A stretch of DNA of 64,000 nt from Volutella citrinella (taxonomy: Eukaryota; Ascomycota; Sordariomycetes; Hypocreales; Nectriaceae): assembly GCA_034401135.1 (NCBI GenBank), contig JAWZSP010000009.1, positions 806,001 to 870,000 of the forward strand, written 5' to 3'. How positions within the stretch are numbered: the stretch's first letter is position 1; the number at the start of each line of letters is the position of its first letter. This document shows positions 1 through 64,000 of the stretch, piece by piece. The notes under the pieces were generated by a model. It saw only the letters and a list, made by a program, of their open reading frames with translations. It made no database searches and was not told the DNA's origin. The position numbers and the translations under genes are program-made.

Positions 1-1219
1 CGGGTGCATGTCCTTGTTGATGGCAACATCAGGACCAAACATTTCAGCCGTCTTGAGAATGTTTAACGAGACGGCGCCGCTTGCTGGGGCAGACACGCCG
101 TGCAGGGTGTATTTGCCATAGGTGGTGTTCAACACAGGCCGCGAGTAGATGTCGTACGACTTGAAGTCATCTAGCGTCGCGATGCCGTCGTTGGCTCTGA
201 TTGCGGCGACCAAGTCCTTGGCTACGACTGTTAGCTGAAGACTGCTTAAGAAGGGCTTGACTTACCAATAGTGCCATTGTAAAAGGCACTCGCGCCCTCA
301 TCTGCAATTGTCGAGAGGGTTCTGTCTGGTCAGTGGCGCCCCAAAAATGGTGAGCAGTTGACTTACTCTGCCAATCGCTTTCGTGTCATTGTCTCGCCAC
401 GGCGGATCAAGCGACCTGCATGGTGAGAGAGATGCCCGTCTAGGATGAGGGATGTCGACTAACCATCAACGGTGAAATCTGGCGCCCACGCCGAGTCGTT
501 TGTCAGGAACGTGAAGCCGGCCTTGACCTTTTGCTTCATAAACTTCTCCAGGTCCGCATTGACTGCTCCAGTTAGTACCGCCCACCCAGAACACAAGGCA
601 TCCAAGCCTACCTTCAAATCCATCCCTGGCCACCTTGATCGCGCCTTGCAGGACTTCCTTCCATGGCAGTCGCTGCGTTTGTCATGTCAGCATGCATCAC
701 CGTCAGCAGCGCCGCCATTACTCACTCCCCACTTCTCATGAGCATATTGCAGGCCCCGCACCTCGCCCGGGATGCCGACAGCCAGGCCGCCATAGATGCT
801 ACCATTGACGTTGTCATGATACATGTCCTCGGTGGCCTTCATGGGGGCTGCCTCGCGAAAGTCGATGGCTTCCATGTGGCCGTAGGGATCCCGCACAATC
901 ATGAAGCCTCCGCCGCCGATGCCGGTGTGGTACATGCCGATAACACCGACGCAAAATGTCATGCCGACCATGGCATCCACCGCATTGCCCTGGGGCGAGT
1001 TAACAACGGTTCTCCGGGGTATAAGGAAAGACTTACGCCATTTGCGATGATATCCCTACCAATCTCACTACACTCGCGGCTCTCACAGGCTACGCCTCCT
1101 CTGAAGGCGGTTGGTTGGAAGCGATACTGGTTGCTAAGGTAGCGTGCCGGCGATGCTGCTCCAAGGCCTAGAAAGATGACGGCGGCGACGATGCACACCG
1201 TGGTCCGAGTTGAAACCAT
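1..1219 (-). CDS. Gamma-glutamyltransferase (gamma-glutamyltranspeptidase), 5' part only
   Basis: This enzyme cleaves the gamma-glutamyl bond of glutathione and related conjugates in the secretory pathway or outside the cell. Seven exons are visible on the minus strand: 1219-1037, 989-726, 672-612, 562-464, 415-367, 321-266 and 227 to beyond the window edge; every junction keeps frame. The start at 1219 opens with a hydrophobic signal-anchor-like stretch at about residues 8-22. Family segments follow in order: CSEIGRDI, GNAVDAMV, GIGGGGFM, the DFREAAP region, GEVRGL, LPWKEV, FYNGTI and a PASGAVSLN block. The catalytic Thr that starts the small subunit after self-cleavage lies further downstream and is not in the window, so activity cannot be judged. 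The next gene, TRM2, is divergent. Family assignment is firm; the substrate is inferred from the family. Confidence 0.9.
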
Positions 1220-1877
1220 GTCGTGAGTGCCCGAGGGCGAACGCTGATAAATCGGACTATCGCCTTGGTCGCATCCACTACACAGTTGGGGATGGCCTAA
1301 TCGGGAGCTTGGCTTGTTGGCTGCTGCACCCACTCAACACAGGCAAGCCTCGAGGTCAGTAATTCAACAGCGTGTCGCCGGGGACGTTGTGCTGCTACAA
1401 CACCGAGGATGAGTGCTGCCGCGATGGAGATGAAGGAGGGAAGGGGGATGCTGGAACGTAGATCTAAAGCAACGTTATCGGATTAGGTTCCGTCCTGGTC
1501 AATGTTAGCACTGAGGCGCTATCCCTCGTGAGCCGAAGCCGCTGAGGCTTGTGGGGGCGGCAGCGTCTTTATCGATAAGCCACCCTGTCCTCAGCCTCCC
1601 AGGGTCCAGACCCGGACTCCAATGACAGTCAAGGAACCAAGGATAGCCTCGACGGCTGAGTGGACCTTGTGACATCTAGCAGCCAATCATCACTCGCGAA
1701 ATCCGATGACCACGAGCAACTCTGTGGCGGGAAGTTTTTCATGGCCAACCCATCGCAAAACCATCCAACGGCTTGATCGTCGTCCGCTGTCCGGGACAAA
1801 TGCAAAAATTTTAGCAAACCTTGCCGACGCTGCTGCTGTCGGTTGATTGAATTGCTGTTTCAGCTGCCCGCCCGCCC
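1220..1877. other. Intergenic, divergent promoter region
   Basis: About 660 bases lie between the divergent starts of the gamma-glutamyltransferase and TRM2 genes. Open frames here have no family features. It presumably carries both promoters, but I see no clear TATA box or other named site. Confidence 0.5.
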
Positions 1878-3596
1878 ATGCAGGCATTGAGTCGGCTGAT
1901 TCGCCCGTCTCATCGCACTGTGAGCCGCCAGTTCACCATCACAAGCATCGCAGGCATCACAGGCGCCTCACGCACAGTCTTCGGGGTTTACACACGCCAC
2001 TTCGCCATGGCATCGGCGCAGGCTACCCCCGCGCCCAATGGCACCCACGATGCTCGGCCGGCCAAGCGGCCCAACGGACCCAAGGGTCGGTCATGGAAGA
2101 AGCAGCGGACCAAGCGAGAGCGCAACATCACGGAGGGCTCGTCCGAGGAAGTCCTCCAACATGACATTGAGGCGCTTCTAGCCACGAGAGAAGAAGTCAG
2201 CGACGAGCAGCCGCTGCCTGAGCTGTTTACCGAGATTGAAGTCGAGGTACTCGAGCTCTCATCTACTGGTGATGGCCTCGCAATGACGCCCGGGTCATCG
2301 CAAGTCTACGTTGTGCCCTTCACCGTCCCTGGCGACACGGCGCGCATCAAGGTCGTCCGCCACGTCCGCGACGAGAAGCACTCCCAGGCCGATTTCGTCA
2401 GCGTCGTTAAGCCCTCGCCCCTGCGCGACGACTCCCGCATCCAGTGCAAGTACTTTGCCTCGTGCGGAGGCTGCCAGTTCCAGATGCTCGACTACCCCGA
2501 GCAGCTACGGCGCAAGCAGCGCATCGTCGAGAAGGCGTTCCGCAACTTCTCAAACCTCAACCCGGACCTCGTGCCGCAGGTGCGCGAAACCATGGGCAGC
2601 CCCCTCCAGTACGGCTACCGCACCAAGCTGACGCCTCACTTCGATGGTCCCCCCGGATTCAGGTCTGGCCGCCGCGGGAAGACGCCCAAGGTGCCGTTCG
2701 CGAGCCGCCCCGATATTGGCTTCATGCAAAAGGGCCGCCGCCAGGTGCTAGACATTGAGGACTGCCCCATTGGTACCGAAACTGTGCGCCTGGGCATGAA
2801 GCGCGAGCGCGAGCGCATGGAGAAGGAGTTTGCCAAGTACGAAAAGGGCGCCACCCTTCTACTGCGAGAAAACACCAAGCGCCTACCAAAGGATAGCGAC
2901 GAGATCCCTGCCGAGACAGCTCCATACACGGTGCGGGTGGATAACGACGCCTCCGTGGACATCAAGTCATGCATCACCGACTCCAAGGCGACAACTACCG
3001 AGTACATTGGGGAGTACACCTTCACCAACCCTGCCGGGTCCTTCTTCCAGAACAACAACTCCATCCTCCCCTCCTTCACATCGTACGTCCGCGACAATAT
3101 CCTCCCGCCCTCGGGCGATATCAAGTATCTGGTCGACGCCTACTCAGGCTCCGGCCTCTTCACCATCACCCTCTCCTCGCTCTTCCAGCAATCGATTGGC
3201 ATCGACATTGCCGCTGACTCCATCGCCTACGCCGGCCGCAACGCCGCGCTCAACGGCCTCGGCGAGGATCGCTGCAAGTTCATCGCGGCCGACGCCGGCG
3301 AGCTGTTCAAGAGCGTCGGCGAGTACGACCCCGACCAGACCGTCGTGGTGCTGGACCCCCCGCGCAAAGGCTGCGACGCCAGCTTTCTGTCCCAGCTGCG
3401 CAAGTTCGGGCCGCGGCGGGTGCTGTACGTGAGCTGCAACGTCCACACGCAGGCGAGAGACGTGGGCGTCTTGGTGCGCGGCGAGGGCGAGGGCGAGCGG
3501 TACGAGATTGAGAGCCTCCGTGGTTTTGACTTTTTCCCCCAGACGGGGCATGTGGAGGGCGTTGCGATTCTGAACCGGGTTGATACCAAGGAATAG
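1878..3596 (+). CDS. TRM2: tRNA (uracil-5-)-methyltransferase Trm2 (m5U54)
   Basis: The enzyme methylates U54 of the tRNA T-loop using S-adenosylmethionine. It is a single uninterrupted exon of 572 codons. A TRAM-like beta-barrel (about residues 120-180, containing LSSTGDGLAM) is followed by a Cys cluster, CKYFASCGGC, near residues 190-200. A further Cys at about 296 fits the iron-sulphur site of the RlmD/TrmA family. The SAM-binding region (DAYSGSGLFT), the VLDPPRKGCD loop and the nucleophile motif LYVSCN (Cys at about 520) complete it. Two starts are plausible. The first ATG (1878) gives a basic, acid-free 43-residue leader typical of a mitochondrial presequence. The second ATG (2007) has a strong Kozak-like context (GCCATGG). 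Both may be used. It is convergent with the CRO1 gene. Confidence 0.93.
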   Translation: MQALSRLIRPSHRTVSRQFTITSIAGITGASRTVFGVYTRHFAMASAQATPAPNGTHDARPAKRPNGPKGRSWKKQRTKRERNITEGSSEEVLQHDIEALLATREEVSDEQPLPELFTEIEVEVLELSSTGDGLAMTPGSSQVYVVPFTVPGDTARIKVVRHVRDEKHSQADFVSVVKPSPLRDDSRIQCKYFASCGGCQFQMLDYPEQLRRKQRIVEKAFRNFSNLNPDLVPQVRETMGSPLQYGYRTKLTPHFDGPPGFRSGRRGKTPKVPFASRPDIGFMQKGRRQVLDIEDCPIGTETVRLGMKRERERMEKEFAKYEKGATLLLRENTKRLPKDSDEIPAETAPYTVRVDNDASVDIKSCITDSKATTTEYIGEYTFTNPAGSFFQNNNSILPSFTSYVRDNILPPSGDIKYLVDAYSGSGLFTITLSSLFQQSIGIDIAADSIAYAGRNAALNGLGEDRCKFIAADAGELFKSVGEYDPDQTVVVLDPPRKGCDASFLSQLRKFGPRRVLYVSCNVHTQARDVGVLVRGEGEGERYEIESLRGFDFFPQTGHVEGVAILNRVDTKE

Positions 3597-4059
3597 ACAA
3601 AATGCATGGACTGTAGGTAGCATCTCCCACGAGTAAAGGAGCACTAGATTTGGATTAATGGATGATTGGCGTTTCTTCACGTCTGACACAAGTGTCGAGG
3701 AGCCAGGTGATTGGTGCCTGTTGTCCTCCCATCCTGTCACGATCAGATTGTGTCGCGAGCAGGACTAACAGGCGCACATTTTGAAGCCATTCACATGCTC
3801 TCTTGCTTCACACTTGGTAGGGCGTTTGTTTGCATTGCACAGAAGTCGCCAAATGAACCCTCAACCATTGAAGCCAACATCAGATGTTTACCACATTTCA
3901 GTATTCGAACAAATCATCCTAGGGTCATCTATAGACACGGTAACAGAGGGAATGTGTGGGCCAGCAAAATGCCACAAAACACAGACATGAGCGTAAACCT
4001 TCATCCTGCTACGTAAAGCAATCATGAAATCGTCGACCGATGCGTCACATATACGTTAG
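3597..4059. other. Intergenic, convergent 3' region
   Basis: The 3' flanks of TRM2 and the CRO1-like gene meet here. It is moderately AT-rich and I see no gene or clear signal. Confidence 0.5.
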
Positions 4060-6235
4060 CTATTCCTTCTGCTCCAGCAGTGCCTTGAGTGCCTGCACCG
4101 TCACCTCCAACACCTCGGGCCGCCGGCTTTTCTTGAGACACTCCTTGAGCACCTCGACGCCATCCTCCTCCTTGATCTTGTCCCGTGCGAGCCTGCCAGC
4201 CTCGCCCTCGGCACCCAACATGTTGAGCACCACAAAGACGCCGCGATGCCGGATGTTCTCGTCGTCGTCTACGCACATGCCCAGAACCACCTTGACGCCG
4301 CGCTCTCGGTGAATGACGCCTCGGACCACTTGCTCGAACTGCGTCAGCGACGCCAGCGCGCCGCCAGCAGCGCTCCGGGTGCCCGCGTCGGCAGCGTCAG
4401 CCAGCGCCAGCAGGATGTGTAGTCTGTTGCGTGCCTTGGCTGTCTCCTCGGCATACAGAGCCACAGCCTCGGGGGCCTGCACCAGGTTGCACACGAGCTC
4501 AACAGCCGCCTTGGACACGAGCGTGTTGGACGCGAGCAGCTGCTCCTCAATATGCGACCACGCCGTGGCCACGATGGCGCGCTGTGTCTCGTCGTCGCCC
4601 GTAGAAGCCAAGTTCGTCAGCGCCATGAGCGCCTCGAATGACGGCAGGAGATCACGCGTGTCGGCAGCAGGGTCTGGCGGGATGATGCTGACGAGTGGCC
4701 GCACCGCTGCGACGCCAGGTGTGGCGCGCGTGCCGCCAAATACAAGCGCTGGGTTTGTGCTGATGAGGATACGGGCGAGAGCCTGGGCCGCGAGCCGGCG
4801 TGCCGCTGTCTCGGTCTGCGAAAGCGTCACCCACGCCGTGAGGAGCAGGTTGACGGCGCCTTGCTGGGCGAGCTGACCGCGGAGCGACTTTGTGACTGAG
4901 AGGGCAAAGATGATGGAGATGACGAGGGAGAGACTGGCGGGGGAACCACTCTTGCAGTGGGTGACGAGCACAGGGGTGATACCAGCATCGAAAACAACCT
5001 TGCACCGCTTGGCGACATGATCGTCGTCATTGAGCGGGTCAGGGCCGCCTAGCTTACCGGCTGCGTTGGCGTAGGCCTTGAGCTGGTTCATCTTCTTCTG
5101 CTCTTCGGAAAGGGTGGGCTGGTATCGTGTGAGATTGACGAAGATACTGAGGGCCCCGTATGTGGTGGGTGACCGAGGTTGGGCATCTCCCAGATGCTTG
5201 ACGAGCTTCTTGACGAGCTCCGGGTCGTTGATAATAGACTCCTTGACCTGGGGCTGCAGCGAGGCGTATGCCAGACCCTCAATGGAGTGCTGCCGGCCAT
5301 GGTCCTCGTCTCGTAGAATCATCTTGGTAAACATGCCGGACAGCTCCTCAATCGTGGTGACAGCTGCCTCAACCCTCGACTCCTGCTCGCCCGGCGCGGG
5401 CTTGGACGGAACGGCCTATGAATCCAGTCAGCCAGTCATAGGGAGGGATGAAAGACAAAATACTCACCCTTAGCTTAGCAAGAATCACAGCCGCTAGGTA
5501 TTGCACCTGCTCAGAGTGCTGGCGCATGGTGACGGACCCGCCGTCGCTCTGTAGGTTGGGATCTGCGTTGGTGCTCCGGACCACCTCATTGAGGTCCTGG
5601 TCGACAATCTCTTCGAGCCACTCGATACAATACTTGTTGATGCCCTCGCGACACTGGCCGTTCATGCACGCGGCGTTGAGCATCTCGAGGCACGCCGTCT
5701 CGACCTTGCGGCTCTTCCACTTGCGGCGCATCAGTGTGCCCAGCGTCGGCAGGAAGCCCTCGTTGAGGAACAGCTCCGTAGTCAGATCCGGCACGATGGG
5801 GAATGTCGCGGCGGCGACGCAAAAGGCCACAATGTAGTCGTCGTATGTGCCGCGCCGGACGCGATCGAAGAAGAAGCTCGACAGCTTCTTGGAGCCGTCG
5901 TCGCCGGCGGCCTTGAGGTACGCCGACGTCGACAGGGTTGCGTGGCCGCGCACAATGTCGGGCTGTCTCATGTCAAGGTAGCACAGCACCGTGTCGACGC
6001 AGTCGCCGTCGATGAGGCTGCAGATGGTTGGGTGCGCGGGGTCCTTTTGGCGGGCCTCATAGTCCTCGTTGAGCAGCTTGGTCAGCTCGTCGAGGTCGCG
6101 ACATGTTTCCTCGTCCTCCTGGCCGCCCTCCATGAGTCGCGCAAACACGATGAGCGTCTGGTCCTCGAGCGAGGGCGCGGCAGCTGTCTCGGTGGGCTCA
6201 GAGGCCGGCGCCTCGGAGCTATCGTTGGCTGGCAT
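4060..6235 (-). CDS. CRO1: UNC-45/CRO1/She4 family myosin co-chaperone
   Basis: This family of armadillo-repeat proteins folds and stabilises myosin motor domains. Yeast She4 and Podospora CRO1 support actin-dependent transport, endocytosis and cell polarity. There are two exons, 6235-5468 and 5415-4060, separated by a 52-base intron (GTGAGT donor, phase 0), giving 707 residues, close to the size I recall for CRO1. The N-terminus is low-complexity and acidic. From about residue 70 onward there is a continuous helical repeat array with the UNC-45/CRO1/She4 central-domain pattern; the segments YANAAGKLGG and FDAGITPVLV sit in the middle. The C-terminus (ALLEQKE) is charged. There is no TPR domain, as expected for fungal members. 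TFB4 is the divergent neighbour. Confidence 0.88.
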
Positions 6236-7299
6236 GGCGGTGGGTGACGTCGGATGTTACTGCGGAGAAGCTATCGCGGGGTCTGATTGATAGCTGGGAT
6301 AACTGCGACGATGGATATCAAGAGGGTGCGGCGTCTCAGGGCCGATCAGCCACTTGCGATGCTGGGATAACACCTCTCGGGAGCAGGAGAGACAGGTTGC
6401 AGATGTTGTGTGAGGCGGGAGCTCTGGATGCGCCCCTCACAGCTCCAGACATCTGGTTGATTCCGGATCATCGTAGAAAAAAGAAGGACGGGTCTCCCTT
6501 GTCGATGGTGGGGTTAGAGCGCTAGAGTGACCCCAAGCTGCTATCTGACTGGCTGGGGCCACGAGCTAGCTCAGCAATCACCCAAGCTACAGCGCGCGTG
6601 CACTGCAGCTTTGCTTTTTATAGCGACCGCCTTGAGCTGAATGCAGGTGGCGAGGAGAAGGCGTGTCCTGGACTCCTCGACGACAAACATCCCATGTTGA
6701 TCTACATAGCTGGTACCAGTGCATTGTTCCAGGCATTGTAGTAGTGCACAGAGTAATCGTATACCGTATTTTAATTATTCTTCCCACGCTTGATTCTGCC
6801 GCTCGTTCTTACGATTTGCGAAACTTTGAGAGTTGGAGACAGCGCAGTCATCACAGCGCATCACGTGCTCAGGCGTCCACCACCGTGAACCACCACTTCA
6901 ATCTCCGTGTGCACGCGAGCTCAAAGCCTCGAGTTCTTCTCACTTTCTTTGTCTTCCGGTTCAGTTTCTTCGGCGCAGGGCCGTCGCTTTGAGCCTCTAC
7001 CGCCGCCGATTCCGCGTGTCTCGGCCGAGCAGCCGCTGCCGCGCAGGGTGTCGCACAGACGCAGGCTAGCCGCTGTCTAGCCCCAGAAATACGGATAGCT
7101 CTCGATAATAAATCTTGAGCTTCACTTTCATTGACGCCCGTTTGCTCACTTGCGCATCATCGCCACAGTCGCCACCACACTGCACCCCCATCCTTCCGTT
7201 TGCAGTTCCTACGACCTCATCCTCCTCTGGGCACCGCTCGTGCGGCTGCTTTCGACCTCGTAGCGCCGCGATCCGCCAGACCGACGTCACTTCCTCACC
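6236..7299. other. Intergenic, divergent promoter of CRO1-like and TFB4 genes
   Basis: About 1.06 kb lies between two divergent start codons. One TCACGTG E-box core lies near 6861-6867. The stretch before TFB4 is CT-rich, as is common in fungal promoters and leaders. No gene is supported. Confidence 0.45.
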
Positions 7300-8403
7300 A
7301 TGGACGCCGTCGACGTCTCTGAGCACTACGAGGTCTCGACCAGCGACGAGACCCCCTCGCTGCTGGCTATCGTTCTCGACGCCAATCCTCGCGCTTGGGC
7401 CGCTCTGGCTCCCGTACTACCAATGTCCCGGGCCATTGCCAACATCCTCGTCTTCGTCAATGCCCACCTCGCCTTCAGCAATGCCAACCAAGTTGCCCTC
7501 ATCGCCTCCCACGTCGACCGAGCCACATGGTTGTACCCGCCGCCGCCCAAGAACCAGTCGAAGAAGAAAAATGCTACGGAAAAGGTCGACGCCTCGGGGG
7601 ATGTGGCCATGGACGACGCTCCAGGAACTACGACGCCGCCATCGTCAGCCAACAAGTACCCCCAGTTTGCGCAGATTGAGTCGGCCGTCCTGTCATCAGT
7701 ACGCGGCCTAGTCGACAACACCACCGAGGCCGACCTCACGGCCACGACCACATGCCTTTCCGGTGCGCTCACTCTCGCCCTCTGCCACATCAACAAGCAC
7801 GCCCAGGCCCTCTGCGCGCCCATTGCCCGCCTCGACGATTCCCGCAAGGCCGCAGCCTCCGAAACACCACCTACCTTGCGCGGCCGCATTCTGGTAATAT
7901 CCGTCTCCGACTCGGACCCGGCGCAGTATATCCCCACCATGAACGCCGTCTTTGCCGCCTCCCACGCCCAAGTGGCCATCGATACCCTCTCCCTCTCAGG
8001 CGACCCGACCTTCCTGCAGCAGGCCTGCTTTCACACCGGTGGCACCTTTCTCCACGCCAAACACCCCCAGGGCCTGCTCACCTACCTCATGTTCGGCCTC
8101 ATCGCCGACACCGAAGCACGCGAGTCACTCGTAGCACCAACCCACGACACTGTTGACTTTCGTGCTGCCTGTTTCTGCCACGGCCGTGTAGTCGACACTG
8201 GCTTCGTGTGCAGCATCTGTCTCAGCATCTTTTGCGAGGTTCCAGAAAACGCCGAGTGCCTAACTTGCGGCACAAAGCTGTCTCTCGGAAACTACGGAGC
8301 CAAACCCGCGGTTGTACCACGCAAAAAGAAGAAGAAGCGGAGAATTGTCAACGGCAGCGTGCGCGAGGAGACGGGCAGTGCCACGGCGACCCCGAGACCT
8401 TGA
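7300..8403 (+). CDS. TFB4: TFIIH core subunit Tfb4 (p34)
   Basis: A subunit of the TFIIH core used in RNA polymerase II initiation and nucleotide-excision repair; it pairs with Ssl1/p44. It is a single exon of 367 codons. A von Willebrand A-like fold starts at residue about 20 (LLAIVLDANPRAW), continues through ALTLALCHINKH and RILVISVSDS, and includes the family segment QACFHTGGTFLHA. A C-terminal C4 zinc module runs from about residue 289 to 326, with spaced Cys pairs in the CFCHG, CSIC and CLTCG segments. A lysine-rich tail follows. Residues about 85-115 are a charged, fungal-variable insertion. Length and motif order match the family. Confidence 0.94.
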   Translation: MDAVDVSEHYEVSTSDETPSLLAIVLDANPRAWAALAPVLPMSRAIANILVFVNAHLAFSNANQVALIASHVDRATWLYPPPPKNQSKKKNATEKVDASGDVAMDDAPGTTTPPSSANKYPQFAQIESAVLSSVRGLVDNTTEADLTATTTCLSGALTLALCHINKHAQALCAPIARLDDSRKAAASETPPTLRGRILVISVSDSDPAQYIPTMNAVFAASHAQVAIDTLSLSGDPTFLQQACFHTGGTFLHAKHPQGLLTYLMFGLIADTEARESLVAPTHDTVDFRAACFCHGRVVDTGFVCSICLSIFCEVPENAECLTCGTKLSLGNYGAKPAVVPRKKKKKRRIVNGSVREETGSATATPRP

Positions 8404-8673
8404 TGCGAGCGTCTTCAAGCCGAAAAGCATCAGGAACCCGCGTTTCGCTTAGGGGGCGCGTCCGTGACCCGCCAAAAGTTTCGCTTGTATATTTGCGTTA
8501 GATGGGAAGGAGTCTGGTGCACAGATGGGAATAATGACTCGAAACTGAATTATATCAAAGTGCTTAAACCATGCATCATAAGATGCTCATAGGAATAGAG
8601 GGTATCACTGTCTAAGGGTACACAATCCTGGTGTAATGCCACACAACTCTTAGGCCCGGACCTCCCCTCCACC
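8404..8673. other. Convergent intergenic region
   Basis: The short 3' flanks of TFB4 and the taspase gene. Nothing else was seen. Confidence 0.5.
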
Positions 8674-10649
8674 TCACTCAAGCCGTACCTTGCGTCCGCC
8701 CTTGGCTATAGTCGCGCCCTCGGGCAACCGCGACATGGTGCACCGGGCCTGCTTCTCCGTCCCTCCCATCGAAGCGAGCGCGAACGAGTCAGTGTTGTGG
8801 GCAAAATAGAGATAGTAGCCCGTTCGCGTCTTCTTGACCACCATGACACCAATAGCCCCGGCCGAGTGGCAGTACTTCACACCTGGATGATTCATGAAGT
8901 CGTCGGCGATGAATGAATCCATGATGGCATCTTCGTCGTCGTCGCGTACATCGGCACCGCCCTTGCCCTTTCGAGTCCCGAAGTAGATACGCTCCGCACA
9001 TCTCTGCGACGCCATGGTGGTGGCCATGTGCTCTCCCGTGCCGCTGGTCACAGCCCCAACAGAGATTTGATCCTCGTCGTTTTCATCACATGGCACGACT
9101 GCCGTTCCAATCCCGACCAAGGCAGCCGGCCCCAGTCGGCCACGATGCTTCATGCCAATGCCACCGGATGATGAACCAGCAGCGATCTGGCCCTTTTCAT
9201 CAATCGCGATAGCGCCGATGGTGTCCGTGATGAGATCCTCATTGCGTTCCTTCTTGGGCCGGATCAAGGGGTCTGACTCGGTAAAGTCGACAACACGCTT
9301 GGTTCCTCGAGGGCCTTTGTCTGTCGAGTTTTCGTCTCGGAGAGGAGGCGAGTGTGAGCCATCCCGCGACACCTGGTCAGCTATAGATCGGTCGCTCTCG
9401 TCGTGAGAATCTGACTGTTCCGGGCCCTTAGTGCGTGTACGCTTCTGAAACCGGGCCCGAAGCGGAGGGCCAGATTTGCCAGCTAGGGCTCCCGCATAAC
9501 TCATAGGCAACTTTTCTGCGGATGCACGCAATGGAGATCTGCCAACGGTGGGGGCAGCAGTACCACCAACTCGAAAGTAGCTCGTACCAGTCGATTCTGC
9601 ATGACTAGATGACTCCGAGTTCGCCGTGCTCACGTATGGTGAGTCCGGTTGGCCCTCGTTCCATGTGCCCGCCATTACAGCGGCTGTGTGGTCCCTGGGA
9701 AATGTCCGGCCGGGTTCCGTGGCATTGTCGTACTGGCAGGGCACACAGGCCACCCCTTGGCGATTCTGGCCCTCGTCCTGGGTCCGGTTCTCAGCACGCT
9801 TTAGGTCGTCTTGCCAGCGGATAAATCGGTCCCGGGCATTCTTGGACACCATGTATTCGTTGGCATACGTCTGCAAACCATGCTCCTCGGCAAACAGCCT
9901 GGCGCCCTCTCCGACAAGTGCGTTCGGGGGAACCCGACGGAGGCTGAGAGGCTCGTTGCTCTTGTCCAGGATGAGCTTGGCGAGGGATATGGGATTGCGT
10001 ATGTCTATGGCGGTCAGTACATGCATGAAATCTTTAGCTTTCGGCATAACCAACTTGGGGCTGCACCGCACGCGCCGCTGCGGCCGAGGTGGTCGACGAT
10101 GGTGGCATCACACTCGACGGTGCCGTCAATCGAGAGATTGGACCCGTAGCCGGCGTTTGTGATTTCCTTGTCCTCCAGTACCCGCAAGGAGGCTTCGACG
10201 GCTTCAGTGGCGGACGCTCCAGCTTTAAGAAACTTCATGCCCATTTCCGCAGCACTGGAAGGTCAGTCAGCAGGGCCAGCAGCGTACAATAATGTCACTC
10301 ACGCGACGCAGGCCTGCAGGTGGATATTCTCATTCTGATGGCTGTGGAATCCGGCACCGGCGTGGACAAAGATGGCTGGCACGCACTTGGGCTTCTGGCC
10401 AAGCCTCAGCATGCGATCCAGGGCGCCATCGGAGCCATGCTGGTGATCCATGGCACATCGCAGACTCAGGCTCGGGATTGAGTCATCGGTGGAGGGTGGT
10501 AACGAATGTTGTTGAATCGTGTTTAGTGCCGCAGACGAGCTGTGGCCACGTCCAGATAGATGTTTGCCCGGGTAGGGTTGCAGCTGAGGAGAAGGTGAAG
10601 CAGTTGCTGTTGCCGAGAGCTGGGAAGTTGCCATCAAGAGATTGCCCAA
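8674..10649 (-). CDS. Taspase 1-like N-terminal nucleophile hydrolase (threonine aspartase)
   Basis: A member of the asparaginase-2/taspase family: the precursor self-cleaves before a Thr, which then becomes the nucleophile. Three exons (10649-10303, 10254-10055, 10004-8674) join in frame to 625 residues. The second intron has a perfect TACTGAC branch site. Seen in order: PAIFVHAGAG (about residue 90); GYGSNLSIDG and GACGA; NPISLAKLILD; the DTIGAIA motif with the likely catalytic Thr near residue 444; the SSSGGIGMKHRGRLGPAAL block; and TSGTGEHM. A Ser/Asp-rich linker of roughly 180 residues precedes the catalytic Thr, as in taspase rather than plain asparaginase. The N-terminal 85 residues are low-complexity, so the start is uncertain (10634 is an alternative). 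ARP3 is divergent. Substrates are unknown. Confidence 0.85.
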
Positions 10650-11143
10650 TCAGGGCTCGACCTGGCAGCCCAGGCCAGACAGCTGTGCTAGATCCAATGG
10701 CGGATTTCCTTGCCGTTGGAGGGTCGCCAATCCAAGGGGAGAAAAATACCAGTGCCAACAAGACCATGCTACCTTTATTTGCTTATCCCTCAACTACATA
10801 TGTTTGTTTCCATTATGGAGGCAAGCCCTCGCTTGCTCTTGCTTCAACAAGATGACGTCGCCGCCAGGCACCGAGCAGTGCGGCCTCGATAATTGCACAC
10901 GCGGGTCACCCCACTTTCGTCAGCCCAGTTCGGTTTGGCGGGGCCCAATCCAGCCTCCAGCACAGCGAACCCACCGCCAGCCTGCGGCATGCTCACCTGC
11001 TGTACTCCATATTCGGGAGCTTCGCAACGTAATCCCATCCCGCACCGCCCGCCGCATCGCGACCCTCGACCAGCGCGGCGCTCCTCTCAATCAGTCCGCT
11101 TCTTCACCCCTCCGTCTCCGGCCATAGCCTCCCCTCCCGCATC
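10650..11143. other. Intergenic, divergent promoter of taspase and ARP3 genes
   Basis: About 490 bases between divergent starts; the ARP3-proximal part is C/T-rich. No gene and no clear named site were seen. Confidence 0.45.
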
Positions 11144-12787
11144 ATGGCCAACCAAACGCCCGCCGTTGTCATGGACAAGCAAGTCCCTTAATCCCCCCGC
11201 ACTGACGACACGACGACAGCTAACCTCAGCTCAGCGGCACGGGTTTCTCCAAGCTCGGTGCGCATGTCCCGCACGCTGGCCCTCCGTCTAGGTGTAGAGC
11301 TGACTCTGTCTAGGTTTCGCCGGCAACGACTCTCCCTCCTTCGTCTTCCCGACCGCCATCGCAACCAAGGGGCCCACTGGAGGTGCCGGTGGCTCAGGCT
11401 CCGGCCGCCCAGCTGTTGGCAACAAGCCTTCCTTCCTCACCGGTGGTGCCGGCCCTGGTGGCCACCTGAGCGGGAAGCGCGGAACCGAGGATCTCGACTT
11501 CTTCATCGGTGACGAGGCCATCAGCGCCGCCAACGGTCCCGGTATGCCATTCGACCACCGACCAACAGCTCCATTCTAACCCCCTCAATAGGATACGGCC
11601 TTCATTATCCCATTCGACACGGCCAAATAGAGAACTGGGTATGGATCCAAGCTGGAAATTCAGGATACAGACGCAGAGCGAAGGCTGACCATTCAGGACC
11701 ACATGGAACGATTCTGGTCCAACTCCATCTTCAAGTACCTCCGTGTCGAGCCCGAGGACCACTACTTCCTCCTTACTGAACCTGTGAGCCGCTCCATCCT
11801 AGCCCTTGAGGACACTGGTTGACATTCCCAGCCCCTGAACCCCCCCGAGAACCGTGAGAACACTGCCGAAATCTTCTTCGAGTCCTTCAACTGTGCCGGT
11901 ATGTACATCGCCGTCCAGGCCGTGCTCGCGCTCGCCGCCTCTTGGACGTCGTCAAAGGTCCAGGACCGTTCTCTCACCGGTACCGTCATCGACTCTGGTG
12001 ACGGCGTCACCCACGTCATCCCCGTTGCCGAGGGTTACGTTATTGGCTCCTCCATCAAGTCGATTCCCATTGCAGGTCGCGACATCACCTACTTCGTGCA
12101 GTCGCTGCTGCGAGACCGTGGCGAGCCCGACTCCTCGTTGAAGACCGCCCAGGAGATCAAGGAGGAGTACTGCTACGTTTGCCCTGATATCGTCAAGGAG
12201 TTTGGTCGCTACGATCGCGACCGAAGCCGCTTCGCCAAGCACGTCGTAAGCCACCCCAACGGCCGCCAGGTATCGGTCGACGTCGGTTACGAGCGTTTCT
12301 TGGCTCCCGAGATTTTCTTCAACCCCGAGATTTACAGCTCCGACTTCCTGACGCCCCTGCCCGTCGTTGTCGATGGAGTCATCCAGCAGTCCCCCATTGA
12401 CGTTCGACGAGGCCTGTACAAGAACATCGTGCTCTCTGGTGGTAGCACTCTGTACAAGGACTTTGGCCGCCGATTACAGCGCGATATTAAGCAGCTTGTT
12501 GACGCTCGCATCCGTGCCAGCGAGGTCCGCAGCGGCGGTGCCCGCTCCGGTGGTCTCGACGTCCAGGTTATTACCCACAAGCGCCAGCGTCACGGCCCTT
12601 GGTTCGGAGGCAGCTTGCTCGGCCAGACGCCCGAATTCCGATCGTACTGCCACACCAAGGCAGAGGTAAGCAACCCGCAGCATCAGCGGTAGCAGTCCAA
12701 TACGGCGCTAACAGACAGCAGTACCAAGAATATGGCCCCAGCATCGTGCGGAGATTTGCTCTCCTTGGTGGCCCTGGCGGTGCCTAG
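11144..12787 (+). CDS. ARP3: Actin-related protein 3 (Arp2/3 complex)
   Basis: A subunit of the Arp2/3 complex that nucleates branched actin filaments at cortical patches and the hyphal tip. Seven exons: 11144-11178, 11235-11257, 11314-11541, 11592-11638, 11697-11783, 11832-12665 and 12722-12787, totalling 1320 nt and 439 residues with every junction in frame. The first intron has a GC donor (GCAAGT) rather than GT; only this junction rebuilds the first nucleotide-binding loop ([14 protein letters not shown]). Other actin-fold segments are [29 protein letters not shown], the AGRDIT block and [10 protein letters not shown]. The C-terminus is the Arp3-type EYGPSIVRR stretch. Very small early exons are typical of fungal actin genes. 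It is convergent with ADH1. Confidence 0.95.
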
Positions 12788-13873
12788 ACGATTAGACCAA
12801 ACAGTGTGGTGGACAAGCCGGCCTCGGCACGGTTGGCACTCAGGTGGAAGCAGTAGAGGCCGTGGAAATGCAGCGAGAAGCTCCATGAGCTGGGCCGTAC
12901 GGGCGGGCAGTCGGTTCTTTGAGTTGTTTGAAAAGGTAGTGAATACATTCCATGCAATTGTGAGCCCGCTACAAAGTGGAGCCGACTCAACCTCACCGTG
13001 GGGGCAGTGGTACCCTACACATGGTAATGCCGGTTTCCCTTCTCGATTCGTCTTCTACCTGCCGAAGATCGGAGGCTAGGGCACCAGAGGAGGTGTCAAC
13101 AGCAAACTGACCACTTGATTGACCAATGACGCTGAAGCCTAGGGTAGCGTGAGGCGCGGAGGTGGCGTTCCTTGCAATATGGGATCATGAGATGCCGCTA
13201 TTTTTACCCCTGCCTCAATCTCTAGAAACTTCGCTCACAGTTTCAAGGAGATGGGCGAACTGATATGTGATCATCTCGATTGCAAATACAGCAGGTGCAC
13301 GGCCAATTCACGGCACTTTGATAGCGGCTACCCGGCCCGAATCCCAAGCGAAGGAGCCGCATCAGGATTTACCTCATTCTACCTACTGAGGAAGCACGTC
13401 CATGATCTGATGGGCAAGTTCACTCATGCAAGCTATGGGAATTTGTCGATCCTTTCGGGCACCTGTCAGATCAATTCGGGCGCATCAATTCCAGGATTCA
13501 TCAGCCCCTGCAGGCTCCTTAAATCACGTCATGGGTGGGAGAACTGGTGGGGATGGGAGCTTGGTGTCAACGTTCGGCATAGCAAATTCAAGATGGGAGT
13601 AAGGCCGAAGACCCAATTGTCTTGGTCGCTTCCATGTAAAGCACTTTAATAAACAGTCGCAGTTGCGGAAGATGAAGAATTCTGAACATCGGACAAGTCC
13701 GTTATTGATCCTGTGGTTCTCATATCGCTCATCACCATCATAAATACATTGATCCAAATCAAACCCGATCCAAGCCGTCTTTCTGGCTCGCAAACTCTCT
13801 CAACACCCGCCGCCAATTTGTAAAGTTTACACTCGCATCGCCAAAACACCTTTGTACATTGGAGTCTGTGCAC
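12788..13873. other. Convergent intergenic region, no gene seen
   Basis: About 1.1 kb between the ARP3 and ADH1 stop codons. The one longer plus-strand frame (13251-13649) has no family motif. It is likely two 3' UTRs plus spacer. Confidence 0.45.
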
Positions 13874-15110
13874 TTAGTAGCTGGTGTCGACGACATAGCG
13901 ACCGGCAATCTTTCCAGCAATCATGAGCTCGTAGACCTCCTGGAGCTTGCTAAGGCCGACAGTCTTGAAGGGCACCTTGATCAGGCCGCGGCGGAAGAAC
14001 TCGATGGCCTCGGCCGAGTCGGCACGGTTACCGACGTAGCTGCCGCGGATGTTGATCATGCGGACGACGGTGTCGAAGACGGGGGCGGAGAGGGAGGCGT
14101 TGGCGGGAAGACCAATGCAGACGACGACACCGCGGGAGCGGACGTACTGGGTAGCCTGCTGGAAGGGCTTCTCCTGGACAGCGACGAGGAGGACGGCAGA
14201 GGGGCCGAGGCCGTCGGGGGTGGCAGCCTTGACATCCTCGACGAGGTTCTGGGACTTGGTGAAGTCGACGAAGGCAGTGGCGCCGAGGCTCAGGCAGAGA
14301 TCGCGCTTCTCATCACCACCATCGATGGCAATGGCGTGCAGGCCCATGGCCTTGGCGTACTGGAGGGCAATGGAGCCGAGACCGCCACCGGCACCGACAA
14401 TGGCGACGAACTGGCCGGCGCGGGCCTGGGACTCCTTGAGACCCTTGTAGACGGTGATACCGGCGCAGAGAATGGGGGAGATGGCCTCGAGGTCGCACTC
14501 CTTGGGGATGCGGGCAACGTGGGCAGCCTTGGCAACGGCGTACTGCTGGAAAGAGCCGTCGACAGTGTAGCCGGAGAGGAGAGCCTTGGCGCAGAGGGGC
14601 TCATCGGACTGCTGGCAGTAAGAGCACTGGAGGCAAGAGCCGTTGAGCCACTTGATGCCGACGTGGTCGCCGATCTGGACATCCTCGACAAGCTCGCCGC
14701 GGGCAACGACGACACCGGCACCCTCGTGGCCACCGACAAGGGGCATCTTGGTGTCGAGGGGCCAGTCACCCATCATGGCGTGGAGATCGGTGTGGCAGAC
14801 ACCGGAGAACTTGACGTTGACGAGGACCTCATCGGCGCCGGGCTTCTGGACGGGGATCTGCTTGTACTCGGTGGCTGTCTTTTGTTAGTTGGGTGCTCGA
14901 TGATCGCTGCGGGAAGTGGGGTAGTGGTGGGGGAGTAATTGCAACAGGATTATGGAAGGCATGCTGAGCGGCCTGCCCAAATAATTGCCTGCGGATGGAG
15001 CGCTGGATGGATTATGGGGACAATTGCAATCAAACAAGGGATTACTTACGGCCACCGGACTTCTCGACAACCTGGGCCCATTGGGTGGTGGGGATCTGGG
15101 GAGCGGCCAT
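13874..15110 (-). CDS. ADH1: Zinc alcohol dehydrogenase (ADH1 type)
   Basis: A cytosolic NAD-dependent medium-chain dehydrogenase that interconverts ethanol and acetaldehyde. Two exons, 15110-15050 and 14874-13874, joined across a 175-base intron, give 353 residues. Catalytic zinc ligands are in CHTDLH and GHEGAG plus a Cys further on (ILCAG). The structural-zinc Cys set is in [15 protein letters not shown]. The nucleotide fold is [15 protein letters not shown]. The coding strand is extremely codon-biased, with codons ending almost only in C or G; this creates a long false open frame on the other strand and suggests very high expression. A TATA box sits about 145 bases upstream. The absence of an N-terminal presequence argues for the cytosolic isozyme. 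Confidence 0.96.
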
Positions 15111-18100
15111 TGTGATAGTTGGTGGTGGTGGAGGTGGTTGAGTTGGGTATCGAAAGGTTGCAAAGGTGAGGATTGAGAGGCGAGATTGTTGATGAGATGC
15201 TTGAGAGTGAGTCTGATGAAGAACAAAACCTTCTTGGGTCCGACGGGGCCAGAGCTTATATAGACAATTTGCTTGAGGAGTCGTGTTAGTCTACGTGCTC
15301 ATTGAGATGGAGCCGCGGGGCTCGGACGCCTCCAAACCGTATGATGGACGACATCCTTGTTGCAGCGCCGAGCTGGCCGGCGAGGGGGTGAGCGAGGGTA
15401 CGGGCGCCACTTCGGGCGCACGGGGGGCGTCATTAACGTCGACTCTAGCCCGTTGCTCTGGTGGGTGTCGTTTCCGTCTTGGTGTACGGAGTCGTGTCGT
15501 GGGCTCGTGGGCGCTGGGGCAAGGTTGTGGTGGAGCACGTTGCTCATGACTGCATCCCGTCGCCTCCCCTCCTTGTCCGGTGCTTCCTGACCCCCGTCGC
15601 TGCGGCCCATGTACCGGCGACGCACGCGGCCCAGTGCCCCCCCTAGCCCCGCTATGGACTGGCGCTACGCCGGCTTCCATTTCCCCTCACTTGGCTGCCA
15701 TGCAGAGCGGCTGCGGCTTGGGCTTGACGAAATTCCTCTAGGCAGCCTCAACTGATCATGACAATCGCCCATCCTTAGGCCCTCAAGCCCTCAAGCCCAG
15801 TTTAGGCTCTACAGTGTCTCAGCCTCTCAGGGTAGGGTGGGCGTGGGTACGTCCATCCGCAATTCTTCCAGAAGCAACGCCCCCAGTGGTTCCATCGTCA
15901 TTGTACCCACCCATGCGCAATTGAGGGTGACTTTGGCCAGGCTGACAGCCCAGTAAAAAAAAAAAAACAATTGCTGTCAAGAGTCGATTACACGTCTGTC
16001 AGGGACTCCGTAAGGCTCCCCTACGTCGGCGGTCCATCTGCGGTCCGTCTATCGCGGCACAGGCCAAAACAACGTGACATTCCGCCGGCCGGACTTGGGA
16101 CGCCGTGGGACAAGCTCCGAGTACGCTGCAAAATCAGGATACTGCGCAGAATCACCGGCTCAAACGGGCCATGCCAGGCCGCGGTCAAGTGCTTCTCGTT
16201 TGGAAGGCCCGATGAACGCTGGGCTATTCTTTCATGTCACGAGCAATGGTCGGTCCAGGAACAGGAGGCTGGAATCCGGGCCATGCAGCGGGGCACGGTG
16301 GTCCGCCAGAATTACCAGAGGCTCGCCGCCCCCGATTCTGGTAGGTGTGCTGGCTAGCCGCTCACGTTTCCCCCAACCGCGCTCCCACTTAGGCTGGGCG
16401 TGTGGCTGCTCTGGCATCGGATCCGTACTTTAGCTTGTTTCCGCAGGAGATGCCCCCATGCTCGTCCGCAGTGCGCGGCATGTTACAGGTTGGAGCTGTG
16501 CGGCACTATGCCCAGAGCCATGGTCGGTCGGCAAGCTAGCGCACGCGTCCAGTACCCTCTGTGCCCAGTGCGCCGCTCTTGGTGCGACAAATGCTGGAGC
16601 TGCCTTCGTGGCATCTTGCCCCGAGGTCGGGTTGGTGGACTCCGCGAGCAGGCTATTATTGTCCTGCTTTATTGTCAGTAGAGCAAAACCAAAGCGAGAA
16701 TGCCAGGCGTACATGACAACGGGGTGCATAGGGAGGCCCACGCAACAGCAGCCTTGTCAATGCTGCCCGTCCTGCGTCTCAGCCATGCTTCCCTCAACAT
16801 GCACCCATCTCCGGTCCGCCGCATCCACATTGCTTCACGCCAGCCACCACAATCGATCAATCGCGTGGGGAACGAGTGGTAGATCATGCAACCTCCCTTT
16901 CACCGGCAACGAGACTAGGCAGTAGCCGTGTCCTGCTCGCTCGAAGGGAGCCGTCAGGACTCAGCCAGTGTTGCTGCCCCATGCGTCTCCCCTTGCTGTC
17001 ATCCCCCAGGCGGCGACTGAGCCAATCTGCAGGAGTGGAGTGTCAGGGCATGGATCTGGCGTCTTCCCCGCACCGGACCATTTTACCCCAACAATAGCCA
17101 CCCTGGCCTCGCAAATGCCGCCTCCAGAAACTCGCCAGTAAATCTGCGTTACTGACCACGCCACGGGCGGCGGGTAACGGACGCTTCGGAGCCGTGATTC
17201 ATCCCCTAGGTCGCCCAGGGCTGGACAGTCAAATAGGGTCGCTGATTCGACTCTCCCCTCAGCATGCTTTGCGCCGTCGACGCCTACGGCCAGGCCGTGC
17301 GTTTTGGCCCCCCAGACTCTGGGGTATCCCCGGCCGGTTCGACGGAGCAGAGCGAAATGCGGGGAAGCCCGCCAGTGGCGACCACCCACGACTCAAGTCT
17401 GTGGCCGTGAGTCGCGTCGTCAAACTGGGCGATTACACTGGATTTGCTCATTACTGTGCTGTATTGTACCGTGCAGCACGGCCCTGGACCACTGTAGCAC
17501 CTCTGCACGGCGCATTGGGAGGGCTGGAGCGGGCCTGGCAGGTGTTGGGTGTGCATCGTTTTGGGGCAGTGACGAGTTGCTGGGCCGATGAGGATCCACG
17601 TGGAGTCGTGTGCATGGTCATACGCATGAGCGCAACTGTCGACGAGGGGAGGTTTCATTGTGTGGTTGAGACTTGAGAGGGTGTTGTCACTGTCTCCTGG
17701 AGTGTACTCTGTAGCCCCAGGCACTCGGCCGGCCGTCGGGTGATGTGGTCATTGGCTCCTGCTTCCCCAGGTACCCGTATTGTAGGGAAGGCAAGCATGT
17801 GCGACCCTACACCGGGAGGGCGCTTGGGCTCTCCCCAGGGAAGGTGCTGAGATTTGTCTGGCCTGTGCCGTTTCTTTTGTCAGGCTCCCGTCGGCTCAAC
17901 CAACAGATAGCAACACCGAGATGTTGAGTGCAAACTCCTCATCCCTGCATCCTGGGAAAGGCTGTACCCAGGGTCCAATCGAGATGCCCCTCACGCTGGC
18001 CTCTTCTCGAACCTGCCCAACCGCCCCATTGGCCACGCCCACTGTCACAACGTTCGACGGTCCCTGGTGTTGGATGCGTGCCCTGGCCTTCCCTTTCCCA

Positions 18101-19272
18101 TCAGGCCGAAGCCCATCACCACCCAGCCAGGACCCCTGGGCTGCATCCCCAGTGTTACCCCTCACGAACTAATCTGCACCATCGCTGGTGGACCGTGGGA
18201 CGATGGCCCGCCATCCAGACAACCAGATCCATCGCCCACTGTGCCCAAAACGGCCTGGTCGCGGCCTCCTTGACGCGGCGAGGGCCTGAGTGGCTTGTCT
18301 GCCCTCTCGTTGCTTGCCTCTTCCCACCATGGTGCCTCAAGCTCTTGTCCCACTGCGGCTCCGCTCCGCAGCCTTTGACTTGCATGAGAGCCGCAATCCG
18401 GTTCCCCGCATTTCAAACCGCCCCTCCAGAACGCAGTGCCAGCACTGGCATTCCTTCCTGCCGGTGCCGTCCGTGATACGGGGCCCCAGACTTGTTCGAT
18501 GCGCTCGAGACGCCAGGGTGTAGCTGGATCCGGGGTTTCGTGGGGTGCAAGCATCCATCATGATGCCCTGCCTGCTCCCCGCGATCCTCAGTCGATTGTC
18601 GAATGGCATCCGTTCCATCCGCCCTAGGTCCATCGAGCCATGAGCTCAACATTTCCCTGGAGGGCTAGCTTCGTAATTTGCCGCCTCGCGTGACAGCCCT
18701 CTTTGTAGTATACAAGTTGTGCGTTGCACCGCCCGGGAACCAGGAGCTGTCACCGGAACCGCAGTTCACATGGGCTGTCATGAGCGGCAACGGCGGAATC
18801 ATGCCGTCTCCGGAGCGCTGCAAGCTACGAATAATCACTCATCAGCCACCAGCTTGACATTGCTCCTTCATTATCGCCAGTGAACATTTGTTTGTGCAAG
18901 GTCTATTCAGCTGACTTCTCACTGGACGTGAGGATAGCTGGATGCACTTCTTAGCTGACACACTGGCTTCCCTGGCAATGGGCCTGATTCAGCTGACTAC
19001 TCTGGCGTTTGTTTGAAGACGGGTCTACGGCTCTTCAAGATTGCCTTTCTTGAGTAACGCTTTTGCGATGCATCAATCTCTCCAGTGCTCGTTGCGGCGC
19101 AGGAATAGTGCTCTCAAGACGCCGTACAGTCAAAGCCACAAGGACTGGTCAATCTTCAAGGTTGCAAAAGCTTGAATTCGCCGAGCAAGTGCTCGCTAGC
19201 TAAGTTCCATTGGCTCCTAACACCGTTCAATTCCCAAGGCCGTAAAGCTGACGTTTCCTCCAGGCGCTGCAT
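15111..19272. other. 4.2 kb gene-free stretch
   Basis: No open frame here has a recognisable family, biased codon use or a plausible splice partner. Translations are rich in Cys, Trp, Arg and Ser, which is typical of random GC-rich DNA. It begins with the ADH1 promoter. An A13 tract lies at 15955-15967. A short direct repeat (CCCTCAAG twice) is near 15780-15795, and ATTCAGCTGACT occurs near 18906 and again near 18988. It could hold a non-coding transcript, but nothing shows that. Confidence 0.4.
15255..15262 (-). promoter_or_regulatory. TATA box of ADH1
   Basis: On the minus strand the sequence reads TATATAAG about 145 bases upstream of the ADH1 start codon. It is a good match to the TATAWAWR consensus in front of a strongly codon-biased gene. 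Confidence 0.65.
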
Positions 19273-19573
19273 CTAGGCAGCGGCAGGCACCTCGACCGAC
19301 TTCTCGACGCCGTCAGCCTTGGCCGACACAATCTTCTTGCCCGTCTTGGCGATCTTCTCGAGCACAGTCTCGTAGGGCAGGCTGGTGACGACCTTGGCGG
19401 ATTGGTTCTCGAGCGACACATCGTAGCTGTCGACGCCTGCGAAAGTTAGCGATCGGCCGATACGACGGCGATGCGGACATACCCTCGAGCTTCTTGAGGA
19501 CACGGTCGACGGCGCCAGAGCATCCACCGCAGGTCATGGTGATGTTGAATTCGTAGGTGTGTGCGTCGGCCAT
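19273..19573 (-). CDS. ATX1: Copper metallochaperone Atx1
   Basis: A small cytosolic chaperone that hands Cu(I) to the Ccc2-type P-type ATPase in the Golgi. Two exons, 19573-19483 and 19436-19273, around a 46-base intron (GTATGT donor), give 84 residues. The copper-binding motif MTCGGC lies at residues 13-18 in the first loop of a ferredoxin-like heavy-metal-associated fold, and VVTSLPYETVLEKIAKTGK gives the second half of the fold. A short Ala-rich tail extends beyond the usual length of about 70 residues. The lysines in the KKLEG and KTGKK segments fit the basic surface that docks the ATPase. Confidence 0.93.
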
Positions 19574-20359
19574 TGTAGCGGGAGGGGGCGGGGTTCAGAC
19601 GGTGAGTAATGGGATGGTGAGTGATGTCGCGACGGTGTGGATGGTGTGAGGAGAGTCGGTCGGGGCAAAAATGCGTCGGTGAGGATGGTGCGAGGCTTTT
19701 GTAGCAGGCAAAGCGGCGCTGACGTTGGGGGCTGGTGCTGAGGACAGATGTTGCTAGTTGGAGATCATTATTAATGACGGGCGGCGAGGCTGGAACGTCT
19801 GGCCGCGATAATTGCGCAATTGGCCCCGCCATCCCCGGCCCTGAAACGTGCTCACCTTGGGTGAGGTAGCACCTGAAACCCGCCCAGAACGGCACCCTGC
19901 TTGCCATGAATCGAAGCCGCTTTCATGATGCACATCTGCCCCCCCTTTTTTTTTAAAATTTTTTTTTTAATCCTATCAATTCGCATTTGCAGTTGGACAT
20001 TGTCTCGTTTCAGTCGTTCTCTGGCCTCAAGCTTAGCCATAGCTGACGCAACTCGCTCAGAACAGGCTAACGCACATTCCCTGTACCAAAACCCAGATTG
20101 AGATCTACCGTCAATTCACCGCCAAAGCGTGGCGGGAGGAAGCGCCCGAATTGTATCATTTTGCAGGGTCTTGAGTGGGTTTGCCCTGCTAATTTTCCGC
20201 CACTTGCAGCGGCTGAGATGCCAGGGTGAGCTGTCAAGCCACCCTATGCCGGCACCTCGAGGTTTTCTGCGGCGGTCATGGTTCTGGTTTACATGATTCG
20301 TAGCAAAATTTCCATTAAATATCATGGACGCAGGTTTGGGGCCTGGTGTTGCGATGGAA
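19574..20359. other. Intergenic, promoter side of ATX1
   Basis: About 790 bases upstream of ATX1 and downstream of the 2EXR gene. It contains a homopolymer block near 19939-19968 (C7, T9, A4, T10). No gene is supported. Confidence 0.45.
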
Positions 20360-21367
20360 TCAGAAGGTGGGCCCGGTCCCCTTGGGACGAGGACCTCTCC
20401 TCGTGTCGTCTTGGGGCACCGTGAATGGAAGTTCGGGCAAGTAGTCGGCCCTCGTCCGCCCAACGGCTCGATTGAGTATGTCATTCAACGTGTGCCGCCA
20501 GAGGTGTTGGATCGCGACACGTTGGTACCTCCTTTCGCCCTCGAACACCCCACACCAGTGACCGTCGGCATCCGAGACCTTCTGCAGCCCCTCGATGCAC
20601 GTCCAGGCTAAATGACCAATGTCCTGGAAGGAGTGGCAAGTCCCTACCAGATACCCGTAAAAGCCGGCCCGCACGAATCGCCTTGTTCGTTCCTTGCAAA
20701 CCCACGGGTGCATCAGCCCTGTCGAGATGCCAACCCCGAGCTTCTCGGCACGGTTGGCCTCCACATCCTGCTTCGTCGGCCAGTACCTGTCAGTGTACCC
20801 GAAACAGATATCTGGGTCGTACTCAAAGGCTTTGCCTCGATTTGACGTCCGACTCTGGTCAGGCAGGGAACCCCAAGAGATGGACATGGAGACCAGGTTG
20901 GGAAACGGTCGGGCCATATCGCATGGAGTCAGCGACGCCCTGGACTGTTCGTACGGCACTATCAGGTGCTGTATCTGCATCGCGAGGTCTGGTACCGTCT
21001 CCCCATCCTGTTCAACGATGCTGTGGCACTGGAAAAAATCGCGACAGAGCCGTAGCGGGACGAAAAGTGCATCCCTCGCTGGGTCCCAGGGCCGGGACGG
21101 CCGTTTTCCGTCGTCGCCCGAGAAGCCCTGTTCACGGTACCAAGCGTGTACCACTTCCCACGCCTCGTAGCTGATGAAGGCCTGTGGCATCACCGGCGCC
21201 CAGACTGTCGCCTGGATTGGCGCACTTTTCCCATCCGAGTTCTTGATTTCCAGGTCCCTGGCCTGCAGCCGGTGGTAGGAGCTGGTGGTGGTTGGCAGCG
21301 AGTACTCCCAAATGATGAGGCGTATCTCGGTAGGTAAGGATGTGAATAGGTGGAACTCATCATCCAT
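20360..21367 (-). CDS. 2EXR-domain (F-box-like) fungal protein
   Basis: A 335-residue protein with an N-terminal FHLFTSLPTEIRLIIWEYSLP-type motif, the signature of the fungal 2EXR family. The family is very large in filamentous ascomycetes and has no defined biochemical role. The start at 21367 is chosen because it sits directly before that motif; an upstream in-frame ATG at 21562 would add 65 residues without family features. The rest contains aromatic-rich segments such as RPFPNLVSMSISWG and CFGYTDRYWP that match the usual long 2EXR C-terminus. The end is Pro/Gly-rich. It is divergent from the gasdermin-like gene. Confidence 0.75.
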   Translation of the reverse strand: MDDEFHLFTSLPTEIRLIIWEYSLPTTTSSYHRLQARDLEIKNSDGKSAPIQATVWAPVMPQAFISYEAWEVVHAWYREQGFSGDDGKRPSRPWDPARDALFVPLRLCRDFFQCHSIVEQDGETVPDLAMQIQHLIVPYEQSRASLTPCDMARPFPNLVSMSISWGSLPDQSRTSNRGKAFEYDPDICFGYTDRYWPTKQDVEANRAEKLGVGISTGLMHPWVCKERTRRFVRAGFYGYLVGTCHSFQDIGHLAWTCIEGLQKVSDADGHWCGVFEGERRYQRVAIQHLWRHTLNDILNRAVGRTRADYLPELPFTVPQDDTRRGPRPKGTGPTF

Positions 21368-22452
21368 GTTGAGCAATTGTGAAAAATAAACAAGAGTTGG
21401 TCGAATAGCGAGGAACAGATTTTGCTTGTTGGAAGCGAGATCGACTTGGATGATGGGAATTTCTTCGTCTTTTATATCACAGCACGGAGAAAGGTTGCAT
21501 AAAAGACTCCAGCAAGGTTTCATGGGTTTTTTTCTTCCTATCAAGGTCTTGGGTTCAGTCAATCAAGGTGTTTGGTGCTCCATTGGGGCTTGCAAACTCG
21601 ACTGAGGTGGATGGATCGGAGATGAATAGGTCGCGACTTTGCATCAAGTCAATGTCAAGGTTATAAAAAACAATAGTAAAAGATTGTGAAACCTTCATCG
21701 ATTGAGCTCTCAATCACAGCCGTAGCCACTTTAATCAGCAAGCTTTGACAGACGCATGAGAACCCTGGAAGTGACGGCTTCTTCACATTACCCGCAGTCT
21801 TCTCCGAGGAGCTTTAACTGACGGCAATCAGAAGAAACCTAAACGAATTTATCAATTCATTCGACAACCTCAAATTATCAACTACCCATTTGCGAAGGAT
21901 TTAATTAAAAGGTCGGACGTGACGGCGCCGGCAGACTAACTAAGATGCACACCCAGATACAAATGGCCTATAGAAGGACTTTACTACAAACTGCTCATTC
22001 CCAGCAATCGCCAACTGAATGTCTTGAATGCCAAGTTTGATAATTCGTGCTAGGAGGCACTGGTCAATGTGCTAATATCCCAAGGCCGTGCCAACATCAT
22101 GACGGCCACCATATTCCTATCCCAGCCTGCATCCCAGCCAACATACGTCTAAAATACAAGCAATAACATTGGTTACCAAAGAGTAAAATCGAGTACATCG
22201 ATTACACCTCCTATCCTTCACACATTATCAAGGCTGCCCGAAATGTTGCAAATACCATGTCCTCACACCACCCCACCCGAACGCTTCCATGAGGAGCCTG
22301 TGTGACCCTGTGCGACCAATCAGTTCCCCTGGATATATGCACAGCTGACGGCATGGCCACAATGTGCCTCAGCCTTCCTGAGGTCTTCGAGAACTCGTGG
22401 ATGCCTGCCTAGCTTTACGTCTCTGCTCCTTGTTGTTTATAGAAGCGGCACA
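21368..22452. other. AT-richer divergent promoter region
   Basis: About 1.1 kb between the 2EXR gene and the gasdermin-like gene, visibly more AT-rich than the housekeeping blocks. No open frame with features was seen. It presumably carries the gasdermin promoter. Confidence 0.45.
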
Positions 22453-23351
22453 ATGGTCAAATCGTATGTCCTCGCCCCCAACTGGACGACGGCGCCGCCG
22501 CCGGACGGCCCTATCCAGCTTGGCCACGTCCTCGACGACCTGACCGAGATGGTACCCCTCAATCGGCGCGACCTCGTCGAGATACCAGAAGGCGACATCA
22601 ACCCCGCCCACATCCAGTCCGGCTTCACAACCTCCCGCAGCAGGCTTGTCTCTGGCGAGCTGGGGGGTTTCGCTCGGGTCATGGGGCTGGTTGGTGTCGG
22701 GGCGGCGGCGGACATTTACTACAAGAAGGACAAGAACGATGTCCTGTCTTGCAAACAGCTGGAGACGCTCACCTTTGACCCGACGTCAGAGTACATCTCC
22801 AAGAGCGCAAAGTTGCCAGATGTGGACAAGTACTTGAAACTGCGAAAGTACAAGGATCCAGTCTATCGTGAGTCTCGTGCCTCTAGCCACATCCGAGTCC
22901 AGCCAGCCGGGCCCTTCTGACTCTCGCAGTGGTTACGGGACTAAAGATTGGCCGAGGAGGCTCCCTTCAAAGCACGTATAGTAAGGAGAAGGGGGTCAAG
23001 CTGGATGGAGGCCTCACGCCCGCTGGCAGCCCGGCCCAGGTCGGATTCAAGGGCGGGCTTTCCAAGGCTACGGGAGAAGGCGAGAGCTGGGAGGATGCCT
23101 CAGACTTTATCGTCGCCCTTCGCGTCAAGAAGATCTGGTATCATCGAGGAGAGCTCAAGGACGAGACGTACCGGGAAAAGGTGGTGATGCAAGGCGCGAA
23201 CCCGGAAGACCAAAGCCCAATGACTCTCCTGTTTGACGACGAGGTCAAGCCAGATGAGATTTTTAGCGACAATGATTTGACGGTCGAGAAGGATACGGAA
23301 GATGGCGAGGAGGTTGTGTGGATCGTTCCCAAGGACGATGCTGCTGCTTAG
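22453..23351 (+). CDS. Fungal gasdermin-like pore-forming cell-death protein (HET-Q1/RCD-1 type)
   Basis: Two exons, 22453-22867 and 22930-23351, around a 62-base intron give 278 residues; the length of Podospora HET-Q1 is about the same as I recall it. Order of features resembles the mammalian gasdermin N-terminal pore domain. LETLTFDP and a helix (about residues 110-135) are followed by a PVYLVTGLKIGRG strand that matches the YVVMEVVETV region. Then come a Gly/Lys-rich stretch and an FIVALRVKKIW strand matching the LAFRVRQL strand. The last 50 or so residues are strongly acidic (17 Asp/Glu in 52) and may be the inhibitory tail removed by proteolysis. It is convergent, at 55 bases, with a subtilisin-like protease gene, the arrangement known for het-Q1/het-Q2. 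The identity is inferred from pattern and context, not from a search; otherwise it is a conserved fungal hypothetical protein. Confidence 0.68.
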
Positions 23352-23406
23352 AGCTACAAAGTTGAACGAACGGAATTCCAGGATATCATTATGCCAAGTA
23401 CTCCAT

Positions 23407-26334
23407 CTACACCTTTTCTAATGCTTCCTTAATCTTGCTTATTGCGTCCGTCTCGGTTGAGTTCCCGCTCCACATCCTTCGCCACGGCATTACAAAGTCA
23501 TAGCCATCCCGGGACGAGGGTTCACACATGGCCACCATGATATGTCTCATCCCCGCGCAGGTGAAGGCGTTCATCCTCTGCGTCTGCGTCATCAGGCCGC
23601 GGTCAGCCGCGACTTGAACGAACCGCAAAACATTGGCAATGATGCCGGCCGCGACTGGGGCCGCGAACGAGGTGCCCGAGACGTAGTGGCCCTCCTCCTG
23701 CTCCCACTCGCAGGGCACGCAGACACCCAGCGTGCTGAGGTTGTGCGCCCGGTCCCATGGCGACGGGTTGAGGCCGCTCTTGTTTCCGTTCCCGTCGCCG
23801 GCGTGGATGCATAGTACCTGGTCCAGCTTCGCCGGGAACGATCTCGATTCGTTGCTGCCATAGTTTGACGCTGCGGCTGTGCAAATGATGCCTTCAGCCT
23901 CTGCGAGTCTTATCACTCGCCTTATAGCCTCGTTGGACTCCGTCATACCAAACGACATGTTGATAATGTGGACCTTTTGCTCTACTGCCCACTTGATGGC
24001 CTGTTATTGCCATGTGTTAGGAAGCCTTTGATCTACAGTGGCCTCCGGCTACTCACCTCTACAATGTGATCGGTCCCGTCAACGCTGTGGCCGTTTGAAA
24101 TCTTCGCCACAAACAAGTCGGCTTCCGGCGCCATCTTTAGGACAAGTGCTGCAACGTTTGTCCCATGCCCATCAGTGTCAACAACCGGGACGTCATGCAA
24201 GAAGGATTGCTGGCTCTTTATCGGCGGGTCACGATTAACCCTATTCTTTCGTGCCGCCCTGAAAAACACGTTCTTGTCATCGACGCCAGTGTCAAGAACA
24301 GCGACTCGGATCCTCATGTCGCACGGGAGGTCTTGGATGTGTTTGGTATAAAACTGGTCGGCTCTCTCTAGGAATTCATTCGCCCACGCACAGCTAGCAG
24401 GATATCAGTACGGTGTCCATGAAATGGTGTTGTAAAAAACTTACTACGGATCCATTGGCCCTTTCTCGAATTTCATCATTGTGACATCGAAAAGGCCCCT
24501 GGGTGAAGATGTGCGTTTTGTGATTACCGGCCGAGAAAAGTTGGTTTCTTCCATACTGCTTGGTACTGGTGTGAGGTTCTGCATCGAGTCCGGGTTGTCG
24601 AGCTTTGATGAGCCTTTCTTCTCCATGACTTGTCTGGGAACTGAGAACTTTTTCGGTTCATTGAGCTCTCCTTTTGTGACGTAGGCTGTGCTCCAAGCCT
24701 CCTTAAGTTGCGAGACGGCATTGCGAATAACTGTTCGGCATTGCATTTCTTCGCTTTCTGCGTCTTCGTCGTCGTCTTTATTGGCCTGGAGGCACTGCTT
24801 GATGGCGTGCACATACGGTGCCACCACACTCTGCGTGATTGTTTCGGTTTGCAGTTCGGCCAGAAGAGAAATATCCAAGCGTCGCTTGAAAGGTCCTAGG
24901 GTCTTCCCACAAGCAATCTCCATGAGCAGCTTGGCGAACGCAACCAAAACCGGAAACTTCCTCCCCAGTCTTGTCTTTGTGCTCTGATCTTGGGAGGAGA
25001 GGCAGTAGTTCAGATACGGATTGTACATCTCGCAGGCTGTTTCCTGGGAAGATTCAAATAAGAAATAGACGTCGCTGGCATTCCAAGAACAACCATCCAT
25101 TCCTTCGCCGTACATGCGTAGCAGCATGCGGCTAAGGTTGAAGGCTAATATTACCTTGTCATACGGCCGAAGGGGATCGAAGTCTGCGTCAAAGATCTCT
25201 GCTAGAGATAGAGTAGGCCATATTGGCGGGCTGGGAATGACTGTCGAAGCCTCTGGGTCCCATAGAATCCCATCTTTATGAACCAAGGCATGAAGCGTCT
25301 CCTCATCCTCGAGGCAGTTTTGAATTGTCCTGCACGCGTGTTTCATGACCTTTAACGGAGCTTTCGTTGGTGGCCTGGACCATCGTTAGATACTTGAGGC
25401 GATACACCGAGTTGGACTTACAGATGTGGGACGGCTTCAAGTACCGCCTCTTGCCACTGTCCTTCTGCCAATGAACAGGAGAGAAACATCTTGTGGGCTA
25501 AGGAATCGATCGGATCAAAAACCTGAAGCTTGGCAGTGTGGGGGCCTTGACATCCGGTAATGTGGATGTGATCCATTAGATCTGTCATCAACCTCTGCAA
25601 AGGTTCCTTGATACTGGCTGCCTCAGCATCGTCCAGCCTGGACTCTTCCTCCGGCTCCTTCCAGCTGTCGGGAGTTTCATGGATGTCTTGCGTTTTCTGT
25701 GCATAGCGAATCGAGTTGTTCGTGTTGAACTTTGTGGCCGTTTCCTCAGCTCTCTTGGTTTCTTCATTGGTGTTGGGGAGGTTGATGAGAAGAGACAGGT
25801 CATTGTCCTCTGACGGCTGAGTTGCTTTCCTCAAAAGAGCCTTGATTTTGGGAAACTCATCGTGCTCGGCATCGTCCTCCTGCTGCTCCGCGGCTGACAG
25901 ACGTTTGGTTTGTGAATCCAGCCCCCGAGAAGAAGTCTACCATAGTCCTCAGTGAACACATTTCATCATAGGCTAGGACTCTACAGCCAGTGCTATGGAG
26001 GTGCCAGGATGCATTTACTGACCTGGGATCTCCCGGGGGATCCTTCGTGAGCGGCAAGAACCTTGTCGTCAATCAGGCTCTCAAGGAGAGTCTTTAGTTC
26101 GTGTACATCTTTCAGAAACTGCTTGTACTCCAAGAGACCCATATCTCGATCCGTGCTTAAATTGAGAAACATCTGGTCCAACTCCAAGCTGAGAGCATCC
26201 CGTGCATTGAGGACGGCCAAGCTGGTGACCTGGCCCTGACCGCGGTCTATCTGCCTGGAGACGAGAGGCGTCAGGCTCTGGCGTATGTCGGCCAGGACCC
26301 CTAGATCAGACTCATCCAGCTCTACTCGCGACAT
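23407..26334 (-). CDS. Intracellular subtilisin-like (S8) protease with N-terminal regulatory domains, HET-Q2-like
   Basis: Five exons (26334-26023, 25936-25422, 25374-24445, 24393-24057, 24000-23407) join in frame to 895 residues. There is no signal peptide or propeptide. Residues 1-110 form a helical, acidic domain. Residues about 280-500 resemble the DUF7580-type domain of fungal NLR-like and prion-associated proteins (TLSLAEIFD, LAFNLSRMLLRMYG, DVYFLF). The C-terminal third is peptidase S8, with catalytic Asp620 in VAVLDTG, His662 in DGHGTNVAAL, oxyanion Asn744 in AASNYGSN and Ser809 in SGTSFAAPVAAG, so all catalytic residues are present. Family knowledge: HET-Q2 is a similar cytosolic S8 protease of nearly 900 residues that cleaves the HET-Q1 tail. 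It is convergent with the gasdermin-like gene and divergent from the NLR-like gene. The role as gasdermin activator is inferred. Confidence 0.85.
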
Positions 26335-27112
26335 GTTGACGACGGGCGATGCAAGTAGAGCTGATAGAGGGCTGTGAGGGAGGGCTGTGCGCCATGGGAT
26401 GATTGTCCAGCTCCTCCTCAGCCGTATGCACGCACACAAGAAAGTGATTGGTTATGCCCGGTGCGCTTAGCAAATCGACGCACAGTGACCACATACACAT
26501 CTCACACAGTGGGGAGGTCCAGATAGGCTTTGGTTAGTACATTGGCATTAGCGGTATAGGAGAGGTGCTAAGCATCGAAGTTGTGTTTTGGCAGCTAGCC
26601 TCGGACATTCAAGCTAAATTTGATGTTACGGGTCGTATAAAGGTAGTAGATGGCCTACCTAAGAGCTGTCCGTCGTAAACTGCTCAACATGGATTGTACA
26701 GTGTCGTACCCTATCAGAATCACGTGCACCCGGCGGGGTCCTCGAGGCTACAGCGCCTGCAGGGCACTGTGTCCCTCAGCGACACCTTCGCTGCTTTCCA
26801 AATATCTCATCACCCCTGCATCCTGCCCTATAGTTGCGGCGCTCGGATCTCGTGAGTCGTAGGGCTCGAATACGACAAGGATGAACAAAGGAATTTACGC
26901 CAACGCTTTGTCTCCGGTCGAGCCATAGCTCGGTTTACGCAGTCTATTTGCTGTCATCCAGTGGGCTGTGCTGTCTGGACCACCACAAAGGGGGCACTAC
27001 AGAGATATCTTGCATCACAGCCGACCCTATCTCTCCTACTCGGCCTTGACAACTAAAGAATTCCACCGACTGTTCAGCTTCGCCATACAGATCAAGAGAC
27101 TTGGGAGGAAAG
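26335..27112. promoter_or_regulatory. Shared divergent promoter region of protease and NLR-like genes
   Basis: The start codons of the two genes face away from each other across 778 bases, and no gene fits between. This would allow joint control of the protease and the putative sensor. I see no convincing named site. Confidence 0.4.
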
Positions 27113-30100
27113 ATGGCTGCTCTCCCCCCGCAACGAGAAAGAGAGGCTGAGCTCGGGGCCGAGTCGTTGTCAAGAAACATCTTCGATATCGCCGACGACT
27201 GCAAACTGCTCTTCTCCAAGTATGTCGGCGGCGACCCCTCACAGTCCGAGTTTCTCGCGAGAGCTGATCTCCAACAACAACGCTTCTATGTCTGGGCATC
27301 CTACCTCGGCGTGTTTGCGCCATTCAGTGCGTCGCTCGACAAGCGCCTGGAGGGGAGCGATGAAATACGCAGCCTTGTAATTCGGATGCTCACCGTACTT
27401 CAGAGGAACTTGCATTTTCGTAAGGATTCTTGCTTTCAAACCCTCGTCGCATCCATCAGCAACACTCACCATTTCTAGTCGTTTCAATCGATAATACCGA
27501 TGGCACAAATTCCACTCGTCTCAAAGGCACACCAGCTGAGGCTTTGGATGCTATTGATAGTACGATGAACCGGCTCAATCGCCTTGGGATCACCATCAAA
27601 AAGTATTCCATCTCATCTCTTGATGATCGCATCAACGCCTTTGTTCGCAAACATGGAGATCACGACTACACCGAACTCGCAAGAAACATCATCCGATTCA
27701 AGTACAAGACTGCATCTCCGTCACTTCAAGAGCATTTGGCGAACAGCATGTCTTCAAGACGAGAACGCCTCCGTTATCTTCACCGCCATCACTCGAAGCT
27801 AAGTGGCCAACACGCGAGCCAACCCAATGAGAACATTCCCGACCGGACGAAAAAGCTTCCTACCAATCTGAAGCCCATTAACGAGGGAGCTCAAGATGAA
27901 ACTCGCCCAAGCACCCAAAGCATGGAGAAGGATGTGGCTCTACCCTCCTCACGCATTGTCCCCAGTCCGGGTCAAGCCGAGCGTTCCGAAACGAATGCAT
28001 CAAAGTTTTTACCCAGTCCATCCATACTGTCTAAGCTCAAACGCGAAGATGGCAGGTCCGTCGTATCTTCATCTAAGAAAACGTCAACTTCGATGGCAGA
28101 TGCGCTTGAGGATTACCCTGAGCCACCAAGAAGGCAACGTACCCAACCTGAACCGCCCTGTCAATATTGTTGTCAGCCGCTCCCTGATCGAGATAGGTTG
28201 CAGAAACCAAGATGGCAGTAAGTGCATTGTTCACCCAGCGCAGTTTGACTGCTCTAAAAGATGTGAAACAAATGGTAACTGAATTTATAGGCGCCATGTT
28301 GACAATGATTTGCACCCTTTCATTTGTATCTCAGACAAGTGCCCCGATGGCCCTCAAAGCTTCAAGGATTACAAGGCATGGGCTCAACATATGCGAGAAG
28401 CCCACACAACCAAATGGCCACAGCAAGTTCACAAGCCTGTCATGTGGGCATGCGACATTGATCACGACACTGAGGAATTTATCGAGGAGGGCCTTTTCAA
28501 GTCCCATCTCGACTCACGGCATTCGGATTGTACTCCACAGGAAAAACATGCCATTGCCGAATCATGTCAAATGCCTCGAAAGCGCCGCCAAAACACTTGT
28601 CCGATCTGCGAGTATGACCTTTCAACCAACCCACCAGCTCAGTCCAAGAAACATGTCACAATTGCCATTTCGCAGCTCAAAGAAGAAAGTCAACTCAAGT
28701 TTATGGCGAAGCACGTAGCAGGGCACCTGAAGCAGTTGGCCTTCGACAGCGCCAGGAATATAGGAGATGAACTCGGCGACAGCTCCGTGGAAAGCACCAA
28801 CACCTCAGAGGCCCGTCGCCCCAGCGGTGCAGATGAAATGAATGATTTGCCATTAGGATTTGTGGAAATGGTGGGTAAGCTTTCGGCATTCGATGAGGAC
28901 TGGTCCCCTTCGGACATTGAGGGCCTCAAACAGCCACTGGACGAGCCATCGAGAGAGGATGTTCAGAAATGGAGGGAGGTGGAGCAAGAAATCTCGGGCA
29001 AGAAGCAACTTGACATGAGGCAAAACACTCCCGATCCTATCTTGGAGCACTTCAAAGCCCGTCGAAAAGATGCAGACACCAGTGAGCATCAGGCTGATAC
29101 AGACTTGCCTGGGTCGCAGAGCCCAGCGCCCACCACGATATCGGACATATTCAGGCGACTTGACTCGCAAAACGAAAGGTTTAACCAGTTCCGCAGAATG
29201 CGAAAACAAATATTCGACAGCATTGATGCCACACTCACGCCTATAGCCGACTGTGGACAGAAGTGGTCGTGGGTGACCGAGGACATTTTTCATGCGATGG
29301 TCTACCTCGTCAACAGTGCTCATGATGTTTCGTCAGCCTACGATGGCATCATAGAACTTCTTGATCGCCTAAAGGTGAGCCCATCTCCAGGTTTGATATT
29401 CGTACACACTGACACATGCAGGGATCAACATCAGTGCTGCGGATTGATAGTAGCAGCTCTGGTGATGTCTTCCGTCCAGAGATTGGAAAGATCTTTTCCG
29501 CCATATTACAAGTCATTGTTTTGGCCACACAGGAGATTCACCATGACCGCGTGCGCCCGTACTTGAAATCGGTCTTCGCCTCCGAGTCTCCTGCCATGCA
29601 GGCCCTGCAGCAGCTTGAAGCTCTCGTGGTAGAGGAGTTCCCACCGACTGACAAAGGGAATTCCAACACGAGCCCTGGAAGAATGGAAACACCGCTACCT
29701 GAAGTTAACCAGAATATCGCTATACTACGCGATGAAGCTCGCCAAAGGGCCAAAGCATGGCAGATAGACGACCAACTGAGGGCTCTTCTCCAGCCGTCGC
29801 CTTTCCCAGAAGACTCATTCCGTTCGTTCAACAAATCAAGAGTTGAAGGCACCGGTGACTGGGTTCTCTCGGACGAAAAGCTGCAGGCTTGGTTCAGTGG
29901 TGGTAAGCCGTATCTTTGGATCATTGGCCCAGCTGCCGCTGGGAAAACCTATCTTGCCACACGAATAATTGCTTGGGGATTGGAAAATCTCAAGACCATG
30001 GCTTACTTCTACTTTCAAAAAACCAACCCGAAAACACGATCCGTGCGGCAAGCACTACGAGATGTGGCATACCAGATCAGCGAGAGAAGTTTCGAATATG

Positions 30101-33100
30101 GCAAAAAGTTGCTGCAACTCAAAACTTCGCCGGAGAACCTCACTGGGGTCGTTGCTACACATCGACAGCTTCTCAATCTACCATTCAGAGGCGATACATA
30201 TATGGGGGATATTTTTATAGTCCTGGACGGTATTGATGAAGCTGATGGCGATGAGATGAGAACGTTTGTTGCAAACCTAAAGCCTCCAGCTCACCAAAAG
30301 GTTCAGATTGCATTCGTTACCAACTCCCACTTTTACTTGAATATCTTGCACGCTGACTCTTATTACTTTAAAAAAACTCTATATCTCGACGACGATCTCC
30401 TTGCCGACGACGTTAGGCCGTTCATTTCAGATAGCGTCTTCCGTTCCCCCATTCTGAGCAGACAGCCTCCTACGATCAAGCAACAGATTGTCGAGGCCAT
30501 AGTTAGGCTGGCTGCCGGCCGATTCAGTGTCGCTCAGCTAATGATCCAAGAGATTGCTCGGGTTCGACGGCCAAGCTCCATCTTGAAAACGATTAATTCA
30601 TATCGCAAGGGAATCAACGAGATGGTTATGATGCAGTTGCTCCGGAAACTCGGCGTAGCACTGTCAACTGAAGAGTGCGAGGATCTCAATGAATTACTGA
30701 GCTGGGTAGCTTGCACGCATGGTGCCTTAAGCTTGTCCCACCTCGAAGCAATTCTCAGGTACAAAGTGGGAGACGTTCCATTTGACCTGGAGGGAAGTCT
30801 CCGGCAGAAATATGCATCCTTCTTCAAGCTCGAGAGAGAAGACCGGAAGAGCACGGAAGATTTGATGCGGGAACGGCAGCGACGCCAACCCTTTGAAGAA
30901 GCGTCTGAGACCAAGCAGAATCGTCAGTCCAGCCAACAGGGACGGTTGGATCGGAATCAAATCAAATCAGCAGACGATGACGAGTCCGAAGACGAGTTTT
31001 TTTCTTCGGACCAGGTTGAATTCCGCTCAAATAAGGCCACTACACGGGTGGTATTTTGGCACCAATGGATGAAAGACGTCTTCAATATGCCGAATATCAC
31101 CAGCATGGCGGGCACATCAGCCCTCGGATTTGATCCCATCGCAACTCGAGTCCGAATCCTGGACATTTTCTTCTCCAGTTTAACCAACACGACAGAGTTC
31201 AGGAGACATTTCAGCGATGATGAGATGTCCGATTGCAAAGTATTGCAAGAGTACGCTGCGCTGAATTGGCAAGACGTCTTCTCATCCATCAATCTCGTGA
31301 CTGTCCCGAAAGCTGATAAAGTCAAGCTCGGGTTGCACTTATACTCCATGCTTACTAGCTACGGCGCAGTTCTGAACTGGAGCCTTGTGTGCTTTGAAAG
31401 CCGGGGAATTGAAATACTGAGCAACAAGGCCATCAAAAACCTTCAAAGGTGGCTGAGGGATGACGACGTTGTCTCAAGCCTCTCGGTGGGCGCTCAACAG
31501 TGGGTGGCCCGGGCGGCCTACGAAGTTCCAGTACTTCTCGAACCAATGGGAAGATCTTACTGCGAAGCATGGCTCAGTGATTACAGTTCCAAGTATTACA
31601 AATGGGGCTCTGGTCATGACAGCCGCGTGATCCCACCCATCTTCTGCTTCGAAATGGTGGATATCATCAGCTCAATTGGAACCTCTCCATCTTTTGACTC
31701 ATGGAACTCCACAAGAGTTGAGAAACACCGTCTTCCCTTATCGAGCCGAATTCTCAATGCTGTGCAGTGGTCATCTATTCAAGAATCCGCGGGTTATCAC
31801 CACCGCCTGGGAGAAACATACCAGACGGGATGTTTACGTCAGGAAGCACTTTCTCATTACGGCAAGGCCATGAGTCTGGACAGTGGCCGTGCTGACACCG
31901 CTTACCTTGCTGCCCAATGTCTGTATGAGGATGATCAGTTCGTTCTTGCGCTGGATAGGGCTCTGAATAGCGAGGCCCTTGAAGATGCAGCTCGCCTTGA
32001 CGGTGCAACAGAGCGATCTACCAAAGACACCGAATCTCTGCGTTACAAGATTCAATTTCTGGTTGCCGAGTGTTTCGCTGCAATTGGGGAAATTGAGAAG
32101 GCCCTTGAATATTACAGAAAAGCCAGCCAGACCCGCATCAAGACTCGTCACAGCAAGGGAGAGCGGTTCGAGGCCGAGGTTGGCTTGTTAGAGCTTCTCG
32201 TTCTGGAAAACCGCCTTGGCGATATAGTTGCATTTCTCCATGAGTTAGCCAGTCTCACCGATCGCGAGAGCAATGCCAGTCACCTCGATAGCTTTCTTCT
32301 GGAGAAGTGCAGCCATCCTCTGGTCAATGACTGGATTCCTCGAGAAATCGGCAAGATCCCGGAGCCAAGCTTCTTCATTGACTCTCTGGAGGCCAATATC
32401 GACATTGCGGCCGCGCAGGGCGACGACCTAATAGCCTTGTACCTACGTTACGCCCTAGGGGGAACACTGGCATCGTGCCGCGACATGGCGGCTGCAATAT
32501 CCGTATTCAAAGGAATCACAGATGAGCCCCGACCCAACATGCGTGTCTCCAGACATCGCGTGATCAACATGGCCTACCGGAGACTTTCAACTTTGTACAA
32601 GGAAATGGTGATGCACACTGGCGCGACCACAACTGACGGCACAGAATGGATCAATAAGCTTAGTCTTCTTCTGAACGAGGAGACTACTGACCTGAATGGC
32701 TCCGCCATCAGTCTCACGAGAATTTACTTGCCAATAGTCTGGCGGCTGAGAGACTTTGAAGGGGATCGCATGGGAGCAAACAACGATGCTGACCAACTCC
32801 TTAAAGCCATTACGCGGGCCATCACAACAATTGGCCATGGCCTCGAAGAGCACACTCTGGAGAAGTTGATATTCATTCTCATTGCAGCCGATAGGATCGA
32901 GGATGCCCAGATTCTGTGCCAATCGACTCGAACGATGGATGCCCGCCGGTCTGGAAACACCGGCACCATCCCAAAGAAGCTTAGGATATTTTCGGAGGCT
33001 TTGGAGTGGTTCCGTCCCGGACAACCGGAGCCCGAGATCCAAACTCTGATGCAAAGATGCGGGCAATGCCTAAAATTCATCCCGCCTTCAGACGAATACC

Positions 33101-33327
33101 ACATGTGCCGCTACTGCTTGGAGCCCTACTGCATGACCTGCCTAATATTAATGACCAGGATGGTTGAGAACAATACGAGCGATGGGAGGCGGGATATGAA
33201 GTGCAAGCGCGATCACGAATGGTTTGTTGTACCGCCGCTTACAAAGGTCTTGGAACGGGGGATGATTCGGCTTCCTGACGACACTACTGTACCCTTTACT
33301 AAGTGGGTTCGTGGCTTCTTGGATTAG
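27113..33327 (+). CDS. NACHT/STAND NLR-like protein with zinc fingers and TPR-like repeats
   Basis: Four exons (27113-27419, 27479-28217, 28291-29374, 29422-33327) join in frame to 2011 residues. Order: a helical N-terminal domain (1-210); a Ser/Pro-rich linker; C2H2-like zinc-finger segments at about 330-490 (CQYC, CISDKC..H..H, CPIC); a Goodbye-like fungal STAND N-terminal domain at about 632-785 (IFDSID, VYLVNSAHDVSSAYD); a NACHT NTPase with Walker A GPAAAGKT at 879-886 and Walker B IFIVLDGIDEAD near 974-985; TPR-like repeats at about 1500-1620; and a C-terminal Cys/His zinc module at about 1923-1950. The layout is that of a fungal intracellular immune or allorecognition receptor. Codon use is less GC-biased than in ADH1 or the kinase gene. 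No catalytic effector domain was seen, so signalling to a separate effector is plausible but inferred. Confidence 0.8.
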
Positions 33328-34069
33328 TATGCAATTCTCTTCACTCACTCTTTTCCATTTCGGCTGGAGATTTCAAGTCTCGCTGAACTGGAAGGCTTTG
33401 GGTCGAGGGCTGCCAAATGGACTATCAAAACCGAGGAAGATTGAGCGCTGAGATTTAAAAAGTGGTGATTGATGGATATCATCTGATTTTTGAGCTTGTT
33501 TCCACCCGCATGGCTATCGTAAACCTGTTAAATGATATGAATGGCGAGCATGCCGGTGTGTGTATAAGTGATGGATCCCCCTCTCTGGGCTGGGAGCGTA
33601 TCTGATTCTGATCTTGCAGATGAAATAAACAGCCAAGAGGCCTAACCTCATTCCACGGTGCCATTGTATAAGTGGCTCGACTTTGTAATGCGTATTGTGC
33701 GGCAATCAAGCGTTACTCGCCTCTGTTAAGACGTGTCGGACGGGTGACGGCAGCACTGAGTGGGATACCAGAGAACACGACCATGCTACCCTACGGTTTG
33801 CACAGCCACTCTTCGTTGCCTCACAGCCCCAAAGCCAAAATTTCAAGGCAGCCCCACAACGGCAAGGCTGGCGAACACGGCGTGACACATCAGCAAACGG
33901 ATATTCTGTGCAGCCCGAAAGTTAACTTCCACTGAAGCATTGAGTCGCATACAATACCCGGCCTCGCAAAAAAAAAAAGAGGCAGCACTTGCGGCTTCTG
34001 GACTGGTCTCATCTCATCACCAAAAGCTCATTTGGCGGGGTACACATTGCCCCTCACCCCGCAGTCGGC
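33328..34069. other. Intergenic, promoter side of RQC1/TCF25
   Basis: About 740 bases without a supported gene; an A11 tract is at 33968-33978. The first in-frame ATG at 33989 would add 27 residues to the next gene but has no family support. Confidence 0.45.
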
Positions 34070-36144
34070 ATGTCGAGCCGACATTTGCGCAAGATCCAGA
34101 AGCAGCGTGAGCTGGAGCAGGCCGAGGAGACTGCAGAAAACCCTTCAGATGTGAGCGACGACGAGCCTGTGCCGGCTCCCAAGCCCAGGGTGAGTCTCTT
34201 TGCCGCACTGGGAGGTGGCGACGGCGATGGCGACGATGACGAGGAAAGCGAGCAGGAGGAGCAGAAGCCAGAGCCAGAAGAGCTGCCACAGCCCGTGAGT
34301 ACGGGCAAGAGCAAGAAGAAGAAGAAGAACAAGAAGAAAAAGGCCAAGGCAGTCGAACCGGCCGACGACGAGGACGAGATTGACCGCGCTATGAAGGAAC
34401 TCGGCATCAAGAACCAGCCCACACAAGCAGACGCCCAGGCCGCGGCTGAGAGCCAGCGTGTCAGTACACTGCTGAGCATTAACCCGACCCATCTAAGGGC
34501 CGACAATGAAATGGAAAAGATCTTTGGCCGTGAGGTTATCTCTGCCGCCGTTGCTGAGGAGAATGCAGAGCAGCAGCGCAACCGGCGCAACCGGACCACA
34601 GCCGCCGACCTCGAGACGTTCCTGCGCGGCCCGCCCAACGCCAAGAAGCTCAAGGAGCTATCGCGACGCCATAATGCCTTTATCCAGGGACGAGCGCATT
34701 GGCCGGATGCGACTGTGGGTGGTCTGCATCTCAAGGAGATTGAGAAGAGGGAGGGCGGGACCGAGTATGCCTACGAGTACGACTCAAAGTACGACAGCGC
34801 CCAGATGGCCTTCTTCCAGTTTGTTCAGCTGGGCGACCCCATGAGGATGGTCATGCTGCTACAAGAGCAACGTGAGTAGCCCGACAGATCTTGAGACGAC
34901 AGCTAACCGTCGCACGCACAGCCTACCACATCTCGACGCTCATCCAGGTCAGCATGGTGGCCAAGCAGGATCAGAACATGGCCCTGTCTGCCGAGCTATG
35001 TGAGCGCGCCCTCTTCTCCTTTGGCCGCGTCGCAAACACCGCCTTTCGCCGCGACATTGAGCAGGGCAAGGCGCGCCTCGACTTCCGCCGCCCAGAGAAC
35101 CGCCAGTTCTGGCTGGCGGGATACCACTACCTCAAGAGCCTCATCCGCAAGGGAACTTTCCGCACCGCGCTCGAGTGGGCGCGCCTGATGTACATGTTCG
35201 ACCCCAGCGACCCCTACGCCATGCGACACTTTATCCACTTCCTGGCTATCCGCGCGCGCGAGGAGCGCTGGCTGGTGGACTTTGTGGACGAGCTGGAGAG
35301 GGCGACGGAGAACCGCGACACGGCATACCTGCGGCAGACGCTTGTCTTGGCTAAGTTGAGTCTGGGTGACGCCGACGGGGCGCGAGAGGAGCTGCTCAAC
35401 GGCATGCGTAGGGTGCCGTGGCTCTACTGTGCGCTGTTCTCCGAGTTGAACCTCGACACGCCCCCTTCCATCTGGGGTATCAATGCGGATACGGATTCGC
35501 GTGCCTTTTGGACGCAGCTCTACGTCTACAACGCAAAGGATATTTGGAACAACACACAAGCCATTGAGCTTCTGCAGGATGTAGCCAACAAGATCCCCAA
35601 GATCAACAAGAGCTTGCTGCCGCACGACGACCCTCCGGCCGACCTTGGTGCCACCCGTCTCGTCTTCCTAGAGGGCCAGGGAAGCCTCATCACCCTAGCC
35701 CCGCGCGAGTTCTTGGAACGACAGCCCAACTACGAGTTCGACCCAGTGCCACCAGCAAAGGAGGACAACATTTTCACATCGGCGGGCGGCCAGCTCCCCT
35801 GGTCGCCTGGCAACAACAATTTCATGCCCCAGTTCCAGGCGCGCATGGATAGAGTGCTTGCGCGCCGTGCTAGGAGAGAGGGCGTGCCACAGGCCAACGT
35901 TCCAGGGGTGGAGGAAGAGTCGGATGACGACTTTGAGGAGCTACAGCGGCGCGAGGAGGAAGAGCTGCAGCGCGACATGGAGCAGATGCGCGAGGGCGAC
36001 GCCACGGGTGTGATTGGCCAGCTAATGCGGCTGCTATGGCGTAGACAAACTCCAGAGGCGACTGAGGAGGAAGCGACGGAGCCGATCGATGACGGGGACG
36101 AGACGGACGAGGAGTTCAATGTGCCCGGTGCGTGGCGGGCATAA
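34070..36144 (+). CDS. RQC1: TCF25/Rqc1 family ribosome quality-control factor
   Basis: Rqc1 works with the E3 ligase Ltn1/listerin and Cdc48 in clearing nascent chains from stalled 60S subunits; the animal homologue is TCF25. Two exons, 34070-34871 and 34922-36144, give 674 residues. The start at 34070 begins MSSRHLRKIQ, the usual beginning of the family. A long acidic stretch and a Lys-rich block (about residues 82-98) follow. The TCF25 domain begins near residue 160 (LLSINPTHLRADNEM) and includes HNAFIQGRAHWP, a helical-repeat array (ELCERALFSFGR, YLKSLIRKG) and DPYAMRHFIHF. The C-terminus is acidic and Glu-rich. The final window half also carries HEL2, an upstream stalled-ribosome factor. 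Confidence 0.9.
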
Positions 36145-39100
36145 TCACTGGGGATAAGACGACGACACGGTTGTGAATAGTCTCAACAGGGCTGGTGGCG
36201 TCACGCCGCCATGATCTACAAGTGGAAGAGCTTTTTATTAGCGCGGAGCTATGTGAGAGTCGGGATGCGCTCACTGGGGAGCCAAATCTCGTAGATAAGC
36301 CCTCGATTCCTGCACCCTGGCCAGAGTACGGACACACGTTTGCTGGTGGTTGTACGAATATTGACATAGTGACGATAGCCTCCCCCAGGAAATGAGCATC
36401 TTTCTAGAATAGGCCGTGGAAGGAAGTCTAACCTCAACCTAAGACGTCAATGGTGGGCAATGGCGGAGCAGCTAGGTGCAGTGTGGTTAGCATGGTGTCG
36501 ACGCATTGGGGATGGGTTGCGAACATGAGCTCCTGCTAGCTCGTGAGTAGAGGGTGTTCTAGTGTTGTGGAAGATGTCCAATGCATTTGCCAGGCATCTG
36601 AGCAGATGGCACTGTGCAGCTTAATTGATTTTCCGCATCTGCTTCATTCGGCTTTGGCAAGCCTTTCACGGCCTAGGAACTGCCCATTCAGGAAGCCCGG
36701 CAGCAAGCCCCTGGAACCCTGACGGAGGCGTACGTGGGCGCCTGCATGCCGCAGCTGGGCCGTAATTCGACGGAGAGCGCCCTTGGCATCGGAGCCGAGG
36801 TGGCCCGGCGCTAGGACCAGATCAGCGGCCGCGACGAAGGGGCCAGCCCTCGCGACTTGGCGAGCCATGAGGAATAAACGGTCCGCCGAAAGCGCGACTG
36901 GCAACCTCGGCCGGGCGGGTATGATGTTGCATGCATCCTAGGGCTCCAGGAGACTGCGACTAGCAGTAGTTTGATTAATGCGCTACCACCCCATAGACCG
37001 GGCCAAGCGCGCGCGCGGCGAGCTCGGCTGCGATAATAGGCTGGAATGCCGTCGTTTCGTCTTCGGAACGACGTTCCATTAGATTATTCGATTGATTACA
37101 GGATTCGACGGTGCTGGGTTGTTGTTGCCCCCATGGAATTGAAACAACCAGGGCTCTCGGCACCGTTTTGCCGATGTGGCCGCCCTAGGGCCCTGGGTGC
37201 CGTGGTTCGTGGCGGCTTCAGGTTTTGTGACGGTCATGGGTGGACGAGTAATAAGTGAGCATGGGAGGGAATATGCGCGCATGAAGTCGGAGTGATCGAC
37301 AGGCAGGTGACGTTTTGGGCAGTTGCGGAAGCGCAGCCGCAGATCCATTGGACCTGGGGGCCCCGGGGACTTTAGCTGGCACCTGTTGGCAAGCATCCCC
37401 AGCCCCGGGCTGCACCAGCGCCGTGGATTTTCGCTTGCCACGGCCATGGAATTCGCATACGTTCAAGCGCATGCAGTGATGCACGTCCGTACGGATATTT
37501 TTCTCGCCCCTTCCACAGTACTTTGTCGGGTTCTGCATCTGTCGACGGCGCCACCGTATGTACGCCCGAGACAGCCAGCCCCGAGGCGCGGCTCCGCGGT
37601 GCAAGAGACGGGCGCTTCTGATCAGGGCCGGGGGACACTAGCCACTACTAGCCTCGAGTAGTCGATGGCACTATAATGCAGCGGAGCACCGGGGCGCACG
37701 TGCATCGCGATGGGGAACGGTTGACTCTGGCATGTTGCAGAGGTGGTACGGAAGTACGGATACCTGTGGGCTCGCATAAACCAAGAGGCTGGCATTGGTA
37801 TCGAGGCGAGGTGAATGCAGATCCGACCTGCGCGCTGGCCGGCATACGACACTGGCGTTTGGTATTGACTGGGACCTTGTGTGATTTGCGCGATGGAGGG
37901 TAGCCGTCGGCCGAGATTGCGGCGGTTGAGTCGGTCGAACTGGCTGCATCAGTTTCTGCCGCGGCCATTTCTAATCCCTGAATGGCTGGTAGGGCCGCAC
38001 GAGCCCCAGACGCAGAGTCGCAGGCGCAACACAGCTTGGGTCTCAAGGTCTGTACTTGGATCAGGGAAATTGACACATCCCATGCGAGTCGGTAGCTGAG
38101 GACGGAGCGAGGTAAGACAGAGATTCAGAGAGTGCGCGAGCGGTGGCCTGGCGGTGACTGCAGGAGGTCGCCCCATGGGCGGGTTCGTGGCAGCGGGTTG
38201 GACGCGCAACTGTCGTCGCTTGCTTGCATCATGGCATGATGCACCAGTCTTGTGACGAGTCACCCGTTGGTGGACAGAGCACTGCTATGCATCCGCCGAG
38301 GCATGTCACTGATGATATGACACCGGGACGGGACGGACAACAGGGCAGCCACCACGGTTTGACCGAGCACGCAAGCCATCAGAGAAGCCGTGTGGAATGG
38401 TAGCCTCGTCCGTTCGCTGGGAGCCCCAGCCAATGGAGCTGAACTCATTAATCGCCTTGGAGGGGGCGACTCAGTGGAGGTTTTGCCAACTTCGGCCTAG
38501 CATGCCCGAAGCTCAAGCGGAGAGGGGAGGGGAGGAAAGGAAACAAGAGGCAACCGGCATCACGTGCATGGTACACACTAATGGGTCGACTTAAGCCTTC
38601 CCAGGCAAGGCCGAGACCTCGAACCTTGGTCTGGGCCCGGCTCCGAGGTGTTAGACAGGTACGTATCGTTCCGACGCCGTGTGGAGGTTTGGAGAGGGTG
38701 GCCTACCGCGACTCGCCGCGAGTAGCAGCATCCCCAATGGACGTGAGACTGCTTCGTCTGGATAGGTAGATACTGGGACCAAAGCCTCCAGTCCCCCTTC
38801 TCCAGGTGGCATTTTGCTGCAGCAGTGACAGCCATGGCACGGGCCTACTATCGTCGGTTGCTGCTGAATGAAGCCCTCGCTACCCCGGTTCTTTGTCGTC
38901 TGGCGTCTGCACAAGTACTGGGCTTGTACCTGTTGCTTCAAGCCAATGATACCCCTGTCCCATGGACTGGTCTGCCGTCGTTTGGCACATCTCAGTACAC
39001 GGCGCGTGCAGCAGCATTGATTGATTCATCAGTTCATTCTGAGCTGGGCGTGCTTGTCCTCCGTAGGACTGCCATTGAAGCCGGAGTCATGGCCTGTTGG

Positions 39101-40181
39101 GTCATTAGGCCACCCATGTACCAGTACTTGCCCGTAATCCCGAGCTCACCTGCCTGGCCACGACTCAACTGCAGCAAGAACTGACTTGCCTGCTTCCGCA
39201 CCTGCCTCCGTTTGGCACGGAGACCAGTGGCCCATTTGGAAAGACCCAGTCTGGCATTTCTCCAGCAATCTGTCCTTCTTCCTCTTTGCCCTTTTTTTTT
39301 TTGGTCTCTGCATCCTCTAATTAGGATCTCTCCTCTCACTATCTCGCCCCACCCCATCTGATACCCTCCTGACAGCGCCCGTCACAAATCACGGCGAGTC
39401 GCAAACTTTGGGACCCCCGCGCCGGGACGACGGCATCGTACAGTAACTGAGGAGCACTGCACCCTCGCAAGCCACGGTCGTGCTGGTCTGCGAATCGCCA
39501 TAGGCCTCCGGCGGGGAAACAGGCCAATCTTGCACTGTCACTCCCTCAGTCGGCCGATCGATCCCCTCTCCACCAACCCGTTGCCTGGGTTCGCTGGGTC
39601 AGTCTCTAACCCCGTATTACGGCCACTGCACAGGGCACGGCTTGGTACCACCGCCATCCCATCCGCCACGTCCACCGCCGCCTGCCCGCGATCCACCACG
39701 GCGTACGCAAATCCTTGGGCGCGCATACCGGCTTTCTGCTTCCCCGTCCTGGTCTGCACGCTCCTGCTGCACGTCCTGCCTCCTGCTCGTCTCTGCCGCG
39801 GCCACCGCCAAATTCTTACGCACGTCCTGCCCAACCTGCCCAACCGGGGCGGACCCGCTAGTAGCGACCTGGCAAACGCGTGCATTTCCGGTGCTCGAGT
39901 CGTGCTGCGCGCCTCCGGGGTGGCTGAATCAAGCCCCCCATTGCGAGCGCGCATCGGCGAGGACCCACGCCCGGCTTGGCTCCCACGGCGTCGACTGTCC
40001 TGGCACCAAGCAGAAGCTGGTTAACCCGCCCCATCTTCCAGAACCCACCGGGCAGTGACACCAGCAATCCCGTGCCCGCGCCCGTATCGATTCTCGGGGC
40101 AGTCTCCGTAGGCTTGGCCACCGTCACTCTTCAAGCTCCTCCATCCCGCAAGCTCGAGCTCTCGACTCCGTTGACCCCGTC
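36145..40181. other. 4 kb gene-poor stretch and distal leader of the Zn2Cys6 gene
   Basis: I see no supportable gene. Frames in 36.6-39.2 kb give unstructured translations. A T11 tract is at 39292-39302. From about 39.5 kb the plus strand becomes C/T-rich and nearly free of ATG, as expected for a long transcribed leader of the regulator that follows. Confidence 0.4.
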
Positions 40182-40229
40182 ATGTGCGCCGTGAACCTGG
40201 CGCGACTGCGACAAAGCTTCTCTTCCTAA
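40182..40229 (+). CDS. Upstream open reading frame in the Zn2Cys6 gene leader
   Basis: A 15-codon frame with its own stop ends about 220 bases before the main ATG at 40450. It is the only ATG I find between about 39.6 kb and 40.45 kb on this strand. It may limit translation of the regulator; its translation is not shown by sequence alone. Confidence 0.4.
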   Translation: MCAVNLARLRQSFSS

Positions 40230-40449
40230 GAGTTCGACTAACCGGTAACTTGACCGTCGATTGTTCGAACCTGTGATAGACCTTTCCGAATCGCCTCATC
40301 AGTCTCGCCAGTCTCACCTGCTCGATCTGCCCGACTTTCCCACATCGACTGCCCAACGTCCGACTATACACTTGCTACTAGACCTACCTTACCGACCTCC
40401 ATACCTCGATCGCCGGTCCCCGACGCCAGATCGGTTGGCACATCGGGAC

Positions 40450-42885
40450 ATGGCCACCGTCCACTCCGCCCATGACGTGGGCTCCAACACGCCATCGGCC
40501 ATCCTGAGCTCCAATGCGCCCTACGATACACCTCTTCCTCAGCAACAGACACCACCACATCATCTCCTCCACCAACTGACCCCCACGCAAGGCCAAGCCC
40601 CAGGCCAGAACCAGCAGCGCAGTGTCAAACGACCTAGGCCCGTCAAGTCGTGCACTGAGTGTCGGAAGCGCAAGCTGCGATGCGATCGCCTGTGCCCCTG
40701 CTCCCAATGCCAAAAGTCGAACCGATCCTGCAAGTATGCAGCTGACCACGACTCGGGTAACCTATCAGAAGGCTCCGATGTGGAAGCTGAGCCCGCTCGC
40801 CCTGCCAAGCGCAACTGCCTGCCAGGTGCATATCCCGGTGGCCCAACCAACACAGAGGCCTACGCGCCTGCCCGGAATGGCGATTCAATGGGCTCCTTAT
40901 CTTTGGATGACTTGGCGTCGCGAATGGAAAGGTTGGAGAAGCATCTGCTGGCACGTAGCCCAGGGCTATCTGAGGCGAGTGGCGCCAAGGCTATTGCGGC
41001 GGCACCCGACACCATCCGCGGCCTGACCGTCAAGCAAGGCTCATTGCGCACGCGATACCACGGACAGAACAGCTCCCGCGTGCTGCTCAATTTGGTAATC
41101 CCAGTCACCACGGTTCTGGTGGCACATGGCTAACAAGACTAGTTTGACGAAGCCAAAGACTTCATGGCCAATCATCACCACCTACCCAGCGTCCGAGACG
41201 TGCAGCTCAACTTTCGGCGGTTCCACAAGCATCTCCAGGACGAGTATCGGAAATCACTCAGCCCCATCACTGTATTTGTCGACTCGATGATGCCCGTCCA
41301 GAAGCGAATGACGGATATTCTGCCCAAGCGGGCCGTTTGCGACCGTCTCGTCGCGACGTACACTGACACCTCTGAGCCCATCTACCGCGTGCTGCATCTA
41401 CCATCTTTTGCAAAGCAGTATAACCTCTACTGGGAGGGCAAGGTCCAGTCCGACTACTTTTTGCCCCAGCTTCTCTGCGTTTTGTCGATTGCCTCCCGGT
41501 TCGAGACGAAGTCCAAGGGGCTGGGCAATGAGCGCTCCGAGGGGGTCCACATCCCAACGGCATGTGCCCTGGTGCGGTCCTGGCTTGACGGCCTCAAGGG
41601 AAAGGAGCTAGTGGAGTTTTCAACTCTCCAGGTGGAGACATTGCTGGTGCAGGCCCAGCGCATGATTACGGCTCGCATCGAGGATACGTGGGTTACGCTT
41701 GGGTCTATTGTCCGCATGGCCATGACGATGGGCCTGCATCGCGATCCGTCCGAGTTTGTCCCCCGTGTCCCAGCGTTCCTTGGCGAACTGCGCCGGCGGC
41801 TGTGGTTTGCCATTCTCGACATGGATCTTCACGTGTCGCTAGCTAGCAGCCTACCGACGCTTATTCGGGACGGCGACTTTACCTGCCGGCTGCCACGCAA
41901 CCTCGATGACGACGAGCTCTACCCTGAGATGAAGGAGCTTCCGCCGCCAAAGCCGTTGGATCAAGTCACTGACAGCCAGATGCAAGTGTATGCTGCGACG
42001 ACAATTGGCGTACGTATGAAGGTAGCCCACCTTCTCAACCGCATCGACACGATTCGTGATTACCAAGAGGTGATGGATCTGGGCGCCAAGCTGCAGCGGT
42101 ATATTGATGATATCAACTATATTTTCCCCCGCCAAGGCGTCCTCAGCGACGCACAGAAGAGCAAGCAGTGGCGATCCCGCGTCATCCTCGACATGCACGT
42201 ACGGCGACCTCTCCTGGCACTGTACCGCCCGTTTGCCATTGGCGCTCCTGATGCGCCGGCTCAGATCTCGCGGACGTACCTCCGGTCGTCCATGATCATC
42301 ATGAAGTACCTTGACGAGCTTGATCCTATGCTGGCGCATTTCCAGGACGTAGCCGAAATGTACCACCAGGTCCTCAAGAAGGACATTATCCAAGCCGGCC
42401 TCAGTGTCTGTTTCTATATTCGCGACGCTGTGCGACCAACCGCCGACAGAAACAGCCTCAGCCAACAGGCCCTGCGCATGTCTCCTGACAATTCGGACGA
42501 CTACCCCTCGTACAACCCCGACAACGCCATGCTGTGGTCTGTGCCGCGGCTCGTCCACACGGTGGAGAAAACGCTCGACCTGCTCGTTCGCAACATTAGC
42601 GGCCGCGACACCAAGGATATTGTTTGTATGTCGGTCGTGCTCGAGTGCGTCCGCAGCCGAGAACCTCAGCCTGAAGAGGTTGTCCAGTCCCTGCGCATCA
42701 TTTTGGACCGCTGCCAAAGGGCCCGCAACATCAATCTCGACAACCTCCCTGCCGTTCCCACGACGCAGGGTGAGGCGTACCAGGGCGACTATATGCATTC
42801 TCACATGTACATGTACCGGAACAATGTGGGCGTGCCTGCGGCGCTGAGCGATGATGGCTGGGTGCTATGGGATGGTTGGGATTGA
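40450..42885 (+). CDS. Zn(II)2Cys6 fungal transcription factor
   Basis: Two exons, 40450-41094 and 41143-42885, give 795 residues. The binuclear zinc cluster is at about residues 69-97 with six Cys in CTECRKRKLRC and CPCSQCQKSNRSC. A Gln/Pro-rich N-terminus precedes it. A short coiled-coil dimerisation helix (LASRMERLEKHLL) lies at about 155-167. The fungal-specific regulatory domain begins near residue 300 (LHLPSFAKQYNLYW) and carries the family's MGLHRDPS and ELRRRLWFAILDMD segments. The start is the first ATG downstream of an ATG-poor leader. The C-terminus ends in aromatic and acidic residues (DDGWVLWDGWD), which could be an activation patch. The targets cannot be read from sequence. Confidence 0.9.
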
Positions 42886-44537
42886 CGATTAGCTGGATGA
42901 AAACGTATTGATGATTTGTTTCTTGGGTAACTCTTTTGCTTTCATTTAGAATGTACGGCCCGTGCCGCATAGAAGTTGGCCGCAATGGCCCCCGCGATTG
43001 TGTTATTATCAGGCGGCTTGTTGGAATTTAGCGGGCGTTGGGCCAGTCAGCGCCCTGATCATGATCAAGAGTGTATTCTCAGAGGAGATTTGATTGCTTT
43101 TCTGCGCAGGATGAATGGCGGACAGGCCCCAGGGGTTGCTCGCGCACCGCCTGCCTGGTTTGTACCTGGCGGTGAGTCGACCATCCACTGCGAGGCCACC
43201 ATGCTATGGTGTGTTCTGCTCATTAGAAGGCAACGTACTAGTATTTCACAGTCAACACTTGCATTGTGCCTTTTTACCGTGTCTTGGACTGTTCTCCCTG
43301 GCATCTCAATAGTCGATGCCCTTTTGCTGATGCAAATTGTCTCATTCCGCACTGGCACATCGACTATGACCGGAGCTGGGGTCAGTCATGACGTGATGAT
43401 GCATGGAGCCTCAGACAGGCTTGGAACACGCCTTGGGTGGTGCTCTACCGTTCAGCAAGAGGGCCGTGAGTGTTGAATAGAGCTCTTTTGGGCAGGTTGA
43501 GTCGAAGAAAATAGGAGACATGGGTGTGCATGTCGAAACCCGTGAGCGTCGACGTTGAAGCATCGTGGGTTCATTGGGAGCGAGATTCGCTAATCTGACC
43601 GTGCCGTCTGGGACGTCAACATGGATAGAAAACCTGGCTGATAGAAGGCCTGGCGGTTTGTTGATGAAGGAAAAGTCGCGCAGCGGATGGCTGAACCATC
43701 GATCGACCTTGACCCAAACGTCATTGCTGACGCCAAGAACAGGGCACAGCCATTTGGGGCAAATACGGATGCTGGAGGACGATCAGCATTGCACAAAGGA
43801 TTCGAGAGCCTGCTTAATTGGTCGCTCGTGTAGTGGCTCGTCAATCAAGGCCATGGGCTGGGGGGGATGAATTAATTCGGCCGAATCGGGCAACACACTG
43901 CGCGAGGGGCAGAGCCCGGCAGGGCGGGATGGTGAGGGCGAAGCAAGGCCATGCTCCGCCCCGACGTCAGCATAGTCTTTTTTAAGCTCAGCGCTGGCCA
44001 CTAAGGACACAGAGACAGCGTCCCAAGGTGACAAAACGGGCCATCATGTACATCATGGGTCTGCTGGGGCGGACATGGAGCGCCAGTTGAGTCTTGTTCC
44101 AGCCTAGTCGCGTCCCTCAGCCTACCAATCACTTTATACGACTCAGGGAAGGCTGCTCGACGGATTTGCGGTATAGGGCAGTACATTGTATATCCCTGGC
44201 AGAACCGTGGCTGCAGCAATTTATGTTGAAATGTTGTGTCTAACCGTTACTGTGCTGCGCCTCTACCAGCGCAGCTTCATGCTGCGACCGCCAGGGATCG
44301 CCAAAATGAGCTGGATCATCGCAATGGATTTACCTTGAGTGTACAATCCATTGCCTGCTATAAGACTTGAAGACTTTCCAGCTGTGTCCTGGTGACCATA
44401 GACCAACCCTCAACCATCAGGCTCGACTGTGACAGCATCTGTCCGCCCCTTCACTTGGCTGCAACACCAATTCTGACCCGGAACACAACACAACAGATCA
44501 CGCTTGGTGGCACATAGCCCTCGACTAGCCAGTCATC
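42886..44537. other. Intergenic stretch without supported gene
   Basis: About 1.65 kb between the Zn2Cys6 gene and the M13 peptidase. One frame at 42976-43476 has a plausible length but no family motif or codon bias. Nothing else was seen. Confidence 0.4.
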
Positions 44538-46788
44538 ATGGCCCCCTACAGCGAGCCCTCCAGCGCAGGCTTCTGTACCACGCCGGCATGTCTCGAGGTT
44601 GCCTTCGACATTCGCCAGAACATGGCCGTCAAACCCGACGACGTCGACCCATGCACAGACTTTTATGAGTGTACTTGCATCGCCGTCCTGACAATTTACA
44701 CAGTCAACTAACCACCATGCAGATGCCTGTGGCAACTTTGAGGACCGCCTCGTGCCTCCGTTCGGCAGCAGCGCCCACACCGGACTAAACGCGCCCGTCG
44801 AGGACATGAACATCGCCCTGAGGAAGATCCTCGAGCACCCCTACCCCGGCGACAAGACGTGGATCACAGTCAACTGGACCGACTCGCAGTGGAAGGACGA
44901 CAAGGAAAACTTTGGCAAGGTCCAGGGCGTCTACAACGCTTGTACCAACGTCACCGGGCGCAACACCGAGGGCCTGCAGCCCCTGGCCGAGGTCGTCAAG
45001 GCCGTCGTTGCGCAGTTCCCGGCCGAGGCCACCAAGGGCAAGGACGGCTACAATCACTCAGTCGCCATGGGCAAGACGCTCACCTTGCTCGAGCACTTTG
45101 GCATCCAGTCGACGCAGAACGTGCACGTCGGGGCTGACCTGTACGACCACAAGAGGAACATCGTCCAGTTCGTCCCGAGCTTTGACTCGTCCCCCATCAA
45201 GCAGATGGCGACGGATGAGATCCTGGAGGCATACACCAAGATTGCTGCGGGTGTTCTCGCCGCCGTGCACCCGGCCAAGTTGGACCAGGAAAAGGCCAAC
45301 AAGCTGATGGGGAGCGTCCTGGAGCTCGAGACAGCCCTGTTCACTACCTTTAGTACCGCCGCCGCCGCCAATGCCGCCAAGCTTGCCGACATGTCGCTCT
45401 ACAAGCCCGAGTTGACGGTTGCCCAGCTGCACGAGATTGCTCCCCAGTTCAACTTCCCCTTCGTCGTCGAGAGCCTCTCGGGCAAGCAGCGCAACGACCT
45501 CAAGTCGGTTGTCGCCGGTGTCGAGTACTTTAAGAACGCCTCCCAGATCATCAGCCAGACGCCGCCCGACGTGATGCAGGCCTACTTCGTGTGGAAGGCT
45601 TTCGTCGCGCTGCTCCCCGTCACTGAGTCGCCCGAGTCAGAGGTCTACAACGACGCCTACAGCATCATCACTGGTGGCGATCCCAAGAGGGGAACCCCCC
45701 GGTGGAAGACCTGCGTCGACATCACGCACTCTGGTGTCCCGTGGATGCGCTTCATGTCGACGTCCCAGCTGACCATTGGCGCCTCGGGCATGCAGTGGAT
45801 CATGGGCCGCTTCTTCGCTGACAAGAAGTGGTCCGTTGAGGCCGGGAAGCACATGAAGGAGATTTCAGAGGCCATCCACGCCGCCGTCACAGAGCGCTTC
45901 AAGAAGCAGGACTGGCTCTCGGACAAGGTCAAGCAAGCCGCGCTGGACAAGCTGGGTGCTGTCGGCCTCAACGTCGCGCTGCCGGAGAACCTCAAGGAGA
46001 TTGACCCGTCCTACGCCAAGAAGCTCTACGCCGACGTGCACGTCACGCAGTCGCACTTTGCCAACGCCGTCCAGCTAGCCAGGGCCACCGTCCAGCGCAA
46101 CTGGGCCGCCCTCGACTCGAAGCCGAGCCGGTCCGTGTTCGACAGCCTGATGAGCATCTTTGAGCAGAACGCTTCGATGCAGCCGGACAAGAACGGCATA
46201 GCCATGAACCTCGGCGTGCTGCAGACGCCCGTCTACGACGTCAGCTACCCGGCGTACCTCGTCTTCGGCGGCATCGGCACCATTGTCGGGCACGAGATCA
46301 CGCACGGCTTCGACGCCAACGGCCGCAGGTACACCAAGGAGGGCGACCTGGCCGACTGGTGGGACAAGGAGTCACTCGCGGCCTTTGCCGAGCGGTCCCA
46401 GTGCTTCGTCGACCAGTACAACAAGCTCACCATCAAGGCGCCCAACGGGACGGACGTGAATGTCAACGGCGAGCTCACAATCACCGAGAACGTGTCCGAC
46501 GCGGGTGGCGTCGTCAGCAGCTTCGCGGCCTGGACGAAGTGGCAGGAGGAGCACGGCAAGGACAAGGGGCTGCCGGGCCTTGATGGCTTCACGCACGAGC
46601 AGCTCTTCTTCATCAAGTGGGGGCAGATGTGGTGCAGCATGATCCCGCCCGCGGCCAAGGTCGGCTTGTTGTCGACGGACAAGCACGCGCCCGACGATGT
46701 GCGCGCCATGGCGTCGCTGCAGAACTCGGAGGAGTTCCTCAAGGCTTTTAAGTGCAAGCAGAAGAAGCCCACCTGCGAGCTGTGGTAA
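44538..46788 (+). CDS. M13 (neprilysin-like) zinc metallopeptidase lacking a membrane anchor
   Basis: Two exons, 44538-44670 and 44723-46788, give 732 residues. The family start PCTDFYEYACGNF spans the splice site, which confirms the junction. The active site is intact: HEITH supplies two zinc ligands and the catalytic Glu, ENVSDAGG supplies the third ligand, and HGFDANGRRY follows. The end, CELW, matches the C-terminal CxxW of neprilysin-type enzymes. Unlike most eukaryotic members there is no N-terminal transmembrane helix or obvious signal peptide; the first 30 residues are polar. The usual NAYY substrate-binding motif appears as NASM (in FEQNASMQ). It probably cleaves peptides, but its location is uncertain. 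Confidence 0.9.
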
Positions 46789-47513
46789 GAGGACGGGTAT
46801 AATGAAGACGGATACGGGGGGCGTGTTGTGTATAGACTGCTGGGAAATATATTTTATTCGAGATTATGCATCGTCTATCCTATTCCACGAACATTTGTAA
46901 CTAGATGACGTGAATAGTTCGACTATTTGTTAATAAATTCACTTACTATTATCTCCAGACCTATCGCAGAGGACATCACATCGCTGAGGCTGTGCCTGTA
47001 CGACTCGAGGTAGGCGATGGATCGTCCCCCGACGGCGGACCATGACGGGGACTGAGTCGTTCGTCGCGAACAGAGTAGACGACTGCGGCCGGGCCCTGTT
47101 AGACAAAGACGTCAGTGAAACGATGGTATGTTGTCTTGTTCAAAGACCCCAACATCGTCATAGGAGCAAAGACTGTTCTAAGCTTGGGCGGGAGTCCACG
47201 GGCTGCTTGTAGGCTCCGCATCTTCAGTGGTTGGTGCCTGTATCGCCCCCTAAACCATCCCCGCCAGCCAGCAACGCCACCAGAAGCCGTATCGAAACAT
47301 CCCTGCAAACAGCAGGAATACCAACTCACCTGTTCCTTCCGTGTTGATTCAGTCAAAGTCAAGTCACATGTGCATCACAAATTAAACCACCAAATCCCCC
47401 ACTGCTTGTGTATTGATGGAGTACATGCAAAACTGATCCATCTCTAGGGTTCGTACGTACAGGCTTCTTATCCTCGCTCCAATCAGCATGCCTAGCCAAC
47501 AGACGGCCATTTA
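46789..47513. other. Convergent intergenic region
   Basis: About 725 bases of 3' flank shared with the next minus-strand gene. The part just after the M13 stop is AT-rich. No gene was seen. Confidence 0.45.
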
Positions 47514-48227
47514 TTATACAGCCTCCGTAATCCGCATCCCTTCGTCCAACGTCTCATGATGCGCACCCTGGTCAAACCGCCTGGCCAGCCAAGGAAACAT
47601 GTCTTGGAAGCTGAACAGGCGCTCAAAGATTATTTCCGCAATCAGCCTGTCTGTAACTGTTGAACAACCAGGCAGTGCCTCGAGCTCAATCCTCTTGGTG
47701 GCCGCGTCCAGTTCCCGCGGCGTGAGCTCGCCGTCTGGGCCCTCCGAGAACCATTCGTCTCGGTACATCGCGAGCGTTTCCAGCGACTGCGCGAGCTCCT
47801 GTGCTGTGAATACGTCCGGGAACGCGTCAATAAGCTTCCGTTCCTGGCGGTTGAGCTCCTCGAGGAGGGCGGCGTAGTCGATGTTGCCGTCTTGGTCGGC
47901 GTAGTCTGCCAGCATGGGGATGTGCGGGCGACTCTCTGGCTTTTGCTCCAGTCGTCTCTCTGTGTCGAGAGCAGCCTCGACCATTTTGACTATCCAGGCA
48001 AGATGTTCGAGTGAGTTGTTGTGGCTCCAGGCGATGTCGAATGCTTGCAGGAGCATGGCATGGTTCTCGCCCAGTGGCGACAGATCCAGCTCCTGAAGCT
48101 GCAGTCTGAGTCTGCGTGCCTCGAGATCCGTGGGTTGGCGGTTGAGTGAGTTTGCCATGTCCATATTTGGTGAGCTTGGCGAATCTGTTGCGTTCACTTC
48201 TGGTGAATATGGTGACTCGAGTGGCAA
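47514..48227 (-). CDS. Hypothetical acidic helical protein with two EF-hand-like loops
   Basis: A single exon of 237 residues; I do not recognise a named family. Two stretches look like degenerate calcium-binding loops: DQDGNIDY (about residue 115) followed by a helix, and GPDGELTPREL (about residue 170) followed by a helix. In both, the first loop position is not Asp, so calcium binding is doubtful. The N-terminal 35 residues are Ser/Pro-rich and disordered. An alternative start lies at the internal Met near residue 22. Good length, acidic composition and no internal stops support a real gene. Confidence 0.55.
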   Translation of the reverse strand: MPLESPYSPEVNATDSPSSPNMDMANSLNRQPTDLEARRLRLQLQELDLSPLGENHAMLLQAFDIAWSHNNSLEHLAWIVKMVEAALDTERRLEQKPESRPHIPMLADYADQDGNIDYAALLEELNRQERKLIDAFPDVFTAQELAQSLETLAMYRDEWFSEGPDGELTPRELDAATKRIELEALPGCSTVTDRLIAEIIFERLFSFQDMFPWLARRFDQGAHHETLDEGMRITEAV

Positions 48228-48579
48228 TCCCCTGTTTGCTTGCTGCTAAGATGAGAATAGAGCAGGGGAATAGAGCAGGGGTTTTGAATTGTCCGATGAG
48301 GTGAGAAGAACAAAACACTCATTCCGCGTCAATCCTCAAGATAACGACATTAATTCGGATTCACCTTGACTTGTGCCCATCAACTGTTGATGTGGATGTA
48401 GACGGCCTGCTTAAAAGGTGAGAGAAGTGCGAACTCGTTCACGTACAGGGAGCGCTGCTACTTGGCGAACAGCGTCATAGCAGACTGTTCGAGAGCCCTG
48501 CAGGCTTTATTGCGTATAGGTGTTCAGGTCACGTTCAGGATGTCCTTTCAGCCTACAGAAGCTGAGCTGTCTGCTGTTC
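48228..48579. other. Short intergenic region
   Basis: About 350 bases between divergent genes. Nothing specific was seen. Confidence 0.4.
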
Positions 48580-49545
48580 ATGCCTGGCGCTGGGTTACAC
48601 GTCAATGAATCACTGCCATATTTCTCGCCCCAGTGTTGGGCGATGCTTGCTGCCTCCTTGGCCCCACACTACATTACACTGTTCTTTTCTAACAACCTCA
48701 CCTCACTTTTTTCTTTCTGCTGCATTACATCATCTGCTGCTGGGGCAGAGCGTAGTTCCAAATTCCAACCACGCCCGAGATCCTTTACTCTGCAGAATAC
48801 CTGGCTTTCACCAACTCATTTTTCCTACCGCGTAGCAAAGTTTTACACCTCCCTTTCCCTCATTACGTTTTTCAATGCCCCGAACACAAAAAAGCGGAAA
48901 AGAGCCGAGGAGGCTGAAGCCGATGAGCCAGACATCCTCAGCCTCCCGCCGCCCCAGAATCGCCTTCACAGGCTAAACAGACCAAAGGTCGAGGTTGGTC
49001 TCATCTCCATGACACGGCTATTTTCTAACCGTATGTAACAGCCGACGGTCGAAGTCAAGACAGACCAGGACTTGAGCCCTAATTTCAGCGAAAACGTGAC
49101 CGCCTTGCTGCGACAGGTGAATGCCGAGCTTGATTCACGCAATGAAGGCCTCGAAAATACTCTGGCCTCTCCCAGAGCGCAACGAAACGACGTCTTTGGA
49201 AACCAGCCCGAGTCCAACCGTCCAACCACCTCGAACCCACTCTCACGTCGGTTCACCATTCTCGCCTCCGCGTTTCAGCTCATCCCACATCGCATACATC
49301 GGGCCAACGTCTCCAAGTGGATTGAGTGGCTGGCCCCCAAGGTTCTAAATAGAACTAGGGTGCAAAACATGCAAGACTGGCTGGAAACTGCACCAATGGG
49401 CCCGAGATTCTGTGTGGACGAAGTTGTAGAGATGGGCGAGCAAGCAGCGCCCGTCAGTGCCTGGTGCGTGAACCACGGCGGGCACTGTCGATATGTGCGA
49501 GTGGTTGACAACGGGAACGGAAGGTTGTGGGAACCGACAACATGA
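48580..49545 (+). CDS. Uncharacterised protein, 5' end uncertain
   Basis: The second half is credible coding sequence. A nuclear-localisation-like KKRKR segment sits near 48890. After a probable intron (48988-49041, weak GTCGAG donor, in frame) come a helical segment (ENVTALLRQVNAELDS) and a C-terminal block with LETAPMGPRFCVDEV and CVNHGGHC. The first 100 codons from the ATG at 48580 are hydrophobic and of odd composition, so they may be leader or intron rather than protein. A perfect GTATGT donor at 49031 also suggests a different gene model. No family recognised. The model as drawn is 303 residues. Confidence 0.4.
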
Positions 49546-50059
49546 ACGAAAATTATGGATTTTGACTGGCTTTGTAGAGCACGGCTTGAATCAACGAAGG
49601 CATCTTGAGGGTGTGAGATGTTTCACGTTAGTGACGTTACTGAGATCATAATATGATGACACCCATCCAACTTAATTGTTTGATCGGTTAACAGACGTTT
49701 AAGAAGAAGGGATTACTGCTTAAGCTTGAGATGCACACAAAAGTAGACTTTGAGAGGTAGAGGATGGAGGGAGAATTGATGTTATTATTCCCGCTATTGA
49801 AACCAAAGCGGTGGCTGGTGTCGGAGCTGCCTACCTCAATGTTGGTCTTTCTCTGAGTCAGGTCTGAGCCCTCTGACGGTCGCAGCCGATCTTGCCACCG
49901 ACACTGGCAGCTGTCAGGCGGTGGAGTGCCTGGCAGTTGTCAGACAAACGGCCCTTCAGCCATCCCATTAGATTTCCTATTCCTGTATCTCGCACAAACC
50001 ACCAAACACTGTTTTTCTGCAAACAACCCGTCCCACACCCACGCGTCTTCTCCTCGAAG
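49546..50059. other. Intergenic region
   Basis: About 510 bases, AT-richer at the start, C/T-rich near the next ATG. No gene was seen. Confidence 0.4.
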
Positions 50060-51211
50060 ATGGTCAAGGAACTCACGATTGTCGACTATTTGGGCTTCAA
50101 GTCCCCCAAGAATCCTGGAGTCAGCATGCCTCAGCCAGCTGCCGACTTCGACCCCTCAGACTGGGCAAAGCGCCGAACATACATGATAAGTATCTTTCGT
50201 GCCGCCGATCCCAATGCCGGCGAGTCCATGATGTGGATTCAAGACAGGGCTAGAGAGGTGGCCTGTGATGCCGTGCACGACAATACCAGGGGCGTCGTGT
50301 CAGTCCCCTTTTTTCGCTACATGGAGGACTTGACAACTTGGAACCTGTTCTGTAGGTACTCCCCAACTGTAGGCTATGGCTTTTTCTGACATCATGAAGT
50401 CCTACATTTGCTTTCCCGGACGACAGGAGCAACTGACGCGCCCACTTGGCCCTAGTTCGACCATCGACCCGATCAGTTCACAGAGTACAGCGCCATGTCC
50501 GAGGAGTATGCCAGAGGACACATCGACCGGCTCGAGTCAGAGCTGGAAGACACTGAGAAGCGTTTGGATGAAATGAGTATGCGCTTCTATCGACAGGAAG
50601 CACAGTCAAACGAGGTGGCTCGAAAGGCAGTCGAGATGCAGCGACGGGCTGCAGCGACCGAATGCCTGCTGATCGAGTCAGAGAAGAAGTTGAAGGAAGC
50701 CATCGCCCAGCAACTCAACGACAAAACACTGCGTGACAAGGAGATTGCAGAAACAAAAACCAAGCTCGAGCGCATGGAAGCACATCGCCAAGCCGCAGCT
50801 CATCGATTCGAGGAGCTTCTTCAGCAGAGAAAAGCACAGTCCAAGGAAGTTGAAGCAGCCGCCCGTCGAATCCAAGTACTTGAGGCCTCGATCCGGGGCT
50901 CTACAGCAGCGAAGAACATGGAGAAGAAGAAGAAGACCGGCACGTTCATGTCGACCGGCGGCCTGGAAGCACAGTCCGAGGCCGTCGAGGAAGCAGTTCG
51001 CCGGATCGCAAGCCTGGAGGCTTCGCTCATGGCAGCGAACAAGGCGACGGATATGGCCCATGGACAGAGTGTTGTGCTCAAGTCGCGCGCCGAGGCTGCG
51101 GAGCTGCAGTTGATGGGGACTCAGCGCAAGCTGGGAGCGGCCGAGTATGAGCGAGACGAGGCGGCGAAGGCTCTTCGCAAGTTTGTGCCTAGATGGACTT
51201 GTCCTTATTGA
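50060..51211 (+). CDS. Coiled-coil protein sharing an N-terminal domain with its tandem neighbour
   Basis: I do not recognise a named family. Exon 1 (from 50060) encodes a globular domain of about 97 residues (FKSPKNPGV, DPSDWAKRR, QDRAREV) that aligns by eye with the first exon of the next gene. Exon 2 encodes a long, heptad-like, Lys/Glu/Ala-rich coiled coil of about 220 residues with internally similar blocks (EAQSNEV, KAQSKEV and EAQSEAV, each followed by ARKAV/AARRI/AVRRI). The intron boundary is uncertain: a phase-0 model with exons 50060-50368 and 50456-51211 gives 354 residues, but other donors within 10 bases exist, including one at the neighbour's homologous position that breaks the frame. 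Confidence 0.6.
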
Positions 51212-51699
51212 GGCTTTGCAGCCTGGTGGATGAGGGTCTCGAGCCATTTGGCTTGGGCACTTCAAAGAGTCACGGAATCTGGACACTTGGATCAAGCACC
51301 ATCTGCAGGACGTATTACACTGGGAAGAAGGTTGTTGTTTCTTGAGACTGAACCTCTTGACCAGTCTATGTAGTTGTATTTTACACCTTTGTAATATCGA
51401 CACTATGGATGTCAATATAGCAGTCAGACATGTCCTCGTCCATCCCTGAAGCATGAATGTTGTTGGCTGTTGCTGGCGACGTTGTTGTTTTGAAATGAGT
51501 CAACGCTGTGGAAGTGACCAGAGGAAGTGACATTGGGATCTCGGCCAACCAAATCGGGCCAATCGAAAACAAAGTGCCGAATTCACAACTCAGAGCAACC
51601 TCAGACACCTTTCATGTATTTAAACCCATCTTGCCACTCCCAGGATAATATTCTTTCTCCTCCAAACAAATATCTGCACACAAATCACATGCCCTAATC
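51212..51699. other. Intergenic region between tandem relatives
   Basis: About 490 bases with a moderately AT-rich tail before the next ATG. No gene was seen. Confidence 0.4.
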
Positions 51700-52805
51700 A
51701 TGTCCACTCCCAACATCCCGGGCTCTAGGAGCTACGATGAATTTGCTCCCTTTGCGAATCCCGGCGTCAAGTTCGAAAGGAACCCAAACCTCGACCCGGC
51801 AATCCAAGAACACCGCCGCCTCGAGATGAAGAGATTCTTCGAGCACATGGACCCGGAGCGGGCGACGATGCTACCCGTGCTGGAGCAGGAGTCCCGGGAC
51901 CGCGTCTCGACTCTATTCACCAGTCGAGGGTTGACTCACGTCCCTACCCGCACGTTTGAGTATTCTGTAGACAGGATTTTGTGGAGCAAGTTCTGTAAGC
52001 CAAGACTCCTTGAGAGAGGATGGACACCAGCTAACCGGGCTTGACAGTTGAACCCTACTATGGACAAGGGACGGTGCCCTGCTGGCCCTGGGGTCCATTC
52101 CTGAATGCCCAGATCGCCCCCTCTCAAGCGCAGCCAACCATTGAGAGCCCGCGTCCCGCCAAGCGAAAGCGTGAGAGCCCCGGCCAGGATCGACATGAGC
52201 TTGGGGCCGCGGATCAGATGGAATCAAGTGCTGAGGCAACATCTGCTGCATCAGGCCAGCCAGCTTCTGAGCAGGAGGCCGTTGGGCAACAGCAAACGAC
52301 AAACCCTACACAATCTTCTACGGCTCTGGCGACACCAGAAGATTATCGCAAAGCCCGCGGGGCGGCATGGGACCGGTTTGTGAGGAACATGCCAGCCGAC
52401 GGTCTCGACCCACCGGTTCACGGCCAATTCACCGTCAAATTTCCATGCCACATTGATGCCGCCTACCTGCTGACGGGTGACGATGTCCGTTCAGGCATCG
52501 AAGCGGTGATGCCGCCATTCGTAGCACTCGATGTCGACACAAGCGGCCTGAAAGAGTCGCCCCGCCTCGACGGATCCATCAAAGTGGACTTTGCTGCCGG
52601 GGTTCCTGCCTCCTACCTCCATTCGCGGCCGTTGCAGTGGGAGCTGGCTATTCAGTTTGACAGGGTCTGTGAATGGGCTCGGAAGACGATGAAGGGCGAG
52701 GGAATCCCGCTCCATTTGTGGCTCGGATATTGCGAGGAAACCATGTTGGTGAGAGACTTTGAATACTACGACTTCATTGCAGGCCGGAATCCCAGCGGAG
52801 AATAG
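51700..52805 (+). CDS. Uncharacterised protein, tandem relative of the upstream coiled-coil gene
   Basis: Two exons, 51700-51994 and 52048-52805, give 350 residues with a clean GTAAGC/CAG intron. The first exon has the same layout as its neighbour's: a short lead, F-x-x-NPGV, LDPAIQEHRR, a charged helix and a closing VDRILWSKF that parallels MEDLTTWNLF. The second half is unrelated to the neighbour: a basic KRKRESPGQ segment and a Gln/Ser/Ala-rich linker, then a globular domain (from about residue 200: YRKARGAAWDRFV, PPVHGQFTVKFPC, LHLWLGYCEE). No family recognised. Domain swapping after duplication is the simplest reading. Confidence 0.6.
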
Positions 52806-53664
52806 CAGAGGCAAAGCTTGTGAATCGATATTCGGAGGGGTTGAGGGAATTGAAGCTCCAGCTGTCGAAGATGAAGATGGCATGTATGTCCCAGAGAAGC
52901 ATAGATGAGGATCGTTCTAGCCAACTGTACGGATAACTATCCAGTTTAATTGCTCACTCCAGTGTGCTTATAACAACTTCGTGCAATTCCTGTTTGACCA
53001 CCAGCCGTTTGCATCAGCCACGATGACCTCTACAATCAGAGAGGGTTTGCTTCTACTCCAAAAGCCTTCATACTACGCTCTCAGTGTCTCGCATGCACGT
53101 CTAGGACGTCGGTTTGAACTTGAGATGGACATTCAGGTCCGTGTCTTGATCGATACAAATTGATTGGTCCACCTCTGTCCGAGTGTCATATTTGAAACCA
53201 GTAGCTTCATCCCATCAAGAATGCAAAACAACGAACGAGGTGGCATTGATCGGCAATCAGACATAACCCTGGATTGAAGCCGTGGATGGAGAAAATCAAG
53301 CTGAATGCTCCGCCACAGCGCAGCCCATCTCCGCTGTTTCCATACGTACATACCCAAGACTTGCTTGGTCCTTTCGATAAAAAGCTAGGGCCTTTCGTTG
53401 CTCCAATGCTACCTGCGGATTGCATGGATGGCTCGGAAACGCCCGGTAATACTGTTGGTTGGTACCGTTGTTGGTCGGCGTTACGGAGCGGACGGCGCAC
53501 AAGCACTGTCACGTCACATGGTTTGCTCACTCAAAACTGCTCATAAGCTGATATTGTCCTGCCCCGCATGCAAATTCATCTTTCCTTCATGCTTCATCGA
53601 ACCATTTGACCATCACTACAGCTACAACCGCAGCGGTCACAGCAAGGAGACAGACGACAGCATC
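52806..53664. other. Intergenic region
   Basis: About 860 bases without a supported gene. The open frame running into the Ras-like gene from 53398 lacks family features before the ATG at 53665. Confidence 0.4.
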
Positions 53665-54351
53665 ATGGCGGGCCGCTGTCGCGAGTATAAAATCACCATG
53701 ATGGGCAATGGTGGAGTCGGAAAGACTGCGCTGACAGATCGTTACACGATCCAGGTATTTGTCGACAGTGTAAGGAAGCTCCTCAATCCAGACTATTCAA
53801 CCCTGTAGAGACATGTACTGATGGTTTGCCAGTATGACCCAACACTCGAGGATTCTCACCGGGAAATGGATGTCATCGATGGCATGCAATGCATTTTGGA
53901 CGTCCTCGAGAGTCCTGGACAGGACGAATATAGCGCACTTCGAGATCACTATATCCGAGACTCTGATGCCATCATGCTCATTTTCAGCATCTCGTCGCGT
54001 GACTCATTCTCGGGTATCAAGGCGCTACACAGTCAGATTTTGAGAGTCAGGAAATCTGCAATACCGATCCTGTTGGTCGCCAACAAGTGCGATGCCGTCG
54101 CCGAGCCATGTCGAGAGATTGACCCAACTGAAGGGCCTGCGCTGGCAAAGGAACTAGGATGCCCGTTCATGGAGATCTCCGCAATGGATAACAAAAATGT
54201 GACAGAGGCATTCCACACACTTGTCAGGGCTGTGAGAAAGTTTGAAGAGGAGGCGGATACATCCAAATCAAAAGCTGTTGCCCAGAGTGATGGGCGTGAA
54301 TCAGGCTGGAAGAGACGGATCTCGCGCTTGTTGAGTCTCCATCGCAAGTAG
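53665..54351 (+). CDS. Atypical Ras-like small GTPase without CaaX
   Basis: Two exons, 53665-53769 and 53833-54351, give 207 residues. G1 (GNGGVGKTALT), the switch I effector loop (YDPTLEDS, Thr35 equivalent kept), G4 (ANKCD) and G5 (EISA) are present. G3 is altered: canonical DTAGQEEY is ESPGQDEY, so the Mg-contacting Asp is Glu and the Ala before Gly is Pro, while the Gln61 equivalent remains. The C-terminus ends in a basic helix (GWKRRISRLLSLHRK) with no cysteine, so the usual farnesyl anchor is absent. It may bind membranes through charge or be soluble. It fits the expanded, divergent Ras-like genes of filamentous fungi rather than conserved RAS1 or RAS2. Confidence 0.85.
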
Positions 54352-54935
54352 AAGGTGTGGGGTTTATGGAACTTTTCAGCTGCGGCAACTGAACCGCAAA
54401 GAAGCCTAGACTTGCACCAATCCTACAATGATAAATTGGAGCATTTTTTTTTTTTTTTTTTGCTCGTTGGCGGTCTGGAGTGGATGGTGCAGGGGGTAGC
54501 AATTTCGCAGGCAATTATTGTGCTTTGTGCATGTAAGAGAATAGGAGACGGCCGCCATTTTCAATTCCCAACATGACGACACACGAGCAAACATGATGTA
54601 TCGAATTTGCGTGCCAATTATGTCTCGACTAGCCACGGGTTGAGTGTCTTGACTGGTCATGTCAGGGTCCAGTGTCTCGCGGAACATTGCTTCTTGGGTT
54701 GAGCCACTGGCCCCCCAACACCAACCAACGGCGGTGCTAGCATCGTCGGGGCTACATCCGCGCCGGGGTTGAGCCACTGCAGGGTGCAGACGGACGGCGG
54801 GCGGCCCCTGACGTCACGCACGCGCACGTGAGGAAACGACGGCTCAGATTCTGCATCCGCCAGGTGAACGAAAGGCAGGCGCGGCTGCGACCGACCGTCA
54901 ACGACGACGACGCGCAAACCCGCACCACACGGCAT
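54352..54935. other. Intergenic region with T18 tract
   Basis: About 580 bases; an 18-base T run lies at 54444-54461. The in-frame stretch before 54936 has only non-ATG starts. No other gene was seen. Confidence 0.45.
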
Positions 54936-56945
54936 ATGGCTGCCGTCAGCAATGTCGCCATGAGCGAGATCTTCGACTTCGTGCCTGTCCCCACCCTGGT
55001 CGTGACGCCGTCGTACCGCGTCGAGCGCGCATCGGCGGGGTTGCTCCGGGCGTGGGGCCGCACGCGCGACGAGCTGCTCGGCAGGGACCTGTTCGCCGTG
55101 CTGTACGAGGCATCGCCCACCGAGCGCTACGACCGCATCCCGCTCGCATTCGCCATCGAGCGAGCCGTCGCCGACCGGGCCCTGCGCCTGTGCTCGGCCG
55201 CATACGTCGACGCCGACGTCTCGTGGACCGCCCGCATCACCCCCGTCCACCGCGACGACGAGCTGCTGTGCCTCATCTTCGAGTGGGAGCGCGCCGAGCG
55301 TTTCACTACTGTGGCCGAGGGCGGCCTGACGGAGAGCTGGCTGCCCATTGACGACGCCTTCCGCTTCCTCGTCCAGGCCGTCAAGGACTACGCCATCTTC
55401 CTCCTCGACACCCGCGGCAACGTCGTCACCTGGAACACGGGCGCCGAGCTCAACAAGGGCTACACCAAGGACGAGATCGTCGGCAAGCACTTCTCCGTCT
55501 TCTACAGCGCCGAGGACATTGCGTCGCGCAAGCCCGAGCGCGAGCTCGAGGTGTGCCTGCGCGAGGGCCGCGTCGAGGACGAGGGCTGGCGATACCGCAA
55601 GGACGGCAGCCGCTTCTGGGCAAACGTCGTCATCACCGCCGTCTACAAGAACAACGTCCACGTCGGCTTCGGCAAGGTCACCCGCAACCTGACCGAGCGC
55701 AAGGAGGCCGAGATGCGCCTTGTTGCCGCCTGCGACGAGAGCACCAAGCTCAAGAACGACTTCCTCGCAAACATCAGCCACGAGATCCGCACACCCATGC
55801 ACGGCATGCTGTCCGCCTGCTCCCTGCTGCTCGACGGCGACCTGACCGAGGAGCAGCGCGAGACGGCCAACATCATCGACGAGTCGGGCCAGATCCTGCT
55901 GCAGGTCATCAACGACATCCTCGACTACTCCAAGCTGGCCGCCGGCAGCTTCTCCATCAACAATGAGAAGCTGGACGTGGCCGTCGTCATAGCCACCGTC
56001 GTCAAGAGCGTCCAGACGACGCTGCAGCCGGGCGTTTCGCTGGAGCTGTCTCTGTCGCAGGACCTGCCCAGGCTCGTCCAGGGAGACCCTCTCCGCTACC
56101 GCCAGATGGCCGAGAACATCATTGGCAATGCCGGCAAGTTCACCGACAAGGGCCGCATCACCGTCAGCGTGTCCGTGCCCGAGAGCAGCGCCGAGACGTA
56201 CACAATCCTAACAGAAGTGGCCGACACCGGGCCCGGTGTGTCCAAGGACGCCGCCGACAAGCTGTTCCACCCCTTCACACAGCTCGACACCCCGTATCAG
56301 AAGCGCCGGCCGGGCACCGGCCTCGGCCTCTCCATCACCAAGTCGCTCGCCGCGCTCATGGGCGGCAGCATCGGCTTCAAGCCGAACCCGCGCGGCCAGG
56401 GCAGCGTCTTCTGGTTCTCGGTCCAGTTCAAGAGATTCGGCAGCCTCCCACAGACGCCCGTCGAGGCCCGCCGCGAGAGCATAAACATGCTCGAGCAGCA
56501 GCCGCTGTTCGCCGCCCACACCGTGGACCACCTGCAGCAGCTGATGCGGGTCGCGCCGAGGAAGCGCATCCTCGCCGCCGAGGACAACATCATCAACCAA
56601 AAGGTCCTAGTCGGGATGCTACACGCCTTTGGCTTCAACCAGGTCACCGTCGTCTCGGACGGCGCGCAGGCGGTGGCGGCACTGACCAAGGCCCCGGACG
56701 CCTTTGACCTCGTGCTCATGGACATCAGCATGCCCGTCATGAACGGCTACGAGGCGACGGTCAGCATTCGCAGCAGGGGGCTGCGCCACCCCATCATCTC
56801 CATGACGGCGTACGCGCTCAAGGGAGACATGGAGCGGTGTTTAGAGAAGGGGTTCGACGACTACATTGCGAAGCCTGTGAATAGGCACCTGCTCATGAAG
56901 AAACTAACACGGTGGCTTGTCGAGGAGCATCGAGGAGAGCGATAA
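54936..56945 (+). CDS. Hybrid histidine kinase (PAS-HK-receiver)
   Basis: A single exon of 669 residues encoding a soluble two-component sensor. A degenerate first PAS-like region (about 10-130) is followed by a clear PAS/PAC domain (about 145-260: DYAIFLLDTRGNVVTWN, KGYTKDEIVGKHF, RYRKDGSRFW). The phospho-acceptor His282 is in NISHEIRTPMHGM. The ATPase domain carries ENIIGNAGKFTD, ADTGPGVS and GTGLGLSI. The C-terminal receiver has Asp596 in LMDISMPVMNGYEA and the conserved Lys in DDYIAKPV. There is no transmembrane helix. The layout resembles the TcsA/Fos-1 group, which signals through the Ypd1 phosphorelay to Ssk1 or Skn7; group assignment is tentative. The ATG at 54936 is the first in frame. 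Confidence 0.92.
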   Translation: MAAVSNVAMSEIFDFVPVPTLVVTPSYRVERASAGLLRAWGRTRDELLGRDLFAVLYEASPTERYDRIPLAFAIERAVADRALRLCSAAYVDADVSWTARITPVHRDDELLCLIFEWERAERFTTVAEGGLTESWLPIDDAFRFLVQAVKDYAIFLLDTRGNVVTWNTGAELNKGYTKDEIVGKHFSVFYSAEDIASRKPERELEVCLREGRVEDEGWRYRKDGSRFWANVVITAVYKNNVHVGFGKVTRNLTERKEAEMRLVAACDESTKLKNDFLANISHEIRTPMHGMLSACSLLLDGDLTEEQRETANIIDESGQILLQVINDILDYSKLAAGSFSINNEKLDVAVVIATVVKSVQTTLQPGVSLELSLSQDLPRLVQGDPLRYRQMAENIIGNAGKFTDKGRITVSVSVPESSAETYTILTEVADTGPGVSKDAADKLFHPFTQLDTPYQKRRPGTGLGLSITKSLAALMGGSIGFKPNPRGQGSVFWFSVQFKRFGSLPQTPVEARRESINMLEQQPLFAAHTVDHLQQLMRVAPRKRILAAEDNIINQKVLVGMLHAFGFNQVTVVSDGAQAVAALTKAPDAFDLVLMDISMPVMNGYEATVSIRSRGLRHPIISMTAYALKGDMERCLEKGFDDYIAKPVNRHLLMKKLTRWLVEEHRGER

Positions 56946-58046
56946 AGCGATTTCTGTTGATATTTGATAGCCAGCCGGGGTTGGAAGTGTCATTGGGGAT
57001 CATTATTACTGGCGCTTATGGTGACGACGGCTTCGACCGTCCTGGAGATGCGACTGATTTCGGAAAGCGATGGGGTTGGGCCCTGGCAGGGGCTATGAAG
57101 TCGAATTTGGATTAATCAATGAATCCATGTCACCAATTGTCATCAGCATATAACGTTATTGAGACACTATGTCACGAATAGTTCTTGGGAATCTCTCATT
57201 GCCCTTGGGACAACTTGGTCTGTAATTCAGCCAGCTTACATGTATGGCACCTCAGAGCCTTTACTGTAACAGGCTCCTCAACCAAGACCTAGGTATATAG
57301 GCATATAGCAAATTAGTGCTACAAATGTATGTTTCAACAAGATACAGGAATGGAGCTCTCCAATACCAGTGCCAGGGTCAGCATAGACCCAGACCAAAAC
57401 AGCACATTGTGCCAACACAGCCTGACGTGGTAGGTTTCTTCATTGCAGTATATCTTCCAATGCCCGGTCTTGTGATTCGACGAGCCACTAGGCTCGGCCT
57501 GTCCGCCTACATGATGCCTACTTGGTGTCTTTCGTCATGTTAGCTTGTCAAGGCGTGTTTTTTTGTACTTAGCCATTGCAATCGCATCACTTCAAGGGTA
57601 AGTCACAAGAAGATTTCAATTTTACGTTGAATTTGAATTTTCCTCCATTAACAGAGCATGCCGGTCTCAAAACTCCGATATCCCTGTTTGCATTGGTGCT
57701 GAGATGATCCCGACAGGGGAGCGGTGTTGTTGGGCCACCTGTCAAAATAATGCCTTGCCGGCTTGCAGCGCCACGGGGCATCGGATGTTCATCCAGTGAT
57801 CAGTGGCGATGAAGCCAAGTTCGCTAGCACAATGGCAAAAGGTGGACAGGAGTTTTGCGAATCCAGTAGATTTATACAATGTGTACATCATTGAATGTCA
57901 TTCATTCTCTGGTCTCGTGTGCGCTGGTGACAACCGTAGGCTAGCACTATGCTGGAGGCTCAAGACCCGGTTTTGAACAGCGATACAACGGCCGTCATCT
58001 ATCAACAATCGCTACAATCTGAACGCCATCATAAAAACTCATTCAT
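56946..58046. other. Convergent intergenic region
   Basis: About 1.1 kb of 3' flank between the histidine kinase and HEL2. It is AT-richer than the genes. No gene was seen. Confidence 0.45.
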
Positions 58047-60318
58047 TTATCCCCATTGAACCAGCACCTGCTTCTTCCCCTTCTTCCCCTTCTTTCCTTT
58101 GCCCTCGTCGTTCTCCTCAGCGGGAGCAGCCTCGGCTGGTGTAGCCGAACCACTGCCCCCCCACTGGAAGCCTGTCTCTCTGTTTCCATAGTCGCGGCGA
58201 ACAGCGCGGCCGTTGCCGTAGCCGAAGATGGTTGTCTGGGGCTTGGGGGCAGTTGGCAACGCCGGAAACGCGTCGCTAGAACGAGTGTTGGGCTTGGGTG
58301 CGGCGGAGCTAGACTGTGCGGCGGAGCTGGCCGCCCAGTTGGACCGGGAGGACAGAGGGGCGGGTGTTGAGGATGAGGAAGCCGTCGACGGCAGAGACGG
58401 GAAGGCGGAGGACACAGGAGGTCGGATGGCCGGGCCGGCGCCCCAGTTTGTTGACTGCACCGACACGGGCGCCGGCCCGAGGCGGGTGCTGTTCTTCAGC
58501 TTGAGCACGCGGTTGGAGAGCTTTTGTGATGGCGCCGCGTTGGGCACGCCGGGGTTGGCGGCGGCGGCATTGGCCCAGCCACTGGAACTCGACGTCGCAC
58601 CGTGCATGCCACTGAGGCCAGGGAGACTGGGGTAATCCTCATTGATGGCACGCCAATCCTGCCAGGCCTTGCGAAGGGCCTCGGCCTTGGACTTGTCATC
58701 GAACAATTCGGCCACCTCGCGCAGGAGGGTGCCGAGGGCGTTTGACGATACGTCGGCAAACAAGGTGAAGAATGCGTCCACAAGCTGAGGGGCTGTGAAG
58801 CCTCCTTGGCGGTAAGTGGAGATGTGAGCTCGGAAAGTGTCCATTTTGTTCGAATCATTTCCGAGGAGATTGGCAGCACGCTCGACAACGGCACCATGAC
58901 GGACAAGGCGGGCTCGCTCTTCAGGGCTCATGCCAGCCGTGTCAGGCACGGTGGCCGACTCGATCGGGGCCGGGCGCGGCGTCGTTGTTCCGCTACCTCC
59001 GCGAGACTGCGACTGGGGCTGTGGCTGGGCCGGAGCCGAGAGCTGGCCGCCAAAGGTCCTGTTCGACACCGACTGGGCTGAATGGATGGCCATTTGCCGC
59101 TGAAAGGCGATCTCATCTCGTCGCAGCGGCTGGGCTGATGATGGTGGCACCGATTCGGCGTTGGGGTCACGGCCGCGGCCACGCCCTCGTCCTTCTCGGC
59201 GTCCATCGCCCCGTCGCTCTTGTTGGTAGGATTGTCGAAAGTCAAAGCCTGAAATATCTACGACACGCGCGTCTCGTCCGGTGTTGCCTCCGTGCTCGCT
59301 CAAGTTGTGGGCCTTGAGGTCGAGCTCCGTGTCAAAGACGACAAACTTCTTTTCCAGGCACTCGCGATCGGAGCACAGGAAGTGGTCTTTTTTGAAGTGC
59401 TCCTCAAGGGCGTTGTAGTCCATGTAGTAGTGGGGTTTACGGGAGTCTCTGCGATCGCAGATGAAGCAGCGCTCGTGTTTCATGCGACAGTGTTCATACA
59501 GCTTATCGTCATCATAGAAGCGCTCACCACAGAAGCCACAGAGGGGGTGGCCCTTGAAACCGGTCTGGTCGGCAGCTCCGGGCTTATCGTCGCCATGGCG
59601 CATATGCCTCTCGAGCTCACGGTCGGCAAATAGCTCGTGCTCGTGCGTAAAAACCTTCTTGTTACGAGTGCAGAGGTCGCACATGCGCTTCTTATGTGCC
59701 GATTTGACATGGCGGTGCAGGTCTGGCCAGCCAAGGCCGGCAAAATCGCAGGATGGTTCGGGGCAGTTGTAGCGTAGCAGCAGGACGGTATCGCCCACGA
59801 TATCTTCCTTGGCGTATTTGATGCCGATGTTGCTGTCGGTGGTAGAAATGTCTTGGGGTGTGTAGTCTTCGAATCGCTTCTCGGCGTCGTCCGTGAAGAT
59901 GACAAAAGGCGCAGGTGTCTAATTTGGTCAGCAAGGTAGCGGTCCAGCGCGGTTCGGCATCACGTACTCGACAGTGCGCACAGTCCTTTGTCTTATAAAG
60001 GGCTCTCATGCGTAGTCCACAGATATGGCACGTCGTGTGGTTGCAGGGGGCGATCGAGTGGTGGGCAACGGGGTTCGCGCAGATGAAGCAGACCTCGGCG
60101 TCATCATCGACATCCTCTTGCTTTCCGGCGAGGGCGTGGGCCCTTGAGGCAGCTGCAGCAACATCTCGGGCCGCAGGTTCGGCAGGTTCGGCAGCTGTGG
60201 CAGCTCCTCCCCGTCCCCGGCGGTTGCCCCGCGACTTCTGGCCTCCTCTTCCACGACCGCGACCTCCACGTCCTCTCGAGGAATCAGCGGTGTTGCCGCT
60301 TTCTTCGCCAGGAGCCAT
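58047..60318 (-). CDS. HEL2: E3 ubiquitin ligase Hel2/ZNF598
   Basis: Hel2 detects collided ribosomes and ubiquitinates 40S proteins to start ribosome-associated quality control. Two exons, 60318-59968 and 59918-58047, give 740 residues. An RGG-rich N-terminus (about 15-38) is followed by a RING finger at about residues 77-116 (CFICANP, CNHTTCHICGLRMRALY, CAHC). The conserved TPAPFVIFTDD follows directly across the splice site. A run of C2H2-type zinc fingers comes next (CPEPSCDFAGLGWPDLHRH, CDLC..H, CGFCGERFYDDDKLYEHC, CFICDR). A disordered Ser/Ala/Pro-rich middle and a Lys/Gly-rich end (KGKKGKKGKK) complete it. An upstream in-frame Met at 60360 is less likely. Confidence 0.93.
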
Positions 60319-61002
60319 GTGTATTTTGTTTGTCGTCGGTGTAGTATGCGTGTCTTTCAACGTGAGTAAAAGTGTGGCCTGATGGCCGAGAGCCTGGAAA
60401 TAGAGATAAATGGGCGATCAGGGAGTGTGTTGGGTTGCGGTTGAAGAGGGAGTCGTAGAATTTATTTGGCTCCTGCCGTTGATGATGGCGGGGCATGGAG
60501 GAGGGTTGTGGCTAGTGCGTGGGGGTGTGGCTGAGTAATTTCTCAGCCTAGCCTGGGGCTTAATTACACATCCTCATTGGGCCAGGAACAGTCACCGGCC
60601 AACTGAGTCAGAAAGACTCATCGCGTTGGAGCTACTTCGAGAGCTGAAATGGGTCTAGTGACCAGACTGGTCCTGGTGATCCCCTGAATGACATATCGGC
60701 AACGGCCTTGGCCGCTATCGGGATGAAGCATCGTGCAAGGAAATGCCTTGCGATGGGCCTTGTCAAGTGGTCCTTGCAAGTGGCCAGGCTTCACAACCAT
60801 GCAAATTACCAAGATCATCAGGAGTAAACGTTGTCGAACCACTATGCAAGCATTCATATCCCATTACGCTGTCCGAGTCGAGTGACTGGTGGCTCTGTGG
60901 CAGCTGTCAATAATCACAAACCATACCCCGTCCATGCTGCCGACGATGATAAAATAGCAACGTGAAATGCCAATACGCCGGCGCCAATCGCTGTCCTTTC
61001 GC
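60319..61002. other. Intergenic region, promoter side of HEL2
   Basis: About 680 bases between HEL2 and the SWIB gene (both minus strand). No gene was seen. Confidence 0.45.
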
Positions 61003-61908
61003 CTACTCCTCCCCGACCGGGTAGAGGTGGTTTCCAATCTCCTTATTCATCCGGAACATGTCCACCTTGGCCTGCTTGAACACGGCCTTCATTTTGTCGT
61101 CGCAGAGAATCTGGCGCTTGTCCTTGGGATCCTGCAGCTCGTTGGCCTTAATGTGCTCCCAGAGCCGCTTAACTACCTGGGGGCGTGAGAGCTGGGATGG
61201 TTAGCGGATGAATGAATAGATGTGGGGGGAGGTGGGTGTGTACCTGAGTCTCGCCACAGAGCTCCGACAGGGTAGCGCTCAGGACGAACGGCTTCTGCAG
61301 GCCGCCGCCTCTCTTCTTCTTGACCTCGCCCGAGCCGACGTCGCTGTCGTCGTCGGCATTGACCTTCTTGGCACTCTTCTTGCGGGGGGCAGCCTTCTTG
61401 CCTCGTGCTGGCTTGGCCTTGTCGCCGCCGCCGCGGGTGGTGCGGCTGCGAGCGAGGCTGTTTTCCTGCGCCTGAAGCTGTGCAGCCAACCGCGCGTCTG
61501 CGTCCTCAGCCGAAGAGGACCGCTTTGTCTTCTTACGAGAGGGTTCAGGCGAAGCAGAGACATCATAGCCGGGGCTGGCGGAGCGCTTGTTGGCGGTCGG
61601 GGGGGGACTGTCGGGAGTGGAGATGGCATCGAAGCGGGCAACAATAAGTTTCTTGATGGCATCCTGGGGTCGTTAGTTGGGATCAAGCACCGTGGACCTG
61701 GTAACCCACCTTTTGCTCGCTCAGATCCTGCCCGCCCAGCTTAGCCTCCAGTCCCTGGCGGACCTTTTTCTGGGAGATGGTCAAAAGGTCGGCCGTCGCG
61801 AGGATGTTGTCGATGATTGAGGTGTAGCGTTCACGCTCCTCATCGGACACTATCTGTTTAGTGGGCGTGTATGTCGACGGCGGTGCGTGACTTACAGAGT
61901 GCGCTCAT
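61003..61908 (-). CDS. SWIB/MDM2-domain chromatin-type protein (Tri1/Uaf30-like)
   Basis: Four exons (61908-61896, 61849-61710, 61663-61244, 61191-61003) join to 253 residues. The first exon holds only 13 coding bases. Residues about 5-65 form a DEK-C-like helical domain (ERERYTSIIDNIL, QGLEAKLGG, AIKKLIVARFD). A Lys/Arg-rich linker follows (KKAAPRKKSAKK). The SWIB domain spans about 165-245 (FVLSATLSELCGETQLSRPQVVKRLWEHIKAN in pieces, then DDKMKAVF and MFRMNKEI). This DEK-C plus SWIB layout is that of yeast Tri1 and Uaf30; Uaf30 belongs to the RNA polymerase I upstream activating factor. Which one is the counterpart cannot be settled here. Tandem acceptors (CAGATAG) precede exon 2; only the second keeps frame. 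Confidence 0.88.
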
Positions 61909-63042
61909 GATGGGCTGAGAGCGGTTGGTCGGCTTCGAAGTCGGCGCTGGGCCAGGCGTCGCATGCGCTGGTGCTCGTCGACGGAGCTTGTGCCGGGTCA
62001 GCGGCAGTGTAGAGGAGAGAGTTGCGCCCTGCCTCCGGAACTAGAGCATATCCCGCAGCCGCAGCGGTTCGAGATGGCTGACCGATGGTTGCACGACACG
62101 CAGATTAGCTAGCAGGCGGTTGTTGGTCGGCAAGGGACAGTCGGTCGACGCCAGGCACAGCACGGCATCAGCGGGCCAGCGAGATGGCGATGAGGCGGGA
62201 GCAAGAGCGAGGGCTAGGGCGCAACCGGAGGCAAGTGGGCGGCACCAGAAGATGAGGCCAGGGAGGAGGCTCGCGTGCGAGAATGATGCGTTTGTAGGTG
62301 TTGGTTGGTTCACGAGGCAAGCAGAGCAACGACAGCACGTCGCAAATGTGGCTCGTGCAGCCAATGACGAACGCCGGCGACCAATCGACGCGGCGGGCTG
62401 AGCCGTCTGTGGCTGGGTCGCGAGCGATTGTGTGGGGTCCTGATTGGATGCTTCCGTCCCGGGGCGATCTGATACAGCCTCACGTGATCGTGTCATGACA
62501 TTCCGCACGTGACTTGATCCATTGACGATAGCGGGGATCCAGCAACTCAATTCGGCCGATCCACCGGGTTCCAGCAGCCAATCGAAAACAACGTGTTCCA
62601 GCGTGTTCCGTGGTCCCATCATTCATCAGATGCTCAAGCTGCCAGCCCCACCTCGTTCGGTTGTTATGGGTCCAGCCGCGACGCACCACCACTAACGGCG
62701 CCCGCTGAGACGGGCAAACCCAGGATTCTGGGCGACTTGCCTGACACGCCCATCTGACTCAATGCTGAGTCGCCCCGCGGCTGATACACTCGATTCCGCA
62801 GAGCCCCGTCCGCGACAAAGAGCTAGCCCGTGGATCCTGCCCGTTTCTGCGCATCGACGCCGACATGCCGTCGGCCTTGTAACGTCTCCGCGAGCCCGCC
62901 CGCGGCCATTGATACTAGATCGGCACCAACCGCGGTTCCTCCGTGTCCGTCGGCCGAATCAGGGCTACTCCGAGGTGTTTCTTCTTGGCGTCCTTGCGCA
63001 TGCGTGTCCCTGGCGCCTGCGTAGCCTCATATATATCTTAAA
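61909..63042. other. Divergent intergenic region of SWIB and dehydrogenase genes
   Basis: About 1.1 kb, GC-rich, with no supported gene apart from two E-boxes noted separately. A TATATAT stretch sits near 63029-63035, shortly before the dehydrogenase ATG. Confidence 0.45.
62480..62511. promoter_or_regulatory. Pair of CACGTG E-boxes
   Basis: A palindromic TCACGTGA at 62480-62487 and a second CACGTG at 62506-62511 lie within 32 bases between divergent genes. They match the core bound by Cbf1-type bHLH factors. Occupancy is not shown by sequence. Confidence 0.35.
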
Positions 63043-64000
63043 ATGGCTACAGCTGCCCCCACGGATGTAGGCACTGCTGCGCCGTATCTGCCCGCCATGT
63101 CCATTCTCTTCCCGCTGCTGTCTGACTCGACGACGGTTGTTGAAGCCGTTCGACAGCTGTTCCCGTTCCCCCCAAAGTTCACTGAATCCGACGTCCCAGA
63201 CCAGACCGATCGCGTCGTGGTGGTGACGGGCGCCAACACGGGCGTCGGCAAGGAGGTCGCGCAAGTCCTCTACTCCAAGAACGCGACCGTCTGGGTGTGC
63301 TCGCGTAACGAGGAAAAGGGGCAGAGGGCCATCGATGAGATCCGCGAGCGCCACCCGACGTCCAAGGGCGCGCTGCACTTTCTCAAGCTGGACCTGGCCG
63401 ACCTGACGACAATTTCTGCGGCGGCCAACAAGATTCTGGCGCAGGAGACACGCCTGGACCTACTCTTCAACAATGCCGGCGTCATGACCCCCCCGTACGG
63501 CTCCAAGACGAAGCAGGGATACGAGATGCAGCTCGGCACCAACTGCGTGGGCCCATTCCTCTTCACCAAGAAGCTTACGCCCCTGCTGCAGTCGACGGCC
63601 AAGACCGCGCCCAAGGACTCGGTGCGCGTCGTCTGGGTCTCGAGCTCCGCGACCTATCTCTTTTCTCCCAGGGGTGGCCTTGAGCTCAACAACCTCGACT
63701 ACAACCAGCCCCGCAGCATCTGGGCCCAGTACGGTATAAGCAAGGCGGGCAACTACTTCCACGCGACAGAATATGCCCGCCGGTACAAGAACGATGGAAT
63801 CGTCAGCATTGTAAGTGGACCCTTGGATGGGGCGTGACGACTGTGCTGACCGGCTAGGCCCTCAACCCCGGAAACCTGAGCTCGGAGCTGGATCGCCACA
63901 ATAAGAACTTTATCTTTGCGATTGCGCGCCGTATCAGCACATATGCACCCATCTATGGCGCATACACGGAACTCTATGCCGGCACCTCCCCAGACGTCAC
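63043..64000 (+). CDS. Short-chain dehydrogenase/reductase, 3' end beyond window
   Basis: An NAD(P)-dependent oxidoreductase of the retinol-dehydrogenase or WWOX-like branch. Exon 1 is 63043-63810 and exon 2 starts at 63858, giving about 303 visible residues. Seen: the Rossmann motif TGANTGVGKE (about residue 63), an NADP-type CSRNEEKG, LDLADL, the structural NNAG, the catalytic Ser in WVSSSAT, and Tyr-x-x-x-Lys in YGISK. The intron-spanning ALNPGNLSSEL is the usual NPG loop after the active site. An N-terminal extension of about 55 residues carries a weakly hydrophobic stretch (MSILFPLL). The substrate is unknown. Confidence 0.9.

What the first reader, a model, noticed from the sequence alone, without database searches (positions are those of the whole stretch)
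22453..33327. Putative three-gene cell-death island: gasdermin-like effector, subtilisin-like protease and NLR
The 278-residue gasdermin-like protein is tail-to-tail with a cytosolic S8 protease of 895 residues, the gene order and sizes known for het-Q1/het-Q2 in Podospora anserina. A 2011-residue NACHT protein sits next to it, divergent from the protease. Seen directly: gene order, lengths, complete catalytic residues and the Walker motifs. Inferred: that the NLR senses, the protease cleaves and the gasdermin forms pores. An NLR beside the known pair would make a full sensor-protease-effector pathway in one locus.
Basis: partly seen in the sequence, partly recalled or inferred. Interest (0 to 1): 0.92.

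Follow-up and report, generated by a model that had tools for sequence, protein, structure and literature searches.

The report
Fungal gasdermin cluster with swappable partner
A fungal genome carries a three-gene cluster (a pore-forming gasdermin, a protease and an immune-receptor-like protein), and the same genome holds related clusters in which the parts at both ends appear to have been exchanged, which suggests a modular self-destruct system broader than the gasdermin-protease pairs already known.

Summary
Observation confirmed. Spliced models give a 278-aa gasdermin (matches RCD-1 by sequence; its 69%-identical relative also by fold), a tail-to-tail 895-aa DUF7580 + subtilase S8 protein with an intact triad, and a divergent 2011-aa Goodbye-NACHT-TPR NLR. 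Gasdermin-protease pairs are known in fungi; the NLR link is real: all three genes carry consecutive locus tags in Fusarium lateritium. What is constant is not the NACHT part but a ~500-aa helical plus zinc-binding "N-module" at the NLR's N-terminus. In the window's own genome N-module genes lie within 3 kb of DUF7580 genes at 11 loci (11 of 14 N-module loci found; 11 of 13 DUF7580 loci over the Pfam cut-off). The modules' trees correlate (r 0.69, permutation p 1.5e-4), while both ends vary: NACHT-TPR, NACHT-ankyrin, kinase, RhoGEF, (Conoideocrella) TPR-CHAT on one side; S8 protease or PNP on the other. Four of six gasdermin loci are N-module + DUF7580-S8 + gasdermin. Best reading: the input protein activates the DUF7580-protease, which cleaves the gasdermin; both steps are inferred. 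DUF7580 occurs in no paper of the library searched.

The parts
22453..23351 (+). gasdermin-like gene (exons 22453-22867, 22930-23351), 278 aa
   Evidence: gene model; RCD-1 match E 1.4e-7; 44 homologues; RCD-1 fold of the 69%-identical relative
23407..26334 (-). DUF7580 + subtilase S8 protease gene, 5 exons, 895 aa
   Evidence: gene model; Pfam; homologues; fold of the 59%-identical relative
24714..25615 (-). DUF7580 domain (residues 212-496), perhaps kinase-like, spanning one intron
   Evidence: Pfam E 1.2e-35; a profile of 7 DUF7580 stretches matches 4 PDB sequences at E <= 10, all kinases, E 0.16-0.33, (weak)
23623..24311 (-). Peptidase_S8 domain (residues 614-824) with D620, H662 and Ser of GTSFA, spanning one intron
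26335..27112 (.). 778-bp intergenic stretch between the divergent starts, possible shared promoter
   Evidence: gene models
27113..33327 (+). N-module - Goodbye - NACHT - TPR gene (NLR), 4 exons, 2011 aa
   Evidence: gene model; Pfam
27113..28879 (+). N-module (about residues 1-545, across three exons): helical part plus C2H2-like zinc-binding part; the conserved partner of DUF7580
   Evidence: alignment of 13 copies; each of the 11 own copies is recovered by the profile of the others, worst E 8.2e-44
29096..29442 (+). Goodbye domain (residues 618-717), spans intron 3
   Evidence: Pfam E 7.2e-11
29848..30282 (+). NACHT-type NTPase (NPHP3_N)
31807..32124 (+). weak TPR region (about residues 1506-1611)
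   Evidence: Pfam TPR_2 E 5.2e-4, below its cut-off

Best explanation
The locus is a three-part regulated cell-death cassette. The divergent NLR is the input protein: its NACHT-TPR part responds to a trigger, and its N-terminal N-module passes the state to the partner. The 895-residue protein is the middle component: a DUF7580 domain (perhaps kinase-like) receives the signal from the N-module and releases its C-terminal subtilase. The subtilase removes the short C-terminal tail of the gasdermin, whose N-domain then forms membrane pores and kills the cell. SHOWN by sequence: gene order, domains, intact catalytic motifs, gasdermin homology (and fold, for a close relative), conservation of the trio in a second species, recurrence of N-module + DUF7580 at 11 loci, correlated divergence of the two modules, differing C-terminal parts. 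INFERRED: that N-module and DUF7580 proteins act on each other, the direction of signalling, cleavage of the gasdermin, pores and cell death. My estimate that the three genes form one functional unit is about 0.85; that the signal runs input -> DUF7580-protease -> gasdermin, about 0.55.
For: Consecutive locus tags for all three genes in F. lateritium. Clusters with gasdermin + DUF7580-S8 + N-module gene elsewhere in the same genome: C2:5.48 Mb and C8:3.21 Mb (same order and strands as the window) and C8:0.53 Mb (another order). N-module genes lie 0.9-2.9 kb from 11 of 13 DUF7580 loci over the Pfam cut-off (11 of 15 with the two below it); 10 of these 11 pairs are divergent; 11 of 14 N-module loci found by five queries are so linked, against ~4e-26 for uniform random placement within 5 kb (treats loci as independent). 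Mirror-tree r 0.69, p 1.5e-4 for the 11 own loci. Differing C-terminal parts. In Conoideocrella an N-module-TPR-CHAT protein lies two locus tags from the gasdermin on a contig of the same length, so there the N-module is fused to a protease of a class known to activate a fungal gasdermin (PMC12881547, section read).
Against: No interaction, expression or activity data. Adjacency could persist by duplication of whole pairs. Two DUF7580 loci over the cut-off (C2:1.054 Mb, with a gasdermin; C1:3.489 Mb) have no N-module in the stretches held. Of the DUF7580-S8 genes, C1:0.30 Mb has no gasdermin match in the stretches searched, and C1:5.82 Mb has only a weak two-piece match 237 bp beyond the protease frame (E 0.0028, 0.011). 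The module trees disagree for loci C, J, K and M. HET-Q1's P1 residue F238 is not clearly mirrored: the window has F240, 38 residues from the end, but the aligned column in relatives is not F (by eye). An NLR homologue was found only in F. lateritium among the species with adjacent gasdermin and protease, not in F. nematophilum, F. solani or F. falciforme (threshold 1e-30, candidates of 1106-3519 aa only, so not proof of absence). The F. lateritium protein lacks the Goodbye stretch and the C-terminal quarter. In the sister cluster B the join of N-module and kinase needs an unproven intron.
Confidence: 0.6

Rival explanations
1. A known two-gene gasdermin-protease cluster with an unrelated NLR gene beside it in a gene-poor or immune-gene-rich stretch.
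For: 97 NACHT (NPHP3_N) matches in the genome, so a random locus has roughly a 4% chance of one within 10 kb (reckoned with 90). Gasdermin-protease pairs are common in fungi (PMC10197012, passages read).
Against: F. lateritium keeps all three; the N-module recurs beside DUF7580-S8 + gasdermin in three other clusters of the genome, in two of them without a NACHT match; tree correlation.
Confidence: 0.08
2. The N-module protein is a restraint rather than a trigger: it binds or represses the DUF7580-protease (or, through its zinc-binding part, controls transcription from the shared promoter), and loss or damage of it releases the protease, as a guard would.
For: Divergent arrangement over a short intergenic stretch (778 bp in the window); conserved zinc-binding cysteines and histidines; some N-module genes show no Pfam domain in the downstream frames scanned (H, L and E).
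Against: C-terminal parts in several copies are signalling domains (NACHT, kinase, RhoGEF), and one is a CHAT protease itself, which fits activation better.
Confidence: 0.2
3. The pairs stay adjacent only because whole pairs were duplicated; the N-module and DUF7580 proteins work in separate pathways and share a promoter.
For: Congruent trees are also expected from duplication of pairs.
Against: Copies are scattered over six contigs (C1, C2, C3, C6, C8, C9) at low identity and stay paired while the C-terminal ends differ; recombination strong enough to exchange the ends would be expected to separate unlinked functions (inference).
Confidence: 0.12

Closest known systems
Fungal gasdermin + Q2L protease two-gene clusters (Clave et al. 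2022, not held; seen only through reviews PMC10197012, PMC10989679, PMC12881547)
   Same: Gasdermin gene beside an S8 protease gene; multidomain protease; the 2025 review mentions proteases fused to predicted kinase-like domains, which may include DUF7580.
   Different: The passages and sections seen describe gasdermin units as two-gene clusters, including NLRs that carry the protease themselves. Here a separate, divergent third gene of a constant family with variable C-terminal parts belongs to the unit.
het-Q1/het-Q2 of Podospora anserina
   Same: 278-residue gasdermin of the same length; subtilase of the same peptidase family.
   Different: het-Q1/het-Q2 are idiomorphs at one locus, HET-Q2 is 388 aa; here the genes are neighbours and the protease is 895 aa with DUF7580.
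rcd-1 of Neurospora crassa (PDB 8jyx, 8jyy, 8jyz)
   Same: Closest solved structures by sequence and by fold.
   Different: RCD-1 is activated by meeting its other allele without cleavage (review passages and section); here a protease and an input protein are linked.
nwd2/het-S type NLR-effector pairs with amyloid signalling
   Same: NLR gene beside the gene of an effector (review passage).
   Different: No amyloid motif was looked for here; the proposed link is N-module to DUF7580. Profile comparison showed no homology between the N-module's helical part and the N-terminal region of the DUF7580 proteins.
Mammalian inflammasome (NLR - caspase-1 - GSDMD)
   Same: Works-like comparison: sensor, protease, gasdermin as three separate proteins.
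   Different: Subtilase instead of caspase, DUF7580 instead of CARD/PYD (recalled), genes clustered; resemblance of logic, not shown to be of descent.

Membership tests
Gasdermin family (fungal) | Sequence and fold of the gasdermin pore-forming domain | tested here: met
   RCD-1-2 E 1.4e-7; Foldseek ranks 1-14 all RCD-1, best E 5.9e-6, then bacterial gasdermins. The model is of P0001 (69% identical), mean pLDDT 60
Gasdermin family (fungal) | Short C-terminal inhibitory tail removed by proteolysis | not testable with these tools
   A conserved acidic C-terminal stretch exists; the cleavage site is unknown
Gasdermin family (fungal) | Membrane pore formation and cell death | not testable with these tools
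   -
Q2L gasdermin-controlling proteases | S8 protease domain with intact triad, gene within 10 kb of a gasdermin gene | tested here: met
   the two genes end 55 bp apart
Q2L gasdermin-controlling proteases | Cleaves its gasdermin | not testable with these tools
   -
Fungal NLR (NACHT-TPR) | NACHT-type NTPase plus an N-terminal effector/signalling domain | tested here: met
   NPHP3_N E 1.2e-24, Goodbye 7.2e-11; Walker A seen in the sequence
Fungal NLR (NACHT-TPR) | C-terminal superstructure-forming repeats | tested here: inconclusive
   TPR matches (best E 5.2e-4) are below their Pfam cut-offs
het-Q1/het-Q2 locus | Two idiomorphic alternatives at one locus; HET-Q2 of 388 aa | tested here: not met
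   Gasdermin and protease lie side by side here and the protease has 895 aa (definition)
N-module + DUF7580 pair (proposed here) | Homologous ~500-aa N-module next to a DUF7580 gene | tested here: met
   11 loci of the same genome and F. lateritium (22, 23)
Protein kinase superfamily (for DUF7580) | Kinase-like fold | tested here: inconclusive
   All 4 PDB matches at E <= 10 are kinases, but E 0.16-0.33; the rows shown by the fold searches were filled by the S8 domain

The most novel reading that the evidence does not exclude
Filamentous fungi carry an undescribed modular immune platform made of two divergently encoded proteins: an input protein (N-module plus exchangeable sensor or signalling domains: NLR, kinase, RhoGEF, PHD, CHAT) and an output protein (DUF7580, perhaps kinase-like, plus exchangeable effector enzymes: subtilase, PNP-type nucleosidase, or none). 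N-module and DUF7580 form the fixed, co-evolving interface, like a plug and socket, and many gasdermin-protease clusters are one output version of this platform with a third gene, the pore former.
Probability: 0.5. Interest if true: 0.9.

Novelty: new variant of a known kind. Interest (0 to 1): 0.78.

Why it matters
The 2025 review of fungal cell death names the stimuli that activate the sensors of these pathways, and the control of the gasdermin-cleaving proteases, as open questions (PMC12881547, sections 20-21). A separate, conserved partner that keeps its N-terminal module while its other part varies gives a direct handle on both: the gasdermin assay is a simple read-out, and comparison of sister clusters of one genome can show which input controls which output. 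By logic it would be a eukaryotic parallel to bacterial defence systems that pair exchangeable sensors with protease-activated effectors (PMC12799240, outline with abstract and introduction seen).

Tried and rejected
Unrelated-neighbour reading: rejected on the F. lateritium trio and the paralogous clusters. Homology between the N-module helical part and the N-terminus of DUF7580-S8 proteins (which would suggest like-with-like binding): hhalign probability 0.1, not supported. DUF7580 as a kinase fold: only weak profile hits; the rows listed by the structure search and by the VIA-align second look were filled by the subtilase domain, so open. CHAT protease in this genome: the six-frame Pfam search gave no match at E <= 0.001. 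A HET-Q1-like F cleavage site: F240 does not look conserved in relatives (by eye). Taxonomic identity of the genome: not established; named gasdermin relatives are mostly Sordariomycetes (class recalled), best Fusarium nematophilum 69%.
Full report
WHAT IS THERE. The three genes exist as described. The gasdermin gene (22453-23351, +) has one intron and encodes 278 residues; the protease gene (26334-23407, -) has four introns and encodes 895; the two genes end 55 bp apart. The NLR gene (27113-33327, +) has three introns and encodes 2011 residues; 778 bp separate its start from the protease start, head to head. Splice sites are my own choice of GT-AG pairs that keep the frame; no transcript was available. 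Pfam finds DUF7580 and Peptidase_S8 in the protease, Goodbye, NACHT-type NPHP3_N and weak TPR in the NLR, and nothing in the gasdermin. The gasdermin matches Neurospora RCD-1-2 in the PDB at E 1.4e-7; 44 homologues were found, and a model of the 69%-identical Fusarium nematophilum relative (mean pLDDT 60, pTM 0.63) finds RCD-1 chains at ranks 1-14 and bacterial gasdermins at ranks 15-20. The region at 20-34 kb has a lower GC content (0.49-0.56) than most of the window.

DO THE THREE GENES STAY TOGETHER? The homologue tables give locus tags and contig lengths, which serve as a synteny test. In Fusarium lateritium the gasdermin, protease and NLR homologues are ACHAPT_009169, 009170 and 009171, all with contig length 445,589. 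The NLR homologue aligns over residues 17-616 (54%) and 828-1506 (36%) and lacks the Goodbye stretch and the last quarter, which may be real or an annotation effect. Only 4 proteins reached the NLR search threshold (E 1e-30), and F. nematophilum, F. solani and F. falciforme are not among them.

THE GENOME'S OWN CLUSTERS. Searching the window's own assembly (45.1 Mb, 26 contigs) gave gasdermin matches at six loci (two further queries, added only a 33-codon fragment at C7:1.222 Mb with E 0.016); 42 S8 matches, counted exon by exon; DUF7580 at 13 loci over the Pfam cut-off and two below it; 97 NACHT matches. The N-terminal ~576 residues of the NLR, which contain what is here called the N-module, were used as query, then four further members. 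In all, 14 loci were found: 11 lie 0.9-2.9 kb from a DUF7580 match, 3 are near none of the 15 DUF7580 loci (C9:1.358 Mb, C2:4.367 Mb, and C1:3.644 Mb, which matches only over the zinc-binding part). The last two queries added no new locus. From the other side, 11 of the 13 DUF7580 loci over the cut-off have an N-module neighbour; C2:1.054 Mb and C1:3.489 Mb do not, in the stretches held, nor do the two below the cut-off have a hit nearby. Orientation is divergent in 10 of 11 (at C8:0.53 Mb the gasdermin gene lies between the two) and convergent at C1:0.57 Mb. Uniform random placement would give 11 or more of 14 within 5 kb with probability about 4e-26; this treats loci as independent, which duplicated loci are not, so it shows only that chance adjacency is excluded.

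Gasdermin loci: A (window), B (C2:5.48 Mb) and C (C8:3.21 Mb) have gasdermin (+), DUF7580-S8 (-), N-module gene (+) in the same order; E (C8:0.53 Mb) has N-module (-), gasdermin (-), DUF7580-S8 (+); D (C2:1.05 Mb) has gasdermin (with one TGA inside the match, an intron or a defect) and DUF7580-S8 only; F (C9:0.256 Mb) has gasdermin and an S8 without a DUF7580 match. So 4 of 6 gasdermin loci are three-part clusters with the same partner family. A possible seventh is locus I (C1:5.82 Mb): 237 bp beyond its DUF7580-S8 frame, on the same strand, an 89-residue frame matches two conserved gasdermin stretches in the right order, but weakly (E 0.0028; 0.011); it could be a divergent gasdermin, a remnant or chance.

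ONE FAMILY, DIFFERENT ENDS. An alignment of the 11 own N-modules with the F. lateritium and Conoideocrella copies shows a shared helical motif (W..., SLD.RL) and conserved CxxC and H..H pairs. Leaving each of the 11 out, the profile of the others recovers it, worst E 8.2e-44; profiles of single clades recover all members of the other clades (8 of 8, 10 of 10, 8 of 8), worst E 1.2e-9, and none of the shuffled decoys appears at E <= 10. What follows the module differs. In the same open frame or a single protein: Goodbye, then NACHT-TPR in the next exon (A), PNP (below its cut-off)-NACHT-ankyrin (C), RhoGEF (I, E 3.5e-24), DUF7896 (K, E 2.8e-31), protein kinase (M, E 2.6e-39), TPR-CHAT (Conoideocrella). 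In a further frame, so that the fusion is not proven: protein kinase (B, E 3.7e-9; same reading frame 15 bp on, with stop codons between that an intron would have to remove), weak SH3 (G, below cut-off), PHD (J, E 2.7e-6), most of the ubiquitin-like domain (K). No Pfam domain in the frames scanned: H, L, E. DUF7580 genes continue with S8 (A-E, I, J) or PNP_UDP_1 (G, H, L); nothing else was found in the frames scanned at K and M, and the C1:3.489 Mb gene was not scanned. Distance matrices from the two module trees correlate (r 0.69 over the 11 own loci, permutation p 1.5e-4; r 0.78 with F. lateritium). A and B group together in both trees (with Conoideocrella in the N-module tree), as do G-I-H and E-L, although I differs from G and H, and E from L, in the effector enzyme. 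Loci C, J, K and M are placed differently in the two trees, so agreement is partial. A and B share gasdermin at 59%, S8 part at 48% and N-module at 43% identity, with no match between the parts that follow the module. This is the strongest argument that the module, not the NACHT, is the tie to the protease. A caveat: own-genome copies other than the window's rest on open-frame pieces without curated splicing.

HOW IT PROBABLY WORKS. Input protein -> N-module -> DUF7580 -> released effector enzyme; with S8, cleavage of the neighbouring gasdermin and pore formation. Steps after domain recognition are inferred from fungal and mammalian gasdermin biology (reviews PMC10197012 and PMC10989679 seen in passages; PMC12881547 passages and sections 20-21). 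DUF7580 may be kinase-like, but the evidence is weak. The input could instead restrain the protease; the data do not separate these.

AGAINST THE READING. At J, and perhaps I, a DUF7580-S8 gene has no gasdermin in the stretches searched, so the protease has other targets there or the gasdermin lies elsewhere. D has no N-module. The cross-species support for the full trio rests on one species, and for N-module with gasdermin on two. Duplication of whole pairs can by itself give congruent trees.

AGAINST WHAT IS KNOWN. About 80% of fungal gasdermin genes lie near protease genes, ~63% near S8 genes (PMC10197012, passage). The 2025 review speaks of two- or three-gene clusters for necroptotic-like and pyroptotic-like pathways in general and of kinase-like fusions to the protease; the sections seen describe gasdermin units as two-gene clusters. 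The word DUF7580 occurs in 0 papers of the library, and four other searches (each listing only the top 10-20 papers) showed no title or abstract start on such a third partner. The primary paper of Clave et al. 2022 is not held, so its tables could contain such neighbours.

Noticed in passing
window 20001-34000: Lower GC (0.49-0.56) than most of the window; a conserved Tcf25 gene follows (ORF 34891-36144).
   Followed up: partly
window 20360-21562 (-): 2EXR-domain gene (E 2.3e-8) next to the gasdermin in the same low-GC stretch.
   Followed up: no
window 48001-54000: Second lower-GC stretch (0.51-0.53) with long open frames (50495-51211, 52041-52805) without Pfam match.
   Followed up: partly
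L011 (C3:454238-456340), L013 (C1:567182-569146), L041 (C9:1963198-1965153): DUF7580 fused in one open frame to PNP_UDP_1 instead of a protease, each beside an N-module gene: candidate nucleoside-cleaving outputs.
   Followed up: partly
L053, C1:5826934-5827200 (+): 89-residue frame 237 bp beyond a DUF7580-S8 frame with a weak two-piece gasdermin match (E 0.0028; 0.011): divergent gasdermin, remnant or chance.
   Followed up: partly
C1:0.30 Mb (L054, L055, L058): DUF7580-S8 gene paired with an N-module gene but without a gasdermin match in the stretches searched; its substrate is unknown.
   Followed up: partly
G000 C7:1222126-1222224 (-): 33-codon stretch 67% identical to part of the locus F gasdermin (E 0.016), possibly a further gasdermin or a remnant.
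   Followed up: no
G000 C4:4184080-4187749 (-): S8 matches lie 2-4 kb upstream of a NACHT match on the same strand, possibly an NLR with its own N-terminal protease.
   Followed up: no
L024 (C9:256849-257472) and C9:254067-254927: Gasdermin divergent from an S8 gene without a DUF7580 match: a plain two-gene cluster in the same genome.
   Followed up: partly
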